Assembly: GCF_009687865.1 (NCBI RefSeq)
Contig: NZ_BLAE01000053.1
Span: 1-64,000 of the forward strand
Length of the DNA stretch: 64,000 nt
Source: Acrocarpospora macrocephala
GTDB lineage: Bacteria > Actinomycetota > Actinomycetes > Streptosporangiales > Streptosporangiaceae
Direction: 5' to 3'
Positions 1 through 64,000 of this stretch are shown one piece after another. Numbering within the stretch: position 1 is the first letter of the stretch; each line of letters opens with the position of its first letter. The notes under the pieces were generated by a model. That model searched no databases. It saw nothing but the letters and a program-made list of their open reading frames with translations, and was not told where the DNA came from. Position numbers and translations under genes: made by a program.

Positions 1-716
1 AGGGTGGGGTCCTCGTTGAGGATGGCGAGGTGCAGGTCGCGGAGTTCGGCGCCGGGGTCCAGGCCGAGGGTGTCGTCGAGGTGGCGCTGGGCGTGCAGGT
101 AGGTGTCCAGGGCCTCGGGGCGGCGGCCGGAACGGTAGAGGGCCGTCATCAGCTGGGCGGTCAGGTGCTCGCGTAACGGATTGCGGGCGGTCAGATCGGT
201 GAGCTCGTCGATGATCTCGTGGTGGTGGCCGAGTTCGAGTTCCAGGTCGAAGCGGCGTTCCCAGGCGAGGAGGCGGCGTTCGGTGTAGCGGTGGGCGGCG
301 GCGGCCAGGGGCGCGCTGTCCAGGTGGGCGAAAGGCTCGCCGCGCCACTCCTGGAGCGCCGTGCGCAGGATGTCGGCCGCTTTCTGGACGTCGGGCGCGT
401 GGCCGGCCTGGGCTACCAGGCTGTCGAACACGTGCGCGTCCAGCCGGTCGTGGCCCAGGTTCAGGCGGTACGCCCCGGGCAGGGTCTCGATCACCGGGCC
501 CAGGGCCTTGCGGAGGTTGCCCACGCAGATCTGGATCTGGGTTCTGGCGGTGCGCGGGGGCGTGTCCCAGATCGCGTCGACGATCTGGTCGAACGGCACG
601 GGGGTGCCGTCCGCGAGCAGGAGCAGCCCGAGGATCACCTGCTGGCGGCGTCCGCCGATGTCCACGGGCACGCCGTCGCGGTGGACCGTGAGCCGGCCGA
701 GGATCGCGTAGTTCAC
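1..716 (-). CDS. SARP/BTAD-family transcriptional regulator (3' end beyond window)
   Basis: The minus strand reads open from a GTG at 716 to the window edge (about 238 residues visible, C-terminus missing). The start encodes MNYAILGRLTVHRDG, an OmpR-type winged-helix DNA-binding domain (residues ~1-95, ending in NLRKALG). A bacterial transcriptional activator (BTAD) TPR-like domain follows, with segments such as EWRGEPFAHLD, RLLAWERRFDLELELG and MTALYRSGRRPEAL. This is the SARP/AfsR layout; whether an NB-ARC/TPR extension follows cannot be seen. SARPs usually activate nearby genes by binding direct repeats at promoters. Here the gene diverges from a small secreted peptide gene across a ~240-nt spacer that contains repeated GGGGACG motifs. 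The ribosome binding site is weak, so the start is moderately certain. Confidence 0.85.
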   Translation of the reverse strand, partial: MNYAILGRLTVHRDGVPVDIGGRRQQVILGLLLLADGTPVPFDQIVDAIWDTPPRTARTQIQICVGNLRKALGPVIETLPGAYRLNLGHDRLDAHVFDSLVAQAGHAPDVQKAADILRTALQEWRGEPFAHLDSAPLAAAAHRYTERRLLAWERRFDLELELGHHHEIIDELTDLTARNPLREHLTAQLMTALYRSGRRPEALDTYLHAQRHLDDTLGLDPGAELRDLHLAILNEDPT

Positions 717-890
717 ATCATTCGGACGAACAGCGCGCGCGATTTGCTACCCAGCAGATCATCCGGGGGCGACAGTCCGGGGGATTGGGCGAATTATCCG
801 GTTTCACCGATGAAAGTTTCATGTGTTGGGCGGGCGCGATAGCGGCATGAAAGCGCCGCGGTTAGCGGGATATTTCAGCATTTCCGTGCG

Positions 891-936
891 GGGGACGAAG
901 TCCCTCGCCTTCGGGGACGTCAGCTTCGGGGACGTC
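891..936 (+). promoter_or_regulatory. Three GGGGACG direct repeats, possible SARP operator
   Basis: GGGGACG occurs at 891-897, 913-919 and 928-934. The last two lie inside a longer repeated CTTCGGGGACGTC (909-921, 924-936). The first spacing is 22 nt, two helical turns, as known for SARP heptamer repeats; the second is 15 nt. They end about 20 nt before the start of the small secreted peptide gene. Binding by the divergent SARP is inference. Confidence 0.4.
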
Positions 937-955
937 GGAGAGCATAGGAGAACTT

Positions 956-1180
956 GTGCGCAAAATCGCCAAGATGGCTGCCGCGCTGGGGATCGGAGTC
1001 AGCACCCTGGCATTGACGGCCACGCCCGCCCTGGCGGCCGGCTACCACATCTACGGGACCTGGCCGGTCAACCAGTCCCAGTCCTGCTACTACGCCGAGT
1101 ACTACCACCCGGACGCGCCGGGGCACCCTGACTTCTGCCAGGTCATCGGCGACCAGATCCACCTCTTCGTCTGGTATTAA
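956..1180 (+). CDS. Small secreted peptide with one Cys pair, unknown function
   Basis: A 74-residue protein starts at GTG 956 with an AGGAG ribosome site at 946-950. Residues 1-27 form a clear Sec signal peptide: MRKIAKMAAALG, a hydrophobic core, then TATPALA with an A-x-A cleavage site. The mature ~46-residue peptide is rich in Tyr, His, Asp and Trp. It has two cysteines (in SQSCYYAEYYH and PDFCQV) that could form one disulfide. I do not recognise a family. It is divergent from a SARP gene and probably part of its regulon, given the GGGGACG repeats in front of it. A structural, antimicrobial or signalling role is possible, but nothing in the sequence decides between these. Confidence 0.7.
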   Translation: MRKIAKMAAALGIGVSTLALTATPALAAGYHIYGTWPVNQSQSCYYAEYYHPDAPGHPDFCQVIGDQIHLFVWY

Positions 1181-1282
1181 CTAGAAAGTCGTGATCTGGA
1201 CCGCCGCAGCGGTGATTAGCCTGGTCAGCGGCTATGCGGCTGTCTATGGGACGGGTTTCTGGTTAATCTAGGCCATATCCCA

Positions 1283-1315
1283 ACGGCCGCCGGTGTCGCC
1301 CACGCCGGCGGTCGT
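1283..1315. terminator. GC-rich hairpin between the convergent peptide gene and coaA
   Basis: ACGGCCGCCGG (1283-1293) pairs with CCGGCGGTCGT (1305-1315) with one mismatch and an 11-nt loop. It lies directly beyond the coaA stop and ends in TTT on the plus strand, so it could serve both convergent genes. Confidence 0.5.
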
Positions 1316-1316
1316 T

Positions 1317-2276
1317 TCAGCTCCTGCGGAGGCGTACGCGGGTGACGGAGTGGTCGGCGCCCTTGCGGAGGATCAGGCCCGCGCGGCCGCGGGTGGGGGC
1401 GATGTTCTCGACCAGGTTGCGCTCGTTGATGTCGCGCCAGACGTTGCGGGCGAACGTGGTGGCCTCGGCTTCGGACAGGTCGGCCAGGAATTTGAAATAC
1501 GACTTCGGGTCGGCGAACGCGGTGGCGCGGAGCTGGTGGAAGCGGGCCACATACCAGGTACGGATGTCCTCGATGCGGGCGTCGACGTAGATGGAGAAGT
1601 CGAAATAGTCGTTGACGGCCAGGGCGGTCGGGGGCGCGGGCTGGAGCACATTGAGCCCCTCGACAATAAGGATGTCCGGATTTTTCACCACTTGCTGGGC
1701 ACCCGGGATGATGTCGTATTCGAGGTGGCTGTAGACGGGGGCAGTGACCTCGGGTTTTCCCGCTTTCACGTCGGCGACGAAACGCACCAGCGCCCGGCGG
1801 TCATAGCTTTCCGGGAAGCCCTTGCGGTGCATGATGTCGCGCTCGGTCAGCACCTGGTTGGGGTAGAGGAAGCTGTCGGTGGTGATCAGCTCCACCTTGG
1901 GGTGCTCCGGCCAGCGGGCCAGCAGCGTGTGCAGCAGCCGCGCGGTGGTGGACTTCCCGACGGCCACGCTGCCCGCGATCCCCAGAATGTACGGCGGCGG
2001 CGCGGTGTCGTCCCCCAGGAACGTGCCGATGGCCGTCCCCCGCTGCCGGGCCCCGGTGAAGTGCAGGTTCAGCAGCCGGGTCAGCGGCAGGTAGATGTCG
2101 GTGACCTCGGCCAGGTCGATCGGATCGTCGATCCCGCGCAGCTCCTCCAGTTCGGCCTCGGTCAGCGTGAGCGGCGTGTTCCGCCGCAATCCCCGCCACT
2201 GTTCCCGGCTGAGCTCGACGTACGCGTCCCCGACTGCCACGCCGCCCAACATTACCGACGCGTCCCCGTACGACAT
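1317..2276 (-). CDS. coaA: Type I pantothenate kinase
   Basis: The 319-residue protein is the usual length of prokaryotic type I pantothenate kinase (CoaA), which phosphorylates pantothenate with ATP in the first step of coenzyme A synthesis. The P-loop [12 protein letters not shown] is at residues 99-110. Family blocks [55 protein letters not shown] and FDFSIYVDA follow in order. ATG 2276 was chosen; an in-frame ATG nine codons in is an alternative. The gene stands alone and is divergent from the PhoX-like gene. Confidence 0.96.
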
Positions 2277-2363
2277 CGACCGGCCACCGAATTGGCGAGA
2301 TCTGCCATATAGCCCTACTTCGCAGGGACATTAACGTTTCGTGAACGACGGAGGGAGTCTCGG

Positions 2364-3788
2364 ATGGACCGGCGCAAATTCCTGACGGCTTCGGCGGCTT
2401 CGGCCGGGGTGGCGATGTTCGGCGGACCCTTCGCCGGCGTCGCGGCCGCGGGCGAGCGGGGCACCCTGACCCACGGCGCGGACTACGGCCCGCTGGGACC
2501 CGTGCCCGACCTGCGCGACGGCGTGGTCCGCCTGCAGCTGCCCGCCGGATTCACGTACCGCTCGTTCAACCCGGTCGGGGAGGCGTTCACCGAGGGCGGC
2601 CTGACCCCGGGCCGCCACGACGGCATGGCCGCCTTCCGCGGCCCCAAGGGCAGCACCATCCTGGTACGCAACCACGAGGTCAACGGCCCGGTAGGCGCCT
2701 TCGGCGACGTGTCACACGCGTACGACACCGCGGCGGGCGGCGGCACCGCCACGCTCCGCGTCACCCGGTACGGCGAGCTGATCAAGAGCGCCGCCAGCCT
2801 CAACGGCACCCAGATGAACTGCTCCGGCGGCCCGATGCCCTGGGGCGCCTGGGTCACCTGCGAGGAGACCGTCAACGGCCCCGACGTCGGCAACGACTTC
2901 ACCGGCGCCGACAACACGCTGCTCAAGCAGAAGCACGGCTACATCTTCGAGGTTCCGCTCGACCGCGCCGCCGGCCGCAGGCCGATCCGCTCGGCCGGCC
3001 GGTTCGCGCACGAGTCGGCCGCCTTCGACCCGAGAACCGGCGCCATCTACCTGACCGAGGACAACTTCGGCTTCGCCTCCGGTTTTTACCGCTACCTCCC
3101 GCCGAAGAACCCCCTCAAGGCCGGCCGCATCCTCGACGGCGGCAAGCTCCAGATGCTGGCCGTCAAGAACGCCCCCGGCAAGGACCTCTCGGTCGGCCTG
3201 CCCGCCGGCGCGAGCTTCCAGGCCACCTGGGTCACCATCGACGACCCCGACCCGACGTTCACCACCAAGCCCACCAACGACGAGGCCATCCAGTACGTCG
3301 GCAAGCAGGGCCGGGCCAAGGGCGCGGCGCTCTTCTCCCGCCTGGAGGGCGCGGTCTACGACTCGGGCACGATCTACTTCGTCTCCACCCAGGGCGGCGC
3401 GACGGCCGCGGGCGACACCCCGCCGTCGGGTTTCGGCAAGGGCCGCGGCCAGATCTTCGCCTACGACACCTGGAGCGACCGCCTCCGCCTGGTCTACGAG
3501 TCGCCCGGTTCGCTCGTGCTGGACCTGCCCGACAACGTCACCACCAGCAAGCGCGGCACCCTGGTGCTCTGCGAGGACGGCGGCGGCGACAACTACCTGC
3601 GCGGCCTTACCAGGCGCGGCGAGATCTTCGACTTCAGCCGCCTGATGCCGGTCTCCGGCGACTCGGGCGCCGAATTCGCCGGCAGCACGTTCGGTCCCGA
3701 CGGGCACACCCTGTTCGTGAACGTGCAGTCCTCCCAGGGTGTCTCGTTCGCCATCTGGGGCCCGTGGCACAAGGGCGGGTTCTACTAA
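2364..3788 (+). CDS. PhoX-family (DUF839) exported phosphatase-like protein
   Basis: The 474-residue protein begins MDRRKFLTASAASAGVAMFGG, a twin-arginine signal with cleavage near residue 30, so the folded protein is probably exported by Tat. The rest matches the PhoX/DUF839 beta-propeller family: VRNHEV, MPWGAWVTCEET, KHGYIFEVP, HESAAFDPRTGAIYLTEDN, SGFYRYLP, LCEDGGGDNYLRGLT and FAGSTFGPDGHTLFVNVQ. PhoX enzymes are Ca/Fe-dependent alkaline phosphatases, but many DUF839 proteins are uncharacterised, so the activity is inferred. A good ribosome site (GGAGGG) lies about 10 nt upstream of the ATG. It is monocistronic. Confidence 0.88.
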   Translation: MDRRKFLTASAASAGVAMFGGPFAGVAAAGERGTLTHGADYGPLGPVPDLRDGVVRLQLPAGFTYRSFNPVGEAFTEGGLTPGRHDGMAAFRGPKGSTILVRNHEVNGPVGAFGDVSHAYDTAAGGGTATLRVTRYGELIKSAASLNGTQMNCSGGPMPWGAWVTCEETVNGPDVGNDFTGADNTLLKQKHGYIFEVPLDRAAGRRPIRSAGRFAHESAAFDPRTGAIYLTEDNFGFASGFYRYLPPKNPLKAGRILDGGKLQMLAVKNAPGKDLSVGLPAGASFQATWVTIDDPDPTFTTKPTNDEAIQYVGKQGRAKGAALFSRLEGAVYDSGTIYFVSTQGGATAAGDTPPSGFGKGRGQIFAYDTWSDRLRLVYESPGSLVLDLPDNVTTSKRGTLVLCEDGGGDNYLRGLTRRGEIFDFSRLMPVSGDSGAEFAGSTFGPDGHTLFVNVQSSQGVSFAIWGPWHKGGFY

Positions 3789-3886
3789 TGGGAAAGTTGC
3801 TAAATGGACTGCCACTACGGTCCTGACCAAGCGCGACAGTGGCGTGGCAGTCTGATGAGCAGGTTTCCCGTTAGTAAAGTGAGGTA

Positions 3887-4237
3887 GTGATCATCGGCAT
3901 CGGGGTGGATCTTGTGGATGTGGCCAGGTTCGCGGCCACGATCGAACGAACGCCCGGCCTGCTCACCCGCCTCTTCACGGCGGACGAGCAGGCCGAGCCC
4001 GTGCATTCGCTGGCCGCCCGCTTCGCGGCCAAGGAAGCCGTGGCCAAGGCGCTGGGCGCGCCGGCCGGGCTTTCCCATCTGGACGCCGAGGTCCGCAAGG
4101 ATCCGGAGGGCCGCCCGTCGCTGCACGTCGGCGGCCGGGCGGGCGAGCTCGCCACCTCGCTCGGGGTGGTCAGCTGGCACGTCTCGCTCAGCCACGACGG
4201 CGGTTTCGCCCTGGCGTACGTGATCGCCGAAGGCTGA
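3887..4237 (+). CDS. acpS: Holo-[acyl-carrier-protein] synthase
   Basis: This 116-residue protein of typical AcpS length transfers 4'-phosphopantetheine from CoA to acyl carrier protein. The Mg-binding IGVDLVDV motif is at residues 4-11, the RFAAKEAVAKALG helix at ~45-57, and the HVSLSHDGGFALAYVI core at ~98-113. It starts at GTG 3887 with GAGG just upstream. It opens the conserved acpS-nnr-alr series. The 98-nt gap before it shows no obvious feature. Confidence 0.95.
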   Translation: MIIGIGVDLVDVARFAATIERTPGLLTRLFTADEQAEPVHSLAARFAAKEAVAKALGAPAGLSHLDAEVRKDPEGRPSLHVGGRAGELATSLGVVSWHVSLSHDGGFALAYVIAEG

Positions 4238-4281
4238 CGTGGCGGATGGCTTCGGTGATCGACTGCGGCTAGCGTCGAAAC

Positions 4282-5733
4282 ATGCGGACCGCCTACACCT
4301 CTGACCAGATCAGGACGGCCGAGCGGGCGCTCATGGCCACCGTGCCGGAGGGCACGCTGATGCGCCGGGCCGCGACCGGGCTGAGCGTCGTCTGCGCGGG
4401 CCTGCTGCCCGGCGTGTACGGCTCGCGCGTGGTCCTGCTGGTCGGCAGCGGCGACAACGGCGGCGACGCGCTCTACGCGGGAGCCCGGCTGGCCCGGCGG
4501 GGGGCGCGGGTGGAGGCGATCCTGGCCGGTTCGCGTACGCACGCGGGCGGGCTGGCCGCGTTGCTTGACGCCGGTGGGCGGACGGCCGGGACGGACGTCA
4601 TCGAGCAGGCCGATCTGATCGTGGACGGCCTGGTCGGGATCGGGGGCGCGGGGGAGCTGCGGGAGCCGTACCGGACCCTGGCGCTGGCGGCCGAGGGCGC
4701 GCCGGGGCTGGTGGTGGCCGTGGACGTGCCCAGCGGGGTGGACGCGAGCACCGGGCGCGTGGACGGGGTGGCGGTGCGGGCGCAGCTGACGGTGACGTTC
4801 GGGGCGTGCAAGAACGGGCTGCTGGTCGATCCGGGGAAGTCGTTCTGCGGGCCGGTCGAACTGGTGGACATCGGGCTGGGGCCGTACCTGCCGGATCCGG
4901 ACGTGGCTTCGCTGACCGATGACGATGTGGCGGATCTGCTGCCCAGGCCGGAGGCCGAGTCGGACAAGTACCGGCGTGGGGTGATCGGGATCGTCGCCGG
5001 GAGTGATCGGTTCACCGGGGCGGCGGTGCTCGCGGTCGGGGGCGCCATCCGGGCCGGGGCCGGTCTGGTGCGTTTCGCGAGCGCGGAGACGGCCGTGCGG
5101 CAGGTGCGGAACCGCTGGCCGGAGGCGGTCACGACCGTGCTGGACGGTCCTTCGGTGGCCGAGGTCGGGCGGGTGCAGGCGTGGGTGCTCGGGCCCGGGA
5201 TGGGCACCGGGGAGGAGGCCGTGGCGCTCGCCAGGGCCGTGCTGGCCACCGACGAGCCCGTGCTGGTGGACGCCGACGGTTTGACCATTCTGGCCAACGA
5301 TCGGGCGCTGTTGCGGCGCTCCGCGCCGACGGTGCTGACCCCGCACGCGGGCGAGCTGTCCCGGCTGCTGGACGTGCCCAGGGAGCGCGTCGAGGCGGCC
5401 AGGATGGAGCACGTCCGGCGCGCGGTCGCCGAACTCGGGGCGATCGTGCTGCTCAAGGGCTCCACCACGCTGATCGCGGAACAGGATCGCCCGGTTCGCG
5501 TGAACGCGACCGGCACGCCCTGGCTGGCCACGGGCGGGACCGGCGACGTGCTGTCCGGGATCGCGGGCACGCTGCTCTCCGGCGGCCTCAGCGGCTATGA
5601 CGCGGTGTCGTGTGCGGCACATTTGCATGGACTTGCCGCACAGGCCGCGTCGACCGGCATCTCCGGCGGACACGGGCCAATCGCCGCGATGGACGTGGCG
5701 ACGATGTTGCCCCAGGTCATCCGGAGTCTGTGA
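4282..5733 (+). CDS. nnr: Bifunctional NAD(P)H-hydrate epimerase / ADP-dependent dehydratase
   Basis: The 483-residue fused repair enzyme (NnrE-NnrD) restores damaged NAD(P)HX. The N-terminal epimerase half (1-~215) carries LVGSGDNGGDALYAGARLARRGA and VAVDVPSGVDASTG. The C-terminal dehydratase half (~225-483) has KYRRGVIGIVAGSDRFTGA, LTPHAGELSRLLD, VLLKGSTTLI and the GTGDVLSGI nucleotide/active-site loop. The length and domain order match the E. coli YjeF type. ATG 4282 lacks a strong ribosome site, but the N-terminus (YTSDQIRTAERALM) aligns with family starts. It is followed 40 nt later by alr. Confidence 0.95.
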   Translation: MRTAYTSDQIRTAERALMATVPEGTLMRRAATGLSVVCAGLLPGVYGSRVVLLVGSGDNGGDALYAGARLARRGARVEAILAGSRTHAGGLAALLDAGGRTAGTDVIEQADLIVDGLVGIGGAGELREPYRTLALAAEGAPGLVVAVDVPSGVDASTGRVDGVAVRAQLTVTFGACKNGLLVDPGKSFCGPVELVDIGLGPYLPDPDVASLTDDDVADLLPRPEAESDKYRRGVIGIVAGSDRFTGAAVLAVGGAIRAGAGLVRFASAETAVRQVRNRWPEAVTTVLDGPSVAEVGRVQAWVLGPGMGTGEEAVALARAVLATDEPVLVDADGLTILANDRALLRRSAPTVLTPHAGELSRLLDVPRERVEAARMEHVRRAVAELGAIVLLKGSTTLIAEQDRPVRVNATGTPWLATGGTGDVLSGIAGTLLSGGLSGYDAVSCAAHLHGLAAQAASTGISGGHGPIAAMDVATMLPQVIRSL

Positions 5734-5773
5734 GTTGGTCGCGGCCACCGGAGGCGGCTGCGAAAATTGACGG

Positions 5774-6931
5774 ATGGACATGCTGACTCCGGCCGAGGCC
5801 CGCGTGGATCTGGCGGCCATCCGCCACAACATCGGGCTGCTGGCCGCCAACGCGCCCGGCGCCGAACTGCTGGCCGCGGTCAAGGCCGATGCGTACGGGC
5901 ACGGGCTGGTCGCGTGCGCCCAGGCCGCGCTGGAGGGCGGCGCCACGCGGCTGGGGACGGCATATGTCCGGGAAGCCCTGGAGCTGCGCGCGGCCGGGGT
6001 CACCGCGCCCATCCTGGCGTGGATCATCCCGCCGGGGGAGCCGCTCGACGAGGCCGTGCGGCAGGACATCGAGCTGTCGGCGGGGGCTGACTGGCTCATC
6101 GACGAGATCGCGGCGGCCGCGCGGGCTACCGGGAAGACCGTTCCGGTTCAGCTCAAAGTGGACAGTGGCATGTCGCGGGGCGGGGCGCCGGTGGCCGCCT
6201 GGGGAGCGTTGGTGGATCGGGCGCTGGCCGTACAGGCGGAGGGGTTGATCAAGGTGACCGGCCTGTGGTCGCACTTCGCGTGTGCGGATATTCCAGGCCA
6301 TCCATCCATTGACGCCCAGCTCGCGGCGTTCGAGGACGCCGTCAAGCACGCCGAGCAGGCCGGCGTCTCCGGCGCGATCCGGCACATCGCCAACTCCGCC
6401 GCCATCTTCACCCTGCCGCAGGCCCGCTACGACCTGGTCCGCCCCGGCATCGCGGTGTACGGCCTGAGCCCCATCCCCGAACTCGGCGACTTCGACCTGG
6501 TCCCCGCCATGACGCTGGTCGCCCGCCTCGCCATGGTCAAGCGCGTCCCCGCGGGTTCAGGGGTCTCCTACGGCCACCTCTACCACACCGAACGCGAGAC
6601 CACGCTCGGCCTGGTGCCGCTGGGATACGCGGACGGGATCATGCGTGCCGGGACGAACCGCGCCGAAGTCCTGGCCGGAGGGCGGCGGCGCCGCGTCGCC
6701 GGGCGGGTCTGCATGGACCAGTTCACGCTGGATCTGGGCGACGACCCCGTCACCACGGGCGACGAAGTCATCCTGTTCGGCCCCGGATACGAAAATGAAC
6801 CGACATGTCAGGAATGGGCGGATTCCCTCGGCACGATCACTCATGAGATCGTGACCGGGATCGGATCCCGCGTGCCGCGTGTTCACCTCAACGTATGGCC
6901 GAGGGACGGGCGACGAGGAGATCGACAGTGA
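5774..6931 (+). CDS. alr: Alanine racemase
   Basis: The 385-residue PLP enzyme interconverts L- and D-alanine for peptidoglycan. The PLP lysine is K37 in AVKADAYGHG. The second catalytic tyrosine is Y266 in GVSYGHLY. The C-terminal beta domain carries RVCMDQFTLDLG. ATG 5774 is used (a second in-frame ATG lies six nt later). The stop overlaps the GTG of the next gene (GTGA), which suggests translational coupling with the hydrolase. Confidence 0.96.
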   Translation: MDMLTPAEARVDLAAIRHNIGLLAANAPGAELLAAVKADAYGHGLVACAQAALEGGATRLGTAYVREALELRAAGVTAPILAWIIPPGEPLDEAVRQDIELSAGADWLIDEIAAAARATGKTVPVQLKVDSGMSRGGAPVAAWGALVDRALAVQAEGLIKVTGLWSHFACADIPGHPSIDAQLAAFEDAVKHAEQAGVSGAIRHIANSAAIFTLPQARYDLVRPGIAVYGLSPIPELGDFDLVPAMTLVARLAMVKRVPAGSGVSYGHLYHTERETTLGLVPLGYADGIMRAGTNRAEVLAGGRRRRVAGRVCMDQFTLDLGDDPVTTGDEVILFGPGYENEPTCQEWADSLGTITHEIVTGIGSRVPRVHLNVWPRDGRRGDRQ

Positions 6932-7977
6932 CGGCACGGCGGACAGTCGGGATCGCGGGGGCCATCGTCGGTGCGGCCTCCGCCGGCGTGGCGGCGGGCA
7001 CGCTCGCCAAACGGTATGCGGTGGGCCGGATCCGGCTGCGCGTTGACCCGGAGGCGAACGAGCCCTTCGGCGAGCTACGCGGCCGGGAGACCACGCTCAC
7101 CACCTCGGACGGCCTGGAGATCCACGCCGAGGTGGACGGGCCGGAGGACGCGGAACTGACCGTCGTGTTGTGCCACGGCTACTGCCTGACCTCCGATTCG
7201 TGGCATTACCAGTGGCGGAACCTGCGGGATCGGTATCGGGTCGTGCTGTGGGATCAGCGCTGTCACGGGCAGTCCTCCCGGGCGGAGGCCGCCGACTGCA
7301 CGATCGACCGGCTGGGCGAGGATCTGGCCCTGGTGCTGTCGGAACTCGTGCCAGGGCCGTGCGTGCTGGTCGGCCACTCCATGGGCGGAATGACGATCAT
7401 GGCCCTGGCCGACCGGCGGCCGGAGCTGTTCGGGGATCGGGTGCGCGGCGTCGCGCTGATCTCGACCTCGGCCGGAAAACTCGCCGAGTTGAGCCTGGGG
7501 CTGCCGGCACTGGTGTCGAAAGTGGTGAACTTCGCCGTTCCCGGTGCGGTTTCGGTGATGCGCAAGCGGTCGGCCCTGGTGGATCGCGGTCGGCAGGTGG
7601 GCAACGACGTTTCCTTCCTGGCGCTGCGCCTGCTGGGCTTCGGTGACTCCAAGTCGGTCAGCCCGACCGTGGTCGACTTCGCCGAGTCGATGATCCGGGC
7701 CACCCCGTCCGAGGTGATCGCGGATTTCTATCCGGCGCTGATGTCGCATGACAAACTGACCGCGCTGGACGTCCTGAACAAGGTGCCGACCGCGATCGTG
7801 GTCGGCGAGCGCGACTGGCTCACCCCGCCCGACCACAGCCGCGCCATCGCCGCCGCCGTGCCGACGGCCGAGCTGACCTTGGTTCCGGGGACGTCGCATC
7901 TGGTGCAGTTGGAGCGGCCTGGCGTGGTGAACGACGCGCTGCGGGTGCTGCTCGAACGAGCCGCGAAACCTCAATAA
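6928..7977 (+). CDS. Alpha/beta hydrolase with N-terminal membrane segment
   Basis: This 349-residue alpha/beta-hydrolase fold protein has an oxyanion region LCHGYCLTSDSW, nucleophile elbow GHSMGG, acid region ERDWLTPP and catalytic His in PGTSHLVQLERP. A hydrophobic stretch near the N-terminus (VGIAGAIVGAASAGVAAGTLA) could anchor it or act as an export signal. I chose GTG 6928 because GAGGAG sits 7 nt upstream and it forms a GTGA overlap with alr; an in-frame ATG at 6895 would overlap alr by 37 nt. The substrate is unknown. Its place between alr and tsaE is common in actinomycetes and does not identify the reaction. Confidence 0.85.
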   Translation: MTARRTVGIAGAIVGAASAGVAAGTLAKRYAVGRIRLRVDPEANEPFGELRGRETTLTTSDGLEIHAEVDGPEDAELTVVLCHGYCLTSDSWHYQWRNLRDRYRVVLWDQRCHGQSSRAEAADCTIDRLGEDLALVLSELVPGPCVLVGHSMGGMTIMALADRRPELFGDRVRGVALISTSAGKLAELSLGLPALVSKVVNFAVPGAVSVMRKRSALVDRGRQVGNDVSFLALRLLGFGDSKSVSPTVVDFAESMIRATPSEVIADFYPALMSHDKLTALDVLNKVPTAIVVGERDWLTPPDHSRAIAAAVPTAELTLVPGTSHLVQLERPGVVNDALRVLLERAAKPQ

Positions 7978-8211
7978 GCGGATCCCCCGCGCCATGTCGT
8001 CTCATTGATCATGGAGCTCCCGCGTATGCCGTGACCATGTCTCGGCGGGGCGAGTTAGCCGATGGTAGCTCTTAGTGTTCAAATGATCGCGCTAGGGTAC
8101 CGACTCGGTGCCCGAGGGCCGCCGCGGCCGGGTCCGCTCCGCAGAGGCGCGCGTCATCGACCGCAGTGGCCTGGATTGGTCTGAACACCGACCTCAAAGG
8201 ACTGGGGATCA

Positions 8212-8754
8212 ATGGGCAAGACAGCATGGGTGAAGCCGGCCGTCGCGGCCGCCGCGCTGACGGCCGCCTTCGCGGCGGTCGGGGCTACCACCGCGCCGGC
8301 GTCGGCGACCACCGTCGCCTCGGAGCAGTCGTGTTTGGCGACGAAGAAGTTCGGCAGGACCTCATCGGGCTCGAGAATCGAGTTCACGCCCTGCGTGAAG
8401 ACCGACGGCAAGGTCATCGCCCTCGACCCCGGGGTGGCCTGCTTCGCGTACGGAATCTCCAGGGTGCACCGGCTCAAGGATTGCCGGGCCACGGGCGCGT
8501 GGTCCCTGTACAAGGACGGCGAGCGGGTCGCGTCGAGTTCCTCGAAGGACGCGAAGTACCCGGGGCCCGGCACCTACACCCTGACGGCCGACCTGCAGGG
8601 ATCAGGGAGCTGGCGGTTGAGCGACTCCCGGAACCGCAGCGGGTCCGTGCAGGTCAGCGCGGGCGGCTCGATGGAAGGGACGATCACGCTCACCGACTCG
8701 GTACGCACGCCGTCCAACTCTGACTCGCGTAAACGCATCCGTTCGTCGCGTTAG
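8212..8754 (+). CDS. Secreted protein of unknown function
   Basis: A 180-residue protein has a long Sec signal (residues 1-~33, ATTAPASA|TTV). The mature domain contains three or four cysteines (EQSCLATKK, FTPCVKTDG, VACFAYG, KDCRATG) and a beta-rich Ser/Gly segment ending in a basic tail (DSRKRIRSSR). I do not recognise a family. It starts at ATG 8212 about 11 nt after AAGGA. The 234 nt upstream contains the likely promoter, but I could not assign -35/-10 boxes with confidence. Confidence 0.65.
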   Translation: MGKTAWVKPAVAAAALTAAFAAVGATTAPASATTVASEQSCLATKKFGRTSSGSRIEFTPCVKTDGKVIALDPGVACFAYGISRVHRLKDCRATGAWSLYKDGERVASSSSKDAKYPGPGTYTLTADLQGSGSWRLSDSRNRSGSVQVSAGGSMEGTITLTDSVRTPSNSDSRKRIRSSR

Positions 8755-8875
8755 CGCTGGGCCTCGGTCTTCGCGGCTGGCAGCCGTCCGGCCAGCCGCG
8801 GGCCGTCGCGTACGTTGGGCGGTCGTCGCCAGGTGATGGTGTGATTGGGGGATGGACTCTGCGAATGGAGCTGGG

Positions 8876-9334
8876 ATGCGGACTGAGGTGCGGAACGCGG
8901 AGGAGATGCGGGAGCTGGGGGCCCGGATCGCCGGGCTGCTGGGTCCCGGAGATCTGGTCGTGCTGACCGGTGCGCTGGGGGCGGGGAAGACCACCTTGAC
9001 GCAGGGGATCGGGGAAGGGCTGAAGGTGCGGGGGCCGGTCACCTCGCCCACGTTCGTGATCGCCCGGGTGCATCCTCCGTTGGGGGAGGGGCCCGCGCTG
9101 GTGCATGCGGACGCGTACCGGCTGGGGGGCACGCTGGAGGTCGACGATCTTGATTTGGACGCGTCGATCGCCGATTCGGTAACGATTGTGGAGTGGGGGG
9201 AGGGCCTCGTCGAAGATCTTTCGGAGCAGAGGCTCGAAATCCTGATCGAATCCAGCCCCGATGATGATCGGCGAATCGTGCACGTTCGGGGTGTTGGCAG
9301 TCGTTGGTCCGATATCTCTGCCGCATTGATCTAG
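8876..9334 (+). CDS. tsaE: tRNA t6A biosynthesis ATPase TsaE
   Basis: This P-loop ATPase works with TsaB and TsaD in threonylcarbamoyl transfer to A37 of tRNA. Walker A is LTGALGAGKTTL. The family blocks GPVTSPTFVIARVH, LVHADAYRL and VTIVEWGEG are present. I chose ATG 8876 (GGAG six nt upstream, giving MRTEVRNAEEMRELG), though an in-frame ATG at 8852 adds eight residues. In many actinomycetes tsaE lies directly before tsaB; here a lipoprotein/sortase pair separates them. Confidence 0.93.
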   Translation: MRTEVRNAEEMRELGARIAGLLGPGDLVVLTGALGAGKTTLTQGIGEGLKVRGPVTSPTFVIARVHPPLGEGPALVHADAYRLGGTLEVDDLDLDASIADSVTIVEWGEGLVEDLSEQRLEILIESSPDDDRRIVHVRGVGSRWSDISAALI

Positions 9335-9447
9335 GCCGTTACCCGCTGGACCCTTCCACAACTCTGGAGATCAAGAGAAAATGAAGATCTTTGGTAATGG
9401 ATTGGCCTAGGTTTTCGGGGTACAGGTGCGGTGAGAGGGGTGCGCCG

Positions 9448-10086
9448 ATGGGCAAGCTGATTCAGGCCGCGTGTGCGGGGGCGATGTTGATCGGCGTGGT
9501 CGGGTGCTCGGCTGAGGCCCAGACCGGCACGCCTACGGGCTCCCCGTCCCCGTCGGCCTCGTTACCCACCCCGACGGCGTCGCTGTCGGTGATACCCCGG
9601 CAGAACATCCGGGTCGTGGTGGATCCGACGTCGATATCCGGAGGGGTCACCAAGAACGTCCGGGTGACCGCGTTCTGTCCGCCCGCCCAGCCGGGCACCA
9701 CGTACAAGGCCAATGCCCGGTCCGACGCGTTCACCGGCGTCGTCAGCCTCATGCCCCCGACCGTCGCGACCCCCGCCGCGGCCACCCCGGCGGCCACCGA
9801 ACCCAGGCTGACCGGTGTCGCGCTGCTCAACCCCAACGCCAAAGCCGGGGGATACCGGGTGGAAGTGCGCTGCGAGGCCACCAACGACGTCGGCAACGCC
9901 CGCTTCCGGGTGACCGCCCCACCCGCCGACACCTTCCCCACCAAGGCGCCTGGCGCCGGCGGCGGCGGCACGGCCGCGGGCGGCCCCGAGGAATCCTCCG
10001 GCCTGCCGATCACCCCGATCACGCTCGGCCTGCTGACCGCGTTCTTCGTCGGCATCGCCGTAGCCCGCAGGCGCAACCGGGGCTGA
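9448..10086 (+). CDS. Lipoprotein with C-terminal membrane anchor, sortase partner
   Basis: From ATG 9448 (GAGAGGGG upstream; an earlier ATG at 9391 spoils the signal) the protein is about 212 residues. It has a lipobox VVGC with C20 as the lipidation site, then a Ser/Thr/Pro-rich linker. A ~110-residue domain with two cysteines (TAFCPP, EVRCEA) follows, then a Gly-rich linker. The end is a hydrophobic helix (TPITLGLLTAFFVGIAVA) followed by RRRNRG. The helix plus positive tail resembles a sorting signal or a plain anchor, but no clear LPxTG/LAxTG is visible; SSGLPITP is the nearest. It lies 3 nt upstream of the sortase gene, so they are one operon. Confidence 0.75.
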   Translation: MGKLIQAACAGAMLIGVVGCSAEAQTGTPTGSPSPSASLPTPTASLSVIPRQNIRVVVDPTSISGGVTKNVRVTAFCPPAQPGTTYKANARSDAFTGVVSLMPPTVATPAAATPAATEPRLTGVALLNPNAKAGGYRVEVRCEATNDVGNARFRVTAPPADTFPTKAPGAGGGGTAAGGPEESSGLPITPITLGLLTAFFVGIAVARRRNRG

Positions 10087-10089
10087 GAT

Positions 10090-10644
10090 TTGGCCAGCTC
10101 CACCCGCTCGTGGATCATCGCGGGAGTGATCACGGGATTCGTCCTGGTCGCGATCGGCAAACCGCACATCGACGAGCAGACCGCGACCCGCTCCTCCGCC
10201 GTGCCCGAACGCATCGACATCCCCACCCTCGACCTCAAGGCCCCCCTGATGGAACTCGGCCTGACCGGCGCGGGCGACGTCGAACTCCCCCCCTACGAAA
10301 AGCCCAAAGTCGCCGGCTGGTACACCGGCAGCGCCGTCCCCGGCGACACCGGCGCCTCCGTCATCATCGGCCATGTCGACACGAAATCCGCCCCCGCCGT
10401 CTTCTACCGCCTCCGCGAACTCCGCAAAGGCGCCACCGTCAAAGTCCACCGCAACGACGGCAAAACCATCGCCTACACCGTCGACTCAGTCGAACAAATC
10501 CCCAAAGACAGATTCCCCGCCAGAAGCGTCTACACCGGCGATGGCCTCCGCCTGGTCACCTGCGGCGGCACCTTCGACTGGAAAAACCACGAATACCAAG
10601 ACAACATCATCGTGTACGCCTCCCGCGTGACCAGCTCAGCCTGA
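10090..10644 (+). CDS. Class F sortase
   Basis: A 184-residue protein has an N-terminal membrane helix (SWIIAGVITGFVLVAIG) and a sortase beta-barrel. Catalytic His95 is in IIGHVD and Cys158 in LVTCGGTFD. The C-terminal strand is YQDNIIVYA. It starts at TTG 10090. Class F sortases in actinobacteria usually have Arg in a YRDN context 12 residues after the Cys; here that position is Gln170 (EYQDN). The enzyme may use another residue or be less active. Its partner lipoprotein is immediately upstream. Confidence 0.85.
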   Translation: MASSTRSWIIAGVITGFVLVAIGKPHIDEQTATRSSAVPERIDIPTLDLKAPLMELGLTGAGDVELPPYEKPKVAGWYTGSAVPGDTGASVIIGHVDTKSAPAVFYRLRELRKGATVKVHRNDGKTIAYTVDSVEQIPKDRFPARSVYTGDGLRLVTCGGTFDWKNHEYQDNIIVYASRVTSSA

Positions 10645-10730
10645 CGAAGGTCTTCGCGATAACCCTTCTGAAACGTGACGATCCGGTCTTCCGGCGGGCG
10701 GGGTCGGCGGAAGGGCTAGGCTTGTTGTTC

Positions 10731-11441
10731 GTGCTGGTCCTGGCCTTTGATACCGCGACTCCCGCCGTGACGGCCGCGTTGCATGACGGAACGCGCGTGC
10801 TGGCCGAGTCCACGACGGTTGACGCGCGACGTCATGGGGAGTTGCTCGCTCCGGCGATTGAGGCGGTGCTCGCTGAATCGGGGGCTTCGCTGGGTGAGGT
10901 GACCGCGGTCGTGGCGGGGGCCGGGCCGGGGCCGTACACGGGGTTGCGGGTTGGGTTGATGACGGCGCGCGCGTTGGGCGCGACCCTGGGTGTGCCGGCG
11001 TTCGGTGTTTGTACGCTTGATGCGCTGGCGTATGCGACGGAGTCGGCCGATCCTTTCGTGGTGGTGACGGACGCGCGGCGGAAGGAACTCTTCTGGGCGC
11101 GGTATGGCGATGCCAGGACCAGGGTCGATGGGCCGAGGGTGGCGCGGCCGCACGATGTGCCGGATGGTTTGCCGATCGTGGGGGTCCGGCTTTATGAGGA
11201 GATCGTCGGTGAGGTGAGTGGGCCGGAGCATCTGTCGGCGGGTGCGTTGGCCGCTCTCGCCGCTGAGCGGCTGGCGGGGTTGACGCCCGAGCAGGCGTTG
11301 GTGGTGGCGCGGTTGCCTGAGGGCAGGATTGACTCCGAGGAGGCCGCGCAAGGTCGGGGAGTGCTGGGTCCGGCCGTTCCCATCTACCTGCGCCGGCCCG
11401 ACGCTCAGATCCCGGGGGCGCCGAAGAAGGTGACGGCGTGA
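10731..11441 (+). CDS. tsaB: tRNA t6A biosynthesis protein TsaB
   Basis: The 236-residue ASKHA-fold partner of TsaD begins VLVLAFDTATPAVTAAL. It contains RRHGELLAPAIEAVLAE, VVAGAGPGPYTGLRVGLMTA and VVTDARRKELFWARY. The start is likely GTG 10731, although the TTG codons at 10722 and 10725 are better spaced from AAGGG at 10711-10715. Its stop overlaps the rimI start (GTGA), so tsaB, rimI and tsaD are translationally coupled. Confidence 0.93.
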   Translation: MLVLAFDTATPAVTAALHDGTRVLAESTTVDARRHGELLAPAIEAVLAESGASLGEVTAVVAGAGPGPYTGLRVGLMTARALGATLGVPAFGVCTLDALAYATESADPFVVVTDARRKELFWARYGDARTRVDGPRVARPHDVPDGLPIVGVRLYEEIVGEVSGPEHLSAGALAALAAERLAGLTPEQALVVARLPEGRIDSEEAAQGRGVLGPAVPIYLRRPDAQIPGAPKKVTA

Positions 11442-11905
11442 TCGGCCAGGCGCCAGTGGCCGCCCTCCGGCAGATGACCGAGCGCGACATCGCCGATGTG
11501 GTCGCGGTCGAGCGGGCCACCTTCCCCTTGGACGCGTGGACCGAAGGCATGCTCCGCGGCGAGCTGGCCGACCAGCCCCGCACCCGCCACTACCTGGTCG
11601 CCGAAGTGGAGGGCAGGATCGTCGGCTACGCGGGCCTCGCCGTCGCCGCCGACCAGGCCGACGTGCAGACCATCGCCGTCTACGCCGACCATCGCCGCGC
11701 CGGCATCGGCTCCCAGCTCCTGACCGCGCTCCTCGCCGAAGCCGCCCGCCGCGGGGCCACCAAGATCTTCCTAGAGGTCCGGGCCGACAACCCGCCCGCC
11801 CAGACCATGTACACCAACTTCGGCTTCGAGGCGTACGGCGTGCGCCGCGCCTACTACGACGACGGCACCGACGCGATCACGATGATGAGGGAACTCGATG
11901 GCTGA
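11438..11905 (+). CDS. rimI: Ribosomal-protein-alanine N-acetyltransferase (RimI-like GNAT)
   Basis: The 155-residue GNAT enzyme probably acetylates N-termini such as ribosomal protein S18. Visible motifs are [18 protein letters not shown] (motif C region), [24 protein letters not shown] (acetyl-CoA pyrophosphate loop) and [32 protein letters not shown] 11438 overlaps the tsaB stop and its own stop overlaps tsaD by 8 nt. Fusion or linkage of rimI with tsaB/tsaD is standard in bacteria. Confidence 0.93.
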
Positions 11906-12920
11906 CCAGCCGATCGTCCTGGGGATCGAGACATCCTGCGACGAGACGGGCATCGGCATCGTGCGCGGGCACACGCTGCTCGCCGACACGATCGCCTCCA
12001 GCATCGACGAGCACGCCCGTTTCGGCGGGGTGGTGCCCGAGGTGGCCTCTCGCGCGCACCTGGACGCGATGTCCCCCACCGTGGAAAGCGCCCTGGCCAA
12101 AGCTGGTTTGCGGCTGGCCGACATCGACGCCATCGCGGTGACGGCGGGCCCCGGCCTCGCGGGCGCGCTCCTGGTCGGGGTCGCGGCGGCGAAGGCGTAC
12201 GCGCTGGGGCTCGGCATCCCGCTCTACGGGGTCAACCATCTGGCCGCCCACGTCGCCGTCGACCAGCTCGAACACGGGCCGCTCCCCAAGCCCTGCCTGG
12301 CCATGCTGGTCTCCGGCGGCCACTCCTCGCTCCTGCTCGTCCCCGATGTGGCAAAAGAAGTGATCTCGCTCGGCTCCACCGTGGACGACGCGGCGGGCGA
12401 GGCTTTCGACAAGGTCGCCCGCGTGCTCGGCCTGCCCTTCCCGGGTGGCCCTCACATCGACCGTGCCGCCCGCGACGGCTCGGCCACCGCGATCGCCTTC
12501 CCGCGCGGCAAGGCCGATGACGGCACTCTCGATTTCTCTTTCTCCGGCCTCAAAACCGCCGTCGCCCGCTACGTGGAGAAGCACGGCGGCTCCCTGTCCA
12601 TCCCCGACGTGGCCGCGTCCTTCCAGGAGGCCGTCGTCGACGTCCTCACCCGCAAGGCCCTGGCCGCCTGCGCCCAGCACGACGTCCACGACCTCCTCAT
12701 CGGCGGCGGCGTCGCCGCCAACTCCCGCCTCCGCGCCCTGGCCCAGGAACGCTGCGACGCGGCAGGCGTGCGTTTGCGCGTCCCCCGCCCGGGTTTGTGC
12801 ACCGACAACGGCGCCATGGTCGCGGCTCTGGGCGCGAACCTCTTGGAGGCCGGCATCGCGCCATCCCCGCTGACGATCCCCGCGGACTCCTCGCTCCCCA
12901 TCACCACCATCCACGTCTGA
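11898..12920 (+). CDS. tsaD: tRNA N6-adenosine threonylcarbamoyltransferase TsaD
   Basis: The 340-residue Kae1/TsaD catalytic subunit begins with [11 protein letters not shown]. Metal ligands H114 and H118 lie in [27 protein letters not shown] and [11 protein letters not shown] are all present. It installs t6A on ANN-decoding tRNAs. The last five codons and the stop are part of a 26-bp sequence that is repeated perfectly at 18840-18865, so its 3' end is the left boundary of an apparent insertion. Confidence 0.97.
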
Positions 12921-12930
12921 TCTTCTGGGT
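12905..12930 (+). repeat. Left 26-bp direct repeat, overlapping the tsaD 3' end
   Basis: This 26-bp sequence starts CACCATCCACGTCTGATC and ends TTCTGGGT. It is identical at 18840-18865. It covers the last codons and stop of tsaD plus 10 nt. The two copies flank a 5.9-kb module (TetR, ABC importer, M24 protein, RidA), as expected for a target-site or recombination duplication. Confidence 0.9.
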
Positions 12931-13003
12931 CCGGTGCGGTCGCGTGCCGGAGGTGACCGGCGGGCGGTTCATGTAGCGAGTCGCTGAAGGGTCGGCACAG
13001 GCG

Positions 13004-13053
13004 GTGATCCGCGAACCGGTCCGCAACCCCGCGCGGCCGGTTCGGCGGATCAC
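13004..13053. terminator. Long hairpin between convergent tsaD and tetR
   Basis: GTGATCCGCGAACCGG (13004-13019) pairs with CCGGTTCGGCGGATCAC (13037-13053) with one bulged base, around a GC-rich loop. It lies between the tsaD stop and the stop of the convergent TetR gene. There is no long T-run, as is common in actinomycetes. Confidence 0.55.
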
Positions 13054-13064
13054 TCGTGTCCCTC

Positions 13065-13727
13065 TCAGGAATCGGGGTTCGCCGTCACGTAGCCCGTCAC
13101 CATGTCCGACAGGAGTTTGCGCAGGCGCTCGCGGTTCTCCGGCGTCGCGGGGTTGCTCTCGAACAGCCACTCGAACGTGAACTGGTTCGACATGCGGAAG
13201 AAGCTGAAGCTGGTGATCGCGAAGTGGAGGTCCACGGCGTCGATCCCCTGCCGGAAGACGCCCGTGCGCAGACCCCGTTCGACGATCTCCGACAGCAGCG
13301 CCAGCGCCGGGCTGGCGAGCTCGTCGCGCACCCCGGACTTCCGCAGCTGTTCCCCCCGCAGGATGTTCTCCCCCGCCATGAGCCGCACGAAGTCCGGATG
13401 GCGTTCGTGGTAGTCGAAGGTCAGCTCGATCACGCGGCGCAGTGCGGTGAGCGGATCGAGATCGCCCACGTGCACCTGCTGCTCCTCGGCCCTGATGCTG
13501 GCGATCGAGCGTTCCAGCACCGCCCGGTAGAGCCCTTCCTTGTCGCCGAAGTAGTAGTAGATCATCTTCTTCGTCGTCTGGGTCCGCAGCGCGATGTCGT
13601 CGATCCGCGCGCCGGTGTAGCCCTTGTCGGCGAATTCCTCGGTCGCCACCTTCAAGATGTCGTCACGAGCGTCCTGCCGGGTGCCCGGCCCTTTTCGCCG
13701 CGTGTTGCCAGCCTTCGCGTTCGACAC
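13065..13727 (-). CDS. TetR-family repressor of the adjacent ABC/M24/RidA operon
   Basis: This 220-residue TetR regulator has its HTH at residues ~20-66 (DILKVATEEFADKGYTGARIDDIALR, then KKMIYYYFGDKEGLYRAV). An all-helical ligand domain follows. It is divergent from the importer operon. The 234-nt spacer holds two matching copies of TCACCANTTNGTGA, one 22 nt before this gene's start and one about 56 nt before the permease start. Autoregulation and control of the operon are therefore likely. The ligand is unknown and is presumably the imported compound or a breakdown product. Confidence 0.9.
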   Translation of the reverse strand: MSNAKAGNTRRKGPGTRQDARDDILKVATEEFADKGYTGARIDDIALRTQTTKKMIYYYFGDKEGLYRAVLERSIASIRAEEQQVHVGDLDPLTALRRVIELTFDYHERHPDFVRLMAGENILRGEQLRKSGVRDELASPALALLSEIVERGLRTGVFRQGIDAVDLHFAITSFSFFRMSNQFTFEWLFESNPATPENRERLRKLLSDMVTGYVTANPDS

Positions 13728-13748
13728 CCGTCCGCCTGTTCTCTCACA

Positions 13749-13762
13749 TCACCAGTTGGTGA
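13749..13762. promoter_or_regulatory. TetR operator copy 1 (TCACCAGTTGGTGA)
   Basis: This palindrome has 6-bp arms and a 2-nt centre, 22 nt upstream of the tetR start. It matches the second site at 13893-13906 at 12 of 14 positions, with both arms conserved except one base. Confidence 0.65.
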
Positions 13763-13892
13763 CTTCGACTGAGGTCCAGGTTAGCGACTGCGCGGACGAG
13801 AGTACAGAGGTCTCTACCTGTGCCTGAAGCGGAATCAGTCGACATCGGGGTATGGACGTTCGTCGACATGGCGTTGTACGGTTGCGCCCTGT

Positions 13893-13906
13893 TCACCATT
13901 TAGTGA
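13893..13906. promoter_or_regulatory. TetR operator copy 2 within TGTTCACCATTTAGTGAACA
   Basis: The core TCACCATTTAGTGA lies inside a 20-bp inverted repeat (13890-13909) with perfect 7-bp arms TGTTCAC/GTGAACA. It sits about 55 nt before the permease start, in the position of an operator over the importer promoter. Confidence 0.7.
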
Positions 13907-13961
13907 ACAAAACATCGCCCTCTCTGCGCGGATTGCCGCGAGGCAGATTCGAGAGGTAATC

Positions 13962-14804
13962 ATGACCGACCTTCACATCCCGAGTCCCGCCAAACCCCAT
14001 GGTGGGCCCGCTCTCCGCGACAACGCCCGTGCCCGCACCTCGCGAGGCGCCCACCGCGGGCCGCTGGCCATCTCGATCGCCGGGATCGCGGGGCTGCTGG
14101 CGCTGTGGGAACTGATCGTGCACACGTTTGACATCCCCGGCTACCTGCTGGCGGGCCCGTGGGAAGCGCTCGCCGAGATCGCCGCCGCCCCGGGTTTTTA
14201 CTGGCAGCACAGCCTGATGACGCTGGAGGCGTCGGCGCTGGGCTTCGGCGCCGGCGGTGTGCTCGGCGTCATATGCGGTGCCGTGATCTTCTATGTGCCG
14301 GCCATCCGGCATGTGCTCTACCCGTCACTGATCGCGGTGAACACGATCCCCAAGGTCGCCATCGCCCCGCTGTTCATCGTCTGGTTCGGCTTCGGGCTGG
14401 AGTCCAAGAGCTTCGTGGCCCTGTCCATCGCGTTCTTCCCGCTGGTGATCAGCACGTTCGACGGGCTCGCCTCGGTCCCATCGGAGCTGCGGGAACTGGC
14501 CAGGATCAACCGGGCGTCGAAGTGGAACCAGATGCGCAAGATCGAGTTGATCCACTGCCTGCCCTCCATCTTCACCGGCATGAAGATCTCGATCTCGATG
14601 GCCGTCGGTGGCGCCGTCGTCGGCGAGTTCATCGCCGGTAACTCCGGCCTCGGCTTCGTGATCCTGGTGGCGAACAGCCAGGTGAACCTGACGTCGATGT
14701 TCGCCGCCTTCATCTGCCTGGCAGTGATGTCACTGGCGCTGTTCATGGTCGTCGACCACCTGGGCCGGATTCTCCTGCCCTGGAATGTCGCCACTTCGAA
14801 GTGA
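13962..14804 (+). CDS. ABC importer permease, NitT/TauT/SsuC type
   Basis: The 280-residue permease has about six membrane helices. The cytoplasmic EAA loop is visible as ELARINRASKWNQMRKIELIHCLPSIFTGMKISI. It begins with a ~30-residue polar tail (ATG 13962, GAGAGG ribosome site). The closest known groups are permeases for sulfonate, nitrate, taurine or thiamine-precursor (NMT1/THI5-like) uptake. It forms an operon with the lipoprotein and ATPase that follow. The substrate is not determined by sequence. Confidence 0.9.
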   Translation: MTDLHIPSPAKPHGGPALRDNARARTSRGAHRGPLAISIAGIAGLLALWELIVHTFDIPGYLLAGPWEALAEIAAAPGFYWQHSLMTLEASALGFGAGGVLGVICGAVIFYVPAIRHVLYPSLIAVNTIPKVAIAPLFIVWFGFGLESKSFVALSIAFFPLVISTFDGLASVPSELRELARINRASKWNQMRKIELIHCLPSIFTGMKISISMAVGGAVVGEFIAGNSGLGFVILVANSQVNLTSMFAAFICLAVMSLALFMVVDHLGRILLPWNVATSK

Positions 14805-14826
14805 CCGAGAAAGTGATGCAGCTCCG

Positions 14827-15855
14827 ATGATCTCTCGCGCACTGCACGGGGCCGTGGGCCTCGCCGTGGCCACCGCGCTGCTGACCGGCTGCTCCGCCGC
14901 GTCATCCGGCCGGGAGCAGGTCACCTTCATGATGGACGTCGCCCTGCTCCCCAAACACGCACTGTTCTACGCGGCCGTGGACCAGGGATTTTACCGCGCC
15001 GCCGGCTTCGACGTCATGATCGTCCCCGGATCCGGCTCGAAGAACACCGCCCTGGCCGTGGCGTCCGGGCGGGTCTCCTTCGGGTTCGCCGACTTCGGCC
15101 AGACCGCGCTGGCGCGGTCCCAAGGCGCCAAGGTCAAGCAGCTGGGACTCGTCCAGGCGCGGACCGCCTACGCCACCATCACCACCAGCGACACCGGAAT
15201 CAGGCGATGGCCGGACCTGAAGGGCAAGAAGGTCGCGACCGAGGCCGGCGGCGCGATGGCGGCGATGTTCCCGCTCGCCCGCGAACGGGCCGGCCTCAAG
15301 GAATCGGACGTGCAGCTGATCGCCGCCAGCGGCCCGGCCAAGATTCCCGGACTGCTCAGCGGGCAGTGGGACGCCACCCTGGCGTTCTACAACTCCGATC
15401 AGCCGGTGCTCGTCTCGCTGGGTTACACCCCGGTGATGCTGAAGTGGAGCGACCTCGGAATCTCCATGTACGGCAACGGGATCATCGCCGGCGACGAGGC
15501 GATCGCCGGTGATCCCGACCGCGTCAGGCGCTTCGTGACCGCCACGCTCCGCGGCGTCAAGTGGGCCTGCGATCACCAGGACCAAGCCGGCCGATCCCTG
15601 CTCGGCCATGTCCGGCTGATGAACCAGAAGGCCGCTCAAGCGGGAGTCGCCTCCGCATGCGACCTGGTGTGGAGCGAGGAAACGCGGGCCCGCGGCCTCG
15701 GCGTGATGACCGACGCCGGTGTGCGGCACGTGCTGGACCTGACCGGCCGGTACCTGAAGGCCGACACGGGCGGCGTACGGCCCGCCGATCTGTACACCGA
15801 CGAGTTCCTGGCGCCGATCGGCCCGGCGACGGTCATCGACGCCCCCCACAACTGA
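14827..15855 (+). CDS. ABC importer substrate-binding lipoprotein, NMT1/THI5-like
   Basis: From ATG 14827 the protein is 342 residues. It has a lipobox LLTGC (C22) and an NMT1/SsuA-type periplasmic-binding fold. Family segments are KHALFYAAVDQGFYRAAGFDVMIVPGSGSKNTALAVASGRVSFGFADFGQTALA, WPDLKGKKVATEAGG and LLSGQWDATLAFYNSD (given here as landmarks). An in-frame ATG at 14785 would place the signal peptide internally, so the later start is preferred. Relatives bind pyrimidine precursors, sulfonates or other small nitrogenous ligands. Confidence 0.88.
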   Translation: MISRALHGAVGLAVATALLTGCSAASSGREQVTFMMDVALLPKHALFYAAVDQGFYRAAGFDVMIVPGSGSKNTALAVASGRVSFGFADFGQTALARSQGAKVKQLGLVQARTAYATITTSDTGIRRWPDLKGKKVATEAGGAMAAMFPLARERAGLKESDVQLIAASGPAKIPGLLSGQWDATLAFYNSDQPVLVSLGYTPVMLKWSDLGISMYGNGIIAGDEAIAGDPDRVRRFVTATLRGVKWACDHQDQAGRSLLGHVRLMNQKAAQAGVASACDLVWSEETRARGLGVMTDAGVRHVLDLTGRYLKADTGGVRPADLYTDEFLAPIGPATVIDAPHN

Positions 15856-15886
15856 CCTCTCCCGGCCCCATCGAAGCGAGACCACC

Positions 15887-16663
15887 ATGACGACGTCCCC
15901 TGTGATCGAACTCGACGCTGTCGGGATGACCTACCGCAGCCGCAAGGAGACCAACACCGTCCTCGACGGGTGCACGCTCAGCGTCGGCCGCGGCGAGTTC
16001 GTCTCGATCGTCGGCCATTCCGGCGGCGGAAAGACGACCCTCCTGCGCATCATCTCCGGGCTGATCCATCCCACCGAGGGCTCGGTGTGGGTGAACGGCC
16101 AGCACCTCGACCAGTCGCTGAGCGACATGTCGATGGTGTTCCAGAAGCCGGTCCTGTTGCCCTGGCGCAACAACCTGCAGAACGTGTTGCTGCCCATGGA
16201 GTTCCGCGGCCGGGTCACCGACACCATGCGCGCCTACGCGATGGAACTCCTCGAGATGACCGGGCTGAAGGACACCGCCCGGCGCCATCCGTACGAACTG
16301 AGCGGCGGCATGCAGCAGCGGGTCGCGATCTGCCGGGCACTGGTGTCGCATCCCGACATCATGCTCATGGACGAGCCGTTCGGCGCGCTCGACGCCATGA
16401 CCCGGGATTCGATGAACCTCGAACTGCAACGCATCTGGTCGGAAACCGGCCGGAGCATTCTCTTCGTCACCCACAGCATCCCCGAGGCGGTGTTCCTCAG
16501 CGACCGCGTCGTCGTCATCGGAGGCAAGCCCGGCCGGGTCGTCGCGGACATCGCCGTCGACCTGCCCCGACCGCGTACCAAGGCCCATCGCTACACGCCC
16601 GAGTTCTACGAGTACGAGCAGCAGATCTCCGAACTCATCGGGGCGAAGGAATCCATCGCCTAG
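15887..16663 (+). CDS. ABC importer ATPase, NitT/TauT/SsuB type
   Basis: The 258-residue ATPase has Walker A GHSGGGKTTLL (43-53), the Q-loop in MVFQKPVLLPW, signature LSGGMQQR and Walker B IMLMDEPFGALDAM. The switch His is in FVTHSIPEAVFLSDRVVVI. It completes the importer with the permease and lipoprotein upstream. The M24 gene starts 36 nt later, so the hydrolase is very likely co-transcribed. Confidence 0.93.
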   Translation: MTTSPVIELDAVGMTYRSRKETNTVLDGCTLSVGRGEFVSIVGHSGGGKTTLLRIISGLIHPTEGSVWVNGQHLDQSLSDMSMVFQKPVLLPWRNNLQNVLLPMEFRGRVTDTMRAYAMELLEMTGLKDTARRHPYELSGGMQQRVAICRALVSHPDIMLMDEPFGALDAMTRDSMNLELQRIWSETGRSILFVTHSIPEAVFLSDRVVVIGGKPGRVVADIAVDLPRPRTKAHRYTPEFYEYEQQISELIGAKESIA

Positions 16664-16699
16664 CCCCAGCCGAAATGAATCTCCGAAAGGAAGTGAACG

Positions 16700-18352
16700 G
16701 TGTACCTGGATTCCGATCTGGACCACATCCGCCGGACCTACCACTTCGATCCCATCGTGGAGCTGCTCATCCCCAACATCCGAATGGACGCGCCCAAGCT
16801 GGCCACCCCGGTCATCGCCCGGTGCGCCGACGGCACCGAGTACGTGCTGTCCCGGCAACAGGAGTTCGGTAGCCTGCTGGCCCGGTCCGTTCCGGAAGAC
16901 CGCATCCGCCTGTTCGAGGGCTACGTCACGCTCGACCCGCGGCTGAAGAAGGCCGAATCGGCGCAGAACTTCGCCGCCGCGGTCCGGGCGCTGACCGACG
17001 ACAAGGTGATCACCGTCGACCCCGGATTCCCGTATTCGCGGTACCTGGCCCTGTGCGAGCACTTCACCGTCGATGTCGAGGCCCGCCCTGCCCCCACCTC
17101 TCCGCGCGTCAACGTCTTCGCCGTGGAGGCCGGCGACGTGCTGGCCACGTTCGCGCGGCTGAGGGCACGCGGGCCCGAGGCCGCCGCGCGCGTGATCGCC
17201 GACGTGCCGCACCTGGACGGGCTCGCCGCCGAGTTCACCACCGACGTCGACACCCGGTTCTCCGCCCTGGACAAGCTCGCGGGCCGGCTCGGCATCGGCG
17301 CCCTCTTGTCGTCCGCGCCGCCGAACTTCTCCGAACTCACCGGATCGGCCTGGCGAGCGGGTGTGCACGCGCTCTGGGACCGCGCCTCGGGCACGGTCTT
17401 CATCCTGGCGCGCCACGACATGTTCGGCGTCGAGGGCCAGCCCGTCGGCTCGTACCCGGACCTCGCCGCCGCGGTCGACGCACTCGTGGGCCAGGTCGCG
17501 CTCGGCGTCGAGGAGCACTGGCTCGACGTCACCACCGCCCTTGAGCTGCGGTCCGGCGAACGGCGGCTGGTCCCGGCGTCGATGCCGCTGGGGGCGTGGC
17601 GTGATCACCGCGACGCCGAGGATCTGCCGTTCCAGATCATCGCGGCGCGGGCCAGCCGGTTCTGCATCGAAGGGGCCCTGGCGTTCGCGCAGGACCGGCT
17701 CGACTCCCACGGCGGCGTCCGCGAGAACGAGGTGTACGCGCGCTACCTCGACCTCGTGCACGAGTTCCGGCGACGGTACGAGATCCCCTTCACGCTGGAA
17801 CCGTTCTTCGTCAACCTGCACGCCGCCGACCGCAGCCTGTATCCGGGGCCGCCGACCGATTTCCGCATCACCACGAACACCGGCTCGGTCAAACTCGACG
17901 CGGGGCTGAAGGTCGGCGTCAACGGCGTCGTCCTGGGGACCTCCGACATGGCGCGCAGCCTCGTCACCACGCCGCAGGGACGCGAAGCGTACGAGTTCTT
18001 CCTCAAGGTGGTGCGGGAGGACATCATCGGCACCCTCACCGTCGGCCGCAACTGCGAGCAGGTGCACCACGACGCCGTCGCGGCGATCATGCGGAACCGG
18101 GCGCGCCTGATCGAGCTCGACCTGCTCAGTGACGACGTGGACTTCCCCGCCGAGTACGGCAAGCGAAACGTCGGCCACCTGATGGGCAAGCAGGAGTCCT
18201 TCGGGATCGAGTTCAAGCGAGGGCACGACATCGCGCTGCCCGCCCGTTCCCTCGGCGCTGCCGAGATCCAATGGTCGTACGGCCGCTACTCGATCGGTGC
18301 GGAGGACATGTGGTACCTCGGCGCGGACAAGACCTACATCACCTCGATGTGA
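16700..18352 (+). CDS. M24-fold metallohydrolase (creatinase/aminopeptidase-P-like)
   Basis: The 550-residue protein starts at GTG 16700 with AAAGGAAG upstream. Residues ~180-300 resemble a creatinase N-terminal domain (LGIGALLSSAPPNFSELTG). The C-terminal part has the five pita-bread metal ligands in order: D400 (KLDAGLKV), D416 (GTSDMARSL), H493 (NVGHLMGKQES), E522 (AAEIQW) and E535 (IGAEDMW). Family members hydrolyse Xaa-Pro peptides, creatine, ectoine or similar amides. The surrounding motifs are divergent and the protein is about 100-150 residues longer at the N-terminus than classic members. Because it sits in an importer operon with RidA, it probably processes the imported compound; the reaction is unknown. 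Confidence 0.72.
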   Translation: MYLDSDLDHIRRTYHFDPIVELLIPNIRMDAPKLATPVIARCADGTEYVLSRQQEFGSLLARSVPEDRIRLFEGYVTLDPRLKKAESAQNFAAAVRALTDDKVITVDPGFPYSRYLALCEHFTVDVEARPAPTSPRVNVFAVEAGDVLATFARLRARGPEAAARVIADVPHLDGLAAEFTTDVDTRFSALDKLAGRLGIGALLSSAPPNFSELTGSAWRAGVHALWDRASGTVFILARHDMFGVEGQPVGSYPDLAAAVDALVGQVALGVEEHWLDVTTALELRSGERRLVPASMPLGAWRDHRDAEDLPFQIIAARASRFCIEGALAFAQDRLDSHGGVRENEVYARYLDLVHEFRRRYEIPFTLEPFFVNLHAADRSLYPGPPTDFRITTNTGSVKLDAGLKVGVNGVVLGTSDMARSLVTTPQGREAYEFFLKVVREDIIGTLTVGRNCEQVHHDAVAAIMRNRARLIELDLLSDDVDFPAEYGKRNVGHLMGKQESFGIEFKRGHDIALPARSLGAAEIQWSYGRYSIGAEDMWYLGADKTYITSM

Positions 18353-18357
18353 CCGCG

Positions 18358-18831
18358 ATGACCACGACAACGAACACCGCACTGGATCGGCTGCGACGGC
18401 TCGGCTTGACGCTGCCCCCGGCGGCGGCGCCGAAGTACGCTTACGAGGCGACGACCCGCCTGGGCGATCTGCTGTTCGTCTCCGGCCAGATATCCCGCGC
18501 CGGGGACGGAACCGTCGTCACCGGTACGGCCGGTGACTCCGCGACGGTGGCCGAGGCTGTCGAAGCCGCTCGGATCTGCGCGCTGAACCTGCTCGCCCGG
18601 ATTCACGCGTCTGTCGGTCTGGACAACGTCACGCAGATCCTCAAACTGAACGGATACGTGGCCAGCGGCCCGGAGTTCACGGACCAGCCGACGGTCATCG
18701 ACGGCGCCTCCACGCTGCTCCGAGACGTGCTGGGTGAAGCGGGCCGGCACGCGCGGACCGCGCTGCCGGCACCGGTCCTCCCGGCACGCGCACTGGTCGA
18801 GATCGAGGCGATCGTCGCGGTACGCACCTGA
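18358..18831 (+). CDS. RidA-family (YjgF/YER057c/UK114) protein
   Basis: A 157-residue RidA-like protein starts at ATG 18358, 3 nt after the M24 stop. Family blocks are LLFVSGQISRAGDGT, ARICALNLLARIHASVGLDNVTQILKLNGYVAS and the C-terminal ALVEIEAIVAV. An Arg in the expected active-site region is in HARTALPAP. RidA proteins hydrolyse reactive enamine/imine intermediates from PLP enzymes or amine catabolism. In this operon it may deaminate a product of the M24 enzyme. Confidence 0.85.
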   Translation: MTTTTNTALDRLRRLGLTLPPAAAPKYAYEATTRLGDLLFVSGQISRAGDGTVVTGTAGDSATVAEAVEAARICALNLLARIHASVGLDNVTQILKLNGYVASGPEFTDQPTVIDGASTLLRDVLGEAGRHARTALPAPVLPARALVEIEAIVAVRT

Positions 18832-18839
18832 CCGCGACG

Positions 18840-18865
18840 CACCATCCACGTCTGATCTTCTGGGT
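18840..18865 (+). repeat. Right 26-bp direct repeat of the importer module
   Basis: Perfect copy of 12905-12930. The flanking bases differ on both sides. Its last base is part of the stop codon of the convergent response regulator, so removing the module would leave tsaD directly facing that gene across about 10 nt. Confidence 0.9.
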
Positions 18866-19470
18866 TAAAGCCACCCTTGATCTCCGGCTCGCTGGAGGGC
18901 TTCGGTGCGGTTGCGTGCGCTGGTCTTCTGGATCGCCGAGGACAGATAGTTGCGCACGGTGCCCTCCGAGAGGTGCAGGTGAGCCGCGATGTCGGAGATG
19001 GTGGACCCGTTGGCAGAGGCGATCAGGACGTCGCGTTCTCGTGGGGACAGCGGGTTCGGGCCGGCGCTCAGGGCGGCGGCGGCCAGGGCGGGGTCGATGA
19101 CACGTTCGCCCGCCTGTACGCGCCGGATCGCCGCCGCCAGTTCGCGGGCTGGGCTGTCTTTGACCAGGAACGCGGAGGCTCCGGATTCCATCGCGCGGCG
19201 CAGATAGCCCGGTCGCCCGAAGGTGGTCAGAATCATCACCCGGCACCCGGGGAGGCTTTCCCGCAGTTTCCCGGCGGCTGCGATCCCATCCATGCCGGGC
19301 ATTTCGATGTCCAGCAGTGCGATGTCCGGCTGGACTCTGGCGGCGACGGTAAGCAATTCGTCTCCGGAGGCGGCCTCGCCCACCACGTCGATGTCCGGCT
19401 CCAAACCGAGCAACGACGCCAGCGCGCCCCGGACCATCGCCTGATCCTCTGCCAGTACGACCCGGATCAT
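18865..19470 (-). CDS. NarL/DesR-type response regulator
   Basis: The 201-residue protein has a receiver domain with phosphoacceptor D54 ([12 protein letters not shown]), Thr in MILTTFG and Lys in FLVKDS. A LuxR-type HTH follows ([37 protein letters not shown]). It overlaps the upstream kinase stop (ATGA). It belongs to a four-gene ABC/two-component operon in which the kinase and permease are damaged, so its phosphorylation input may be lost. Confidence 0.93.
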
Positions 19471-20234
19471 GAGGCGTTGATCCCTATCTCGACTGACTCT
19501 GCGACCCGGATGGGAACCTCAACGCGCAAACGAAATCCTCGGGTGCCGAGGGACGCGGCCTGCAAGGTTCCTCCCGCGGCCTCGACGCGTTCGGACAAAC
19601 CCGTCAAGCCGCTGCCCGGTTGGGCCGCGCTGCCCTGGCCGTCATCGGTGATGTCGAGGATGGCCGTTGAGGTGTTGTGGGTGACCTCGATGAGGCAGCG
19701 GGTGGCTCGCGCGTGCCGTACCACGTTGGTGGTGCCTTCACGGACCGCCCAGCCGAACAGGCCGTCGAGATCGGCGACCAGTGGTGGGCCGGATCTGCGG
19801 ATAGTTACGGTTACCCCGGCCGCCTCAAGAGTGGATCGTGCGTTGTCGAGTTCATCGCTGAGGGCGCGTTGCCGGTAGCCGGTTACGGCTTCGCGCACCT
19901 CGATCAGGGCCTGGCGGGCGACCGATTCGATGTCGGCGATCTCCCGGCGGACCGGTTCCGCGCCCGAGTCGGTTTCGGCCAGGCGGCTGGCCAGCTCGCT
20001 CTTGAGCACGATCAGCGAGAGGCTGTGGCCGAGGAGATCGTGCAGGTCGCGGGAGATGCGCAGGCGCTCGTCGGCGGCGGCCAGGCGGGCGACCTCGCGC
20101 TGGGCCTGGCGGAGCTGGACGACCAGTAACCGGGTGTTGCGCACGCTCATGAACAGCACGCCCAGGGTGGTGACCTGGAGCAGCAGGATGACGAGCGTGC
20201 CCGCGTCGGTGCCGAGGAACAGCCCTTCGACCAC
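19467..20234 (-). pseudogene. DesK-type sensor kinase, N-terminally truncated
   Basis: About 255 residues of a HisKA_3 kinase are readable from a possible GTG at 20234. They contain one membrane segment ([19 protein letters not shown]), the phospho-His in [24 protein letters not shown], and an ATPase domain with [24 protein letters not shown] and [16 protein letters not shown]. Intact relatives carry 4-6 N-terminal helices (about 360-400 residues in total). Upstream of ~20240 the sequence becomes ABC permease in another frame. The simplest reading is a deletion joining permease and kinase genes. The kinase core could still be made by reinitiation and act without its sensor. Confidence 0.75.
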
Positions 20235-20731
20235 GACGGTCGCGCAGGCTCCGCGGGCAGCAGCGAGCCGATGGTCAGGCCCAGGGCCGCGAACGGGATC
20301 GTGCCGAGCCACATCGCCGGAACCAGTGCCAGCCATTGCCCGGCCGGCAGCGTCACGTGCTGGGTGAGTACGGCGGCCAGGCAGACCAGCAGCAGCGAGG
20401 GCAGCACCAGCAGCAGCGAGGCGACCAGCTTGGTGGCGATGATCGTCCAGCGGGACAGCGGCGTGACCCGCAGTTGCCGCAACCAACCGCCGGTCCTCTC
20501 CTGGGCCCAGGGCACCGCGCTCGACATCATCGAGGCGGCGAGCGCGCCGTACGCGGCCATGGAGACCATGAGGATCACGCTGGCCGGCTGGCCGGTGGCC
20601 GCGTCCAGCTGGCTGCCCCAGAGGCTGGAGTAGAGCAGGTAGAAGCAGACGGGGAAGGCGACGACGAAGATGACATACCGCTTGTTGCGGAACATCCGCA
20701 GGGCTTCGATCCTGACGTAGTTCGGCATCAC
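20147..20731 (-). pseudogene. ABC-2 type permease, C-terminally truncated
   Basis: The first ~162 residues ([19 protein letters not shown] ... [14 protein letters not shown]) are a normal ABC-2 permease N-terminus with about four helices. After ~20245 the frame runs into out-of-frame kinase DNA and reads Ser/Arg-rich nonsense ([17 protein letters not shown]) to a stop at 20147. Intact relatives are ~245 residues with six helices. The start overlaps the ATPase stop. An assembly collapse is possible but cannot be tested here. Confidence 0.75.
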
Positions 20732-21612
20732 GCCTCCCGGGTGAGCGCGACGAACGCGTCTTCGAGATCGGCCCCGCTGATCCGCAGGTCGCGCACGTCG
20801 AGGGAGGTGCCCCGGTAGAGCGCGGCGATCGTGGCATCCGGGTCGGCGGTGCGCAGGATCGCCCGCCCCGAGCGCAGTTCGACCCCGCTGACCTGGGGGA
20901 GCGCGGCCAGCGCTGCGGACGGCTGATCGCCGATCGCGAAACTCACGGTCTGCCCGCCGACACCCGCTTTGATCTCGGCGGCCGTCCCGTCGGCGACCAC
21001 CCGCCCGCGGGCGATCACGATCACCCGGTCGGCGTTCTCGTCCGCTTCTTCCAGGTAGTGCGTGGCGAAAAGCACGGTATGCCCGTCCGCCGCGTACGTC
21101 CGCATGCTCGCCCAGAACCGGCGCCGGGACTCCACGTCCATCGCGGCCGTCGGCTCGTCCAGGACCAGCAGGCGAGGCGCTCCGGCGATCGCGAGCGCGA
21201 ACCGTACCCGCTGGATCTGGCCGCCGGACAGGCGGTCGGCGCGCAGCTTCGCGACCTCGGTGAGGTCGGCCATCCGCAGGATCACGTCGAGCCCGAGCGG
21301 CCGGGGGTAGAGGCGCCGGATGAAGTCCACCGTCTCGGCGACCGTGAGCTCCGGGATCAGCGTGCCCTCCTGGAGCATCGCGCCGATCTCCCCGCCGCTC
21401 ACGGCCTCCTCGGGGGTACGGCCGAAGACGCGTACCGTGCCCGACGTCGGCCGGATCAGGCCGAGCAGCATCGAGATCGACGTGGACTTGCCCGCTCCAT
21501 TCGGGCCCAGCAGGGCGACCGTCCGCGCCCGTGGAATCTCCAGATCGAGCCCGGCCACGGCGACCACGTCCCCGTAACTCCGGCTGACCTTGTCAAATGC
21601 GATGGCGTTCAT
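20728..21612 (-). CDS. ABC exporter ATP-binding protein of the DesKR-type operon
   Basis: The 294-residue ATPase has Walker [13 protein letters not shown] (about 35-46), Q-loop MLQEG, signature LSGGQIQR, Walker [13 protein letters not shown] and H-loop [16 protein letters not shown]. The C-terminal ~80 residues are the usual accessory domain of drug/lipid-export type ATPases. It is the first gene of the operon. Because its permease partner is broken, the exporter is probably inactive unless another permease substitutes. Confidence 0.92.
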
Positions 21613-21672
21613 GCCGTCAACGCTAGAAATCCAGCGGGACAGCCGTTAGTGCGGATCTTCCGGGGTACGCGG

Positions 21673-21684
21673 TGACATTTGTCA
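21673..21684. promoter_or_regulatory. TGACATTTGTCA palindrome, possible response-regulator site
   Basis: This 12-bp sequence has 5-bp arms TGACA/TGTCA, 60 nt upstream of the ABC ATPase start. LuxR-type regulators of DesKR-like operons often autoregulate through short palindromes; assignment here is inference. Confidence 0.4.
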
Positions 21685-21687
21685 GAC

Positions 21688-23085
21688 CTAGTCCTTGGAC
21701 GTACGCGTGGGGCGGAGGAGGGCCTCGGCGAGGGCGAGCATGGTCTCTTCCAGGGCGCCGAGGCGGCGGGTCATGTCGGTCTGGGCGGGTTCCACGGTCT
21801 TGGTGAGGGTTTCGGTGAGCTGGTCGCGGTCGGGGCGGGCGGTGATGAGCGGAGTCAGAGCTTCGGCAGCCTCGGTCAGGCGGAGTTCGACCGTGTCGAA
21901 GCGGGTGGCGTGGTGTGCCCCGAGCTCGCCGAGGTTCTTGTGGAGTTCGCTGATCTCCAGGGTGGCGGGCAGCTGGCCGACCCGCTGGTTGACCGCCTCG
22001 ACCCGGTCGTCGACTCCGTCAAGGCGCTCGGCGACCTGCTCGTCGAGCGTGGTGAACCGGGCCCGCAGACCCTCGTCCAGGAAGTCCATCCGCTCGTCCT
22101 GACGGTCGAGATGCCCGTCCACCGTCAGCAGGCGGGCGTCCACGCCGGTCATCCGGGTGTCGATGTCGGCCAGGCAATCGTCGGCGGTCTCGATCCGCCC
22201 GTCGATCCGGTCCAGCCGCGCGGTCACCCCGGCGACCTGGCCCTCCAGCGCGTGGAACTGCGCGCCGGTCTCCGACTGCCCCTCGCCGACCGTCGCGAGA
22301 CCGGCGCTGACGGCGGCCAGGCCGGTGTCCAGCCGGTCCAGCCGGGTGGTGACGACCGCCTGGCGGCTCTCGACGTCGCCGATCCGCACCGCGACCTGCT
22401 CGACCGCTGTGGTGACCCGGTCGGCGGCGGCCTCCACCGCGCCCCCGAGGCCCGAGTTCAGGTCGAGCACGCCGCCTTCCAGCCGCTCGGTCCGCTGCGC
22501 CAGCTCGCCGAGCGCCTTGTCCAGCCGGGTGAACCGGTTGGCGGCCGTCTCCATGCTGGCCTGCAGCTGCCCGAGCCGTTTGGTGAACTCCACCATGCGA
22601 TCGGCGACGTGCTGGGTGCCGTCAAGGACGGACTGGAGCCGGGCCAGCGCCTCGTCGACGCTCTCCCCGACCGTGCCGACGTCGGCCCACAGGCTCGGCA
22701 GTTCCGCGATCGGCTTGACCCGCTCCCCGACCGCGCCGACCCGCTCGCTCACCGCGTCCACGTGGTCGCGGACCAGTTCGACGTGCTGGGCCAGCCCTTC
22801 CGCCCAGGACGGCGGCCGGTTGGTGATGTCGTCGAGGCGGCCGCTGACCGCCTCCATGGTGCCGCTGAGCCCGCCGAGCTCCCGCTCGCGCACTTCGCGG
22901 AGCAGCCATTCCATGCCTTCGAGCCGCTGCCGGATCTCGTCCAGCACCGCGCCCTGGGTGCGCTGCTCGTAGACGTGGTCCTGGGCCGCGCGGGCCAGCA
23001 GCTCGCGCATCCGGTCGGAGATGGCGGCCTGACTGCCCGCCTGGAGGAGGGTGTGGTTGGAGTGGTCCACCGAAAGCTCCTTCAC
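21688..23085 (-). CDS. Long coiled-coil protein, unknown function
   Basis: A 465-residue protein is almost entirely amphipathic helix. Residues ~130-430 show repeated heptad-like blocks of the kind VxxRLDRLDTGLAAV, VTARLDRIDGRIETAD, MTGVDARLLTVDGHLD and LDEQVAERLDGVDDRV. There is no signal peptide or membrane segment. It resembles apolipoprotein/tropomyosin-like or DUF-type actinobacterial coiled-coil proteins, and might form cytoskeletal or polar scaffolds, but no specific family is recognised. ATG 23085 has an AGGAG-like site in front (AAAGCTCC on the plus strand). It may be co-oriented with the ABC operon but is separated by its own spacer. Confidence 0.75.
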   Translation of the reverse strand: MKELSVDHSNHTLLQAGSQAAISDRMRELLARAAQDHVYEQRTQGAVLDEIRQRLEGMEWLLREVRERELGGLSGTMEAVSGRLDDITNRPPSWAEGLAQHVELVRDHVDAVSERVGAVGERVKPIAELPSLWADVGTVGESVDEALARLQSVLDGTQHVADRMVEFTKRLGQLQASMETAANRFTRLDKALGELAQRTERLEGGVLDLNSGLGGAVEAAADRVTTAVEQVAVRIGDVESRQAVVTTRLDRLDTGLAAVSAGLATVGEGQSETGAQFHALEGQVAGVTARLDRIDGRIETADDCLADIDTRMTGVDARLLTVDGHLDRQDERMDFLDEGLRARFTTLDEQVAERLDGVDDRVEAVNQRVGQLPATLEISELHKNLGELGAHHATRFDTVELRLTEAAEALTPLITARPDRDQLTETLTKTVEPAQTDMTRRLGALEETMLALAEALLRPTRTSKD

Positions 23086-23255
23086 TCGCCGACGTTCGAT
23101 GGCAGCGGTGGGAAATGGTCCGGTCCGATGAGGAATGCGACCGCGCGAACACGCGCTGTCACCGAACTGTAGCCCTTCGTGGGCGGCCGTTCGGGCCGGA
23201 CTGAAAAAGATCGCACTTCCCGGTGGATTGCCCGAATGGAGAGCGTTTTACCTGC

Positions 23256-24422
23256 TCATAGGGCCATTTCGGTGGCGAGTACGGCGATCGGCCGCTCCCC
23301 GATCCTGGTCAGAATCACCACGATCGTGTTCTCTCCCGACAGCCGCAGATCCTTACGCAACCGCTCCACATCCACCGCCGACCCCCGCTTCTTGATCGTC
23401 GCCACCCCGACCCGCCGCTCCCGCAGCGCGGCCCGCAGCCGCTTCAACGAGAACGGCATGACCTCCTCGACCTCATACCCAGCCACCCACGGACTGCCCA
23501 CCGCCACATCACTCGTGAGGTACGCGATCTGCGGATCGATCAGCCATCCTCCGACCAGTTCGGCAACCTCCCCGACCAGATGGGCTCGAACGGCCGCCCC
23601 ATCCGGTTCGTACAGATACCGCCCGACAGCCCCGACCTCAGCCTGTACGCCCTTGGCGACCAGCGTGTCCCCGCCAGGCAGCAGAGTCGCCCGTCTCCGA
23701 GCCTCGCCCCCAAGCCACAGCGACGCCTCCTTCACCTCCCCCCGGAACGAGACCCACTCGGCCTCGGCTTCGTCCGGAATGAACTCATATGGGATCCCCG
23801 GCGCGACTTTCAGGCAAGCCCCACGAGCACGCCCGACCATCTCCATCAATACCGGCCAAGGCGGCGAATACGCCCGCGGATCAAACGTCCTCCGGTTCGA
23901 CGACCTGCGTGCCGGATCCGCGAACAACACGCCATACGCCGCCGGATCAAGCGAGGCCGCATCTGCTGCCCGCACCGAGGCCGTCAACCCCAGCGCCTCC
24001 ACATTGGCCCGCGCCACCGCCACCGTGACCGGATCAATATCGACCGCATCCACCCCACACCCCGCCCGCGCCAGCGCGATCAGATCGCCGCCGACCCCAC
24101 AACACGCGTCCCCGACACTCGTGGGCCCCCACCGCTCGACAAGTCGCGCGGCCCGATGGTCGGCCACCTCCCGGCGCGTGGCCTGCTCCAGCCCATGCGG
24201 TGTGAAGTACATCACCTCCGCGTCCGCACCGAACTTGACCGCCGCCCGCCGCCGCAAGCCCGCCTGCGTCAGCGCCGCGCTCACCAACTCGGCGTCATAA
24301 CCGCGCCGCAACGTACTGGCCGCCACCACTGGATCGGCCCCACCCCGAACCAGCTCGACCGCCTCGCCCAGCGCCTTCTGCCCCACCGGCGTGAACAGCA
24401 GTCCGAACCCCTCCAACTCCAC
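23256..24422 (-). CDS. Class I SAM-dependent methyltransferase with THUMP-like C-terminus
   Basis: The 388-residue protein has the SAM-binding motif I GDACCGVGGDLIALAR (residues ~103-118), acidic loop VDAVDIDP, and a motif IV-like segment FADPARRS. A helical region precedes it, and the C-terminal ~90 residues (VMPFSLKRLRAALRERRVGVATIKKRGSAV as a landmark) match the THUMP-like domain of actinobacterial methyltransferases. The target is unknown, probably RNA. It is followed immediately by nothing on the same strand; the Uma2-type gene lies 9 nt upstream and could be co-transcribed. Confidence 0.88.
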   Translation of the reverse strand: MELEGFGLLFTPVGQKALGEAVELVRGGADPVVAASTLRRGYDAELVSAALTQAGLRRRAAVKFGADAEVMYFTPHGLEQATRREVADHRAARLVERWGPTSVGDACCGVGGDLIALARAGCGVDAVDIDPVTVAVARANVEALGLTASVRAADAASLDPAAYGVLFADPARRSSNRRTFDPRAYSPPWPVLMEMVGRARGACLKVAPGIPYEFIPDEAEAEWVSFRGEVKEASLWLGGEARRRATLLPGGDTLVAKGVQAEVGAVGRYLYEPDGAAVRAHLVGEVAELVGGWLIDPQIAYLTSDVAVGSPWVAGYEVEEVMPFSLKRLRAALRERRVGVATIKKRGSAVDVERLRKDLRLSGENTIVVILTRIGERPIAVLATEMAL

Positions 24423-24431
24423 GCCCCGAGG

Positions 24432-25055
24432 CTATCCGGCATTGCCGAATGCGATATCGACAGGGAAGGGCAGATCCACGGCCACCCGTCCTCTGTCGAT
24501 CTTGACCAGTCCGTAAGCACAGGTTGCTGGATCCAGCTCGAAGACGTACACAACCAGCTGGTTCTCCTTCTTCTCCACCCGCCAGAAGTGCGAGATCCCG
24601 CTTCGCGCGTACTTCGGAGGCTTGACCACCCGATCCCGGTGCGCGGACTCGGGAGAGACGACCTCGACCACCAGATAAACCTCTTCGGCCTGGTAGGAGG
24701 TGCGATCCAGGTCGGCACCCGCGACCGCGTCGATCACCATGACATCGGGGCAGGTGCGCGAGTGCGCGTCCAGCCAGAGATCCATTCCGCCGACGACGGA
24801 GAACACCGCCGGAGCTTGCCCGCTCAGCCCGATCCGCAGGCTGCTCACCATGCGCTCATGGAATCGGGTCTGTGGGGACCGGAAGACGAGGGCACCGTCG
24901 ATGAGCTCCACGCGGATGAAGAACTCCGGTTCTCCGTTGGGCCCGTCAAGGGGGAGCCGGTCGAGGTGGTCGGCGGTCCAGCCGCCCTTGGGTGGATAGG
25001 GCCAGTTGGCGAGGATGTCGTCCGCCAGTTCTGCCGCGTTCGTCACTCCAGTCAT
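24432..25055 (-). CDS. Uma2-family (DUF820) putative restriction-fold nuclease
   Basis: From ATG 25055 the protein is 207 residues. It shows the Uma2 layout: MDLWLDAHSRTCPDVMVID, then VYLVVEVVSPESAHRDRVVKPPKYA. This corresponds to PD-(D/E)XK residues D, E and K. An upstream in-frame ATG at 25157 would run through the groES promoter and CIRCE, so it is rejected. Uma2 proteins are abundant in actinomycetes and their function is unsettled. Confidence 0.82.
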   Translation of the reverse strand: MTGVTNAAELADDILANWPYPPKGGWTADHLDRLPLDGPNGEPEFFIRVELIDGALVFRSPQTRFHERMVSSLRIGLSGQAPAVFSVVGGMDLWLDAHSRTCPDVMVIDAVAGADLDRTSYQAEEVYLVVEVVSPESAHRDRVVKPPKYARSGISHFWRVEKKENQLVVYVFELDPATCAYGLVKIDRGRVAVDLPFPVDIAFGNAG

Positions 25056-25095
25056 CGTAGGGATGAGGCTGTGTTCTCGTTGGGGGGAGTTCGTG

Positions 25096-25122
25096 TTGAC
25101 TGCGTCGGGGGTTGTGCATACT
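25096..25122 (+). promoter_or_regulatory. Vegetative promoter of groES-groEL
   Basis: TTGACT (25096-25101) and CATACT (25117-25122) are spaced 15 nt apart, just before the CIRCE element. Transcription would begin near the left CIRCE arm, the usual arrangement for HrcA repression. Confidence 0.6.
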
Positions 25123-25130
25123 GTTTCGTG

Positions 25131-25157
25131 TTGGCACTCACCTAGGGAGAGTGCCAA
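25131..25157. promoter_or_regulatory. CIRCE element (HrcA operator)
   Basis: TTGGCACTC (25131-25139), a 9-nt spacer, and GAGTGCCAA (25149-25157) form a perfect 9-bp inverted repeat. It differs from canonical TTAGCACTC-N9-GAGTGCTAA by one compensated base pair. It lies 95 nt upstream of groES and indicates HrcA-controlled heat-shock expression. Confidence 0.93.
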
Positions 25158-25252
25158 ATCAAAACGCGACGAGGCAGGTCTGACACCCGCGACGGCAGGC
25201 CACTGGTCGCCTCTTCAGCTCACTCATCGCAATCTGAAGGGGAGGTCCGATC

Positions 25253-25564
25253 ATGACGACCGCCACTAAGGTTCCCGTTAAGCCGCTCGGCGACCGTATC
25301 GTGGTTCAGCCGCTTGAGGCCGAGCAGACCACGGCTTCCGGCCTGGTCATCCCGGACACCGCCAAGGAGAAGCCGCAGGAGGGCAAGGTCCTCGCGGTTG
25401 GTCCGGGCAACTGGGACGAGTCCGGCAGCAAGCGGGTTCCGCTCGACGTCACCGAGGGCGACGTCGTCCTCTACAGCAAGTACGGCGGGACCGAGGTCAA
25501 GTACGGCGGCGAGGAGTACCTGGTGCTTTCCGCCCGTGACGTGCTCGCCATCATCGAGAAGTAA
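25253..25564 (+). CDS. groES: Co-chaperonin GroES
   Basis: The 103-residue cap of the GroEL folding chamber has [33 protein letters not shown] (the mobile loop region), [33 protein letters not shown] at the C-terminus, and normal length. GGGGAGG sits ~8 nt before ATG 25253. It is expressed under CIRCE, and groEL follows 103 nt later behind an intervening hairpin. Confidence 0.97.
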
Positions 25565-25574
25565 GCCGTGCAAG

Positions 25575-25605
25575 AGCCCCGGGTGCCGCCAGTGCCCGGG
25601 GCTTT
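25575..25605 (+). terminator. Hairpin terminator/attenuator between groES and groEL
   Basis: AGCCCCGGG (25575-25583) pairs perfectly with CCCGGGGCT (25595-25603) across an 11-nt loop and is followed by TT. As an intrinsic terminator inside the operon it would reduce read-through and raise the groES:groEL transcript ratio. Confidence 0.7.
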
Positions 25606-25643
25606 CACTTCTGTGGAGTTTCTGTCCGGTGTCCCTCCCCTGA

Positions 25644-27290
<1,647 letters not shown>

Positions 27291-27313
27291 CGGACAGTAG
27301 AAATCAGGGAAGT

Positions 27314-27347
27314 ACGGCTCTCGCCACTTGAGGCGGGGGCCGTTCTT
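27314..27347 (+). terminator. Terminator after groEL
   Basis: ACGGCTCTCGCC (27314-27325) pairs with GGCGGGGGCCGT (27332-27343) through 10 Watson-Crick and two G-U pairs over a 6-nt loop, followed by TCTTCT. It ends the chaperonin operon. Confidence 0.75.
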
Positions 27348-27558
27348 CTATATAGGAACCGGTAAACCTAACAACCAGATAAGACGTCGCACCCGCTCTG
27401 ACCTGTCAGAACATCTGACACAATTGCCGCGATTTTGGCTTTCTTCTGAAATGTTCAAACGCCTCGGTGATCGGACGATTACCTGGGGTTATCGACGCGT
27501 CAATGTGACCAATCCGTATCCGTCCACCATGGGGACATGCACGATCGTGGCGGGCATC

Positions 27559-28185
27559 ATGCCTAACGTGACCGAGGGATGCGTCGCCGACGCCGCAACT
27601 GGGGTAAGGCTTGCGACGAGATCGGATGAGTCCGACCTCAGGGAACTGACCAGCCTTGCCGTGTCAGGAGATCGCAAAGCAATTGAATCGCTGTTGGGCC
27701 AATTGCGCCCGATGGTGGTGCGCTACTGCAGGGCCCGGCTGGGGAGGGTCTCCGGTCATTACCACATCGCGGACGATGTGGCTCAGGAGGTGTGCATCGC
27801 CGTACTGTCGGCGTTGCCGCGCTACCGCGACATGGGCCGTCCGTTCGCCTCGTTCGTGTTCGGGATCGCCTCGCACAAGGTGGCGGACGCGCTGCGGAGT
27901 TCGGTGCGCAGTGCCGTACCGACCCAGGATCTTCCGGACGGGCCCGATGAGGGGCCCGGGCCTGAGGAGACGGTAGTGCGGTACATCGAGGCCGAGCACG
28001 CCCGCGCGCTGCTGTCCCGGCTGCCGGATAACCAGCGGGAACTGCTCATTCTGCGGGTGGTCTCGGGGCTGTCGGCGGAGGAGACCGGAAACGTGCTCGG
28101 CATGTCGCCGGGAGCGGTCCGGGTGGCTCAGCATCGCGCTCTTGCCCGGCTTCGTCAGATGGCAGAGCTAGAGTCGATTGCGTGA
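27559..28185 (+). CDS. RNA polymerase sigma factor, SigD/ShbA-type ECF
   Basis: From ATG 27559 the protein is ~208 residues. Region 2 is [35 protein letters not shown] and [19 protein letters not shown]. Region 4 is [50 protein letters not shown] (landmarks). Its place between groEL and DUF5319-guaB matches sigD of mycobacteria and shbA of streptomycetes, where ShbA drives hrdB transcription. The 5' extension from 27328 lacks coding character, so a late start was chosen; ATG 27529 is an alternative. The 268 nt between groEL and this start hold the groEL terminator and probably the sigma promoter, not clearly assignable. Confidence 0.88.
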
Positions 28186-28343
28186 CACACGACGTTGACG
28201 TGGTGCTCGACGCGCTGGCCCGCCGCGAGGCGGTCCGGTCGTCGGATCCGGCGATCCTGGTGCTCCGCGCCCTGGTCGCCGATGTGGACAGCTTCTACGA
28301 CGCTCAGCGGCTTTCTTCGGTGTCGATGACACCGTCGACGTAG
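28182..28343 (+). CDS. 53-residue ORF coupled to the sigma gene, RsdA-like anti-sigma remnant
   Basis: GTG 28182 overlaps the sigma stop (GTGA) and opens a 53-codon frame ending at 28343. It begins [20 protein letters not shown] and continues [16 protein letters not shown]. In mycobacteria the gene at this position is rsdA, the membrane anti-SigD factor, whose cytoplasmic N-terminus has a similar LLDALAxR...DP...L..LL pattern as I recall it. Here there is no membrane segment. The ORF overlaps the 3' end of the convergent DUF5319 gene by 40 nt. It may be a minimal anti-sigma peptide or a decayed remnant. Confidence 0.55.
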
Positions 28344-28681
28344 CCGCGGGCGTATTCCCAGCTGACGTAGTCGGCCGGGTCGGGCTGGAACGCGGGTTCG
28401 TGCACCTGCGGACGGCCGTTGTCGATCATCTGGCGGAGATTGCCGCGCAGAAGGTCCCAGTCGAAGTAGTGCTGTTCCCCGCATTCCGGGCAGTCCAGGA
28501 CAAGCCCCAGCACTCCCTGCGGTTCCAACAGGGAGCGGAACACCTCGACGTCGGCCAGGTCGGTCAGCGCTTCGTCGCGCTCCGAACTGGTGAGCGGCTC
28601 GGGGTCGTCAAGCTCGCCCAGCTCCACGGCGGGGTCGTTCGGGTCGTCCGCGAACGGGTCGCGGGGGACGTCTTCCAGCAC
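28304..28681 (-). CDS. DUF5319 protein
   Basis: This 125-residue acidic protein starts MLEDVPRDPFADDPNDP. It contains VFRSLLEPQGVLGLVLDCPECGEQHYFDWDLLRGNLRQM with a CxxC pair that may bind zinc, and ends with [11 protein letters not shown]. It corresponds to the conserved actinobacterial DUF5319 (Rv3412-like) found between the SigD-type sigma gene and guaB. Function unknown. It converges on the sigma/53-aa ORF transcript. Confidence 0.88.
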   Translation of the reverse strand: MLEDVPRDPFADDPNDPAVELGELDDPEPLTSSERDEALTDLADVEVFRSLLEPQGVLGLVLDCPECGEQHYFDWDLLRGNLRQMIDNGRPQVHEPAFQPDPADYVSWEYARGYVDGVIDTEESR

Positions 28682-28730
28682 GATCCCACCATATGACCAG
28701 GACCCGACTTGGTGGGCTCGATGGGCCTGT

Positions 28731-29747
28731 TTAGAGCCAGCCGCGCCGCGTGGCCTCGACTCCGGCCTGAAATCTGGACTGAACGCCGAGCTCGGTCATC
28801 GCCTCCGCGAACCTGGTTCTGACCGTCCGTACGGAGAGGTTGAGCAGGCGGGCGATCGTGTCGTCGCACAGGCCCTGGGAGGCCAGCCGGAGCACCTGCA
28901 CGGCGCCAGGGGGATAGCGGACCGGGGTGGCGCGCGCCCACAGCGCGTCGAACAGGGCGCGCAGCGCGTCCACCACGCTCGGGGCGCGGACCAGGTAGCA
29001 GTTGTACGCGCTGCCGGGCATCGAGCCGCCCCAGTCCGCGGGCAGCCCGGCCGCCTCCCGGCCCAGCGCGAAGAACCAGCTCGGCACCCGATCCAGCACC
29101 CGCACCCCCGCGCCGGCCTGGGTGAGGCGCTCCAGCGCCTCCTTCACGCCCGGTACGGCCAGCGACTCCGCGGGGATCACCGCACGAGCGGAGAGCAGCC
29201 CGTCGTCGAGGGCCTTGATCCAGGGGTCAGCGTATTTCTGGACGAAATCATTCATCGTTCTTTGGTCGGGGATTGCCGAGACGAGATCGGCGGGGGGTGA
29301 CTGGAGGGCCAGTCCGACGATGCTTTCGTAGAGTTCGTCCGCGCCGCTGACGAACTCGATGGGGAAGGTTTCGGTCTGGTGGTCGCGGCCCGCGTCGTAC
29401 TGGTCGGTGAGGCCGTCGATGGAGGCGAGCACCTCGTCGATCTGGCGGCTTTCCTCGGCCAGCCGGTCCAGCCGGGCGGCGATCAGGCGGCCGATCGCGG
29501 CCGCCGGGTGCCTGGCCAGGTATTCGCCCGCCTGTTCGTGCACCGCGCCGAGTCGGACCAGGCCGGCGAGCTCTCCTTCGATCTCTTCCGGCGGGGTATC
29601 GGCGGCCGCCGCGATTTCGCTGAGCCCTGCTCGGTGGAGCCGGAGCACGGCGGTGTAGAGGGCGGTCTGGGCCGGGCTGAGCCCGAGCTGCGCCAGCGGG
29701 TCGGCGCTCGGTTCGCCGGCACGGGTGCGGGTCGTGCGCATCGGCAT
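28731..29747 (-). CDS. TrmB-like/LuxR-type transcriptional regulator
   Basis: The 338-residue protein joins an N-terminal TrmB-like winged helix (LAQLGLSPAQTALYTAVLRLHRAGLSEIA as landmark), a central sensor-like region, and a C-terminal LuxR HTH (LRLASQGLCDDTIARLLNLSVRTVRTRFAEAMTELGVQSRFQAG). This architecture is common for actinomycete regulators of secondary metabolism or development. No ligand is evident. It is divergent from guaB across a structured 528-nt spacer. Confidence 0.85.
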   Translation of the reverse strand: MPMRTTRTRAGEPSADPLAQLGLSPAQTALYTAVLRLHRAGLSEIAAAADTPPEEIEGELAGLVRLGAVHEQAGEYLARHPAAAIGRLIAARLDRLAEESRQIDEVLASIDGLTDQYDAGRDHQTETFPIEFVSGADELYESIVGLALQSPPADLVSAIPDQRTMNDFVQKYADPWIKALDDGLLSARAVIPAESLAVPGVKEALERLTQAGAGVRVLDRVPSWFFALGREAAGLPADWGGSMPGSAYNCYLVRAPSVVDALRALFDALWARATPVRYPPGAVQVLRLASQGLCDDTIARLLNLSVRTVRTRFAEAMTELGVQSRFQAGVEATRRGWL

Positions 29748-29885
29748 TCGTCCCCAGGTCGTGGCGGGTAAGTGGTGAGAATAACCCGGCGTTTCGGGGT
29801 TGTCCTGGCGTTCACCGATTGCGGTCCGGAGTGGTGCAGCTTCGTGTAGTTGCAGGATCGGACATTGTGGTGGGACTTACGGTGA

Positions 29886-31760
<1,875 letters not shown>

Positions 31761-31808
31761 AGTACGTAGGGCAACACCTAACGCACACGTACTGGGCGAG
31801 GAACGCAC

Positions 31809-32927
31809 ATGACTCAGGTGGAGATCGGCCGGGGCAAGACCGGCCGCCGGGCATACGCGCTGGACGAGATCGGCATCGTGCCGTCCCGGCGGACGCGGGA
31901 TCCCGAGGAGGTCTCGATCTCCTGGCAGATCGACGCCTACCGGTTCGAGTCCCCGGTGGTGGTGAGCCCGATGGACAGCGTCGTCTCCCCGCACACCGCG
32001 ATCGAGATCGGCCGCCTCGGCGGGCTCGCCGTCCTCGACCTGGAAGGGCTCTGGACGCGGTATGAGGATCCGCAGCCCCTGCTGGACGAGGTCGCCACCC
32101 TGAGCGCCGAGGCCGGAACCCGCCGCCTCCAGGAGATCTACACCGCGCCCATCCAGGACGACCTGATCGGCCGCCGGATCGCCGAGATCCGCGGGGCGGG
32201 CGTGACCACCGCCGTCCGGCTCTCCCCGCAGCGCACCGTCCAGTACCACAAGGCAGTGATCGACGCGGGCGTGGACATCTTCGTCATCCGCGGCACCACG
32301 GTCTCCGCCGAGCACGTCTCCGGCCGCGCCGAACCGCTCAACCTCAAGCAGTTCATCTACGAACTCGACGTCCCCGTCATCGTCGGCGGCTGCGCCACCT
32401 ACACCGCCGCCCTGCACCTGATGCGCACCGGCGCCGCCGGCGTGCTCGTCGGCTTCGGCGGCGGCGCCTCCCACACCACCCGCAACGTCCTCGGCGTCGT
32501 CGTCCCGATGGCCACCGCGATCTCCGACGTCGCCGCCGCCCGCCGCGACTACATGGACGAATCCGGCGGCCGCTACGTCCACGTCATCGCCGACGGCGGC
32601 ATGGGCGGCTCCGGCGACATCGCCAAGGCCATCGCCTGCGGCGCCGACGCCGTCATGGTCGGCTCCCCCCTGGCCCGCGCCGCCGAAGCCCCCGGCCGCG
32701 GCTTCCACTGGGGCTCCGAAGCCCACCACCCCGACCTCCCCCGAGGCCGCCGCGTCGAATTCGGCACCATCGGCACCCTCGCCGAAATCCTCCACGGCCC
32801 CTCCTCGGTAGCCGACGGCTCCATGAACCTCATGGGCGCCCTCAAACGCACCATGGCCACCTCGGGCTACTCCGACATAAAGGAATTCCAGCGCGTCGAG
32901 GTAGTGGTCGCCCCACCGCAGTCCTAA
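31809..32927 (+). CDS. guaB3: GuaB3-family IMP dehydrogenase-related protein
   Basis: The 372-residue TIM-barrel protein lacks CBS domains and begins VEIGRGKTGRRAYALDEIGIVPSRRTRDP. It carries SPMDSVVSPHTAIEIGRLGGLAVLDLEGLWTRYEDP and [25 protein letters not shown]. It is the second IMPDH-like gene invariably following guaB in actinobacteria. The canonical SICTT loop is replaced (GFGGGASHTTRNVLGV). Recent work on related GuaB3 proteins suggests GMP reductase activity, so plain IMPDH function should not be assumed. Confidence 0.93.
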   Translation: MTQVEIGRGKTGRRAYALDEIGIVPSRRTRDPEEVSISWQIDAYRFESPVVVSPMDSVVSPHTAIEIGRLGGLAVLDLEGLWTRYEDPQPLLDEVATLSAEAGTRRLQEIYTAPIQDDLIGRRIAEIRGAGVTTAVRLSPQRTVQYHKAVIDAGVDIFVIRGTTVSAEHVSGRAEPLNLKQFIYELDVPVIVGGCATYTAALHLMRTGAAGVLVGFGGGASHTTRNVLGVVVPMATAISDVAAARRDYMDESGGRYVHVIADGGMGGSGDIAKAIACGADAVMVGSPLARAAEAPGRGFHWGSEAHHPDLPRGRRVEFGTIGTLAEILHGPSSVADGSMNLMGALKRTMATSGYSDIKEFQRVEVVVAPPQS

Positions 32928-33040
32928 GGCCCACAGAGGCTGACTTGCGGGCCCACAAACGGTTCGCCCAGGTCAGCGGCTTGAAAATCTATGGGTTGCT
33001 TCTCTGCGGGGCACTAACGATCCGGCTCTCCAGTAGGTAC

Positions 33041-33110
33041 TGATCATCCCGTCGGCTTTCGTTCGGCCACCCGCTTGCCTTCGGGGTGGCGACAGCGGAC
33101 GGGATGATCA
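33041..33110. repeat. 70-bp stem-loop with 13-bp perfect arms
   Basis: TGATCATCCCGTC (33041-33053) pairs perfectly with 33098-33110. The enclosed 44 nt contain a second 7-bp hairpin (GCCACCC 33066-33072 with 33084-33090). It lies in the 306-nt space between the convergent guaB3 and nagA genes and may be a bidirectional terminator or a miniature repeat. The rest of that space holds nothing I can assign. Confidence 0.5.
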
Positions 33111-33233
33111 GGCGTGGCCGTTGCACATCGCCTGGACAGGGGCCTGACCCGCATCGAACGCCATCCAGGGCTTCTACAAGATCGAGAAGATGGCAGGAGA
33201 TTCTGCGCCAACTAGATGCAATGTGTTGGGAGG

Positions 33234-34367
33234 TCAGGGGTTGGTGATCCAGCTGCCGCGCTTCATCACGCCCTTGATGGCTAGGTCGTCGTCGAGGATG
33301 ACCAGGTCGGCGTATTTGCCGGTGGTGATGGAGCCGATCTCGTGGGCCAGGCCAAGGGCGTTGGCGGGGGTCAGGGCGGTCACCTGGGCGGCCTCGGGGA
33401 GAGTCAGGCCGTTGGTTCGTACGCCGCGCCGGAAAGCGGCGTCCATGGTGAGGGTGCTGCCGGCGATCGCGCCGCCGCCGGCGAGGCGGGCGACGCCGGA
33501 GCGGACTTCGACCTTCATGGAGCCGAGATCGAAGTCGCCGTCGGGCATTCCCGCCGCGTCCATGGCGTCGGTGATGAACGCCACCCGGGTGGCGGGGACG
33601 GCGCGCAGGACCAGGTCGATCACGGCGGGGTCCAGGTGCACGCCGTCGTTGACGAGTTCGACGGTCACCCGGTCGTCGAGCATGGTGGCGGTGATCGGGC
33701 CGGGGTCGCGGTGGTTGAGGGGGCGCATGGCGTTGAAGAGGTGGGTGGCCACGGTGCAGCCCGCGTCGATGGCGGCCATCGAATCCTCGAAGGTGGCGTC
33801 GGTGTGGCCGATCGCGGCTATCACGTCGGAAGTGACACATTCCCGGATCGCGTCGAGGGCACCGGGAAGTTCGGGGGCCAGGGTGAACATGCGGGCGTGG
33901 CCGTCCGCCGCTTTGATCAGCTCGGCGAATTCGGCGGCTGAGGGCGTGCGCAGCAGGCTGGGGCGGTGGGCGCCACAGCGGGCTGCGGAGATGTAGGGGC
34001 CCTCGAAATGGATTCCGGCGAGGAGGCCCTCCGCGCACAGGCTGGCCAGCGTCCCCGCCGCGGCCTTCAAGTGATCGAGTGGCGCGGTTACAAGGCTGGC
34101 CAGAGCCGTTGTGGTCCCATGTTCCCGATGGAACGCGATGGTCCGCCGAGCATGCTCTTCCGACCCCGCCGGATACCCGGCCCCCCCACCGCCATGCACG
34201 TGAATATCCACAAACCCGGGAACGACGATGCGTCCTTCCAGCCCACGCCCGTTTCCAGGCGCCGGACCTCGCCCGACATGAGTGATTCTCCCGTCCTCGA
34301 TGGTCAGCCATCCATGATGGACGCCATCGGGCGTCACGATCCGCGCGTCGGAGAGAGTGATGCTCAT
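33234..34367 (-). CDS. nagA: N-acetylglucosamine-6-phosphate deacetylase
   Basis: From ATG 34367 (GGAGG 8 nt upstream) the enzyme is 377 residues. It is an amidohydrolase removing acetate from GlcNAc-6-P in amino-sugar recycling. Motifs are the metal site VPGFVDIHVHGGGG (HxH), IHFEGPYIS (Glu), AAIGHTDA and ATHLFNAMRPL (His ligands), and the catalytic Asp in FITDAMDAAG. The longer frame to 34433 adds a non-family leader and is rejected. It stands without nagB nearby. Confidence 0.94.
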   Translation of the reverse strand: MSITLSDARIVTPDGVHHGWLTIEDGRITHVGRGPAPGNGRGLEGRIVVPGFVDIHVHGGGGAGYPAGSEEHARRTIAFHREHGTTTALASLVTAPLDHLKAAAGTLASLCAEGLLAGIHFEGPYISAARCGAHRPSLLRTPSAAEFAELIKAADGHARMFTLAPELPGALDAIRECVTSDVIAAIGHTDATFEDSMAAIDAGCTVATHLFNAMRPLNHRDPGPITATMLDDRVTVELVNDGVHLDPAVIDLVLRAVPATRVAFITDAMDAAGMPDGDFDLGSMKVEVRSGVARLAGGGAIAGSTLTMDAAFRRGVRTNGLTLPEAAQVTALTPANALGLAHEIGSITTGKYADLVILDDDLAIKGVMKRGSWITNP

Positions 34368-34703
34368 GCGCCTATCCTCCCCGGTCACCGCTCCACTCGC
34401 GACGTACGCGATCAGTCGCCGAGCCGTGGCCACAACTCGGCCGGCACCGGCCCGTTCGCGGCGACCAACGACTCCAGCCGCCCGGTGTCTTCACTCGAGC
34501 AGGAGGATAGGTGGCGGTCAGCACCCTGGTCGTGAGCGTGGCAGCGTCCTCGGCCAGGTCGAAGGCCGACGTCGTGGGCATGGATTTGGGCGGTCTGTCG
34601 TGCGGATACGGTCGTGAGGGAAGCCACAGCGGGTGGGTGCTACTCGTCGGTAGATTGCGGGTAGAACGACAGAGGTAGGCGTTAGCCGTACAAAGGGAGA
34701 TCT
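34368..34703. other. nagA-glpD divergent spacer, no confident gene
   Basis: This 336-nt spacer contains short minus-strand frames (for example ending in VAANGPVPAELWPRLGD) with some actinobacterial-looking composition, but no single continuous, ribosome-site-backed ORF. It could be a decayed small gene ahead of nagA. No operator or clear promoter is assigned beyond the GGGAG site of glpD near 34695. Confidence 0.3.
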
Positions 34704-36446
34704 ATGACGGCCCGACTGGGGACAGCGAGGCTTGGCCCGGCCGAGCGGTATGCCGCATTGGACTCGATGGGGTCGCAAGAGCTTGATGTGGTGGTGGTTG
34801 GCGGGGGTGTGGTTGGCGCGGGGGTGGCGCTGGACGCGGCTACGCGGGGGCTGTCGGTGGGGCTGGTGGAGGCGCGGGACTTTGCCTCGGGGACCTCGTC
34901 GCGGTCGTCGAAGCTGATCCATGGGGGGCTTCGGTATCTCGAGCAGCTCAACTTTGATCTGGTGCGGGAGGCGTTGCAGGAGCGGTCGTTGTTGCTTCAG
35001 CGGATTGCTCCGCATCTGGTGAGGCCGGTGCCGTTCTTGTTTCCGTTGACGCATACGGGGTGGGAGCGGCCGTACGTGGGGGCTGGGCTGGTTCTTTACG
35101 ACAGCTTGGGGTTTTCGTTTGGGTTCACCCGGGGGGTTCCGGGGCATCGGCATCTGTCGCGGAGGCGGGCGTTGCGGTTGGCTCCCGCGTTGCGGCGGAC
35201 GTCGTTTACGGGGGCGGTGCAGTACTGGGACGCGCAGGTCGATGATGCGCGGTATGTGATGACATTGCTGCGGACGGCGGCGACGTATGGTGCGCATGTG
35301 GCGTCGCGGGCGCAGGTTGTCGGGTTTCTCCGGGAGGGGGAGCGGGTCACTGGGGTACGGGTCTGCGATCTGGAGACTGGTACGGAGCTGGATGTGCGGG
35401 CCCGGCAGGTGGTCAATGCGACCGGGGTCTGGACTGACGACATTCAGGAGCTGGTCGGCGGGCGTGGGCAGATCCACGTCAACGCGTCCAAGGGCGTGCA
35501 TCTGCTGGTGCCCCGGGATCGGATCCACTCGCTTACTGGAATCATCCTTCGCACCGAAAAATCGGTGCTTTTCGTGATTCCTTGGGGGAGGCATTGGATC
35601 ATCGGGACCACCGATACCGCCTGGACTCTCGACAAGGCGCATCCGGCGGCTTCTCGTACTGACATCGATTATGTTCTCGATCACGTTAATGCTGTTCTCT
35701 CGGTGCCGTTGACCAGGGACGATGTTGAAGGGGTGTACGCGGGGCTGCGGCCGTTGCTGCGTGGTGAGTCCGAGCAGACCTCTCAGCTGTCCCGTGAGCA
35801 TGTGGTGGCTCATCCGGTGCCTGGGCTGGTCATGGTGGCGGGGGGTAAGTTCACGACGTATCGGGTGATGGCCGCAGATGCCGTGGATGCGGTCGCGCAC
35901 GGTCTGGACTTGCGGGTGCCGCCCTCCTGCACTGACCGCATCCCGCTCGCTGGAGCCGAGGGCTATCAGGCCCGCTGGAACTCTCGCAACCGGCTCGCCG
36001 AGTCGTCCGGGCTGCACGTGGCCAGGATCGAACACCTGCTCCAGCGGTACGGATCGATGATCGATGAGGTGCTCGTCCTCATCGAGGCGGACCCCAGCCT
36101 GGCCAGACCGCTCACCGGCGCCGACGACTACCTGCGCGCCGAGATCGTTTACGCGGCGACCCATGAGGGCGCTCGCCATCTCAACGACGTCCTCACCCGC
36201 CGCACGCACATCTCCATCGAGACCTTCCATCGCGGCCTCGCCGTTGCGGAAGAGGCCGCCGAGCTCCTGGCCGGGCCGCTGGGCTGGGACGCTGAACAGG
36301 TCAAACGCGAGGTCGAGTACTACACCAAACGCGTCGAAGCCGAACGCGCCTCCCAGGAACAGGACACCGACCAGGAAGCCGACGCCATCCAGATGGGCGC
36401 CCCCGAAATCGTCCCTGTAGCCGCTCCCGAAGGACGCTCCCTCTAG
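34704..36446 (+). CDS. glpD: Glycerol-3-phosphate dehydrogenase (FAD, quinone-linked)
   Basis: The 580-residue flavoprotein oxidises glycerol-3-phosphate to dihydroxyacetone phosphate at the membrane. The FAD dinucleotide motif is VVVVGGGVVGAGVALDAATRG (~29-49, in parts). SGTSSRSSKLIHGGLRYLEQ, TWRVFVDA-like central strands, WIIGTTDT and the C-terminal DAO domain (EVVYAATHEGARHLNDVLTRRTHI-like segment) are present. ATG 34704 has AAAGGGAG upstream. Its 3' end carries a polar ~45-residue tail. No glpF/glpK is in the window. Confidence 0.95.
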   Translation: MTARLGTARLGPAERYAALDSMGSQELDVVVVGGGVVGAGVALDAATRGLSVGLVEARDFASGTSSRSSKLIHGGLRYLEQLNFDLVREALQERSLLLQRIAPHLVRPVPFLFPLTHTGWERPYVGAGLVLYDSLGFSFGFTRGVPGHRHLSRRRALRLAPALRRTSFTGAVQYWDAQVDDARYVMTLLRTAATYGAHVASRAQVVGFLREGERVTGVRVCDLETGTELDVRARQVVNATGVWTDDIQELVGGRGQIHVNASKGVHLLVPRDRIHSLTGIILRTEKSVLFVIPWGRHWIIGTTDTAWTLDKAHPAASRTDIDYVLDHVNAVLSVPLTRDDVEGVYAGLRPLLRGESEQTSQLSREHVVAHPVPGLVMVAGGKFTTYRVMAADAVDAVAHGLDLRVPPSCTDRIPLAGAEGYQARWNSRNRLAESSGLHVARIEHLLQRYGSMIDEVLVLIEADPSLARPLTGADDYLRAEIVYAATHEGARHLNDVLTRRTHISIETFHRGLAVAEEAAELLAGPLGWDAEQVKREVEYYTKRVEAERASQEQDTDQEADAIQMGAPEIVPVAAPEGRSL

Positions 36447-36489
36447 GGGGTTACTCGCCGTTATCCGGCGCCGTTAACGTCCGCGTCGC

Positions 36490-36826
36490 CTTCCGCCGTA
36501 CCGGCGCCAAAAGGGCGCAGCACCCAGGGCCTTTCCGATGCCGAAGGGCTCTGTGGTGCTGCGGTGCGCGCGCCGTGTTCCTGCCCAGGTTCTGGCCTGG
36601 GTCTCGCGCGGACTATGAGTGGGCAGGGGTTCGCCGTACCGGCGCCAAAGGGCCCTGCGGTGCTGCGGTCTCTGTCCTCCGGCCGGGTCCTTGTCCGGGT
36701 CTCGACCGGACTCTGGGCGGGCGGGAGTCATTGCGTTGCGGTACCGAGGGGTCCTGCGGGGCTGTGGTTCATGTGCTGTCTCTGGCCCGGGTCTTGCTCG
36801 GGCCCGGACCAGAGTCTGCGTGGGAG
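36490..36826 (+). repeat. About three ~98-bp degenerate tandem repeats plus a partial copy
   Basis: Units at ~36533-36629, 36630-36727 and 36728-36826 align in order. Each starts with a GCCGTACCGGCGCCAAAGGG-type segment, continues with CTGCGG(T/G)GCTG, then a Cys/Gly-rich inverted repeat (for example CCGGGTCCTTGTCCGGGTC), then CGGACT...GGGCGGG(A)G. A partial first unit begins at ~36490. They fill the gap between convergent glpD and the beta-propeller gene. No coding frame persists through the units. Confidence 0.65.
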
Positions 36827-36835
36827 TTGTGGAGG

Positions 36836-39004
36836 TCAGGTGAAGGGGAGCCAGGTTTGGTCGGTGAGGGTGGTGGAGTCGTTGATTTTGAGGCCGAGGT
36901 CGGAGACGGTCCAGATGGTGTTGCCGATGATCAGGCAGCGGCGGATGCCGGGGTTGGCGGGGGCGAATTCGGCTTGTTGGGCGACCTTGGGGTGTTTGAT
37001 TGTGCCGAGTTTGGTGATTTGGGTGTCGGTGATGTGGAGGACCAGGGCGGAGCTGCCTTCGGACCAGTTGTCGCCCCAGCTCATGAGGGGCATCATGGCG
37101 AGGCCGCTTTCTGGCCAGTAGAGGAACGCGTGCGGGTCCCATTCGGCGTCGGAGCCGCTTTGTTCCTGGACGAAGCGGGCCAGGGCCTTCGGGGCGGCCG
37201 GGTCGGCGACGTCGAAGAGGGAGACCTGGGTGCCGGTCTGGCGGCCTTCCGTGGTGGCTTCCTGGCCTACGCCGATCAGGCGGCCGGGGCCGGCGGGGTG
37301 CAGGTAGGCGGAGTAACCGGTGATTTTGAGTTCGCCGGTGACCTTGGGGGCGGACGGGTCGCGGAGGTCAAGGGCGTACAGCGGGTCGACCTGGCGGAAG
37401 GTGACGACGTAGCCGAGGTCGCCGATGAAGCGGACCGAGTAGATCTGCTCGTCCTTGCCGAGGCCGGTGACCGAGCCGACCTGGGCGAGGGTGTCGGATT
37501 TGAGGATGTAGACGGCGCTTTCACTCTTGCCGTTGGCCGTCTGCGGGGTGTCGGTGGTCGCTATGCGCAGATGTCCGGCATGTTCGGATAGTGAGTACTG
37601 GTTGAGCAACCGGCCGGGGACCGAACCGGAGCTCACGTAGCGGGGTGAACCCGGTGCGGTGATGTCGAAGCGGTGAACTTCGGTTCGTTCGGGCGGAGGG
37701 GTCGCTTCCGGCGCGGCGGTGGACTGTACGGCGGAGGGGACGACCTCCGGGACAGCGGTGGACTGTACGGCGGAGGGGACGACCTCCGGGACAGCGGGGG
37801 CGGATCGCACGCCGGAGGGGGTGGCCGCCGCGGGAGGTACCGGGCTTAGTGTGATTTTTTCGGCGTCTGGGTGGCTCGGCTGGACCTCAGGCGCCACGGA
37901 GCCGACTGGGTCCGGGATCAGGGTGGGCATCTCCGGGTCGTGCGTGGGTGCCTGCGCCGTGGGCGTGCTGACGACGTCGGGGATCGGCATCGGCATGAAC
38001 CAGAACTGCGGGTTGCTGGTGACGTAGAGGCTGTCCTTCGTTCCGTACACGGTGTCGCCGTCGGCGACGACGCTGATCGGCTCGACCGCCGCGAAGGAGC
38101 CGTTCAGGTCCAGGGTGTGCACGGTCAGCAGGGACGTGCCGGTGAACTCGGCGGGGTGGCTGACGTTCTCGCACTTCACCGTGTGCGGCGTCGTGACGCC
38201 GTTGGCCTTGACCTCGAACTTGGGCAGCCAGGCCTCGATCGGCGCGCTCTCGACGGCTGCCTTGTTCGCCGCCAGCATGTCGGCGCCCGACGCGTTCGGC
38301 TTCGGCTCGGGGAGGGCGATGTCAGGTGCGGACTTGACCACGATGCGGACGGTCGTGCCCACCATCCGGGCGTCCACATGGCTGCCGCTCAGCGACATCG
38401 AGGCGAGTTCGGTGGGTTTGCCGGTCAGGTCGACCAGGACGTACTTCGGGCCGAGCGGGCCGGGACGAACCCGGGCGATCGAGTCCATGGCCATGACGTC
38501 GCCGCCGTGGGTCATCAGCACCAGCGCGCGGTTCCCCGACAGCAGCAGGTCGGCCGGCATCCAGTTCTGCTCCTTCGGCACCAGCCGGAGCTCACCGGTC
38601 ACCTTCCGGGTGGCCGTGTCGATCACGCGGAGCACGCCCTGGGTGACCACGACGACCCGGGCGCCGTCCGTCTTGACCAGGTCGGGCTCGTCCACTCCGG
38701 CTTCGTGCACATTCGTGGTCGAATACGAGCCAACGCTGGCCGTGTCGGCTGCCTTATCGGCCGTGGCCTGCTCCATCAGGCGCATGGGCGGGCTGCCGAT
38801 GCCCCACGCGCCGACGTTCCGCGCGGTCGCCGCCCGCAGGCCGGCGAGCATGTCGTCGCATCCGTCGTAGGCGACCAGCTGGATCTTGCCGGTCAGGTTG
38901 ACCGCGGGGGGAGCCGAGGAGCCACCGCCGCTGCCGCCGGACACGCACGCGGTGGCCAGCAGTGCGACGGCCACCGCGCCGGCTGCCCGAATCGATATCC
39001 TCAT
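36836..39004 (-). CDS. Secreted beta-propeller domain lipoprotein
   Basis: The 722-residue protein has a lipobox LATAC (C20), so it is exported and lipid-anchored. The body matches the bacterial beta-propeller family with DEPDLVKTDGARVVVVTQGVLRVID, QIYSVRFIGDLGYVVTFRQVDPLYALDLRDPSAPKVTGELKI and GYSAYLHPAGPGRLIGVGQEA as landmarks. A low-complexity Pro/Ala/Val insert (residues ~400-435) contains a 13-residue tandem duplication. It begins 42 nt after the Ser/Thr kinase and is probably co-transcribed with it. Function unknown; a surface sensor or enzyme inhibitor is possible. Confidence 0.85.
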   Translation of the reverse strand: MRISIRAAGAVAVALLATACVSGGSGGGSSAPPAVNLTGKIQLVAYDGCDDMLAGLRAATARNVGAWGIGSPPMRLMEQATADKAADTASVGSYSTTNVHEAGVDEPDLVKTDGARVVVVTQGVLRVIDTATRKVTGELRLVPKEQNWMPADLLLSGNRALVLMTHGGDVMAMDSIARVRPGPLGPKYVLVDLTGKPTELASMSLSGSHVDARMVGTTVRIVVKSAPDIALPEPKPNASGADMLAANKAAVESAPIEAWLPKFEVKANGVTTPHTVKCENVSHPAEFTGTSLLTVHTLDLNGSFAAVEPISVVADGDTVYGTKDSLYVTSNPQFWFMPMPIPDVVSTPTAQAPTHDPEMPTLIPDPVGSVAPEVQPSHPDAEKITLSPVPPAAATPSGVRSAPAVPEVVPSAVQSTAVPEVVPSAVQSTAAPEATPPPERTEVHRFDITAPGSPRYVSSGSVPGRLLNQYSLSEHAGHLRIATTDTPQTANGKSESAVYILKSDTLAQVGSVTGLGKDEQIYSVRFIGDLGYVVTFRQVDPLYALDLRDPSAPKVTGELKITGYSAYLHPAGPGRLIGVGQEATTEGRQTGTQVSLFDVADPAAPKALARFVQEQSGSDAEWDPHAFLYWPESGLAMMPLMSWGDNWSEGSSALVLHITDTQITKLGTIKHPKVAQQAEFAPANPGIRRCLIIGNTIWTVSDLGLKINDSTTLTDQTWLPFT
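37716..37793 (-). repeat. 39-bp perfect tandem duplication inside the beta-propeller gene
   Basis: Two copies of a 39-nt unit (37716-37754, 37755-37793) encode a repeated 13-residue segment SAVQSTAVPEVVP. It is in frame, within the Pro-rich linker, and probably length-variable among strains. Confidence 0.85.
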
Positions 39005-39046
39005 GCCCCCTACACGGATCCGGTTTGGGCAAGGTTCAGGCGAGAC

Positions 39047-41224
39047 CTAACTGCTACCGGTGCGTACGTAGTACGGAGACAGGCGTTTCACGTCGGTGGT
39101 TTCGATGAGATCGCGTACGACGTCACCTTTAAGATCCACGACGGCGACCTTGGACACCGTATCGCTGGGCGACGTCCAGCAGTACAGATGCTGCTCGTCC
39201 CACCAGCCGAGCACCGGGTTGCAGTCGGAGGTCAACTGGGTCTGCGCCGCGCCCGTCTCGGAGTCCCAGATGCAGGTCCCGGCGTTCGTGTCGGGGCATT
39301 TGGTGACGAACTTATCGCCGGACGGCGAGTACAGGCCGTTCGCGGTGTTGTACGGCACGCCGACTCCCGGGATCGTCTTCACGACCTCCCCCTGGAAGTT
39401 GTAGTGCCTCAACCCGCTCGTCGTCCCATCCGTATAAGCGATGACAAATCCGGATTCGTCGGGGCTCCAGTAGAAGCGTCCGTCCTTGATCGTGGGGTCG
39501 TTGATCCGGCGGACGGTGGTCTTGCCGGTGGCGATGTCGATGACGATGAAGCCCTTGACGGTCCAGTTCTCGCCGCTCGGGTTGAGGATCGTGAACAGCA
39601 GGCGGGTGCTGTTCCTGGACCATTCGCCGTACTCGTACGTGAGCGGCAGTTTGACCGTCTTGAGGGTCTGCACCGCGCCGGTGGAACGGGTGATGATGTC
39701 CACGCCGTGGAAGTTGTCGGACATGTAGTTGCGGGGGCGCCCGACCGAGTAGGTCCCGTCCGGAGAGAGGTACTGCTGCCAGTATTTGGTGCTGCGGGTG
39801 AACTTTCCGTCACGCGACTCGCGTGGGTAATTGACCCAGTTCTTCTTGGATTCGTCGTTGACGTCGTAGTAGGTCAGCGCGAGCGGGTCGGTCGAGGCCT
39901 CGTACAGGTAGGCGGACAATCCCGGCATTTTCGCACGGATCACCGTGGGGGTGGGGCTCGGCTTCGGCTCCGGAGTCGTCGGCTCGGATGACACGCTGCT
40001 CAACGAGGACGAGCTCGTCCCGGTCGTCCCGGTTGTCCCAGTGCCGTTGTCGCGCATCGCGACCACCACGACCGCCGCGATCGCGACCACGGCCACCCCG
40101 ACCGCGACGGCGGCCAGGCCGACCCTGGAGCTCTTCTGGACTGAAGGCTGCGTGCCTATGTGGTGGATCGGCTGCGGGTGGTACGGCGGGGGCGGCGGCT
40201 GGTTGACCGGAGCCCGGAGGGGCTGGTTGATGGGCGGCATGCCGTAGGAGCCCGTTTGCGGGGGAATGCCGGCGGCGTACTGCTTGGTCGGAACGGGCGG
40301 TGGTGCGCCGTGCGGTGGTGCGCCGTATGGCGCATTCGGCGGGGCCCAGGCGTTGGGCGGCGGCGGAGTGGCACCGGCCGCGGCGGCCGCTTCCTGCAGG
40401 ATCGCCGGGTTCGGCTGGGCGTGCTGGAGCAGCCGTAACAGCACCTGCTCCGCCGTGGGCCGGGCGCGTGGATCCTTGGCGACACACGATTCGACCACAT
40501 CGCGCAGCAGGCCGTGTAACGAGTCGGTGGTCGGCGCCGCGTTCAGGATGCGGTTGATCACCGCGGGGAGGGTGTCGCTGCCGAACGGGCTGTTGCCGGT
40601 CGCCGCGTACAGGATGGTGCAAGCCCAGGCGAACAGGTCGGCGGGCGGGCCGACCTGATGGCCCATGATCTGCTCCGGCGCCATGTACGCGGGAGTTCCC
40701 ACCGGCCGGGACGTCTGGGTCGCGGACGCGTCCAGCGCCTTGGCGATGCCGAAGTCGATCACCCGAGGGCCGTCCGGGCCCATGATCACGTTGGCCGGTT
40801 TGAAGTCGCGGTGCACCACGCCCGCTTGATGGATCGCGGCCAGCGCGGTCGCCGTGCCGATCGCCAGCCGGTGCAGCGCGGGCCCGCCCAGCGGCCCCGA
40901 CGTCAGCACCCGCTGCTGGAGCGTGTCCCCTTCGATGTACTCACTCACGATGTACGGCTGATCGCCCGCCACGCCCGTTTCGATCAGCTGTGCCGTACAG
41001 AACGGCGAAACCCGCTTGGCGGCGTCCACCTCCCGCAGGAACCGCTCCCGCATCATCGGATCCCCGGCCAGATCCGACCGAAGCAACTTGACAGCGACGT
41101 GATCCCCCGACGACCCCACCCCAAGAAAGACGACCCCCTGGCCACCTTCCCCGATTCGCCCCTGAAGGCGGTACGCACCCAGGTTGTGGGGATCGCCCGA
41201 CCTCAGTGGAACGATTTCCGGCAT
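39047..41224 (-). CDS. Transmembrane Ser/Thr protein kinase with extracytoplasmic propeller-like domain
   Basis: From ATG 41224 (MPEIVPLRSGDPHNLGAYRL) the protein is 725 residues. The kinase domain (~15-275) has the Gly-loop GRIGEGGQGVV, Lys46 in VAVKLL, catalytic HRDFKPANV, DFG in VIDFGIAKA and GTPAYMAPEQ. A Pro-rich juxtamembrane stretch follows, then one membrane helix (VGLAAVAVGVAVVAIAAVVVVAM region). Outside there is a Ser/Thr linker and a ~300-residue TolB/WD-like region (YWSPDESGFVIAY, GLYSPSGDKFV). This PknB-like layout suggests sensing of a cell-wall or extracellular ligand. It is divergent from guaA. Confidence 0.93.
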   Translation of the reverse strand: MPEIVPLRSGDPHNLGAYRLQGRIGEGGQGVVFLGVGSSGDHVAVKLLRSDLAGDPMMRERFLREVDAAKRVSPFCTAQLIETGVAGDQPYIVSEYIEGDTLQQRVLTSGPLGGPALHRLAIGTATALAAIHQAGVVHRDFKPANVIMGPDGPRVIDFGIAKALDASATQTSRPVGTPAYMAPEQIMGHQVGPPADLFAWACTILYAATGNSPFGSDTLPAVINRILNAAPTTDSLHGLLRDVVESCVAKDPRARPTAEQVLLRLLQHAQPNPAILQEAAAAAGATPPPPNAWAPPNAPYGAPPHGAPPPVPTKQYAAGIPPQTGSYGMPPINQPLRAPVNQPPPPPYHPQPIHHIGTQPSVQKSSRVGLAAVAVGVAVVAIAAVVVVAMRDNGTGTTGTTGTSSSSLSSVSSEPTTPEPKPSPTPTVIRAKMPGLSAYLYEASTDPLALTYYDVNDESKKNWVNYPRESRDGKFTRSTKYWQQYLSPDGTYSVGRPRNYMSDNFHGVDIITRSTGAVQTLKTVKLPLTYEYGEWSRNSTRLLFTILNPSGENWTVKGFIVIDIATGKTTVRRINDPTIKDGRFYWSPDESGFVIAYTDGTTSGLRHYNFQGEVVKTIPGVGVPYNTANGLYSPSGDKFVTKCPDTNAGTCIWDSETGAAQTQLTSDCNPVLGWWDEQHLYCWTSPSDTVSKVAVVDLKGDVVRDLIETTDVKRLSPYYVRTGSS

Positions 41225-41328
41225 AAGAGAATTGTGGATCCACCGAAGACACGGCGGAAGCATCGTGTCCTGATGGTTGTACTAGCCGCCCCTGGTTTCG
41301 GCCGCGCGGGGGTGTCCTGGTGCCGGAG

Positions 41329-41358
41329 TTGACTGCGACGTGTCTCCTCGCTCATCCT
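41329..41358 (+). promoter_or_regulatory. Candidate guaA promoter
   Basis: TTGACT (41329-41334) and CATCCT (41353-41358) with an 18-nt spacer. Initiation near 41365 would place both downstream hairpins in the leader of the guaA transcript. Confidence 0.4.
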
Positions 41359-41365
41359 GGAACGG

Positions 41366-41429
41366 TCACGGGCACTAGCCCGTGAAAGTGAACCCGGCAG
41401 CTTTCCGGACGGAGAGTCGGCCGGGTTTT
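41366..41429 (+). terminator. Two hairpins in the guaA leader, second terminator-like
   Basis: TCACGGGC-ACTA-GCCCGTGA (41366-41385) is a perfect 8-bp tetraloop hairpin. It is followed by AACCCGGC (41391-41398) pairing with GCCGGGTT (41420-41427) and then TT. The second resembles an intrinsic terminator about 120 nt before guaA. It could attenuate guaA or end leftover transcription; no guanine riboswitch core was recognised. Confidence 0.5.
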
Positions 41430-41551
41430 GCGCGTTCATGGCAAGTCCAATGCGTCGAGGTCCTCAAGGGGCTCCTGGTCGTGGCGTACGGGTGGGAGGG
41501 CGGCGTCGATAGACTGGTGGGACCGCTGGTTCTTGGCTTGGGGGTCTTGTT

Positions 41552-43117
41552 GTGTCCGGTGAGGTGCGGCAGTCGGAGTTCGACACGGTTTTGGTGGTCG
41601 ACTTCGGGGCGCAGTATGCGCAGTTGATCGCGCGGCGGGTGCGGGAGTGCCATGTGTACTCCGAGATCGTGCCGTCGACGATGCCGGTGGACGAGATGAT
41701 GGCCAAGGGGCCTAAGGCGATCATCCTGTCGGGGGGGCCTTCTTCGGTGTATGCCGAGGGGGCACCGGCTGTGCCGGAAGGGCTGTTCGAGACCGGGGTG
41801 CCGACGTTTGGGATCTGTTATGGGTTCCAGGTCATGGCGCAGGCGCTGGGCGGGCGGGTCGCGCGGACGGGGGCGGCGGAGTTCGGGGGGACTGCGCTGA
41901 CCGTGCTGCGGGAGGGCATGCTGTTCGCGGGGTTGCCGGCGGCGCAGCAGGTGTGGATGTCGCACGGGGATTCGGTGGTGGCGGCTCCGGAGGGGTTCCT
42001 GGTCACGGCGTCGACGGTGGACACGCCGGTGGCGGGGTTCGAGGACGCGGCGCGCGGGATCTACGGGGTGCAGTTCCATCCTGAGGTGATGCACTCCGAT
42101 CATGGGCAGGCGGTGCTGAAGCACTTCCTGGATGCGGCGGGGTGCCGGCCGTCGTGGACGATGGTGAACATCGTTGAGGACGCGGTCACGGCCGTGCGGG
42201 AGCAGGTGGGAGACGGGCGGGCGATCTGCGCGCTGTCCGGCGGGGTGGATTCCGCGGTCGCGGCGGCCATCGTGCAGCGGGCCATCGGGGAGCGGCTGAC
42301 CTGCGTGTTCGTCGATCACGGGCTGCTGCGCAAGGGGGAGGCGGAGCAGGTCGAGCAGGATTTCGTGGCCGCGACCGGGGTGAAGCTGCGGGTCGTGGAC
42401 GCGGCTGAGCGGTTCCTCAAGGCGCTGGCGGGGGTGAGCGAGCCGGAGGAGAAGCGGAAGATCATCGGGCGGGAGTTCATCCGGGTGTTCGAGGATGAGC
42501 AGCGGGCGATCCTGGCGGATGGGCCGGCGGATTTCCTGGTGCAGGGCACGCTTTATCCGGATGTGGTGGAGTCGGGCGGCGGGACCGGGACCGCGAACAT
42601 CAAGTCGCATCACAACGTCGGCGGGTTGCCGGAGGATCTGAAGTTCTCGCTGGTGGAGCCGTTGCGGGCGCTGTTCAAGGATGAGGTTCGCCGGGCGGGG
42701 GAGGAGTTGGGGCTGCCTGCGGCGATGGTCTGGCGGCAGCCGTTCCCCGGGCCTGGGCTGGGGATTCGCATCATCGGTGAGGTCACCCAGGAGCGGCTCG
42801 ACATTCTGCGTGAGGCCGACGCGATCGCCCGGGAGGAGCTGTCGCGGGCCGGGCTCGATCGGGAGATCTGGCAGTGCCCGGTGGTGCTGCTCGCCGATGT
42901 GCGTTCGGTCGGGGTGCAGGGCGATGGCCGTACGTACGGGCATCCGGTCGTGCTGCGGCCGGTCACCTCGGAGGACGCGATGACCGCCGACTGGTCCCGG
43001 GTGCCTTATGACGTCCTGTCGCGCATCTCCACTCGGATCACCAACGAGGTCCGCGAAGTGAATCGCGTCACCCTCGACATCACCAGCAAGCCCCCCGGCA
43101 CCATCGAGTGGGAGTAA
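41552..43117 (+). CDS. guaA: GMP synthase (glutamine-hydrolysing)
   Basis: The 521-residue enzyme converts XMP to GMP. The N-terminal glutaminase has catalytic Cys in FGICYGFQ and His/Glu in [11 protein letters not shown]. The ATP-pyrophosphatase domain has [14 protein letters not shown]. The C-terminal dimerisation domain ends KPPGTIEWE. It starts at GTG 41552 with a GGGG site upstream. It completes the GMP branch begun by guaB 10 kb upstream. Confidence 0.97.
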
Positions 43118-43318
43118 ACCGCTGAGAGGTTCACCGCGCTGTCGCTTCGTGAGGGAAACCGCAGGGATGGCGGGGTCGGGCGGAGCCCGAAGGGAAACAA
43201 CGGGTGGGTGGGTGGGAGAACCACGACCGGCGTCGCCCGAGCGTGCCGGTGCCGGCTGCTCGGTGAGTTGGGGTGAATCGGGCGGTGTGGGATCTGGTGG
43301 GCGGGTAGGTTAGCGCGA

Positions 43319-44527
43319 GTGATTTCCACACAGCAGGGGCTTTCTTCGCAGAGTTCGCGTGTTGCGGCTGGGTCGGGTGTGTCGTCCCGTGGGGGGCGGA
43401 TGGCTTGGCTGGATGCGTTGCGGGGGGTGGGGGCGCTCGCGGTGGTGGGCGAGCATATGTTGCCGTGGATTCTGCCGGGGTTGCGGCCTTATTGGTTTAA
43501 CATGGGCATGTATGGCGTGCTCGTATTTTTTCTGGTTAGTGGGTATATTATCCCGGCTTCATTGGAGTCCAGGGGTGACGTTCGAGCCTTTTGGATAAGC
43601 CGGATATTTCGCCTTTATCCGTTGTATTTGGTTGTTATTGCGGTTGCGTTGTTTATTGCTATTTGGGTGCCTGTTCGGGTTCAGGTGCCTCGGGATCTTT
43701 CAGGTGTAGCCGCGCATATCAGCATGTTGTTGGATGTTGTTCACATCGGGGGACTTGCCGATCCGATGTGGACTTTGTCGTACGAGATGGTGTTTTATCT
43801 GCTGGTCACAGCCCTGTTCGTCCGCGGGATCCATCGCGCGAGCGGCGTCTACGCGATCGTGTTCGGCGCGATCGCCATCGTGGCCGGGATCGTCTTCGAT
43901 TCACCGATACTCGGCGGCCCATGGCCCGCGATCATCTCCGGCGCCCTCTTCCTCACGGGCCTAACTTGCCTGTTGTCCGGAAATTTCCGGACAACCGCCG
44001 CCTACGCGCTCGGCCTCATGGCCGTCATTCTGCTGCTGTTCAGCGGCTACGTCCCCTGGTTCGGCGCCGCGATCCTCGCCGTCATGTTCACCGGCACCAC
44101 CCTCTACCGCTGGGAACACGGCACCGGCCCATTCTGGCCGGTCCTCGCCTCTGCCGCCCTGGTCGCCATCTCCCCGGTCTGGTCGATCCAAGCCGGCTGG
44201 TGGTGGGTCCAACCCCAAGTCTGGATCACCACCCTGGCCCTGGCCGCCGCCACCTTCGCCGCCGCCAGAGCCCTCCGCGACCGCACCATCCCCCGCACAC
44301 TCGTCTGGCTGGGCTTGGTCAGCTACTCCGTCTACCTGCTGCATCACCCGCTGCTGCGCCTGCTGCCCGAATTCTTCGGCGACCTGCGCTACCTCACCCT
44401 GACCACCAGGCTCGCCCTCGGCACCGGCTACCTCACCACGCTGTTGCTGCTCAGCTGGGCCACCTACCGTCTGGTCGAAGGCCCAGCCCAACGCCTCGGA
44501 AAACGCCTGGCCAGAAGAACGGCCTAG
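43319..44527 (+). CDS. Acyltransferase 3 family membrane protein
   Basis: The 402-residue protein has about ten membrane helices. It starts its domain at RMAWLDALRGVGALAVVGEHM, the usual acyltransferase-3 opening with the catalytic-type R/H. FFLVSGYIIPASLE, FWISRIFRLYPLYLV and WTLSYEMVFYLLV are other family blocks. Such enzymes acetylate or acylate surface glycans. Codons between ~43480 and 43760 are noticeably A/T-richer (TTT, ATT, TAT) than flanking genes, hinting at transfer of at least this half. GTG 43319 is the start used; its first ~27 residues are polar and outside the domain. Confidence 0.88.
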   Translation: MISTQQGLSSQSSRVAAGSGVSSRGGRMAWLDALRGVGALAVVGEHMLPWILPGLRPYWFNMGMYGVLVFFLVSGYIIPASLESRGDVRAFWISRIFRLYPLYLVVIAVALFIAIWVPVRVQVPRDLSGVAAHISMLLDVVHIGGLADPMWTLSYEMVFYLLVTALFVRGIHRASGVYAIVFGAIAIVAGIVFDSPILGGPWPAIISGALFLTGLTCLLSGNFRTTAAYALGLMAVILLLFSGYVPWFGAAILAVMFTGTTLYRWEHGTGPFWPVLASAALVAISPVWSIQAGWWWVQPQVWITTLALAAATFAAARALRDRTIPRTLVWLGLVSYSVYLLHHPLLRLLPEFFGDLRYLTLTTRLALGTGYLTTLLLLSWATYRLVEGPAQRLGKRLARRTA

Positions 44528-45327
44528 ACCTCGCCGGCCGGCCCGGAGAAGTCATCGTCATCGTCCAGCTCGCCGGACTGATTCTTCGGGTAGAACTCAC
44601 CCGGCACCAACGTCTGCCCTTCCAGCAGCTTGGACACCGTGACGAAGGAATACCCCTGCTTCGCCAGCGTGGAGAGCACCTTCGGCATCGAGTCGACCGT
44701 CTCCTTGACGGTCTCGTGCATCAGGACGACCGCGTTCTTCCCGGCCGCCTCCAGCGCGGCCGTGGTGAGGAACGCCACGTCCCGATATTCCTTGACATAG
44801 TCCTTGGTAGCGACCGTGCCCGGGATCTGGATCAGTTTCAGCTTGGCCACGACCGCGTTCACGTCGTCATCGGTCAGCCCGCCGGGCGCGCGGAACACCG
44901 TCGGCGTCTTGCCAGTGGTCTTCTTGATCAGCTTCTGGGTCTCGTTGATCTCTTTGTAGATCGCAGCGGGAGCCAGGTCGGTCAGCCACGGGTGGCTCCA
45001 CGTGTGGTTCCCCAGCTCATGGCCACCCTTCACGATGTTCTTGGTCAGCACCGGGTGTTTCTTCACCCGCGAGCCCATCACAAAGAACGTCGCCTTGGCC
45101 TTGTACTTCTTCAGCGTGGCCAGCAGCTTCGTGGTGTTGTCCGAGGGACCGTCGTCAAAAGTCAAGGCGATGCACTTGTGCGTCTCGCAGAACGGGACGG
45201 CCTTTTTGCCCGGGGCCGCTTTGACAGTGACCTTTGTGTCCTTGGGGGCGGCCTGCGCTCCGGCCGCTGGTAGCAGCACCAGGGTCGCACAGGCGGTGAG
45301 GGCGGGAATGGTGTGACGCAGCAGCAT
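44524..45327 (-). CDS. Secreted polysaccharide deacetylase (NodB/CE4 domain)
   Basis: The 267-residue protein has a signal peptide (MLLRHTIPALTACATLVLLPAAGAQA). The CE4 domain has TFDDGPS (metal Asp pair), GNHTWSHP (His ligands), RAPGG and the terminal LMHE motif. It removes acetyl groups from peptidoglycan or other GlcNAc-type glycans outside the cell. The C-terminus is very acidic (GELDDDDDFSGP). Its stop overlaps the end of the convergent acyltransferase gene by 4 nt. Confidence 0.92.
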   Translation of the reverse strand: MLLRHTIPALTACATLVLLPAAGAQAAPKDTKVTVKAAPGKKAVPFCETHKCIALTFDDGPSDNTTKLLATLKKYKAKATFFVMGSRVKKHPVLTKNIVKGGHELGNHTWSHPWLTDLAPAAIYKEINETQKLIKKTTGKTPTVFRAPGGLTDDDVNAVVAKLKLIQIPGTVATKDYVKEYRDVAFLTTAALEAAGKNAVVLMHETVKETVDSMPKVLSTLAKQGYSFVTVSKLLEGQTLVPGEFYPKNQSGELDDDDDFSGPAGEV

Positions 45328-45497
45328 TGCGGCATCCTAACGTGCCCTCCTGGGAGTTTTCTGAGGCTCCCACCATTCGGGCGGAGCCGACGCGGCAAGG
45401 AAAGCCCAACCGGGCCGCTAGGAAACCGCAAACCTTGGCATGACCTGCCGATTCGGTGTCCATGTTGGCTGGAAAACGACGAACCGGAGGATGGTCC

Positions 45498-48359
45498 GTG
45501 CCTCGACTGAGCGTCATCGTGCCGATGTACAACGTCGCCGCGCACGTGGGGGCGTGCCTGGAGTCGCTGCGGGCGCAGACGTACCGCGATCACGAGGTGC
45601 TGATGGTGGACGACGGGTCGCCGGACGGGAGCGCGGCGGTGGCGGCCCGGTTCGAGGCGGCAGACCCGAGGTTCCGGCTCGTCCGGCGGCGACATGGGGG
45701 TCCCGGCGCGGCCCGCGAGACCGGGCTGCGGCACGCCACCGGCGAATCACTGCTGTTCCTGGAGGGCGACGACCTGGTGCCGCTGACCGCGCTCGAACTG
45801 ATGGCGGGCAGCCTGGCCGAGTCGGATTCCGACCTGGTCACCGGGAATGTCCGACAGTTCAGTGCGCGCGGGGACTGGCCGTCGCCGGAGCATCGGGCGA
45901 TCTTCGCCAGGCCCGAATGGCGGACTCATATCAGCCGCCGTCCCGATCTGTTCGGGGACCGCCTGATCACCAACAAGTTGTGGCGGCGCGAGTTCTGGGA
46001 CGGGCTGCGATCCCCGGAACACGAGGACATGGTTCTCTCACTGTCCGGGCACCTGCTGGCCAAGGCGGTGGACGTCCGGCCCGAGCCGGTCTACCTCTGG
46101 CGGCAGCGGGAGGAGGCAGACCTCAGCGTGTACGCGCTGGAGGCGCGATTCGCGGCCGTCCACGCGATGCGGGCGTTCCTGGTCGAGCAGGGCTTCGACG
46201 AGCAGATCGAAGCGTGGGATCTGACGGTTTTCGAGAGCGATCTGCCGGTTTTCCTGGACGCGGTCGACCACGCCGACGACGCCTACCGGGAGAAGTTCGC
46301 CGAGCTGACCAACGCGTACCTCGATCACGCCCCGGGCGTGCTGGCGCGGCTTCCGGTCGGGCGGCGGGTCAAGTGGCATCTGGTACGCGAAAAGAGGATG
46401 GCCGAGCTGGTCCGCCTGACGCGGCGGGAGCGGCGGGGCTGGGTGCGGGAGCGGGCGATCGGCGGGTTCGGCCGATACCGCCTGCGCAGCAGCGCGCTGG
46501 CCCGCCTGGGCGTGCAGGTTCCGGCCGAGGTGCTGCGGCTGCGCGAGGAACTGGCGCTGCAACAGCGGGTGGACCGGGTCGAGTGGGTGGACGGCAAGCT
46601 GGTCGTCGAGGCGCGCGCCACCGTGCGGTTCCTGCGGCCCACCCGGCGGCTGCACCAGCGGGTGTACGCCTGGCTGGCCGACGATCGCGCCGGCCGCCGG
46701 ATCCGGCTTCCGGTCAAAAGGGTCAAAGCCCGGCCGCTGGCGGCCAAGCCCGGAGTTCGGCGTACGGACTGGGGCGGATTCACCTTCGCCGTAGATCCCG
46801 CCACGCTCCCGCCTGGCGACTGGCAGGTCGACCTGCTCGTCATGCACCGCGGCATGGTCCGCAAAGCCCGCCTGGCGGGCGCGCCCAGAAAGTTGCGCAC
46901 CCTCGTCGTGAACGGCGCTCGCGTGGTGCCGTCCCGCACGCTCGCCGAGGAGTTGCTCGTCGCGGTCCGGCCGCAGGACACGCGGGTCGGCCTGCTCCGC
47001 GTGGAGCGGGACCAGCTCCTGCTCCACGGTGACGCGTCCGTCGACCTCGGCCAGAACCCGCTCCTGCAGCTGGTCCGCCCCGGCGCCCGGGTGAGCGTGC
47101 CGCTGGAGGTGCGCGGGCGCACGTTCGCCGGGTCCCTGGATCTGTTCGCGCTCCGCCCGGCCGAGCGGGTACGGCTTGCGCCCGCCAGCCCCGAGGCGCT
47201 GATCCTGGACGCGCCCGTCACCTGGCAGGCGCGGATCGTCCCGGCCGACGGCGTCGAGCGCACGCTTGTGGTCACGGACTCGGTCCGGCACGCGGACGAG
47301 GACCGGGAGTATCGGGCGGGCCCGTCGGAAGCGGGCGAACTCGTCGTCCAGGTGCAGCCGCCGGTCGCGCTCGCCGAGGTGGTGGAGTGGACGGCCGACG
47401 ATCGGCTGATCCTCAGCGGATCCTTCGCGGCGGCACCGCACGAGAAGCCTGAGCTGGTGGTGTCCGCGCTGGATCGGCTGGACGAGCGCGTGTTGCCCCT
47501 GGAGTCGCGGGGGCGCCGGTTCACCGCCATGTTCTCGCCGGTCGCGGTGGAGAGCCCGGTCGGGCGGGTGCCGTTGCCGTCAGGGGCGTACGGGCTGACG
47601 GTGCGGGTGGATGGGCGGGAGCTCCCGGTGGAGCTGGGCTTTGCCGTACCGGTGGAGCGGGAGACGAGCACGGGGCGGAAGGTCGAGCTGGACGGGAACG
47701 CGCGTGGGCATGCCGTGCTGACCATGGTGAGCGATCTGAGCAAGGACGAGCGGGGCCGGGACGCTCAGCAGATGTTGCGGGAGCAGCGGTATCCGACGGC
47801 TCGGCATGCCGCCCTGCGGGAGGAGGTGTTCTTCGACTGCTTCAACGGCACGCAGTTCTCCGACAGCCCGCGCGCGATCCTGGAAGAGCTGCACCGCCGC
47901 CGTTCCGGACTGGCGTTGCGGTGGAATGTCCACGACGGGCAGGTGGCGCTTCCGGCCCACGTGGAACCGGTCCGGATGCTCGGGGTCGACTACTACGACG
48001 CGCTCGCCCGCAGCCGCTTCATCGTGACAAATGTGCATCTGCCGGAGTGGTTTCGGCGGCGGCCAGGGCAGACCGTGGTGCTGACCGGGCCTATCACCTT
48101 CGACGGGCAGGAATGGCCGATGCTCTTCCTCGCCCAGGACGACCAGCGCGGATTCGACTTCCGGACCGAAGCCCCCGGCCCACTGCTGGCCGGCACTGCC
48201 GAGGTGATCGACGCCATCCGCGACCTGGACGGCGTCTCCGCCGAGTACGCCGAGCGCTACCGTGCCTTCGTCACCAAGTTCTGCCCTCTGGACGACGGCC
48301 AGGCCGCGAAACGCGTGGTAGATCATTTGCTCGCGTATTCCGATATTCTCCCCCGGTGA
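45498..48359 (+). CDS. GT2 glycosyltransferase fused to a core-deleted glycerophosphotransferase domain
   Basis: From GTG 45498 (GGAGG 7 nt upstream) the protein is 953 residues. Residues 1-~220 are a GT-A glycosyltransferase: PRLSVIVPMYNV, VDDGSPDGS, FLEGDD and EDMVLSLSGHLL. A long beta-rich middle (~330-760) follows, as in teichoic-acid polymerases. The C-terminus starts like a CDP-glycerol glycerophosphotransferase (FFDCFNGTQFSDSPRAILEELHRRR, YYDALARSRFIVTNVHLPEWFRRRPGQTVV). It then jumps at ~residue 858 (LTGPITFDGQEWP) to the family's last ~80 residues (MLFLAQDDQRGFDFRTEAPGPLL). The ~190-residue catalytic core (WHGTP to TDYSS) is absent, in frame. The second activity is presumably lost. 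Confidence 0.82.
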   Translation: MPRLSVIVPMYNVAAHVGACLESLRAQTYRDHEVLMVDDGSPDGSAAVAARFEAADPRFRLVRRRHGGPGAARETGLRHATGESLLFLEGDDLVPLTALELMAGSLAESDSDLVTGNVRQFSARGDWPSPEHRAIFARPEWRTHISRRPDLFGDRLITNKLWRREFWDGLRSPEHEDMVLSLSGHLLAKAVDVRPEPVYLWRQREEADLSVYALEARFAAVHAMRAFLVEQGFDEQIEAWDLTVFESDLPVFLDAVDHADDAYREKFAELTNAYLDHAPGVLARLPVGRRVKWHLVREKRMAELVRLTRRERRGWVRERAIGGFGRYRLRSSALARLGVQVPAEVLRLREELALQQRVDRVEWVDGKLVVEARATVRFLRPTRRLHQRVYAWLADDRAGRRIRLPVKRVKARPLAAKPGVRRTDWGGFTFAVDPATLPPGDWQVDLLVMHRGMVRKARLAGAPRKLRTLVVNGARVVPSRTLAEELLVAVRPQDTRVGLLRVERDQLLLHGDASVDLGQNPLLQLVRPGARVSVPLEVRGRTFAGSLDLFALRPAERVRLAPASPEALILDAPVTWQARIVPADGVERTLVVTDSVRHADEDREYRAGPSEAGELVVQVQPPVALAEVVEWTADDRLILSGSFAAAPHEKPELVVSALDRLDERVLPLESRGRRFTAMFSPVAVESPVGRVPLPSGAYGLTVRVDGRELPVELGFAVPVERETSTGRKVELDGNARGHAVLTMVSDLSKDERGRDAQQMLREQRYPTARHAALREEVFFDCFNGTQFSDSPRAILEELHRRRSGLALRWNVHDGQVALPAHVEPVRMLGVDYYDALARSRFIVTNVHLPEWFRRRPGQTVVLTGPITFDGQEWPMLFLAQDDQRGFDFRTEAPGPLLAGTAEVIDAIRDLDGVSAEYAERYRAFVTKFCPLDDGQAAKRVVDHLLAYSDILPR

Positions 48360-49027
48360 GCCGCCGCCGAAAGCAGAGTTCAGGTCACCCCGCCAAGCGC
48401 GCCGCCATCCGGGACAAGCCTGCGGAATCCCCGCTGGTCCGCGCCGCCGCGGCCACCCCGGTCCTGCGCGGCCTGCGCGGCCTGGCGACCTGGGTCGGCG
48501 ACGGTGTCGCGGTGACCGGCACCGGCGTCCCCCGCCCAGGCGACATTCCCGACCTGTGCCGGGCACTCGGCATCGAGCCCCCACCGTTCAAGATCCGCAC
48601 CGCCAGCCGGGTGCCCTGGCTGATGTCGCTATGGGCGGTCGCCCGCGCCGCCGACGTGATCCAGATCAAGGGCCGCAAAGCCCGCCCCGGCGCCGGGCTC
48701 ACCACGGACGCCCTGGAGACCTGGCGGAACGCGTTCGTCCGCACCGTGGACGGCGACGACGAGGAGTTCATCGAAGGCGCCGAAGGCGGCGCGCTGGTGG
48801 CGCTCCAGGTCCTGGCCAACGTGCCCGCCGGGAGCGCCGTGGACGAAGCCGCCCTGGACGCGACCATCCGCGAAGCCGCCCAGGCCGAGGGCGTGACCTT
48901 CGACGTCACCGCCGGCCTGGACCTGCTCGCCTTCTTCGGCGCGGTGCGCCGCGACCCCGGGCGGGCCACCCTCACCCCGCTGGGCGCCCACCTGGTCACC
49001 ATCCTGCACGAACTCACCCCGGCGTGA
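48356..49027 (+). CDS. Protein of unknown function in the envelope polymer locus
   Basis: This 223-residue protein starts at GTG 48356, overlapping the upstream stop (GTGA). It has a basic N-terminus (SRRRKQSSGHPAKRAAIRDK). A helical region includes DLCRALGIEPPPFKIRTASRVPWLMSLWAVARAADVIQIKGRKARPG, and the C-terminus is AFFGAVRRDPGRATLTPLGAHLVTILHEL. There is no signal peptide or clear membrane segment. The ending resembles a winged-helix-like tail of actinobacterial DUFs, but no family is recognised. Translational coupling suggests a link to the GT2 protein or simple operon membership. Confidence 0.75.
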   Translation: MSRRRKQSSGHPAKRAAIRDKPAESPLVRAAAATPVLRGLRGLATWVGDGVAVTGTGVPRPGDIPDLCRALGIEPPPFKIRTASRVPWLMSLWAVARAADVIQIKGRKARPGAGLTTDALETWRNAFVRTVDGDDEEFIEGAEGGALVALQVLANVPAGSAVDEAALDATIREAAQAEGVTFDVTAGLDLLAFFGAVRRDPGRATLTPLGAHLVTILHELTPA

Positions 49028-50552
49028 CCTCGAACGGGCTGGGCATCGGGTAGTACGCCTCCAGGAACTTGTGCACCATCGCGTCCTGCTCGGGCGTGGT
49101 GGCCGCGGTGTCGTTCAGGCAGTAGGCGTCGTGCTCGCGGGCCGCCAGCATGCGCCGCATCTTGGCCGGAGCTTTGCGCATCGACAGGTCCACGTACGTG
49201 TAGTGCACCGACCCCGGAATCGCCCGCCCGCTCAGATACCCGTAATAGTGCACCAGCGAGGACACCACCGAGATGTCGCTGGAACGCCGGAACGCCGACC
49301 GGGTGGTCTCCTCGAACTCCTCCGCGAACCGGTCCTCCAGCTCGAACAGCAACGACCGGCGCAACGCGTACGGCACGTGCTTCATTTTCTGGGTGAGCGT
49401 CCGGCCGGACAGCTCCTCCAGCAGCCGCCGGTTGTTCATCCCGGCCGCGTGCACCGGATTGTCCTCGTGCAGCGCGAACGGCACCTGCGCCGCCGACGGG
49501 AAGAACCGGGTGATGCCATTCCCCTCGAAGAACATCTCCGGACAGAGAGGACGCCCTAGGAAGAAGTCATCGTTCAGGTAGAGGAAATGCTCGGCCAGCC
49601 CCTCGATGCGATGCAGCTGGGCCTCGATCGCGTGCGAGTTGAACACCGGCAGCAGGCCGGGATCCCGGAAGATCTCCTTGTGATCCACCACCTGGATCCG
49701 GTCGTTCTCCCGCAGCCAGGACGGCCGCTGCTGGTCGGTGACCAGCCAGATCTTCCTGATCCACGGCGCGTAGGTCACCAGCGAGCGCAGCGAATACCGC
49801 AGCTCGTCGCGGCTGACGAAACGCGCCTCGGAGACGGCCGCCTCGCTCAGTCCGCCGGTCAGCGCCAGGTCGCGGCGCGCCCGCCAGGCCGGATCGGCGC
49901 CGTCCACCCAGGTGTAGACGGCGTCGATCGGGAAATCGATCTCGTCGACCAGGCGGCAGAGGAACTCCGGCCGGGTCGGGTAGCTCCGCTCGCCCACGGC
50001 GACCAGCCGGTTGAACAGCTCCTCCCGGCCCTCCACCGTGGGCCCGTCCACCGGGACCGCCTCGCACACCCGGTTCGGCCGGGGCGCCACGAGCAGGTCG
50101 TCCTCCACGTGCCAGATCTCCAGATCGATGCCCGTCTCGCCGCCGAGCGTGAACGTCCGGGCCGGGCTGGTGAAGAACAGCGCCAGCCGGATCACCCGGG
50201 CGTGCGCCAGGTCGGTCTTGCGCAGCGGGCGGAGCCGCTCGAAGTCCGGCCGCCGCATGCCGCTGCGCCCGGTCGGCAGCCGGGCCGCGTAGAAGGCGTG
50301 CCGGGCCAGCGCGGCCAGCGCTTTGGCCCGGTACACGGTGCGCACCGCCACCACGGGTGGCCGTCCGGCCAGCGGCCGGACGCAGAAGAACGGCACGTCG
50401 GCCTCGGCCAGCGTGCGGCAGACCAGGTCGAACGTCTCCCGCACCGCGTGGAGCGGGCTCAGCTCGGCCCGGATCAGGGCAGACTGCGGCGGCGAGGTGT
50501 CACGCACGCCGAGTCGCCCCTGCAACTGTCGATACAACGTTCCCACAGGCAT
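49014..50552 (-). CDS. Stealth-family sugar-phosphate transferase
   Basis: The 512-residue protein has the four Stealth conserved regions. CR1 is IDAVYTWVDGADPAW. CR2 is RDELRYSLRSLVTYAPWIRKIWLVTDQQRP with FLYLNDDFFLGRP. CR3 is HVPYALRRSLLFELE. CR4 is near the C-terminus. Stealth proteins transfer hexose- or HexNAc-1-phosphate to form phosphodiester-linked capsules, as in N. meningitidis SacB and actinomycete relatives. An N-terminal ~190-residue domain precedes CR1. It is divergent from the CDP-alcohol transferase gene and converges with the unknown gene (14-nt overlap). Confidence 0.92.
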   Translation of the reverse strand: MPVGTLYRQLQGRLGVRDTSPPQSALIRAELSPLHAVRETFDLVCRTLAEADVPFFCVRPLAGRPPVVAVRTVYRAKALAALARHAFYAARLPTGRSGMRRPDFERLRPLRKTDLAHARVIRLALFFTSPARTFTLGGETGIDLEIWHVEDDLLVAPRPNRVCEAVPVDGPTVEGREELFNRLVAVGERSYPTRPEFLCRLVDEIDFPIDAVYTWVDGADPAWRARRDLALTGGLSEAAVSEARFVSRDELRYSLRSLVTYAPWIRKIWLVTDQQRPSWLRENDRIQVVDHKEIFRDPGLLPVFNSHAIEAQLHRIEGLAEHFLYLNDDFFLGRPLCPEMFFEGNGITRFFPSAAQVPFALHEDNPVHAAGMNNRRLLEELSGRTLTQKMKHVPYALRRSLLFELEDRFAEEFEETTRSAFRRSSDISVVSSLVHYYGYLSGRAIPGSVHYTYVDLSMRKAPAKMRRMLAAREHDAYCLNDTAATTPEQDAMVHKFLEAYYPMPSPFEVTPG

Positions 50553-50710
50553 GGGTCTCCCCCCGAAGATTCCAGGACTCTAACCGACGTCTGCCGCGTT
50601 GGCAGGGGCTTTGCCCACGTCAGGGCAACGGTCAAGAAGTGGCAACGAGATCCCCCGGCTGTCACCGAAGAAGAGGTTACCGACTACCTCGCGTAGCCAT
50701 TCTTACGTGC

Positions 50711-51568
50711 ATGGGGGGCTTCACGCTCGATGACATCAAGGCGGCGCGCAAGCCGCGAGACTCGTGGTGGACCGTTTTTCTGGTCGATCCACTGGCCTGC
50801 CGTCTCGCGCTGCTCGTCGCCAACCACACTTCGATCACGCCCAACGGGCTGACCCGGCTGTCCATCCTGCTCGGGTTCGGCGCCGCGGGGTTGTTCGCCA
50901 CCGGCCGCCTGGCCGCCGGGGCGATCCTGTTCTACCTGAGCTTCACGGTCGACTGCATGGACGGGAAGATCGCGCGGCTGAAGGGCACCGGCACGCCGTT
51001 CGGGCTCTGGCTGGACTACGTGGGCGACCGCGTCCGGATCCTGTGCTGCGCGTTCGGTTTCGCCTACGGCCAGGGCGCGTCGGTCTTCTGGATCACCGCC
51101 ACCGTCGTGGTCCTGCTCGACCTGTTCCGGTATATCAACGCGCCGCAGGTCAACCGGGTCAGGGAAGCCACCAGGACGCTGGCCGCCGCCCGGGCGGGCG
51201 GCGAGGTCGTCTTCGTGGAGGACGTGCTGCGGCTCACCCCGCAGTCCCGGGTGGGGCACCTGGTCGCCACCCACGACCAGCCGCTGGTGGACCTGCATCG
51301 CGGCTGGCGCCGGACGTTCCCCTGGTTCGACCGGTTCCGGATCTTCCTGGTCCGGCATCGGGTGCGCACCCATGTGGTGGGCGGCATCGAGTTCCATGCC
51401 GCCGTCTTCGTGATCGCGCCGCCGTTCGGGCCGTGGGCGATGGTGTGGGCCGCGGGCGTCGCGGGGGCGCTGGTGCTCCTGTTCGAGGCCGCGCTGGTCT
51501 ACCGGATCTGGCTCGCCGCCCGGGAGGCCGGGCGCACCGTACCGAAAAGGGAGAAGGTTCTTGTCTGA
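50711..51568 (+). CDS. CDP-alcohol phosphatidyltransferase family membrane protein
   Basis: The 285-residue protein carries the CDP-OH-P motif in DGKIARLKGTGTPFGLWLDYVGDR (DGxxAR...G...D...D) within several membrane helices. Family members move an alcohol phosphate from a CDP-linked donor, for example in phospholipid or inositol-phosphate synthesis. Between TM3 and TM5 there is a long soluble insert (VNRVREATRTLAAARAGGEVVFVEDVLRLTPQSRV region) not seen in short housekeeping members. ATG 50711 has no good ribosome site. The downstream sulfotransferase start overlaps its 3' end by 8 nt. Confidence 0.85.
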   Translation: MGGFTLDDIKAARKPRDSWWTVFLVDPLACRLALLVANHTSITPNGLTRLSILLGFGAAGLFATGRLAAGAILFYLSFTVDCMDGKIARLKGTGTPFGLWLDYVGDRVRILCCAFGFAYGQGASVFWITATVVVLLDLFRYINAPQVNRVREATRTLAAARAGGEVVFVEDVLRLTPQSRVGHLVATHDQPLVDLHRGWRRTFPWFDRFRIFLVRHRVRTHVVGGIEFHAAVFVIAPPFGPWAMVWAAGVAGALVLLFEAALVYRIWLAAREAGRTVPKREKVLV

Positions 51569-52562
51569 GCGGCCGATCTTCGTTGTCGGGTGTCCGCGGT
51601 CCGGCACCACGATGCTGCAGCTCATGCTGCACGCGCACCCGCGGGTGGCGGTGCCCCCGGAGACCCGGATCCTGGTGCAGGCCTACCGGGACCGGCGCCA
51701 GTGGGGCGACCTGCGCCGGCCGAAGAACCGGCGCGCCCTGGCCAGGTGGATCGCGAAGGGGCCACGCACCCAGTTCGAGGATCTCGGCGTCGACCGGGAC
51801 GAGTTCATCCGGCGGGCGGTCGCCGGGCCCGGCAGCCTCGGCTCCGTCGTCGGCCTGGTGTACGCGATGTTCGCCGAGCGGCACGGCAAGATCCGCTGGG
51901 GCGACAAGCGCCCGCCCTACATCCGGCATCTGGACGCGGTGCTGGCCATGTTCCCGGACGCCCAGATCGTGCACCTGATCAGGGACGGCCGGGACTGCGT
52001 GGCGTCGCTGAAGGAGATGCCGTGGTTCAAGGGGGACATCTCCGAGGCCGTCTACCGGTGGGCCGAGGCGATCGACATCGGGCGGGGGCACAAGCTGCCG
52101 CCGGACAGCTACTACGAGCTGCGCTACGAGGATCTGTGCGCCGATCCGACGGGCACGCTGACCGGTCTGTGCACGTTCATCGGCGAGGAGTACGACCCGG
52201 CGATGCGGGAGCCGTACCGGGTGGCGGATGTGGTGCCCGCGCACAAGGAGTGGCATGTCAACACGCGGCAGGCGGTGACGACCACCCGGGCCGGGAGCTG
52301 GGCGAGCCGGTTGGAGCCGGCAGAGGTGTCGCTCTGCGAGACCGTGCTGGGCAGCCGGCTCACCGCCTACGGCTACGAGCTGACCGGCGCGCCGCGGGCC
52401 CCGCGCCGGGACCTCACCGCCTATGAGAAGACGGCCAGCTCGTGGCGGCGCGAGTTGCGGCGGACGGCGCTGGTCGAGCGGATCAACCGGTTCCGCGAGC
52501 CGGGCCCGGTCGCCGCGTTGCTCACCAACACCCAGCGCGAGCTCGCGGGTGTCCCTAAATGA
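51561..52562 (+). CDS. PAPS-dependent sulfotransferase family protein, first of a pair
   Basis: A 333-residue protein starts at TTG 51561 with GGGAGAAGG upstream. The PAPS 5'-phosphosulfate loop is GCPRSGTTM (~10-18) and the 3'-phosphate segment is HLIRDGRDCVASLKEMPW (~139-156). It is 8 nt overlapped with the CDP-alcohol transferase. The likely substrate is a hydroxyl of a cell-wall or surface glycan made by this locus, which is inferred only from context. The next gene is a close paralogue. Confidence 0.9.
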   Translation: MSERPIFVVGCPRSGTTMLQLMLHAHPRVAVPPETRILVQAYRDRRQWGDLRRPKNRRALARWIAKGPRTQFEDLGVDRDEFIRRAVAGPGSLGSVVGLVYAMFAERHGKIRWGDKRPPYIRHLDAVLAMFPDAQIVHLIRDGRDCVASLKEMPWFKGDISEAVYRWAEAIDIGRGHKLPPDSYYELRYEDLCADPTGTLTGLCTFIGEEYDPAMREPYRVADVVPAHKEWHVNTRQAVTTTRAGSWASRLEPAEVSLCETVLGSRLTAYGYELTGAPRAPRRDLTAYEKTASSWRRELRRTALVERINRFREPGPVAALLTNTQRELAGVPK

Positions 52563-52588
52563 ATCGACTTGTCACGGGGGAGACGTAC

Positions 52589-53629
52589 ATGCAGGACAGG
52601 CCGATCTTCGTCATCGGCTGCCCGCGCTCGGGCACCACCATGCTGCAGCTGATGTTGCACTCGCACCCGCGGGTCGCGGTCCCGCCGGAGACCCGGTTCC
52701 TGGTCCCGGCCTACTTCGGCCGCCGCAAGTACGGCGACCAGCGCGAGCAGGTCAACCGCCGGGTGCTGGCCGAGTGGATCGCCACCGGCAGGGACACCAA
52801 GTTCCGCGAGCTCGGCCTCGACCGGGCCGCGTTCATCGACCAGGCCACCGCGGGCCCCGGCAGCCTGGGCTCGGTGATCGGCACGGTGTTCCGCAGCTAC
52901 GCCGCCCGGTTCGGCAAGCCGCGCTGGGGCGACAAGCGGCCCAGCTACTTCAAGCACGTGGACATCCTGCTGCGCATGTTCCCCGACGCCCAGTTCATCC
53001 ACCTGATCAGGGACGGCCGGGACTGCGTGGCGTCGCTGAAGGAGATGCCCTGGTATCACCTGAGCAGCTTCCACGCGATCTCCAACTGGGCCGAGGCCAT
53101 CGACTTCGGCCGCAGGAACGCGCAGCGGCTGCCCGAGGGCAGCTACTACGAGCTGCGCTACGAGGACCTGACCGCCGATCCGGAGCTGGAGCTGAAGAAG
53201 CTCTGCGGGTTCATCGGCGAGGAGTACCACCCGGCCATGTGCGAGCCCCAGCACGTCGCCCAGGTGGCGGTTCCGGCGCACAAGGTGTGGCACAGCAACA
53301 CGCACGGCGCGGTGACCACCGCCCGCTCGGGCAGCTGGTCGCAACGGCTGGAACCGTGGGAGATCGCGCTCTGCGAGGACGTGCTGGGGGAGCGGCTGAC
53401 CTCCTACGGGTACGCCTTGAGTGGGGCGCCGAAGGCGGCGAAGGAGCATGTCAGCGCGTACAAGACGGCGGCGGCCAAGCGCCGGTCGGCGCGGTGGCGG
53501 AAGACCAACCGGGACCGGATCAACCGGCTGCGCGAGCCGGGGCCGGTCGCCGCGCTGCTCACCGAGGGGCAGCGGAAGCTGGCCGGGCTGCCCCCGCGCG
53601 AGCTGGCGCTCAGCGCCGGAGGTGCGTGA
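52589..53629 (+). CDS. PAPS-dependent sulfotransferase family protein, second of a pair
   Basis: From ATG 52589 (GGGGGAG six nt upstream) the protein is 346 residues. It shares GCPRSGTTMLQLMLH, HPRVAVPPETR, WGDKRP, HLIRDGRDCVASLKEMPW and SYYELRYEDL with its upstream neighbour. A 50-nt stretch (53000-53049) is identical to 51972-52021 at the DNA level, which implies recent duplication or gene conversion. An in-frame ATG at 52559 is less well supported. Its 3' end overlaps the convergent GT4 gene by 20 nt. Confidence 0.9.
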   Translation: MQDRPIFVIGCPRSGTTMLQLMLHSHPRVAVPPETRFLVPAYFGRRKYGDQREQVNRRVLAEWIATGRDTKFRELGLDRAAFIDQATAGPGSLGSVIGTVFRSYAARFGKPRWGDKRPSYFKHVDILLRMFPDAQFIHLIRDGRDCVASLKEMPWYHLSSFHAISNWAEAIDFGRRNAQRLPEGSYYELRYEDLTADPELELKKLCGFIGEEYHPAMCEPQHVAQVAVPAHKVWHSNTHGAVTTARSGSWSQRLEPWEIALCEDVLGERLTSYGYALSGAPKAAKEHVSAYKTAAAKRRSARWRKTNRDRINRLREPGPVAALLTEGQRKLAGLPPRELALSAGGA

Positions 53630-54668
53630 AAAGCTCCTCCCAGCGGTCCACCACGTTCGGCAGCTTGAACTGGCGGGCGTGCCCCCGGGCGGCCGCGCCG
53701 AGGCGCCGCCGCTTGCGGGTGTCCGCCATCAGTGTGCTCAGCGCGGCGGCGAGCGCGGCCACGTCCCCCGGCGGGGCGAGCAGGCCGGTCTCGCCGTCCC
53801 TGACCAGGTGGCGTACGCCGCCGGAGACGTCGAAGGCCACCGCGGGCAGGCCGTGGGACGCGGCCTCGGCCAGCACCAGCGGCAACCCCTCATGGTCGCT
53901 GGAGAGCGCCGCCAGCGAGGCCGCCCGGTATTCCGCGGCCATCTCGCCGGCCGGGATCCGGCCGCGGAAGCGCACCCGGTCCGCCACCCCCTCGGTGACC
54001 GCGTGCACCATCAGCCGCCCCGCGTCCGGCCCGTCGCCGACCAGATGCAGCTCCCAGTCCGAACGTCCGGTACGGCCGAAGGCCGAGATCAGCCGGTCGA
54101 ACCGCTTGACCCCCGCCAGCCGTCCGACGGCCAGCACCCTGCGCCGGTTGAGCGGGGAGGTCTCCGGCGGCCAGTCGGGCAGCGGGTTGGGGATGTCCCA
54201 GGTGTTGGGCAGCAGCGCGTGCTCGGAGAACTGCCAGGCGTCGTCGGGGCTGAGGAAGACGGCCTGGTCGAGCGTGCCGTAGTGGGCCTTGACCGCGGCG
54301 TAGTGCCAGCAGTCGCGGGCGTGCGCGAACGAGCCGTGGTACTGGCCGATGCCCTGGTGCAGGCGCAGGAGATCCTTCATCCGGGTGACGACGCCGGGGG
54401 ATGTCATCACGACATATCCGGGTTCGAGGGAGTTGAGGAGCGCGGCGGTGCGGCGGCGGGCCCACGGGCCGCGTTTCGGGCCCGGGCTGATCACGTGGCG
54501 GCTGTAGTGAGGCGAGGTCACGTAGGTGATCGGGTCGCCGGCGCGGTGCAGGCCCACCACGTGCACCTCGTGGCCGCGTTCGGCCAGGCCCTGGGCCACC
54601 GTGTGCACCACCCGCTGGATGCCGCCGAGCGTGTCGGCGTCCATGCTGGCGAAGACGACCGTGCTCAT
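53610..54668 (-). CDS. GT4-family glycosyltransferase
   Basis: The 352-residue GT-B enzyme has a N-terminal DADTLGGIQRVVHTVAQGLAERGHEVHVVGL and a C-terminal nucleotide-sugar domain with VLAVGRLAGVKRFDRLISAF, LVGDGPDAGRL and the EX7E motif EGLPLVLAEAASHGLPAVAFDVSGG. It retains sugar from a UDP- or GDP-donor by family knowledge; the acceptor is unknown. Its ATG overlaps the stop of the upstream GT2-TagF-like gene (ATGA), so both are co-expressed. Confidence 0.93.
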   Translation of the reverse strand: MSTVVFASMDADTLGGIQRVVHTVAQGLAERGHEVHVVGLHRAGDPITYVTSPHYSRHVISPGPKRGPWARRRTAALLNSLEPGYVVMTSPGVVTRMKDLLRLHQGIGQYHGSFAHARDCWHYAAVKAHYGTLDQAVFLSPDDAWQFSEHALLPNTWDIPNPLPDWPPETSPLNRRRVLAVGRLAGVKRFDRLISAFGRTGRSDWELHLVGDGPDAGRLMVHAVTEGVADRVRFRGRIPAGEMAAEYRAASLAALSSDHEGLPLVLAEAASHGLPAVAFDVSGGVRHLVRDGETGLLAPPGDVAALAAALSTLMADTRKRRRLGAAARGHARQFKLPNVVDRWEELFTHLRR

Positions 54669-57376
54669 CCGCGGGCTTTCTCCCGCACGGTCAGCGGCCG
54701 GCCTTCGAAGAACGCCGACACGATCCTGGCGGCGGCGTCGCCCCGCTCGTCGGCGCACCACGTGGTCAGGAAGGCGGCGTAGCGCTCCAGGTGGTACGGC
54801 TCGCGCAGCGCGGTCAGCAGGTCCGCGGTCGTGGTCACGCAGGGGCCGGGGGCGATGGCGGGAAAGTCGTAGTTGACGCCGCGTTCGGCGCGGCGGTACT
54901 CCTCCCAGTCGTCGATGTAGAACACCATCGGCTTGCCGGTCAGCGCGAAGTCGCACATCAGGGAGGAGTAGTCGGTGACCAGGACGTCGGCGGCCAGGAG
55001 GAGGTCGTTGATCTCGGGGTAGGCGCCCGCGGGGCGGACGAAGCCGCGCAGGCGTTCGGGGACCTGGTAGGTGTCGACGGGGTGGGTGCGCAGGATCAGG
55101 ACCCACTCGTGCGACAGGTGGGTGGCTAGTTCGGACAAGTTGATTCGTACGGATTTGCCGGACATCTTGTTTTGGTCGCGGTAGGTGGGGGCGTACAGGA
55201 GGATCTTCTTGTCCGGGGGGATCTCCAGGTGGTCCCTGACGCGGGTGCGGGCGGCCGGGTCGCCCTTGACGAGCACGTCGCAGCGGGGGGAGCCGAAGCG
55301 GAGCACCAGGCCGGCGTACTCGTTGGAGGGGACGAAGGTGCGCTCGAATTCGGCGCTCGGGGAGACCAGGGCGTCCCAGCGGGCGACGTTGGCTCGCCAT
55401 TCCTCGCGCGGGCCGGGGAAGTCGCCGCGCAGGTCGGGGGCGTTGAGGCCGACCGTTTTGATGCCCTGGCCGTGCCAGGTTTGCAGGTATCTGGTGCCCG
55501 TGGGCTTCGGGAAGCCGAGTGGCATGCCGTGGCTGTCCACCCACCACCCCGCCCGCGCCATCGTCCACACGTGGCGCCAGCTCATGCGGCGGACCGTGGC
55601 GACGTCGGTGGGGAACTTGCCCTTCGCGCGGGACCAGACGGCGGTCAGGCCCAGGCCTCTTTTGAGGAGTTCTTCGTGGATGTATCGGGGATGGCCGGTG
55701 TAGCCCTTTCCGGCGTCGGCTTCGAAGAGGACGAGGTCCTTGCGTTGGGGGACGAACTTGATCAGCTGTTTGTAGACGCTGAGTTTGATCTTTCTTGAGC
55801 CGAGGTGGTGGCGGGCTTTTGTCGGGAGGGCGCGGAGTTTGCGGGCGTGGGGTTTTAGCCAGGGGGTGCGGGCGATCGTGTGGACCATGTCGGTGCGGAG
55901 CCAGGTCAGCCGGAGCACTCCGGCGGCGCTGTGCGGTCCGATCGTTATGCGGCGTCCGCGGAGGTTTACGGGGATCGGGGGTGTGGTGGGGGAGATCAGC
56001 ACGCGGTCGCTGGTCGTTTTGCCGTCCTGCCGGGTGAAGGCGATCCTCGGTTCATGGAACCCACCCAGGTCCTGAAATTTCGCTAGATCGAGGGTCAAAG
56101 TGGTCAGGTAGGTGGCGTTGGGTTGGGGTTTTGGCGTCAGCCGTACCTCGTGGTGGTCGATCTTCATCGAGGCGTGGTAGTCGGGCTTGATGATCTGGAA
56201 CGGGTCGTATGTCGTGATCTCCATCGCGAGCGTTGCCGCGTTTATGGAAATGTCGGTCACTTCGTGCCGGATCCGGGTCGCGGTGAACGGCAGGCCGGCC
56301 AGGCCCAGGGTGGTGATGTCCAGGGCGGGGTCCTTCCGGTTGCCCCAGTACGTGCGCCCGCCCTCGACCAGAATCTCCCGAGGTGGCGCCTTCGGACCGG
56401 TCAGGCTCCGCGCCGCCACCGCCAGCTCGTCGATCCGGCCCTGCTGGATCAGCGTGCAGCAGACCCGTACCATCGGGTCGGCCTTGGCCAGCACCCCCGG
56501 CGCCAACCGCTCCAGATACGGCCCGGCCACCGCCGCCAGCTCCTGAGCCCAGCTCGCGTCGTGGTACGGCAACGCGTTCAGATACACCCGCAGATCCTGC
56601 TTGACGAACCGGACCTGCCGGTCGGGCACCAGATCCGCCAGGCCGTTCCGGCGCAGGATCTCGTCCGCGGCCTCGGCGGCGGCCACCCGCTGGCGGGCAT
56701 TGTTCACCTCGCGCAGATTCAGCGAGATCGACACCCCGCGCCCCGGCACCCGGTGCCAGTGATAAACCACCCACGGCACGATCGCGAACCGCTCGGCCGC
56801 CGCGTAAAGGTCGGACGTGAAAACGTGATCCTCGTAATGCAGATCCTCCCGGAACCGCAGCTGATGCCGCCGCAGGAAATCCACCCGATACAACTTGTTC
56901 GTCGAGAACCCGTCCAGGAAAAGCTTCGGCTCGGCCCGAATGCCGTCCACCACGCGGCGCGGCGAGAACAACTCCGGATAATACGGCTTCGTCTTCCCGC
57001 TCGACTCGTACAGCCGCGAGATCTGCCCCGCCACGAAGTCCGACCCCGTGCGCTCGATCTCCGTCAGCAAGCTCTTACACGCATGCCTCGGCAGCTCATC
57101 ATCGCTGTCCAGAAACATGATGAACGGCGCCCGCGCCGCGTCTATCCCATCATTCCGCGGCGCCCCACACCCGCCACTGCTCCGCTCCCGCCGCACATAC
57201 CGCACCCCCGGCAACCGCCGGACAACCCGCTCCGTCTCATCCGTACTCGCATCATCCACCACAATAATCTCAAGATTCCGCAACGACTGCCCATAAAGCG
57301 ACCGCACGGCCCTCCCCACCCGCCCAGCATCGTTGTACGAAATCACAACAACACTGACCTCCGGCCGCCCCAACAT
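54665..57376 (-). CDS. GT2 glycosyltransferase fused to CDP-glycerol glycerophosphotransferase
   Basis: The 903-residue enzyme is a complete two-domain version of the damaged protein at 45498. The GT-A domain (1-~220) has VSVVVISYNDAGRVGRAVRSLYGQSL, VVDDASTDETER and FLDSDDELP. The TagF-like domain (~545-890) has the full core: QTWHGQGIKTVG (near residue 632), RFGSPRCD, LYAPTYRDQ, LRTHP and TDYSSLMCDFALTGKP (near residue 799). It probably builds a poly(glycerol- or polyol-phosphate) glycopolymer at the membrane. It is the first gene of a two-gene operon with the GT4 enzyme. Confidence 0.93.
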   Translation of the reverse strand: MLGRPEVSVVVISYNDAGRVGRAVRSLYGQSLRNLEIIVVDDASTDETERVVRRLPGVRYVRRERSSGGCGAPRNDGIDAARAPFIMFLDSDDELPRHACKSLLTEIERTGSDFVAGQISRLYESSGKTKPYYPELFSPRRVVDGIRAEPKLFLDGFSTNKLYRVDFLRRHQLRFREDLHYEDHVFTSDLYAAAERFAIVPWVVYHWHRVPGRGVSISLNLREVNNARQRVAAAEAADEILRRNGLADLVPDRQVRFVKQDLRVYLNALPYHDASWAQELAAVAGPYLERLAPGVLAKADPMVRVCCTLIQQGRIDELAVAARSLTGPKAPPREILVEGGRTYWGNRKDPALDITTLGLAGLPFTATRIRHEVTDISINAATLAMEITTYDPFQIIKPDYHASMKIDHHEVRLTPKPQPNATYLTTLTLDLAKFQDLGGFHEPRIAFTRQDGKTTSDRVLISPTTPPIPVNLRGRRITIGPHSAAGVLRLTWLRTDMVHTIARTPWLKPHARKLRALPTKARHHLGSRKIKLSVYKQLIKFVPQRKDLVLFEADAGKGYTGHPRYIHEELLKRGLGLTAVWSRAKGKFPTDVATVRRMSWRHVWTMARAGWWVDSHGMPLGFPKPTGTRYLQTWHGQGIKTVGLNAPDLRGDFPGPREEWRANVARWDALVSPSAEFERTFVPSNEYAGLVLRFGSPRCDVLVKGDPAARTRVRDHLEIPPDKKILLYAPTYRDQNKMSGKSVRINLSELATHLSHEWVLILRTHPVDTYQVPERLRGFVRPAGAYPEINDLLLAADVLVTDYSSLMCDFALTGKPMVFYIDDWEEYRRAERGVNYDFPAIAPGPCVTTTADLLTALREPYHLERYAAFLTTWCADERGDAAARIVSAFFEGRPLTVREKARG

Positions 57377-57534
57377 GGAAATCCCCCACTCAACCCAAAG
57401 ATCCTGAGTGGTGTGTTCCCTTAACTAAGCCGCACTCTGTCCCTTTCGCCCAACCCTGAACGCATTCTTTGCCACGTCATTGGTGGACCACCGTCGTCCG
57501 TCGCAGAGGTTTGGCCTGTCCAGTGCAACGCAGG

Positions 57535-58200
57535 TCAGCGGCGGGGTAGCACGCCCAGGAGGGTTGCGGTCAGGGCCAGCTTCAAGGAGTCCTTCAGCTC
57601 CAAGTGGAAGCGGGCCAGGTCGGGCTCGGCCTGGTAGGCCGCCTGCAGGCTGGGTGGGGGTGTGCTGTACGCCGACAGCGCGCCGGCCATGACCATGGTT
57701 TGCAGGCTGAACAGTGTTGCGTTCTCGCCCAGCTCCGGCAGGTACTTCTGGATCAGGGCGGTCATGGTTGTCAGGCGGTCCAGGGAGGCGCGCTTGTAGC
57801 GTGCTACGACCTCGACGGAGACGTTGTGTTCCAGGACGCTGCCCTGTGCGCCGAAGAGGTCGCACAGCACCACTCGGCCGGAGAGTGAGCGGCTGAGGAT
57901 CTCGGCCACCGCTGCCGCTCGCTCGGCCATGGGTAGATTTTCGTCGATGCCGGCGGCCAACTCGCCTGCCAGTTCCGTCAGCCACTCCTGCAGGAAGTGG
58001 TCCAGCAGTTCTAGCAGCACCGCCTCGCGAGACTCGAAGTAGCGCAGCACGTTCGGCTTCGCCAGGCCTACCCGGCGGCTGAGCTCGTTCAGGGTGACCG
58101 CGGCCACAGGCATCTCGTCGAGCATCGCCGACGCCATGTCGAGGATCGCCCGTCGGCGGATCTCCCGCTGCTCTTCGGTTCGCGCCCGCTGGAAAGTCAC
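57535..58200 (-). CDS. TetR-family repressor of the adjacent SDR gene
   Basis: The 221-residue regulator has its HTH at ~16-62 (ILDMASAMLDEMPVAAVTLNELSRRVGLAKPNVLRYFESREAVLLELL). A C-terminal ligand domain follows. It is divergent from a short-chain dehydrogenase. The 109-nt spacer holds three copies of a CGGTACGTT-containing motif that overlap a TTGACA promoter. Repression of itself and the SDR is the simplest reading. The effector is unknown. Confidence 0.92.
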   Translation of the reverse strand: MTFQRARTEEQREIRRRAILDMASAMLDEMPVAAVTLNELSRRVGLAKPNVLRYFESREAVLLELLDHFLQEWLTELAGELAAGIDENLPMAERAAAVAEILSRSLSGRVVLCDLFGAQGSVLEHNVSVEVVARYKRASLDRLTTMTALIQKYLPELGENATLFSLQTMVMAGALSAYSTPPPSLQAAYQAEPDLARFHLELKDSLKLALTATLLGVLPRR

Positions 58201-58217
58201 GATCGCCAGCCTAACTT

Positions 58218-58290
58218 AGGTACCTGCGGTACGTTGACAACGTACCGAAAGTACTTTAACGTCGTCGACACAAGATACCTTCGGTACGTT
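58218..58290. promoter_or_regulatory. Three operator copies and a TTGACA promoter between tetR and the SDR gene
   Basis: AGGTACCTGCGGTACGTT (58218-58235), the reverse-oriented AACGTACCGAAAGTACTTT (58239-58257) and AGATACCTTCGGTACGTT (58273-58290) share RKTACYTKCGGTACGTT. A TTGACA (58234-58239) with TTTAAC (58255-58260), 15-nt spacing, lies among them. This suits tight repression by the adjacent TetR protein. Confidence 0.7.
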
Positions 58291-58309
58291 AGTTGGTTGG
58301 GAGCCTGAC

Positions 58310-59257
58310 ATGAGCGAGAAATGGACGACGGCGAACATTCCGGACCAGCGCGGGCGGGTGGCCGTGGTGACCGGGGCCAACACCGGACTGGGGTACGAGA
58401 CCGCCAAGGCGCTCGCCGAGCGCGGGGCGTCCGTGGTGCTCGCCGTGCGCAACGTCGAGAAGGGCGAGCAGGCCGCGGCCCGCATGACCGGCGACGTGAC
58501 CGTGCAGGCGCTGGACCTGACCTCGCTCGACTCCGTCCGGACCGCGGCGGCGGCGCTGCGGTCCCGGCTCGACCGGATCGACCTGCTGATCAACAACGCC
58601 GGCGTGATGTACACCCCGAAGCAGACCACCCGGGACGGCTTCGAGATGCAGTTCGGCACCAACCACCTCGGCCACTTCGCGCTCACCGGGCTGCTGCTGG
58701 ACCTGATGCTGCCGGTGCCCGGCTCGCGCGTGGTGACGGTCAGCAGCACCGGCCACCGCATCCGGGCCGCGATCCACTTCGACGACCTGCAGTGGGAGCG
58801 GTCGTACAGCCGGGCCGCCGCCTATGGTCAGTCCAAGCTGGCCAACCTGATGTTCACGTACGAGCTGCAGCGCCGGCTCGCCACGCACGGCACCACCGTC
58901 GCGGTGGCCGCGCACCCCGGCATGTCCAGCACCGAGCTCGCCCGCAACACCCCCGCGGCCCTCCGGCTTCCGCTCACCTGGCTCGCGCCGCTGATCACCC
59001 AGACGCCGGCGATGGGCGCGCTGCCGACCCTGCGCGCCGCCACCGACCCCGCCGCGCTCGGCGGCCAGTACTACGGTCCCGGCGGACGCAACGAGGTCAT
59101 GGGCCACCCCCGGCTGGTCACCTCCAGCCCGGAGTCGTACGAGGTAGCCGTCCAGCAGCGGCTGTGGGCCGTCTCCGAAGACCTCACCGGGGTGAAGTTC
59201 CCCGTCGTTCAGTCCAAGCAGAACTCGTTTCCCTCCGGATCGGCCATCACGATGTAG
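58310..59257 (+). CDS. Short-chain dehydrogenase/reductase
   Basis: The 315-residue SDR resembles retinol-dehydrogenase-like or WW-domain-oxidoreductase-like members. Cofactor motif TGANTGLG (21-28), NNAG in LLINNAGVMYTP, catalytic Ser in VTVSSTGHRI, and Y172/K176 in YGQSK. NADP(H) use is likely from the family. Regulated by the divergent TetR protein through three operator copies; the substrate is probably the inducing xenobiotic or lipid aldehyde, which is inference. Confidence 0.93.
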   Translation: MSEKWTTANIPDQRGRVAVVTGANTGLGYETAKALAERGASVVLAVRNVEKGEQAAARMTGDVTVQALDLTSLDSVRTAAAALRSRLDRIDLLINNAGVMYTPKQTTRDGFEMQFGTNHLGHFALTGLLLDLMLPVPGSRVVTVSSTGHRIRAAIHFDDLQWERSYSRAAAYGQSKLANLMFTYELQRRLATHGTTVAVAAHPGMSSTELARNTPAALRLPLTWLAPLITQTPAMGALPTLRAATDPAALGGQYYGPGGRNEVMGHPRLVTSSPESYEVAVQQRLWAVSEDLTGVKFPVVQSKQNSFPSGSAITM

Positions 59258-59306
59258 CCCGCGCTGGTAGGAGGCGCCGGCTCGTCGCGGCGCAAGCGGG
59301 GGGAAC

Positions 59307-59343
59307 TATTATTCGCGCAACTATAATAGTTGCGCGAATAATA
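59307..59343. promoter_or_regulatory. 37-bp A/T-rich perfect palindrome before the AAA ATPase gene
   Basis: TATTATTCGCGCAACTAT (59307-59324), a single A, and ATAGTTGCGCGAATAATA (59326-59343) form 18-bp perfect arms. It ends one base before the AAGGGGG ribosome site of the ATPase gene. It could be an operator for the gene's own product, an RNA hairpin that hides the ribosome site, or the target or terminus of a mobile unit. Its composition differs sharply from the surrounding G/C-rich DNA. Confidence 0.85.
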
Positions 59344-59353
59344 AGGGGGCCTC

Positions 59354-60817
59354 ATGGTGCAGAAGCCGGAGCGGCTGTTCGGGCGGTCACAAGAGTGGCA
59401 GGAGCTGGGGGAGTTCGTTGAGTCTGAGCGTGAAGGGGCGACGCTTGGCCTGGTCTACGGGCGGCGTAGGCAGGGCAAGACGCTGATGCTCGAACTACTC
59501 GCTCACGAGGTAGGCGGGTTCATGTTCGGCGCCACCGAGCAGAGCGAGCGGCAGAATCTGGCCGATCTCGGCGAGGCGTACGCGAAATTTGTTGGGCTTC
59601 GGCGGCCAGTGGCGTTCAGGTCGTGGCGAGAGGCGCTTGGCGATCTGCTGAGACTGGGGGAGAAGGGGCCGACCACGGTAGTCATCGATGAGTTCCCCTA
59701 TCTGGTGGGAACGAGTCCGGGGCTGCCGTCTTATCTGCAGCAGGAGCTGAGCCCGTTGGGGTTCGCCAAGGAGCACACGCGGACCAGGCTCATTCTCTGC
59801 GGCAGTGCGTTGACCACCATGGCGCAACTGCTGGGCGGGGGTGCGCCGTTGCGAGGGAGGGCCACGCTGGAACTGGTCGTCCGGCCGTTCGGGTTCCGGG
59901 ACGCGGCCGAGTTCTGGGGGATCCGCGAGCCTGAGCTGGCATTCCGGGTCAACGCGTTGGTCGGGGGGACGCCGGCGTACCTGGAGATGTGCGGGGGCGG
60001 CCCCGCCACGCTCGACGGGTTCGACGAGTGGGTGCGGCGATGGTTGCTGAACCCGGCGACTGTCATGTTCCGTGAGGGTGGCCAGCTCCTGCGAGAGGAG
60101 CCATCGATCACCAACCCGACCTCGTATGTGGCGGTTCTGGCGGCGTTGAGCGCCGGGAATCATCGTCGGTCGGAGATCGCGGCGGCGCTCGGGCGGCCGA
60201 GCACGTCTCTCGCGCACATCCTGTCCGGGCTGCGGGGTATTGGGCTCATCGACCAGATCGACGATGCCCTGCGCGAGAAAAGGGGCGTTTATCGCATCGC
60301 CGAGCCGGTCGTGCGGCTGCATCAGCTCCTGATCCGGCGGCATGAGCCGGAGCTGATCGCCAGGCGAGCGGAACGGGTCTGGGCGGAGAGTGCGGACACC
60401 GTCTCCGGCAAGATCTACGGGCCGCATTTCGAGGATCTCGCGCGTGCCTGGTGCTTTGACCACGCCGACCGGGAAACGCTCGGGGGGACGGCGACTCAGG
60501 TGCGACCGGCGGAGCTGCCATGCCGGGAGCATCGGACCGGGCACGAGGTCGACGTCGTCGTGACCGAGGCGGTGTCGTTCGAGGGGGAGCGGGTGACCGC
60601 CATCGGCGAGGCCAAAGGGACCAGGACGCCCATGGACCTCCCGCACTTGCAGCGTATGGAGCACCTGCGTGGGCTGTTGCCCGACGCGAAGATCGAGGGC
60701 ACGCCGAAATTGTTGCTCTTCGCGCGGGCGGGGTTCACCCGTGAGCTGCGGGACGTGGCCGCCGGGCGGTCGGATGTGGAGCTGATCGACCTGGAGCGGC
60801 TGTACTCCGGGGCGTGA
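59354..60817 (+). CDS. AAA-type ATPase with C-terminal PD-(D/E)XK domain (DUF234-like)
   Basis: The 487-residue protein has Walker A GRRRQGKT (36-43), Walker B TTVVIDEF (107-114), a sensor-like LILCGSAL, and VGGTPAYLEMC. A winged helix follows (RRSEIAAALGRPSTSLAHILSGLRGIGLI). The C-terminal nuclease-like domain (~360-470) has D400 in GHEVDVVV and E419/K421 in IGEAKGT, matching PD-(D/E)XK spacing. This is the archaeal-type ATPase/DUF234 family, widespread in archaea and actinomycetes, often as scattered copies. It sits directly behind the 37-bp palindrome. A role in mobile DNA or defence is possible but unproved. Confidence 0.82.
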   Translation: MVQKPERLFGRSQEWQELGEFVESEREGATLGLVYGRRRQGKTLMLELLAHEVGGFMFGATEQSERQNLADLGEAYAKFVGLRRPVAFRSWREALGDLLRLGEKGPTTVVIDEFPYLVGTSPGLPSYLQQELSPLGFAKEHTRTRLILCGSALTTMAQLLGGGAPLRGRATLELVVRPFGFRDAAEFWGIREPELAFRVNALVGGTPAYLEMCGGGPATLDGFDEWVRRWLLNPATVMFREGGQLLREEPSITNPTSYVAVLAALSAGNHRRSEIAAALGRPSTSLAHILSGLRGIGLIDQIDDALREKRGVYRIAEPVVRLHQLLIRRHEPELIARRAERVWAESADTVSGKIYGPHFEDLARAWCFDHADRETLGGTATQVRPAELPCREHRTGHEVDVVVTEAVSFEGERVTAIGEAKGTRTPMDLPHLQRMEHLRGLLPDAKIEGTPKLLLFARAGFTRELRDVAAGRSDVELIDLERLYSGA

Positions 60818-61576
60818 TCAGTGTTGGCGGGAGCGTCTGATCAGCCAGATGACCAGGGCCAGGACGCCCAGGGCGGCCAGGGCGGGGGCGAGGCGTTTGA
60901 GGACGGGGGCGCCGGCGATTTCGAGGAGGTCGAGGGCCTCCTCGTCGGGGGTGCGGGAGGTGCGGGAGGTGCCAGCGGGGTGGGCTTCGCGGGCCAGGGT
61001 TTCCTCGGCGATGGGGGTCTGGCGCGGGGTGGGGACGGCCGTCAGGTGGCGGGCCGGCTCGTCGGATTCGGTGGGGGCGGGGGCCTGGCGGGGGATCTCG
61101 GGGGTGGGCACGGGTTCGGGGGTCGTGCCTTCCTGGAGGATGGCGGCCAGGTTGGTGGCGAAGCGGTCGATCAGGCGGGAGCCGACCTCGTTCATCACGC
61201 CGCGGCCGAACTGGGCGGGGCGGCCGGTGACGTTGAAGGAGGTCTCGACGGTGACCTTGGTGGTGTCGCCCTCGGGGACGAGGCGCGCGGCGACGGTCGC
61301 GCTGGCCGTGCCGGCGCCGCGTGCCTCCTTGCCCGAGGCCTTGAGGGTGAGCGTGTGGGCGTCCTTGTCGACGTTCTCGAAGGTCGCGGTGCCGTTGTAG
61401 GTGACCGTGATCGGGCCGACCTTGACGCGCATCTTGCCCGTCACGGTGTCGCCCTCCACGGAGTCGAGTGACGCGCCGGGAAGGCACGGGGCCACCCGCT
61501 CGGCGTCAAGCAGCACCGACCAGGCCTGCTCGACCGGGACCGGCACGGTGAACTCGTGCTCGAACCGCATCGCCAT
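60818..61576 (-). CDS. CoxG-like SRPBCC protein with C-terminal membrane anchor
   Basis: The 252-residue protein has a START/SRPBCC CoxG domain at 1-~150 (FEHEFTVPVPVEQAWSVLLDAERVAPCLPGA, with VKVGPITVTYNGTATF and GRPAQFGRGVMNEVGSRLIDRFA). A Pro/Thr-rich linker and a single C-terminal helix (LAPALAALGVLALVIWLI) plus RRSRQH follow. CoxG proteins help recruit CO dehydrogenase-type enzymes to the membrane, so it may tether the CoxM/CoxL complex encoded upstream. It begins 61 nt after coxM ends. Confidence 0.88.
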   Translation of the reverse strand: MAMRFEHEFTVPVPVEQAWSVLLDAERVAPCLPGASLDSVEGDTVTGKMRVKVGPITVTYNGTATFENVDKDAHTLTLKASGKEARGAGTASATVAARLVPEGDTTKVTVETSFNVTGRPAQFGRGVMNEVGSRLIDRFATNLAAILQEGTTPEPVPTPEIPRQAPAPTESDEPARHLTAVPTPRQTPIAEETLAREAHPAGTSRTSRTPDEEALDLLEIAGAPVLKRLAPALAALGVLALVIWLIRRSRQH

Positions 61577-61637
61577 GGCTCGACTCCGTTTCTCTCTTTT
61601 CCCTTGACACTACGACTGGGTGAGCGCCATCCGCCAC

Positions 61638-62501
61638 TCAGGCGGCGGCTTTGCGTACCGCCCGTTCGGTGAGCACCACCGCCAGATGGCGCCGGTAGTC
61701 GGGACGGGCGTGCAGGTCGGTGGGGGGTTCGGTGTCGTTGGCCGCCGTCGAGGCGGCCTCGCGCAGCTCGCCGTTTCCGTCGGCCACCGGCACGCCGGGC
61801 AGCCGCCGTTCGACCGAGAAGGCCCGCACCGGGGTGGAGCCCATGTTGGTCAGCGCCACCCGGCCCTCGGAGATCGTCCCATTCTCCCGCTTCACGGCCG
61901 CCGCGACACCGACGATCGCCCAGGCCTGCGCGGTCCGGTGGAACTTCTCGTAGTGGAAGCCCCAGCCGGCCCCCAGCTTGGGGACCTTCGCGCCGAGCAG
62001 GATCTCGCCGGGACCCAGCGCCGTCTCCAGGTAGTCGACGAAGAACTCCGACGCCGGGAGGGTCCGCGTCCCCTCCGCGGAGAGGATCGTGAACTCCATG
62101 TCCAGCGCGAGCGCCACCGCGGGCAGGTCCCCGGCCGGATCGGCGTGCGCCATCGACCCGCCGAACGTGCCGCGGTGCCGTACCGCGGGGTCGGCCACCT
62201 GGGCGGTGGCCAGCGCCACCAGCGGGCACTGCTCCTGCACGACCGCCGATTTGACCACCTCGTCGTGGGTGGTCATGGCGGCGATGAAGACGTGGTCGGC
62301 CTCGTCCCTGACGCCGCGCAGCTCGTCGATCCTGCCGAGGTCGATCAGCGCGGCCGGGTAGGCCAGCCGCAACCGCAGCAGCGGCAGCAATGACTGCCCG
62401 CCGGCCAGCAGTTTGACGTCGTCCCCTGCCGCGTTCCGCAGGATCTGGGCGGCTTCCTCCACCGTGGACGGCCGGACGTACTCGAAACTCGCCGGGATCA
62501 T
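61638..62501 (-). CDS. FAD-binding (medium) subunit of a molybdenum hydroxylase
   Basis: From ATG 62501 the protein is 287 residues. It matches the CoxM/CutM family: FAD motif LLAGGQSLLPLLRLR (~32-46), DHVFIAAMTTH, RHRGTFGGSMAHADPAGDLPA (second FAD motif) and FHYEKFHRTAQAWAIVG. It passes electrons from the Mo site (via FeS) to FAD and then to an acceptor. Its ATG overlaps the stop of the large subunit gene (ATGA). The small FeS subunit gene is not in the window and may lie upstream. Confidence 0.93.
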   Translation of the reverse strand: MIPASFEYVRPSTVEEAAQILRNAAGDDVKLLAGGQSLLPLLRLRLAYPAALIDLGRIDELRGVRDEADHVFIAAMTTHDEVVKSAVVQEQCPLVALATAQVADPAVRHRGTFGGSMAHADPAGDLPAVALALDMEFTILSAEGTRTLPASEFFVDYLETALGPGEILLGAKVPKLGAGWGFHYEKFHRTAQAWAIVGVAAAVKRENGTISEGRVALTNMGSTPVRAFSVERRLPGVPVADGNGELREAASTAANDTEPPTDLHARPDYRRHLAVVLTERAVRKAAA

Positions 62502-64000
62502 GAGGTTCCTCCCTGGATCGCCCGCCACACGCGTTCCGGCGTGCACGGCATGGCCACGTCGCGGATGCCGTACGGGCTGAGCGCGTCCACGAGGGCGTTG
62601 ACCACGGCCGGGGTGGACGCGATGGTGCCCGCCTCGCCGACGCCCTTCACCCCCAGCGGGTTGGAGGTGGCCGGGGTGACCGTACGGGCGGTGGTGAAGT
62701 CCGGCAGGTCGGCGGCCGACGGGATCAGGTAGTCGGCCATGGTGGTGGTGAGCAGGTTGCCGTCGGAGTCGTAGACGGCCTCCTCGTAGAGTGCCTGGGC
62801 GATGCCCTGGGCGATGCCGCCGTGCACCTGGCCCTCCACGATCAGCGGGTTGATCACGTTGCCGATGTCGTCCACCGCCACGTACGAGCGGATCTTCGAC
62901 TCGCCGGTCTCGGTGTCCACCTCGATCGCGCACAGGTGGGTGCCGTGCGGGAAGGAGAACGCCTCCGGGTCGAAGGTGCTGCCCGCGTCGAGCTGCGGCT
63001 CGAAGCCCTCCGGCAGGTCGTGCGCGGCGAAGGTGGCCAGCGCGATCTCCTGGATGGTCTTGGCGGCCTCGGTGCCGCGCACCCGGAACGCGCCGTCGGT
63101 GAACTCCAGGTCTTCTGGCGCGCATTCCAGCAGGTGTGCCGCCACCTGCTTGGCGTTCTCCTTGACCTTCTCGCAGGCCTGCAGCACGGCGATGCCGCCC
63201 ACGACCAGCGAGCGGGAGCCGTAGGTGTCCATGCCGCGCGGCGAGGAGGCGGTGTCGCCGTGGAGCACGGCCACGTCGTCGAACGGCACGCCGAGCGAGT
63301 CGGCCACGATCTGCGACCAGGCCGTCTCGTGGCCCTGGCCGTGCGGGCTGGTGCCGGTGACCACCTCGACCTTGCCGGTGGGCAACATCCGGATCGTGGC
63401 GTGCTCCCAGCCGCCTGCGGCGTACCGCAGGCTGCCCAGCACCCGGGACGGGGCAAGACCGCACATCTCGGTGTACGTGGAGACGCCGATCCCCAGCTGC
63501 ACCGGGTCGTTGCGGTCCCGGCGGTCGGCCTGCTCGGCGCGCAGTTTGTCGTATCCGAACAGCGCCATCGCCCGGTCGGTCGCGGCCTCGTAGTTGCCGG
63601 AGTCGTAGGTCAGGCCGCCGGCCGTCGCGTACGGGAACTCCTCGTGCTTGATCCAGTTGCGGCGCCGGATCTCCAGCGGGTCCACGCCGATCTCGTGCGC
63701 CAGTTCGTCCATGGCGCGTTCGATCGCGTACGTGGCCTCCGGCCGCCCGGCGCCCCGGTAGGCGTCAGTGGGCATTTTGGTGGTGAAGACGCCGGTGCAG
63801 GTGAAGTCGTAGGCGTCCATCTTGTACACGCCCGTGTACATGAATGCGCCGAGTAGCGGAATGCCCGGTGTGACCAGCATCAGGTAAGCGCCCATGTCGG
63901 CGAGCAGGTCCACCTTGACGCCGCGCAGCACGCCGTCGGCCGAGGCGGCCAGGCTGATCCGCTGGATCTGGTCGCGGCCGTGGTGCACGGTGAGGTTGCC
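62498..64000 (-). CDS. Molybdopterin-binding large subunit, xanthine dehydrogenase/CoxL family (5' end beyond window)
   Basis: About 501 C-terminal codons are visible; the N-terminus lies beyond position 64000. The active-site segment reads DAYRGAGRPEATYAIERAMDELA. Bona fide form I CO dehydrogenases have AYXCSFR here, while AYRGAGR marks form II proteins of uncertain substrate. MCGLAPSRVLG, TGTSPHGQGHETAWSQIVAD, GSRSLVVGG and GVKGVGEAGTIASTPAVVNAL are Mo-cofactor and product-site blocks of the family. It heads the coxL-coxM-coxG operon within this window. Confidence 0.92.
   Translation of the reverse strand, partial: GNLTVHHGRDQIQRISLAASADGVLRGVKVDLLADMGAYLMLVTPGIPLLGAFMYTGVYKMDAYDFTCTGVFTTKMPTDAYRGAGRPEATYAIERAMDELAHEIGVDPLEIRRRNWIKHEEFPYATAGGLTYDSGNYEAATDRAMALFGYDKLRAEQADRRDRNDPVQLGIGVSTYTEMCGLAPSRVLGSLRYAAGGWEHATIRMLPTGKVEVVTGTSPHGQGHETAWSQIVADSLGVPFDDVAVLHGDTASSPRGMDTYGSRSLVVGGIAVLQACEKVKENAKQVAAHLLECAPEDLEFTDGAFRVRGTEAAKTIQEIALATFAAHDLPEGFEPQLDAGSTFDPEAFSFPHGTHLCAIEVDTETGESKIRSYVAVDDIGNVINPLIVEGQVHGGIAQGIAQALYEEAVYDSDGNLLTTTMADYLIPSAADLPDFTTARTVTPATSNPLGVKGVGEAGTIASTPAVVNALVDALSPYGIRDVAMPCTPERVWRAIQGGTS

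Follow-up and report, generated by a model that had tools for sequence, protein, structure and literature searches.

Does a perfect short repeat on either side of a gene block mark that block as a mobile element, or can it be what a rearrangement of the chromosome leaves behind? The question is raised by a locus of the soil actinobacterium Acrocarpospora macrocephala, located in the 64,000 nucleotides (positions 1 to 64,000 of contig NZ_BLAE01000053.1) that we refer to as the window. There, a 26-mer, CACCATCCACGTCTGATCTTCTGGGT, is present in two exact copies, the first at the 3' end of the essential gene tsaD, and a cluster of six genes lies between them. A reading made from the sequence alone had proposed that this cluster, called the module below, was inserted at the tsaD 3' end or resulted from recombination between short repeats, and that it could be excised across the two copies. 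The comparison with related genomes leads us to a different conclusion: the pair of 26-mers is most likely a leftover of chromosome rearrangement and not the signature of a functional mobile element. In the history that we favour, with a probability of about 0.6, the module was acquired once, and a later illegitimate recombination in this lineage duplicated the breakpoint in the form of a 26-bp repeat. A limited literature search turned up no publication on this locus.

The repeat itself is as the sequence-only reading had described it. An exact match and a comparison of the flanks confirm that identity between the two copies stops at 26 bases and that their surroundings differ; the coordinates also agree with a left copy covering the last codons and stop of tsaD, and with a right copy abutting the stop of a convergent response regulator gene. 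The last base of the right copy is one base into that stop codon (TTA on the + strand). The 26-mer is not a dispersed repeat, a possibility raised in the same reading, as only these two sites were found in the 12.1-Mb genome when up to three mismatches were tolerated. That the pair should be a coincidence, due to chance or to assembly, is hardly credible. The genome is a draft of 166 contigs and the window contains other exact repeats, but shuffling predicts no such pair (mean 0.00 in 100 shuffles), both copies belong to one contig and have different flanks, and the longest word common to the two junction stretches has 26 bases, when 984 size-matched pairs of stretches taken at random from the window never shared more than 13 (1,000 were drawn, of which 16 were dropped because they lay within 400 bp). 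The other exact repeats of the window are 50, 43 and 27 bp long, and their spacings suggest paralogous or tandem sequence.

Table 1. Features of the locus, with their positions in the window
Feature	Position	Strand	Basis or remark
tsaD, left border gene	11898..12920	+	ORF; TIGR03723, above cut-off
Left 26-mer copy	12905..12930	+	13 bp of tsaD codons, TGA stop, 10 bp
Left flank	12931..13003	.	Holds CGGTGCGGTCGCGTGC, 15/16 like the regulator 3' end (weak)
Strong hairpin, likely tetR terminator	13004..13053	-	Nearly all missing in G001
TetR-family regulator	13065..13727	-	TetR_C_29; best NCBIfam resemblance RutR, far below cut-off
ABC importer permease, sulfonate/taurine/nitrate-type	13962..14804	+	Pfam, NCBIfam
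NMT1/SsuA-like substrate-binding lipoprotein	14785..15855	+	Pfam, NCBIfam; start probably 14827 (by eye)
ABC importer ATPase	15887..16663	+	Pfam, NCBIfam
Divergent M24 (aminopeptidase P/prolidase-like) metallohydrolase, 550 aa	16700..18352	+	Profile hits, invariant residues
RidA/YjgF family protein	18358..18831	+	Pfam
Right 26-mer copy	18840..18865	+	Joins GACG downstream of ridA to the regulator stop
LuxR/NarL-type response regulator, right border	18865..19470	-	Pfam; faces tsaD directly in G002
Histidine kinase, ABC-2 permease and ABC ATPase	19467..21612	-	Operon absent at the locus in G001
Coiled-coil gene, right conserved border of the variable interval (groEL side)	21688..23085	-	Locus alignments, Pfam/NCBIfam

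The six genes encode a TetR regulator, an ABC importer, an M24-like hydrolase and a RidA protein (Table 1). Pfam agrees with this content, which the sequence-only reading had given (TetR_N/TetR_C_29, a BPD_transp_1 permease, an NMT1-type binding protein, an ABC ATPase and YjgF/RidA), and the M24 label, while supported, applies to a divergent protein. Indeed, the latter has no Pfam hit at E ≤ 0.001; Creatinase_N appears only below the Pfam cut-off (E 0.0011; 20 bits versus 22), and the M24 catalytic domain gave no Pfam hit even at E ≤ 10, in a search whose filters discard most matches beyond an E of about 0.1. When a profile of eight sequences was compared with the PDB, prolidases came out best (E 7.5e-05), followed by YpdF and SPT16, and the hits extend into the catalytic half. 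Moreover, D400, D416, H493, E522 and E535 are invariant among eight homologues, and we take these residues to be the D-D-H-E-E metal ligands of the M24 family. Both results support the prediction that the fifth module gene encodes a divergent M24 hydrolase: the protein resembles the M24 metallopeptidases (aminopeptidase P, prolidase, YpdF) in its conserved candidate ligands and its profile hits to prolidases and YpdF, and differs from them by an N-terminal extension of about 185 aa and a spacing of 16 residues between the two aspartates. The module would likely serve to import and hydrolyse an amide- or peptide-like compound, with RidA clearing the enamine or imine product. Composition is uninformative on its origin, as its G+C content (0.673) is near that of the window (0.685) and its GC3 is similar to that of most of its neighbours.

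The distribution of the module is more telling: it is rare and patchy in actinomycetes. Its M24 gene was found in 2 of 297 genomes of the family (E ≤ 1e-60) and in 4 of 394 genomes of the class (E ≤ 1e-40), both sets being samples of larger groups in which the A. macrocephala genome is itself counted. A scan of GTDB contigs, limited by its reach to close relatives, detected the module in Acrocarpospora pleiomorpha and in Janibacter melonis. A plasmid search with the M24 protein gave four records, each of less than 60% identity; two of the three Rhodococcus hits were covered in the comparison of gene order (H3 was left out), and a Pantoea record, at 23% identity, is distant and does not keep the order. 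The succession permease, binding protein, ATPase, M24 and RidA is conserved in six of the seven loci compared, namely those of A. pleiomorpha, Janibacter, two Rhodococcus plasmids and two further genomes. The TetR gene was seen, among these loci, only in A. pleiomorpha and Janibacter, so that the full gene order is also found in Janibacter and five of the genes on the Rhodococcus plasmids. This rarity and patchiness, together with the order shared with Janibacter and the Rhodococcus plasmids, make it most likely that the module was acquired horizontally. It looks like a transferable operon, and its gene content bears out the earlier description of a self-contained function.

No enzyme that could have inserted the module was recognized near it. 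The genome has 37 Phage_integrase matches, none of them on this contig, and a Pfam scan of 17 proteins encoded around the site revealed no recombinase or transposase, in line with what the letters alone had suggested. Among the 25 inverted-repeat pairs listed, out of 58, none joins the module ends as terminal inverted repeats would, although very short ones could escape.

Further evidence comes from the relatives. The genus sample consists of five genomes: G000 (A. macrocephala itself), G001 (A. pleiomorpha NBRC 16267, contig NZ_BLAF01000107.1), G002, G003 and G004. The content of the interval between tsaD and the coiled-coil gene differs in all five. G002 is an empty site, where tsaD ends with CACGTCTAAAGCC, its stop overlaps that of the regulator by 4 bp, and the order is tsaD, regulator, kinase, ABC genes and coiled-coil gene. 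An empty site with tsaD directly facing the regulator had been predicted from the sequence, but the single copy of the 26-mer expected there is lacking: the junction, CACTATTCACGTCTAAAGCC, has 11 of the 13 tsaD-coding bases of the repeat, and the best match in a 16-kb stretch of G002 is 16/26. The 26-mer was not found in the locus stretches of any of the four congeners, including the module-bearing G001 (best match 17/26).

In G001, the module is 97.4% identical to that of A. macrocephala and corresponds to positions 13051-18832 of the window only. To its left, tsaD is followed by the same junction as in G002, GTCTAAAGCC, and then by GATCTCCGGCTCGCTGGAGGGC, which matches the 3' end of the A. 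macrocephala regulator at 22 of 22 positions; 6 bp between the two are missing. G001 has therefore kept an intact ancestral tsaD/regulator junction, and next to it, left of the module, a 29-bp scar of the regulator 3' end. On the right, its module is joined to the coiled-coil gene almost without homology, and the regulator/kinase/ABC operon is absent from the locus. In G003 and G004, other sequence, about 0.5 and 0.7 kb respectively, separates tsaD from the coiled-coil gene. There are smaller differences as well: about 326 bp net are missing here at the kinase/permease boundary compared to G002, and neither module carrier has a hairpin that visual inspection shows on the coiled-coil side of G002 and G003. 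The lack of this hairpin in both carriers speaks for the history favoured here, though less strongly as G004 lacks it too. The TsaD C-terminus reads SLPITTIHV in G000, G001, G002 and G003, and SLPITTINV in G004; it is unchanged by the insertion, and the regulator has likewise retained its own.

Variation of this interval extends beyond the genus. We surveyed 24 loci, those of the four congeners and those of 20 of 32 further genomes of the family. Both genes were found in 20 of them, and there the gap separating tsaD from the coiled-coil gene, measured from one alignment end to the other, spans 28 bp to 5.8 kb; of the remaining four, two have the next conserved gene close to tsaD and two yielded neither. 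The gap in the window, 8.8 kb, is the largest in the survey.

These locus states are difficult to reconcile with an insertion at the tsaD stop. Such an event would have broken the tsaD/regulator junction, so that the intact junction of G001 excludes it as a simple common origin of both copies; a shared insertion at this point also conflicts with a regulator scar to the left of the module in G001 and a whole regulator to its right here. As the module ends differ between the two carriers, the 26-mer is not an attachment site that they have in common. With an empty site devoid of the 26-mer in addition, we rejected site-specific insertion as a simple account, and with it the proposed insertion at the tsaD 3' end. 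Excision across the 26-mers was abandoned as well: its product would leave the 13 bp TGATCTTCTGGGT, which are present at both copies and in neither G001 nor G002, and thus fits neither relative.

A less simple version, which concerns A. macrocephala alone, is an unlikely alternative that nevertheless deserves to be weighed. The module would have been inserted once between tsaD and the regulator, an unseen integrase or transposase, or the filling-in of a staggered break, generating a 26-bp target duplication, and the A. pleiomorpha copy would be separate. For this genome taken by itself, one event suffices, and it would explain why a perfect repeat sits exactly at the two ends of the module, with no identity beyond, and why the two border genes have intact C-termini. 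Against it stand the absence of integrase and recombinase from the contig and proteins scanned, the length of the repeat, as 26 bp exceeds the usual target duplications of transposases, and the sister genome, where the same rare module occupies the same interval with other ends, so that a second, independent hit would be needed.

The history of one acquisition followed by illegitimate recombination avoids this second hit. The interval from tsaD to the coiled-coil gene would be a site of gene turnover that operates without an integrase. The module would have arrived there probably once, before A. macrocephala and A. pleiomorpha split, and its entry point would have been inside or beyond the regulator-kinase-ABC operon, not at the tsaD stop. 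In A. pleiomorpha, a deletion would then have put the module in place of the operon, leaving 29 bp of the regulator 3' end. In the A. macrocephala lineage, a second tsaD tail, with the regulator operon behind it, would have been joined to the downstream end of ridA (GACG), through unequal exchange between copies with and without the module, or through tandem duplication then loss. Duplication and loss requires, for the clean junction between the ABC genes and the coiled-coil gene, a second deletion whose end nearly coincides with the former insertion point, a requirement that unequal exchange does not have. The 26-bp repeat would thus be a duplicated breakpoint, implying neither att site nor target-site enzyme, and unnecessary for mobility. 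Recombination between short repeats, as invoked in the sequence-only reading, comes closest to this evidence, except that the repeats look like the product of the rearrangement and not like its substrate.

Acquisition, deletion in G001 and the join in this lineage form the least costly account that we found. The patchy distribution, the empty site, the differing ends in the two carriers and the lack of the operon at the sister's locus are observed directly; horizontal origin, single acquisition, unequal exchange and the order of events are inferences. At its two joins, G001 shows homology of about one base at most, and as G000, G001 and G002 all have a Ku gene, end joining is possible. The dS values between G000 and G001 for the six module genes (0.012-0.076) overlap those of seven other genes of the contig (0.027-0.313); they give no sign of an import much more recent than these genes, and fit the presence of the module in the common ancestor. 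The hairpin next to tetR (fold z -4.04 on the tetR strand, with 1 of 200 shuffles as good) is kept here and almost entirely lost in G001, so that G001 is unlikely to represent the parent state. Elsewhere in the five genomes of the genus, the left flank has only short matches (best E 0.0021, over 21 bp). It contains CGGTGCGGTCGCGTGC, which is only suggestive of a regulator-like remnant, its score of 15/16 being equalled by 8 of 2000 shuffles and by 8 of 1264 real pieces. Our preferred history also has points against it: the 13 bp TGATCTTCTGGGT require a further small event, and none of the compared relatives, in a genus sample of only five genomes, shows the proposed intermediates.

The duplicated piece being the tail of a core gene, the incoming DNA could also have brought it. 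A circle or fragment already carrying a tsaD tail, from another congener, would have integrated in the flanking core genes by RecA-dependent recombination, with one illegitimate end. Homology was available on both sides, yet no donor having both tsaD beside the module and TGATCTTCTGGGT occurs in the genomes searched, 26 bp are too short to reveal their own anchor, and the outcome overlaps with that of acquisition and later illegitimate recombination. We consider such homology-facilitated illegitimate recombination quite improbable.

In Janibacter, the module is flanked by two exact copies of a 19-mer, which raises the possibility of a general class: integrase-less cassettes bracketed by repeats of border-gene 3' ends and moved by host recombination, the Janibacter copy, between two tRNA-side terminator near-copies, being the second case. 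We give very little credence to this generalization. Janibacter was examined and rejected as a second repeat-bracketed case, since the 19-mer is one arm of a terminator hairpin, of which a third near-copy (one mismatch) lies elsewhere in that genome. Of two Janibacter congeners, G654 showed no match for the right side, and the stretch missing from G655 is longer, about 9.2 kb by query coordinates.

How does this locus compare with known systems? Like genomic islands with attL and attR at gene 3' ends, it has direct repeats at the 3' end of a conserved gene whose protein stays intact. Unlike them, no integrase was found, the empty site has no att copy, and the carriers' ends differ: none of the three features of site-specific islands that were tested, namely an integrase, a repeat at the empty site and common ends in carriers, was found here. 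As this case shows, perfect short repeats flanking an acquired block need not imply a mobile element with attachment sites. The locus resembles products of tandem duplication-random loss, known mainly from mitochondria, or of unequal exchange, in that a duplicated edge, the tsaD tail, stands at the far end of the block, and that the order has changed relative to the sister; unlike in these systems, the duplicated state itself is unseen here.

The closest parallel is with integrase-less hotspots of horizontal transfer, where genes turn over without mobile elements and recombination occurs at flanking core genes (Oliveira et al. 2017, PMC5635113). As in these hotspots, turnover takes place between the same two conserved genes, on a contig without tyrosine integrase, and all five genomes differ; unlike in the hotspots described, the carriers add scar-like illegitimate joins. 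By its content turnover, the locus is an integrase-less accessory hotspot. Recombination of the flanks is no part of this assignment, and the uneven dS values between G000 and G001 only hint that it may be raised in the flanking core genes. The locus draws attention to an uptake operon that is rare, seems transferable and encodes a putative divergent M24 enzyme. The case is of an ordinary kind, but its details are well resolved: four states, empty, module added, module replacing the neighbouring operon, and neither, are represented among the five related genomes.

Next to the module, the operon encoding a response regulator, a histidine kinase, an ABC-2 permease and an ABC ATPase lacks a net ~326 bp at its kinase/permease boundary compared to the congener with an empty site, G002 (15 unaligned nucleotides here, 341 in G002), so that, judging from the alignment, the permease end and the sensor part of the kinase appear truncated. 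In the window genome this operon is apparently decaying, and it is absent from the tsaD-coiled-coil gene locus of the sister species A. pleiomorpha (G001). At this locus in a further congener, G003, degenerate repeated blocks (CACCTGCGTTAACGGCG...) separate tsaD from the coiled-coil gene.

The THUMP-like methyltransferase gene has a dS of 0.313 between the window genome and G001, and the 24-kb bin is only 83% identical; as both divergences are well over those of the neighbours, this segment is likely a recombination tract. Elsewhere in the window, the 43-bp repeat appears to form a short tandem array, and the 50, 27 and 19 bp repeats probably reflect adjacent paralogous genes.

Positions of the features in the window and in two homologous stretches
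Feature	Stretch	Coordinates
Kinase/permease boundary	Window	20147-20270
THUMP-like methyltransferase, divergent tract	Window	23256-25086
Exact repeat, 43 bp, spacing 39 bp	Window	37716-37797
Exact repeats, 50, 27 and 19 bp, spacing ~1030 bp	Window	51972-53227
Degenerate repeated blocks	L035 (G003 locus)	12090-12600
Terminator hairpin near-copies	L039 (Janibacter melonis locus)	5883-5921; 12676-12715
Segment absent from G655 (query 1195 to 10404)	L039	5894-15103

In Janibacter melonis, the homologous module adjoins a tRNA-Ser gene and has a near-copy of one terminator hairpin on either side, with a third such near-copy at another place in that genome; a Janibacter congener (G655) lacks ~9.2 kb there, module included.
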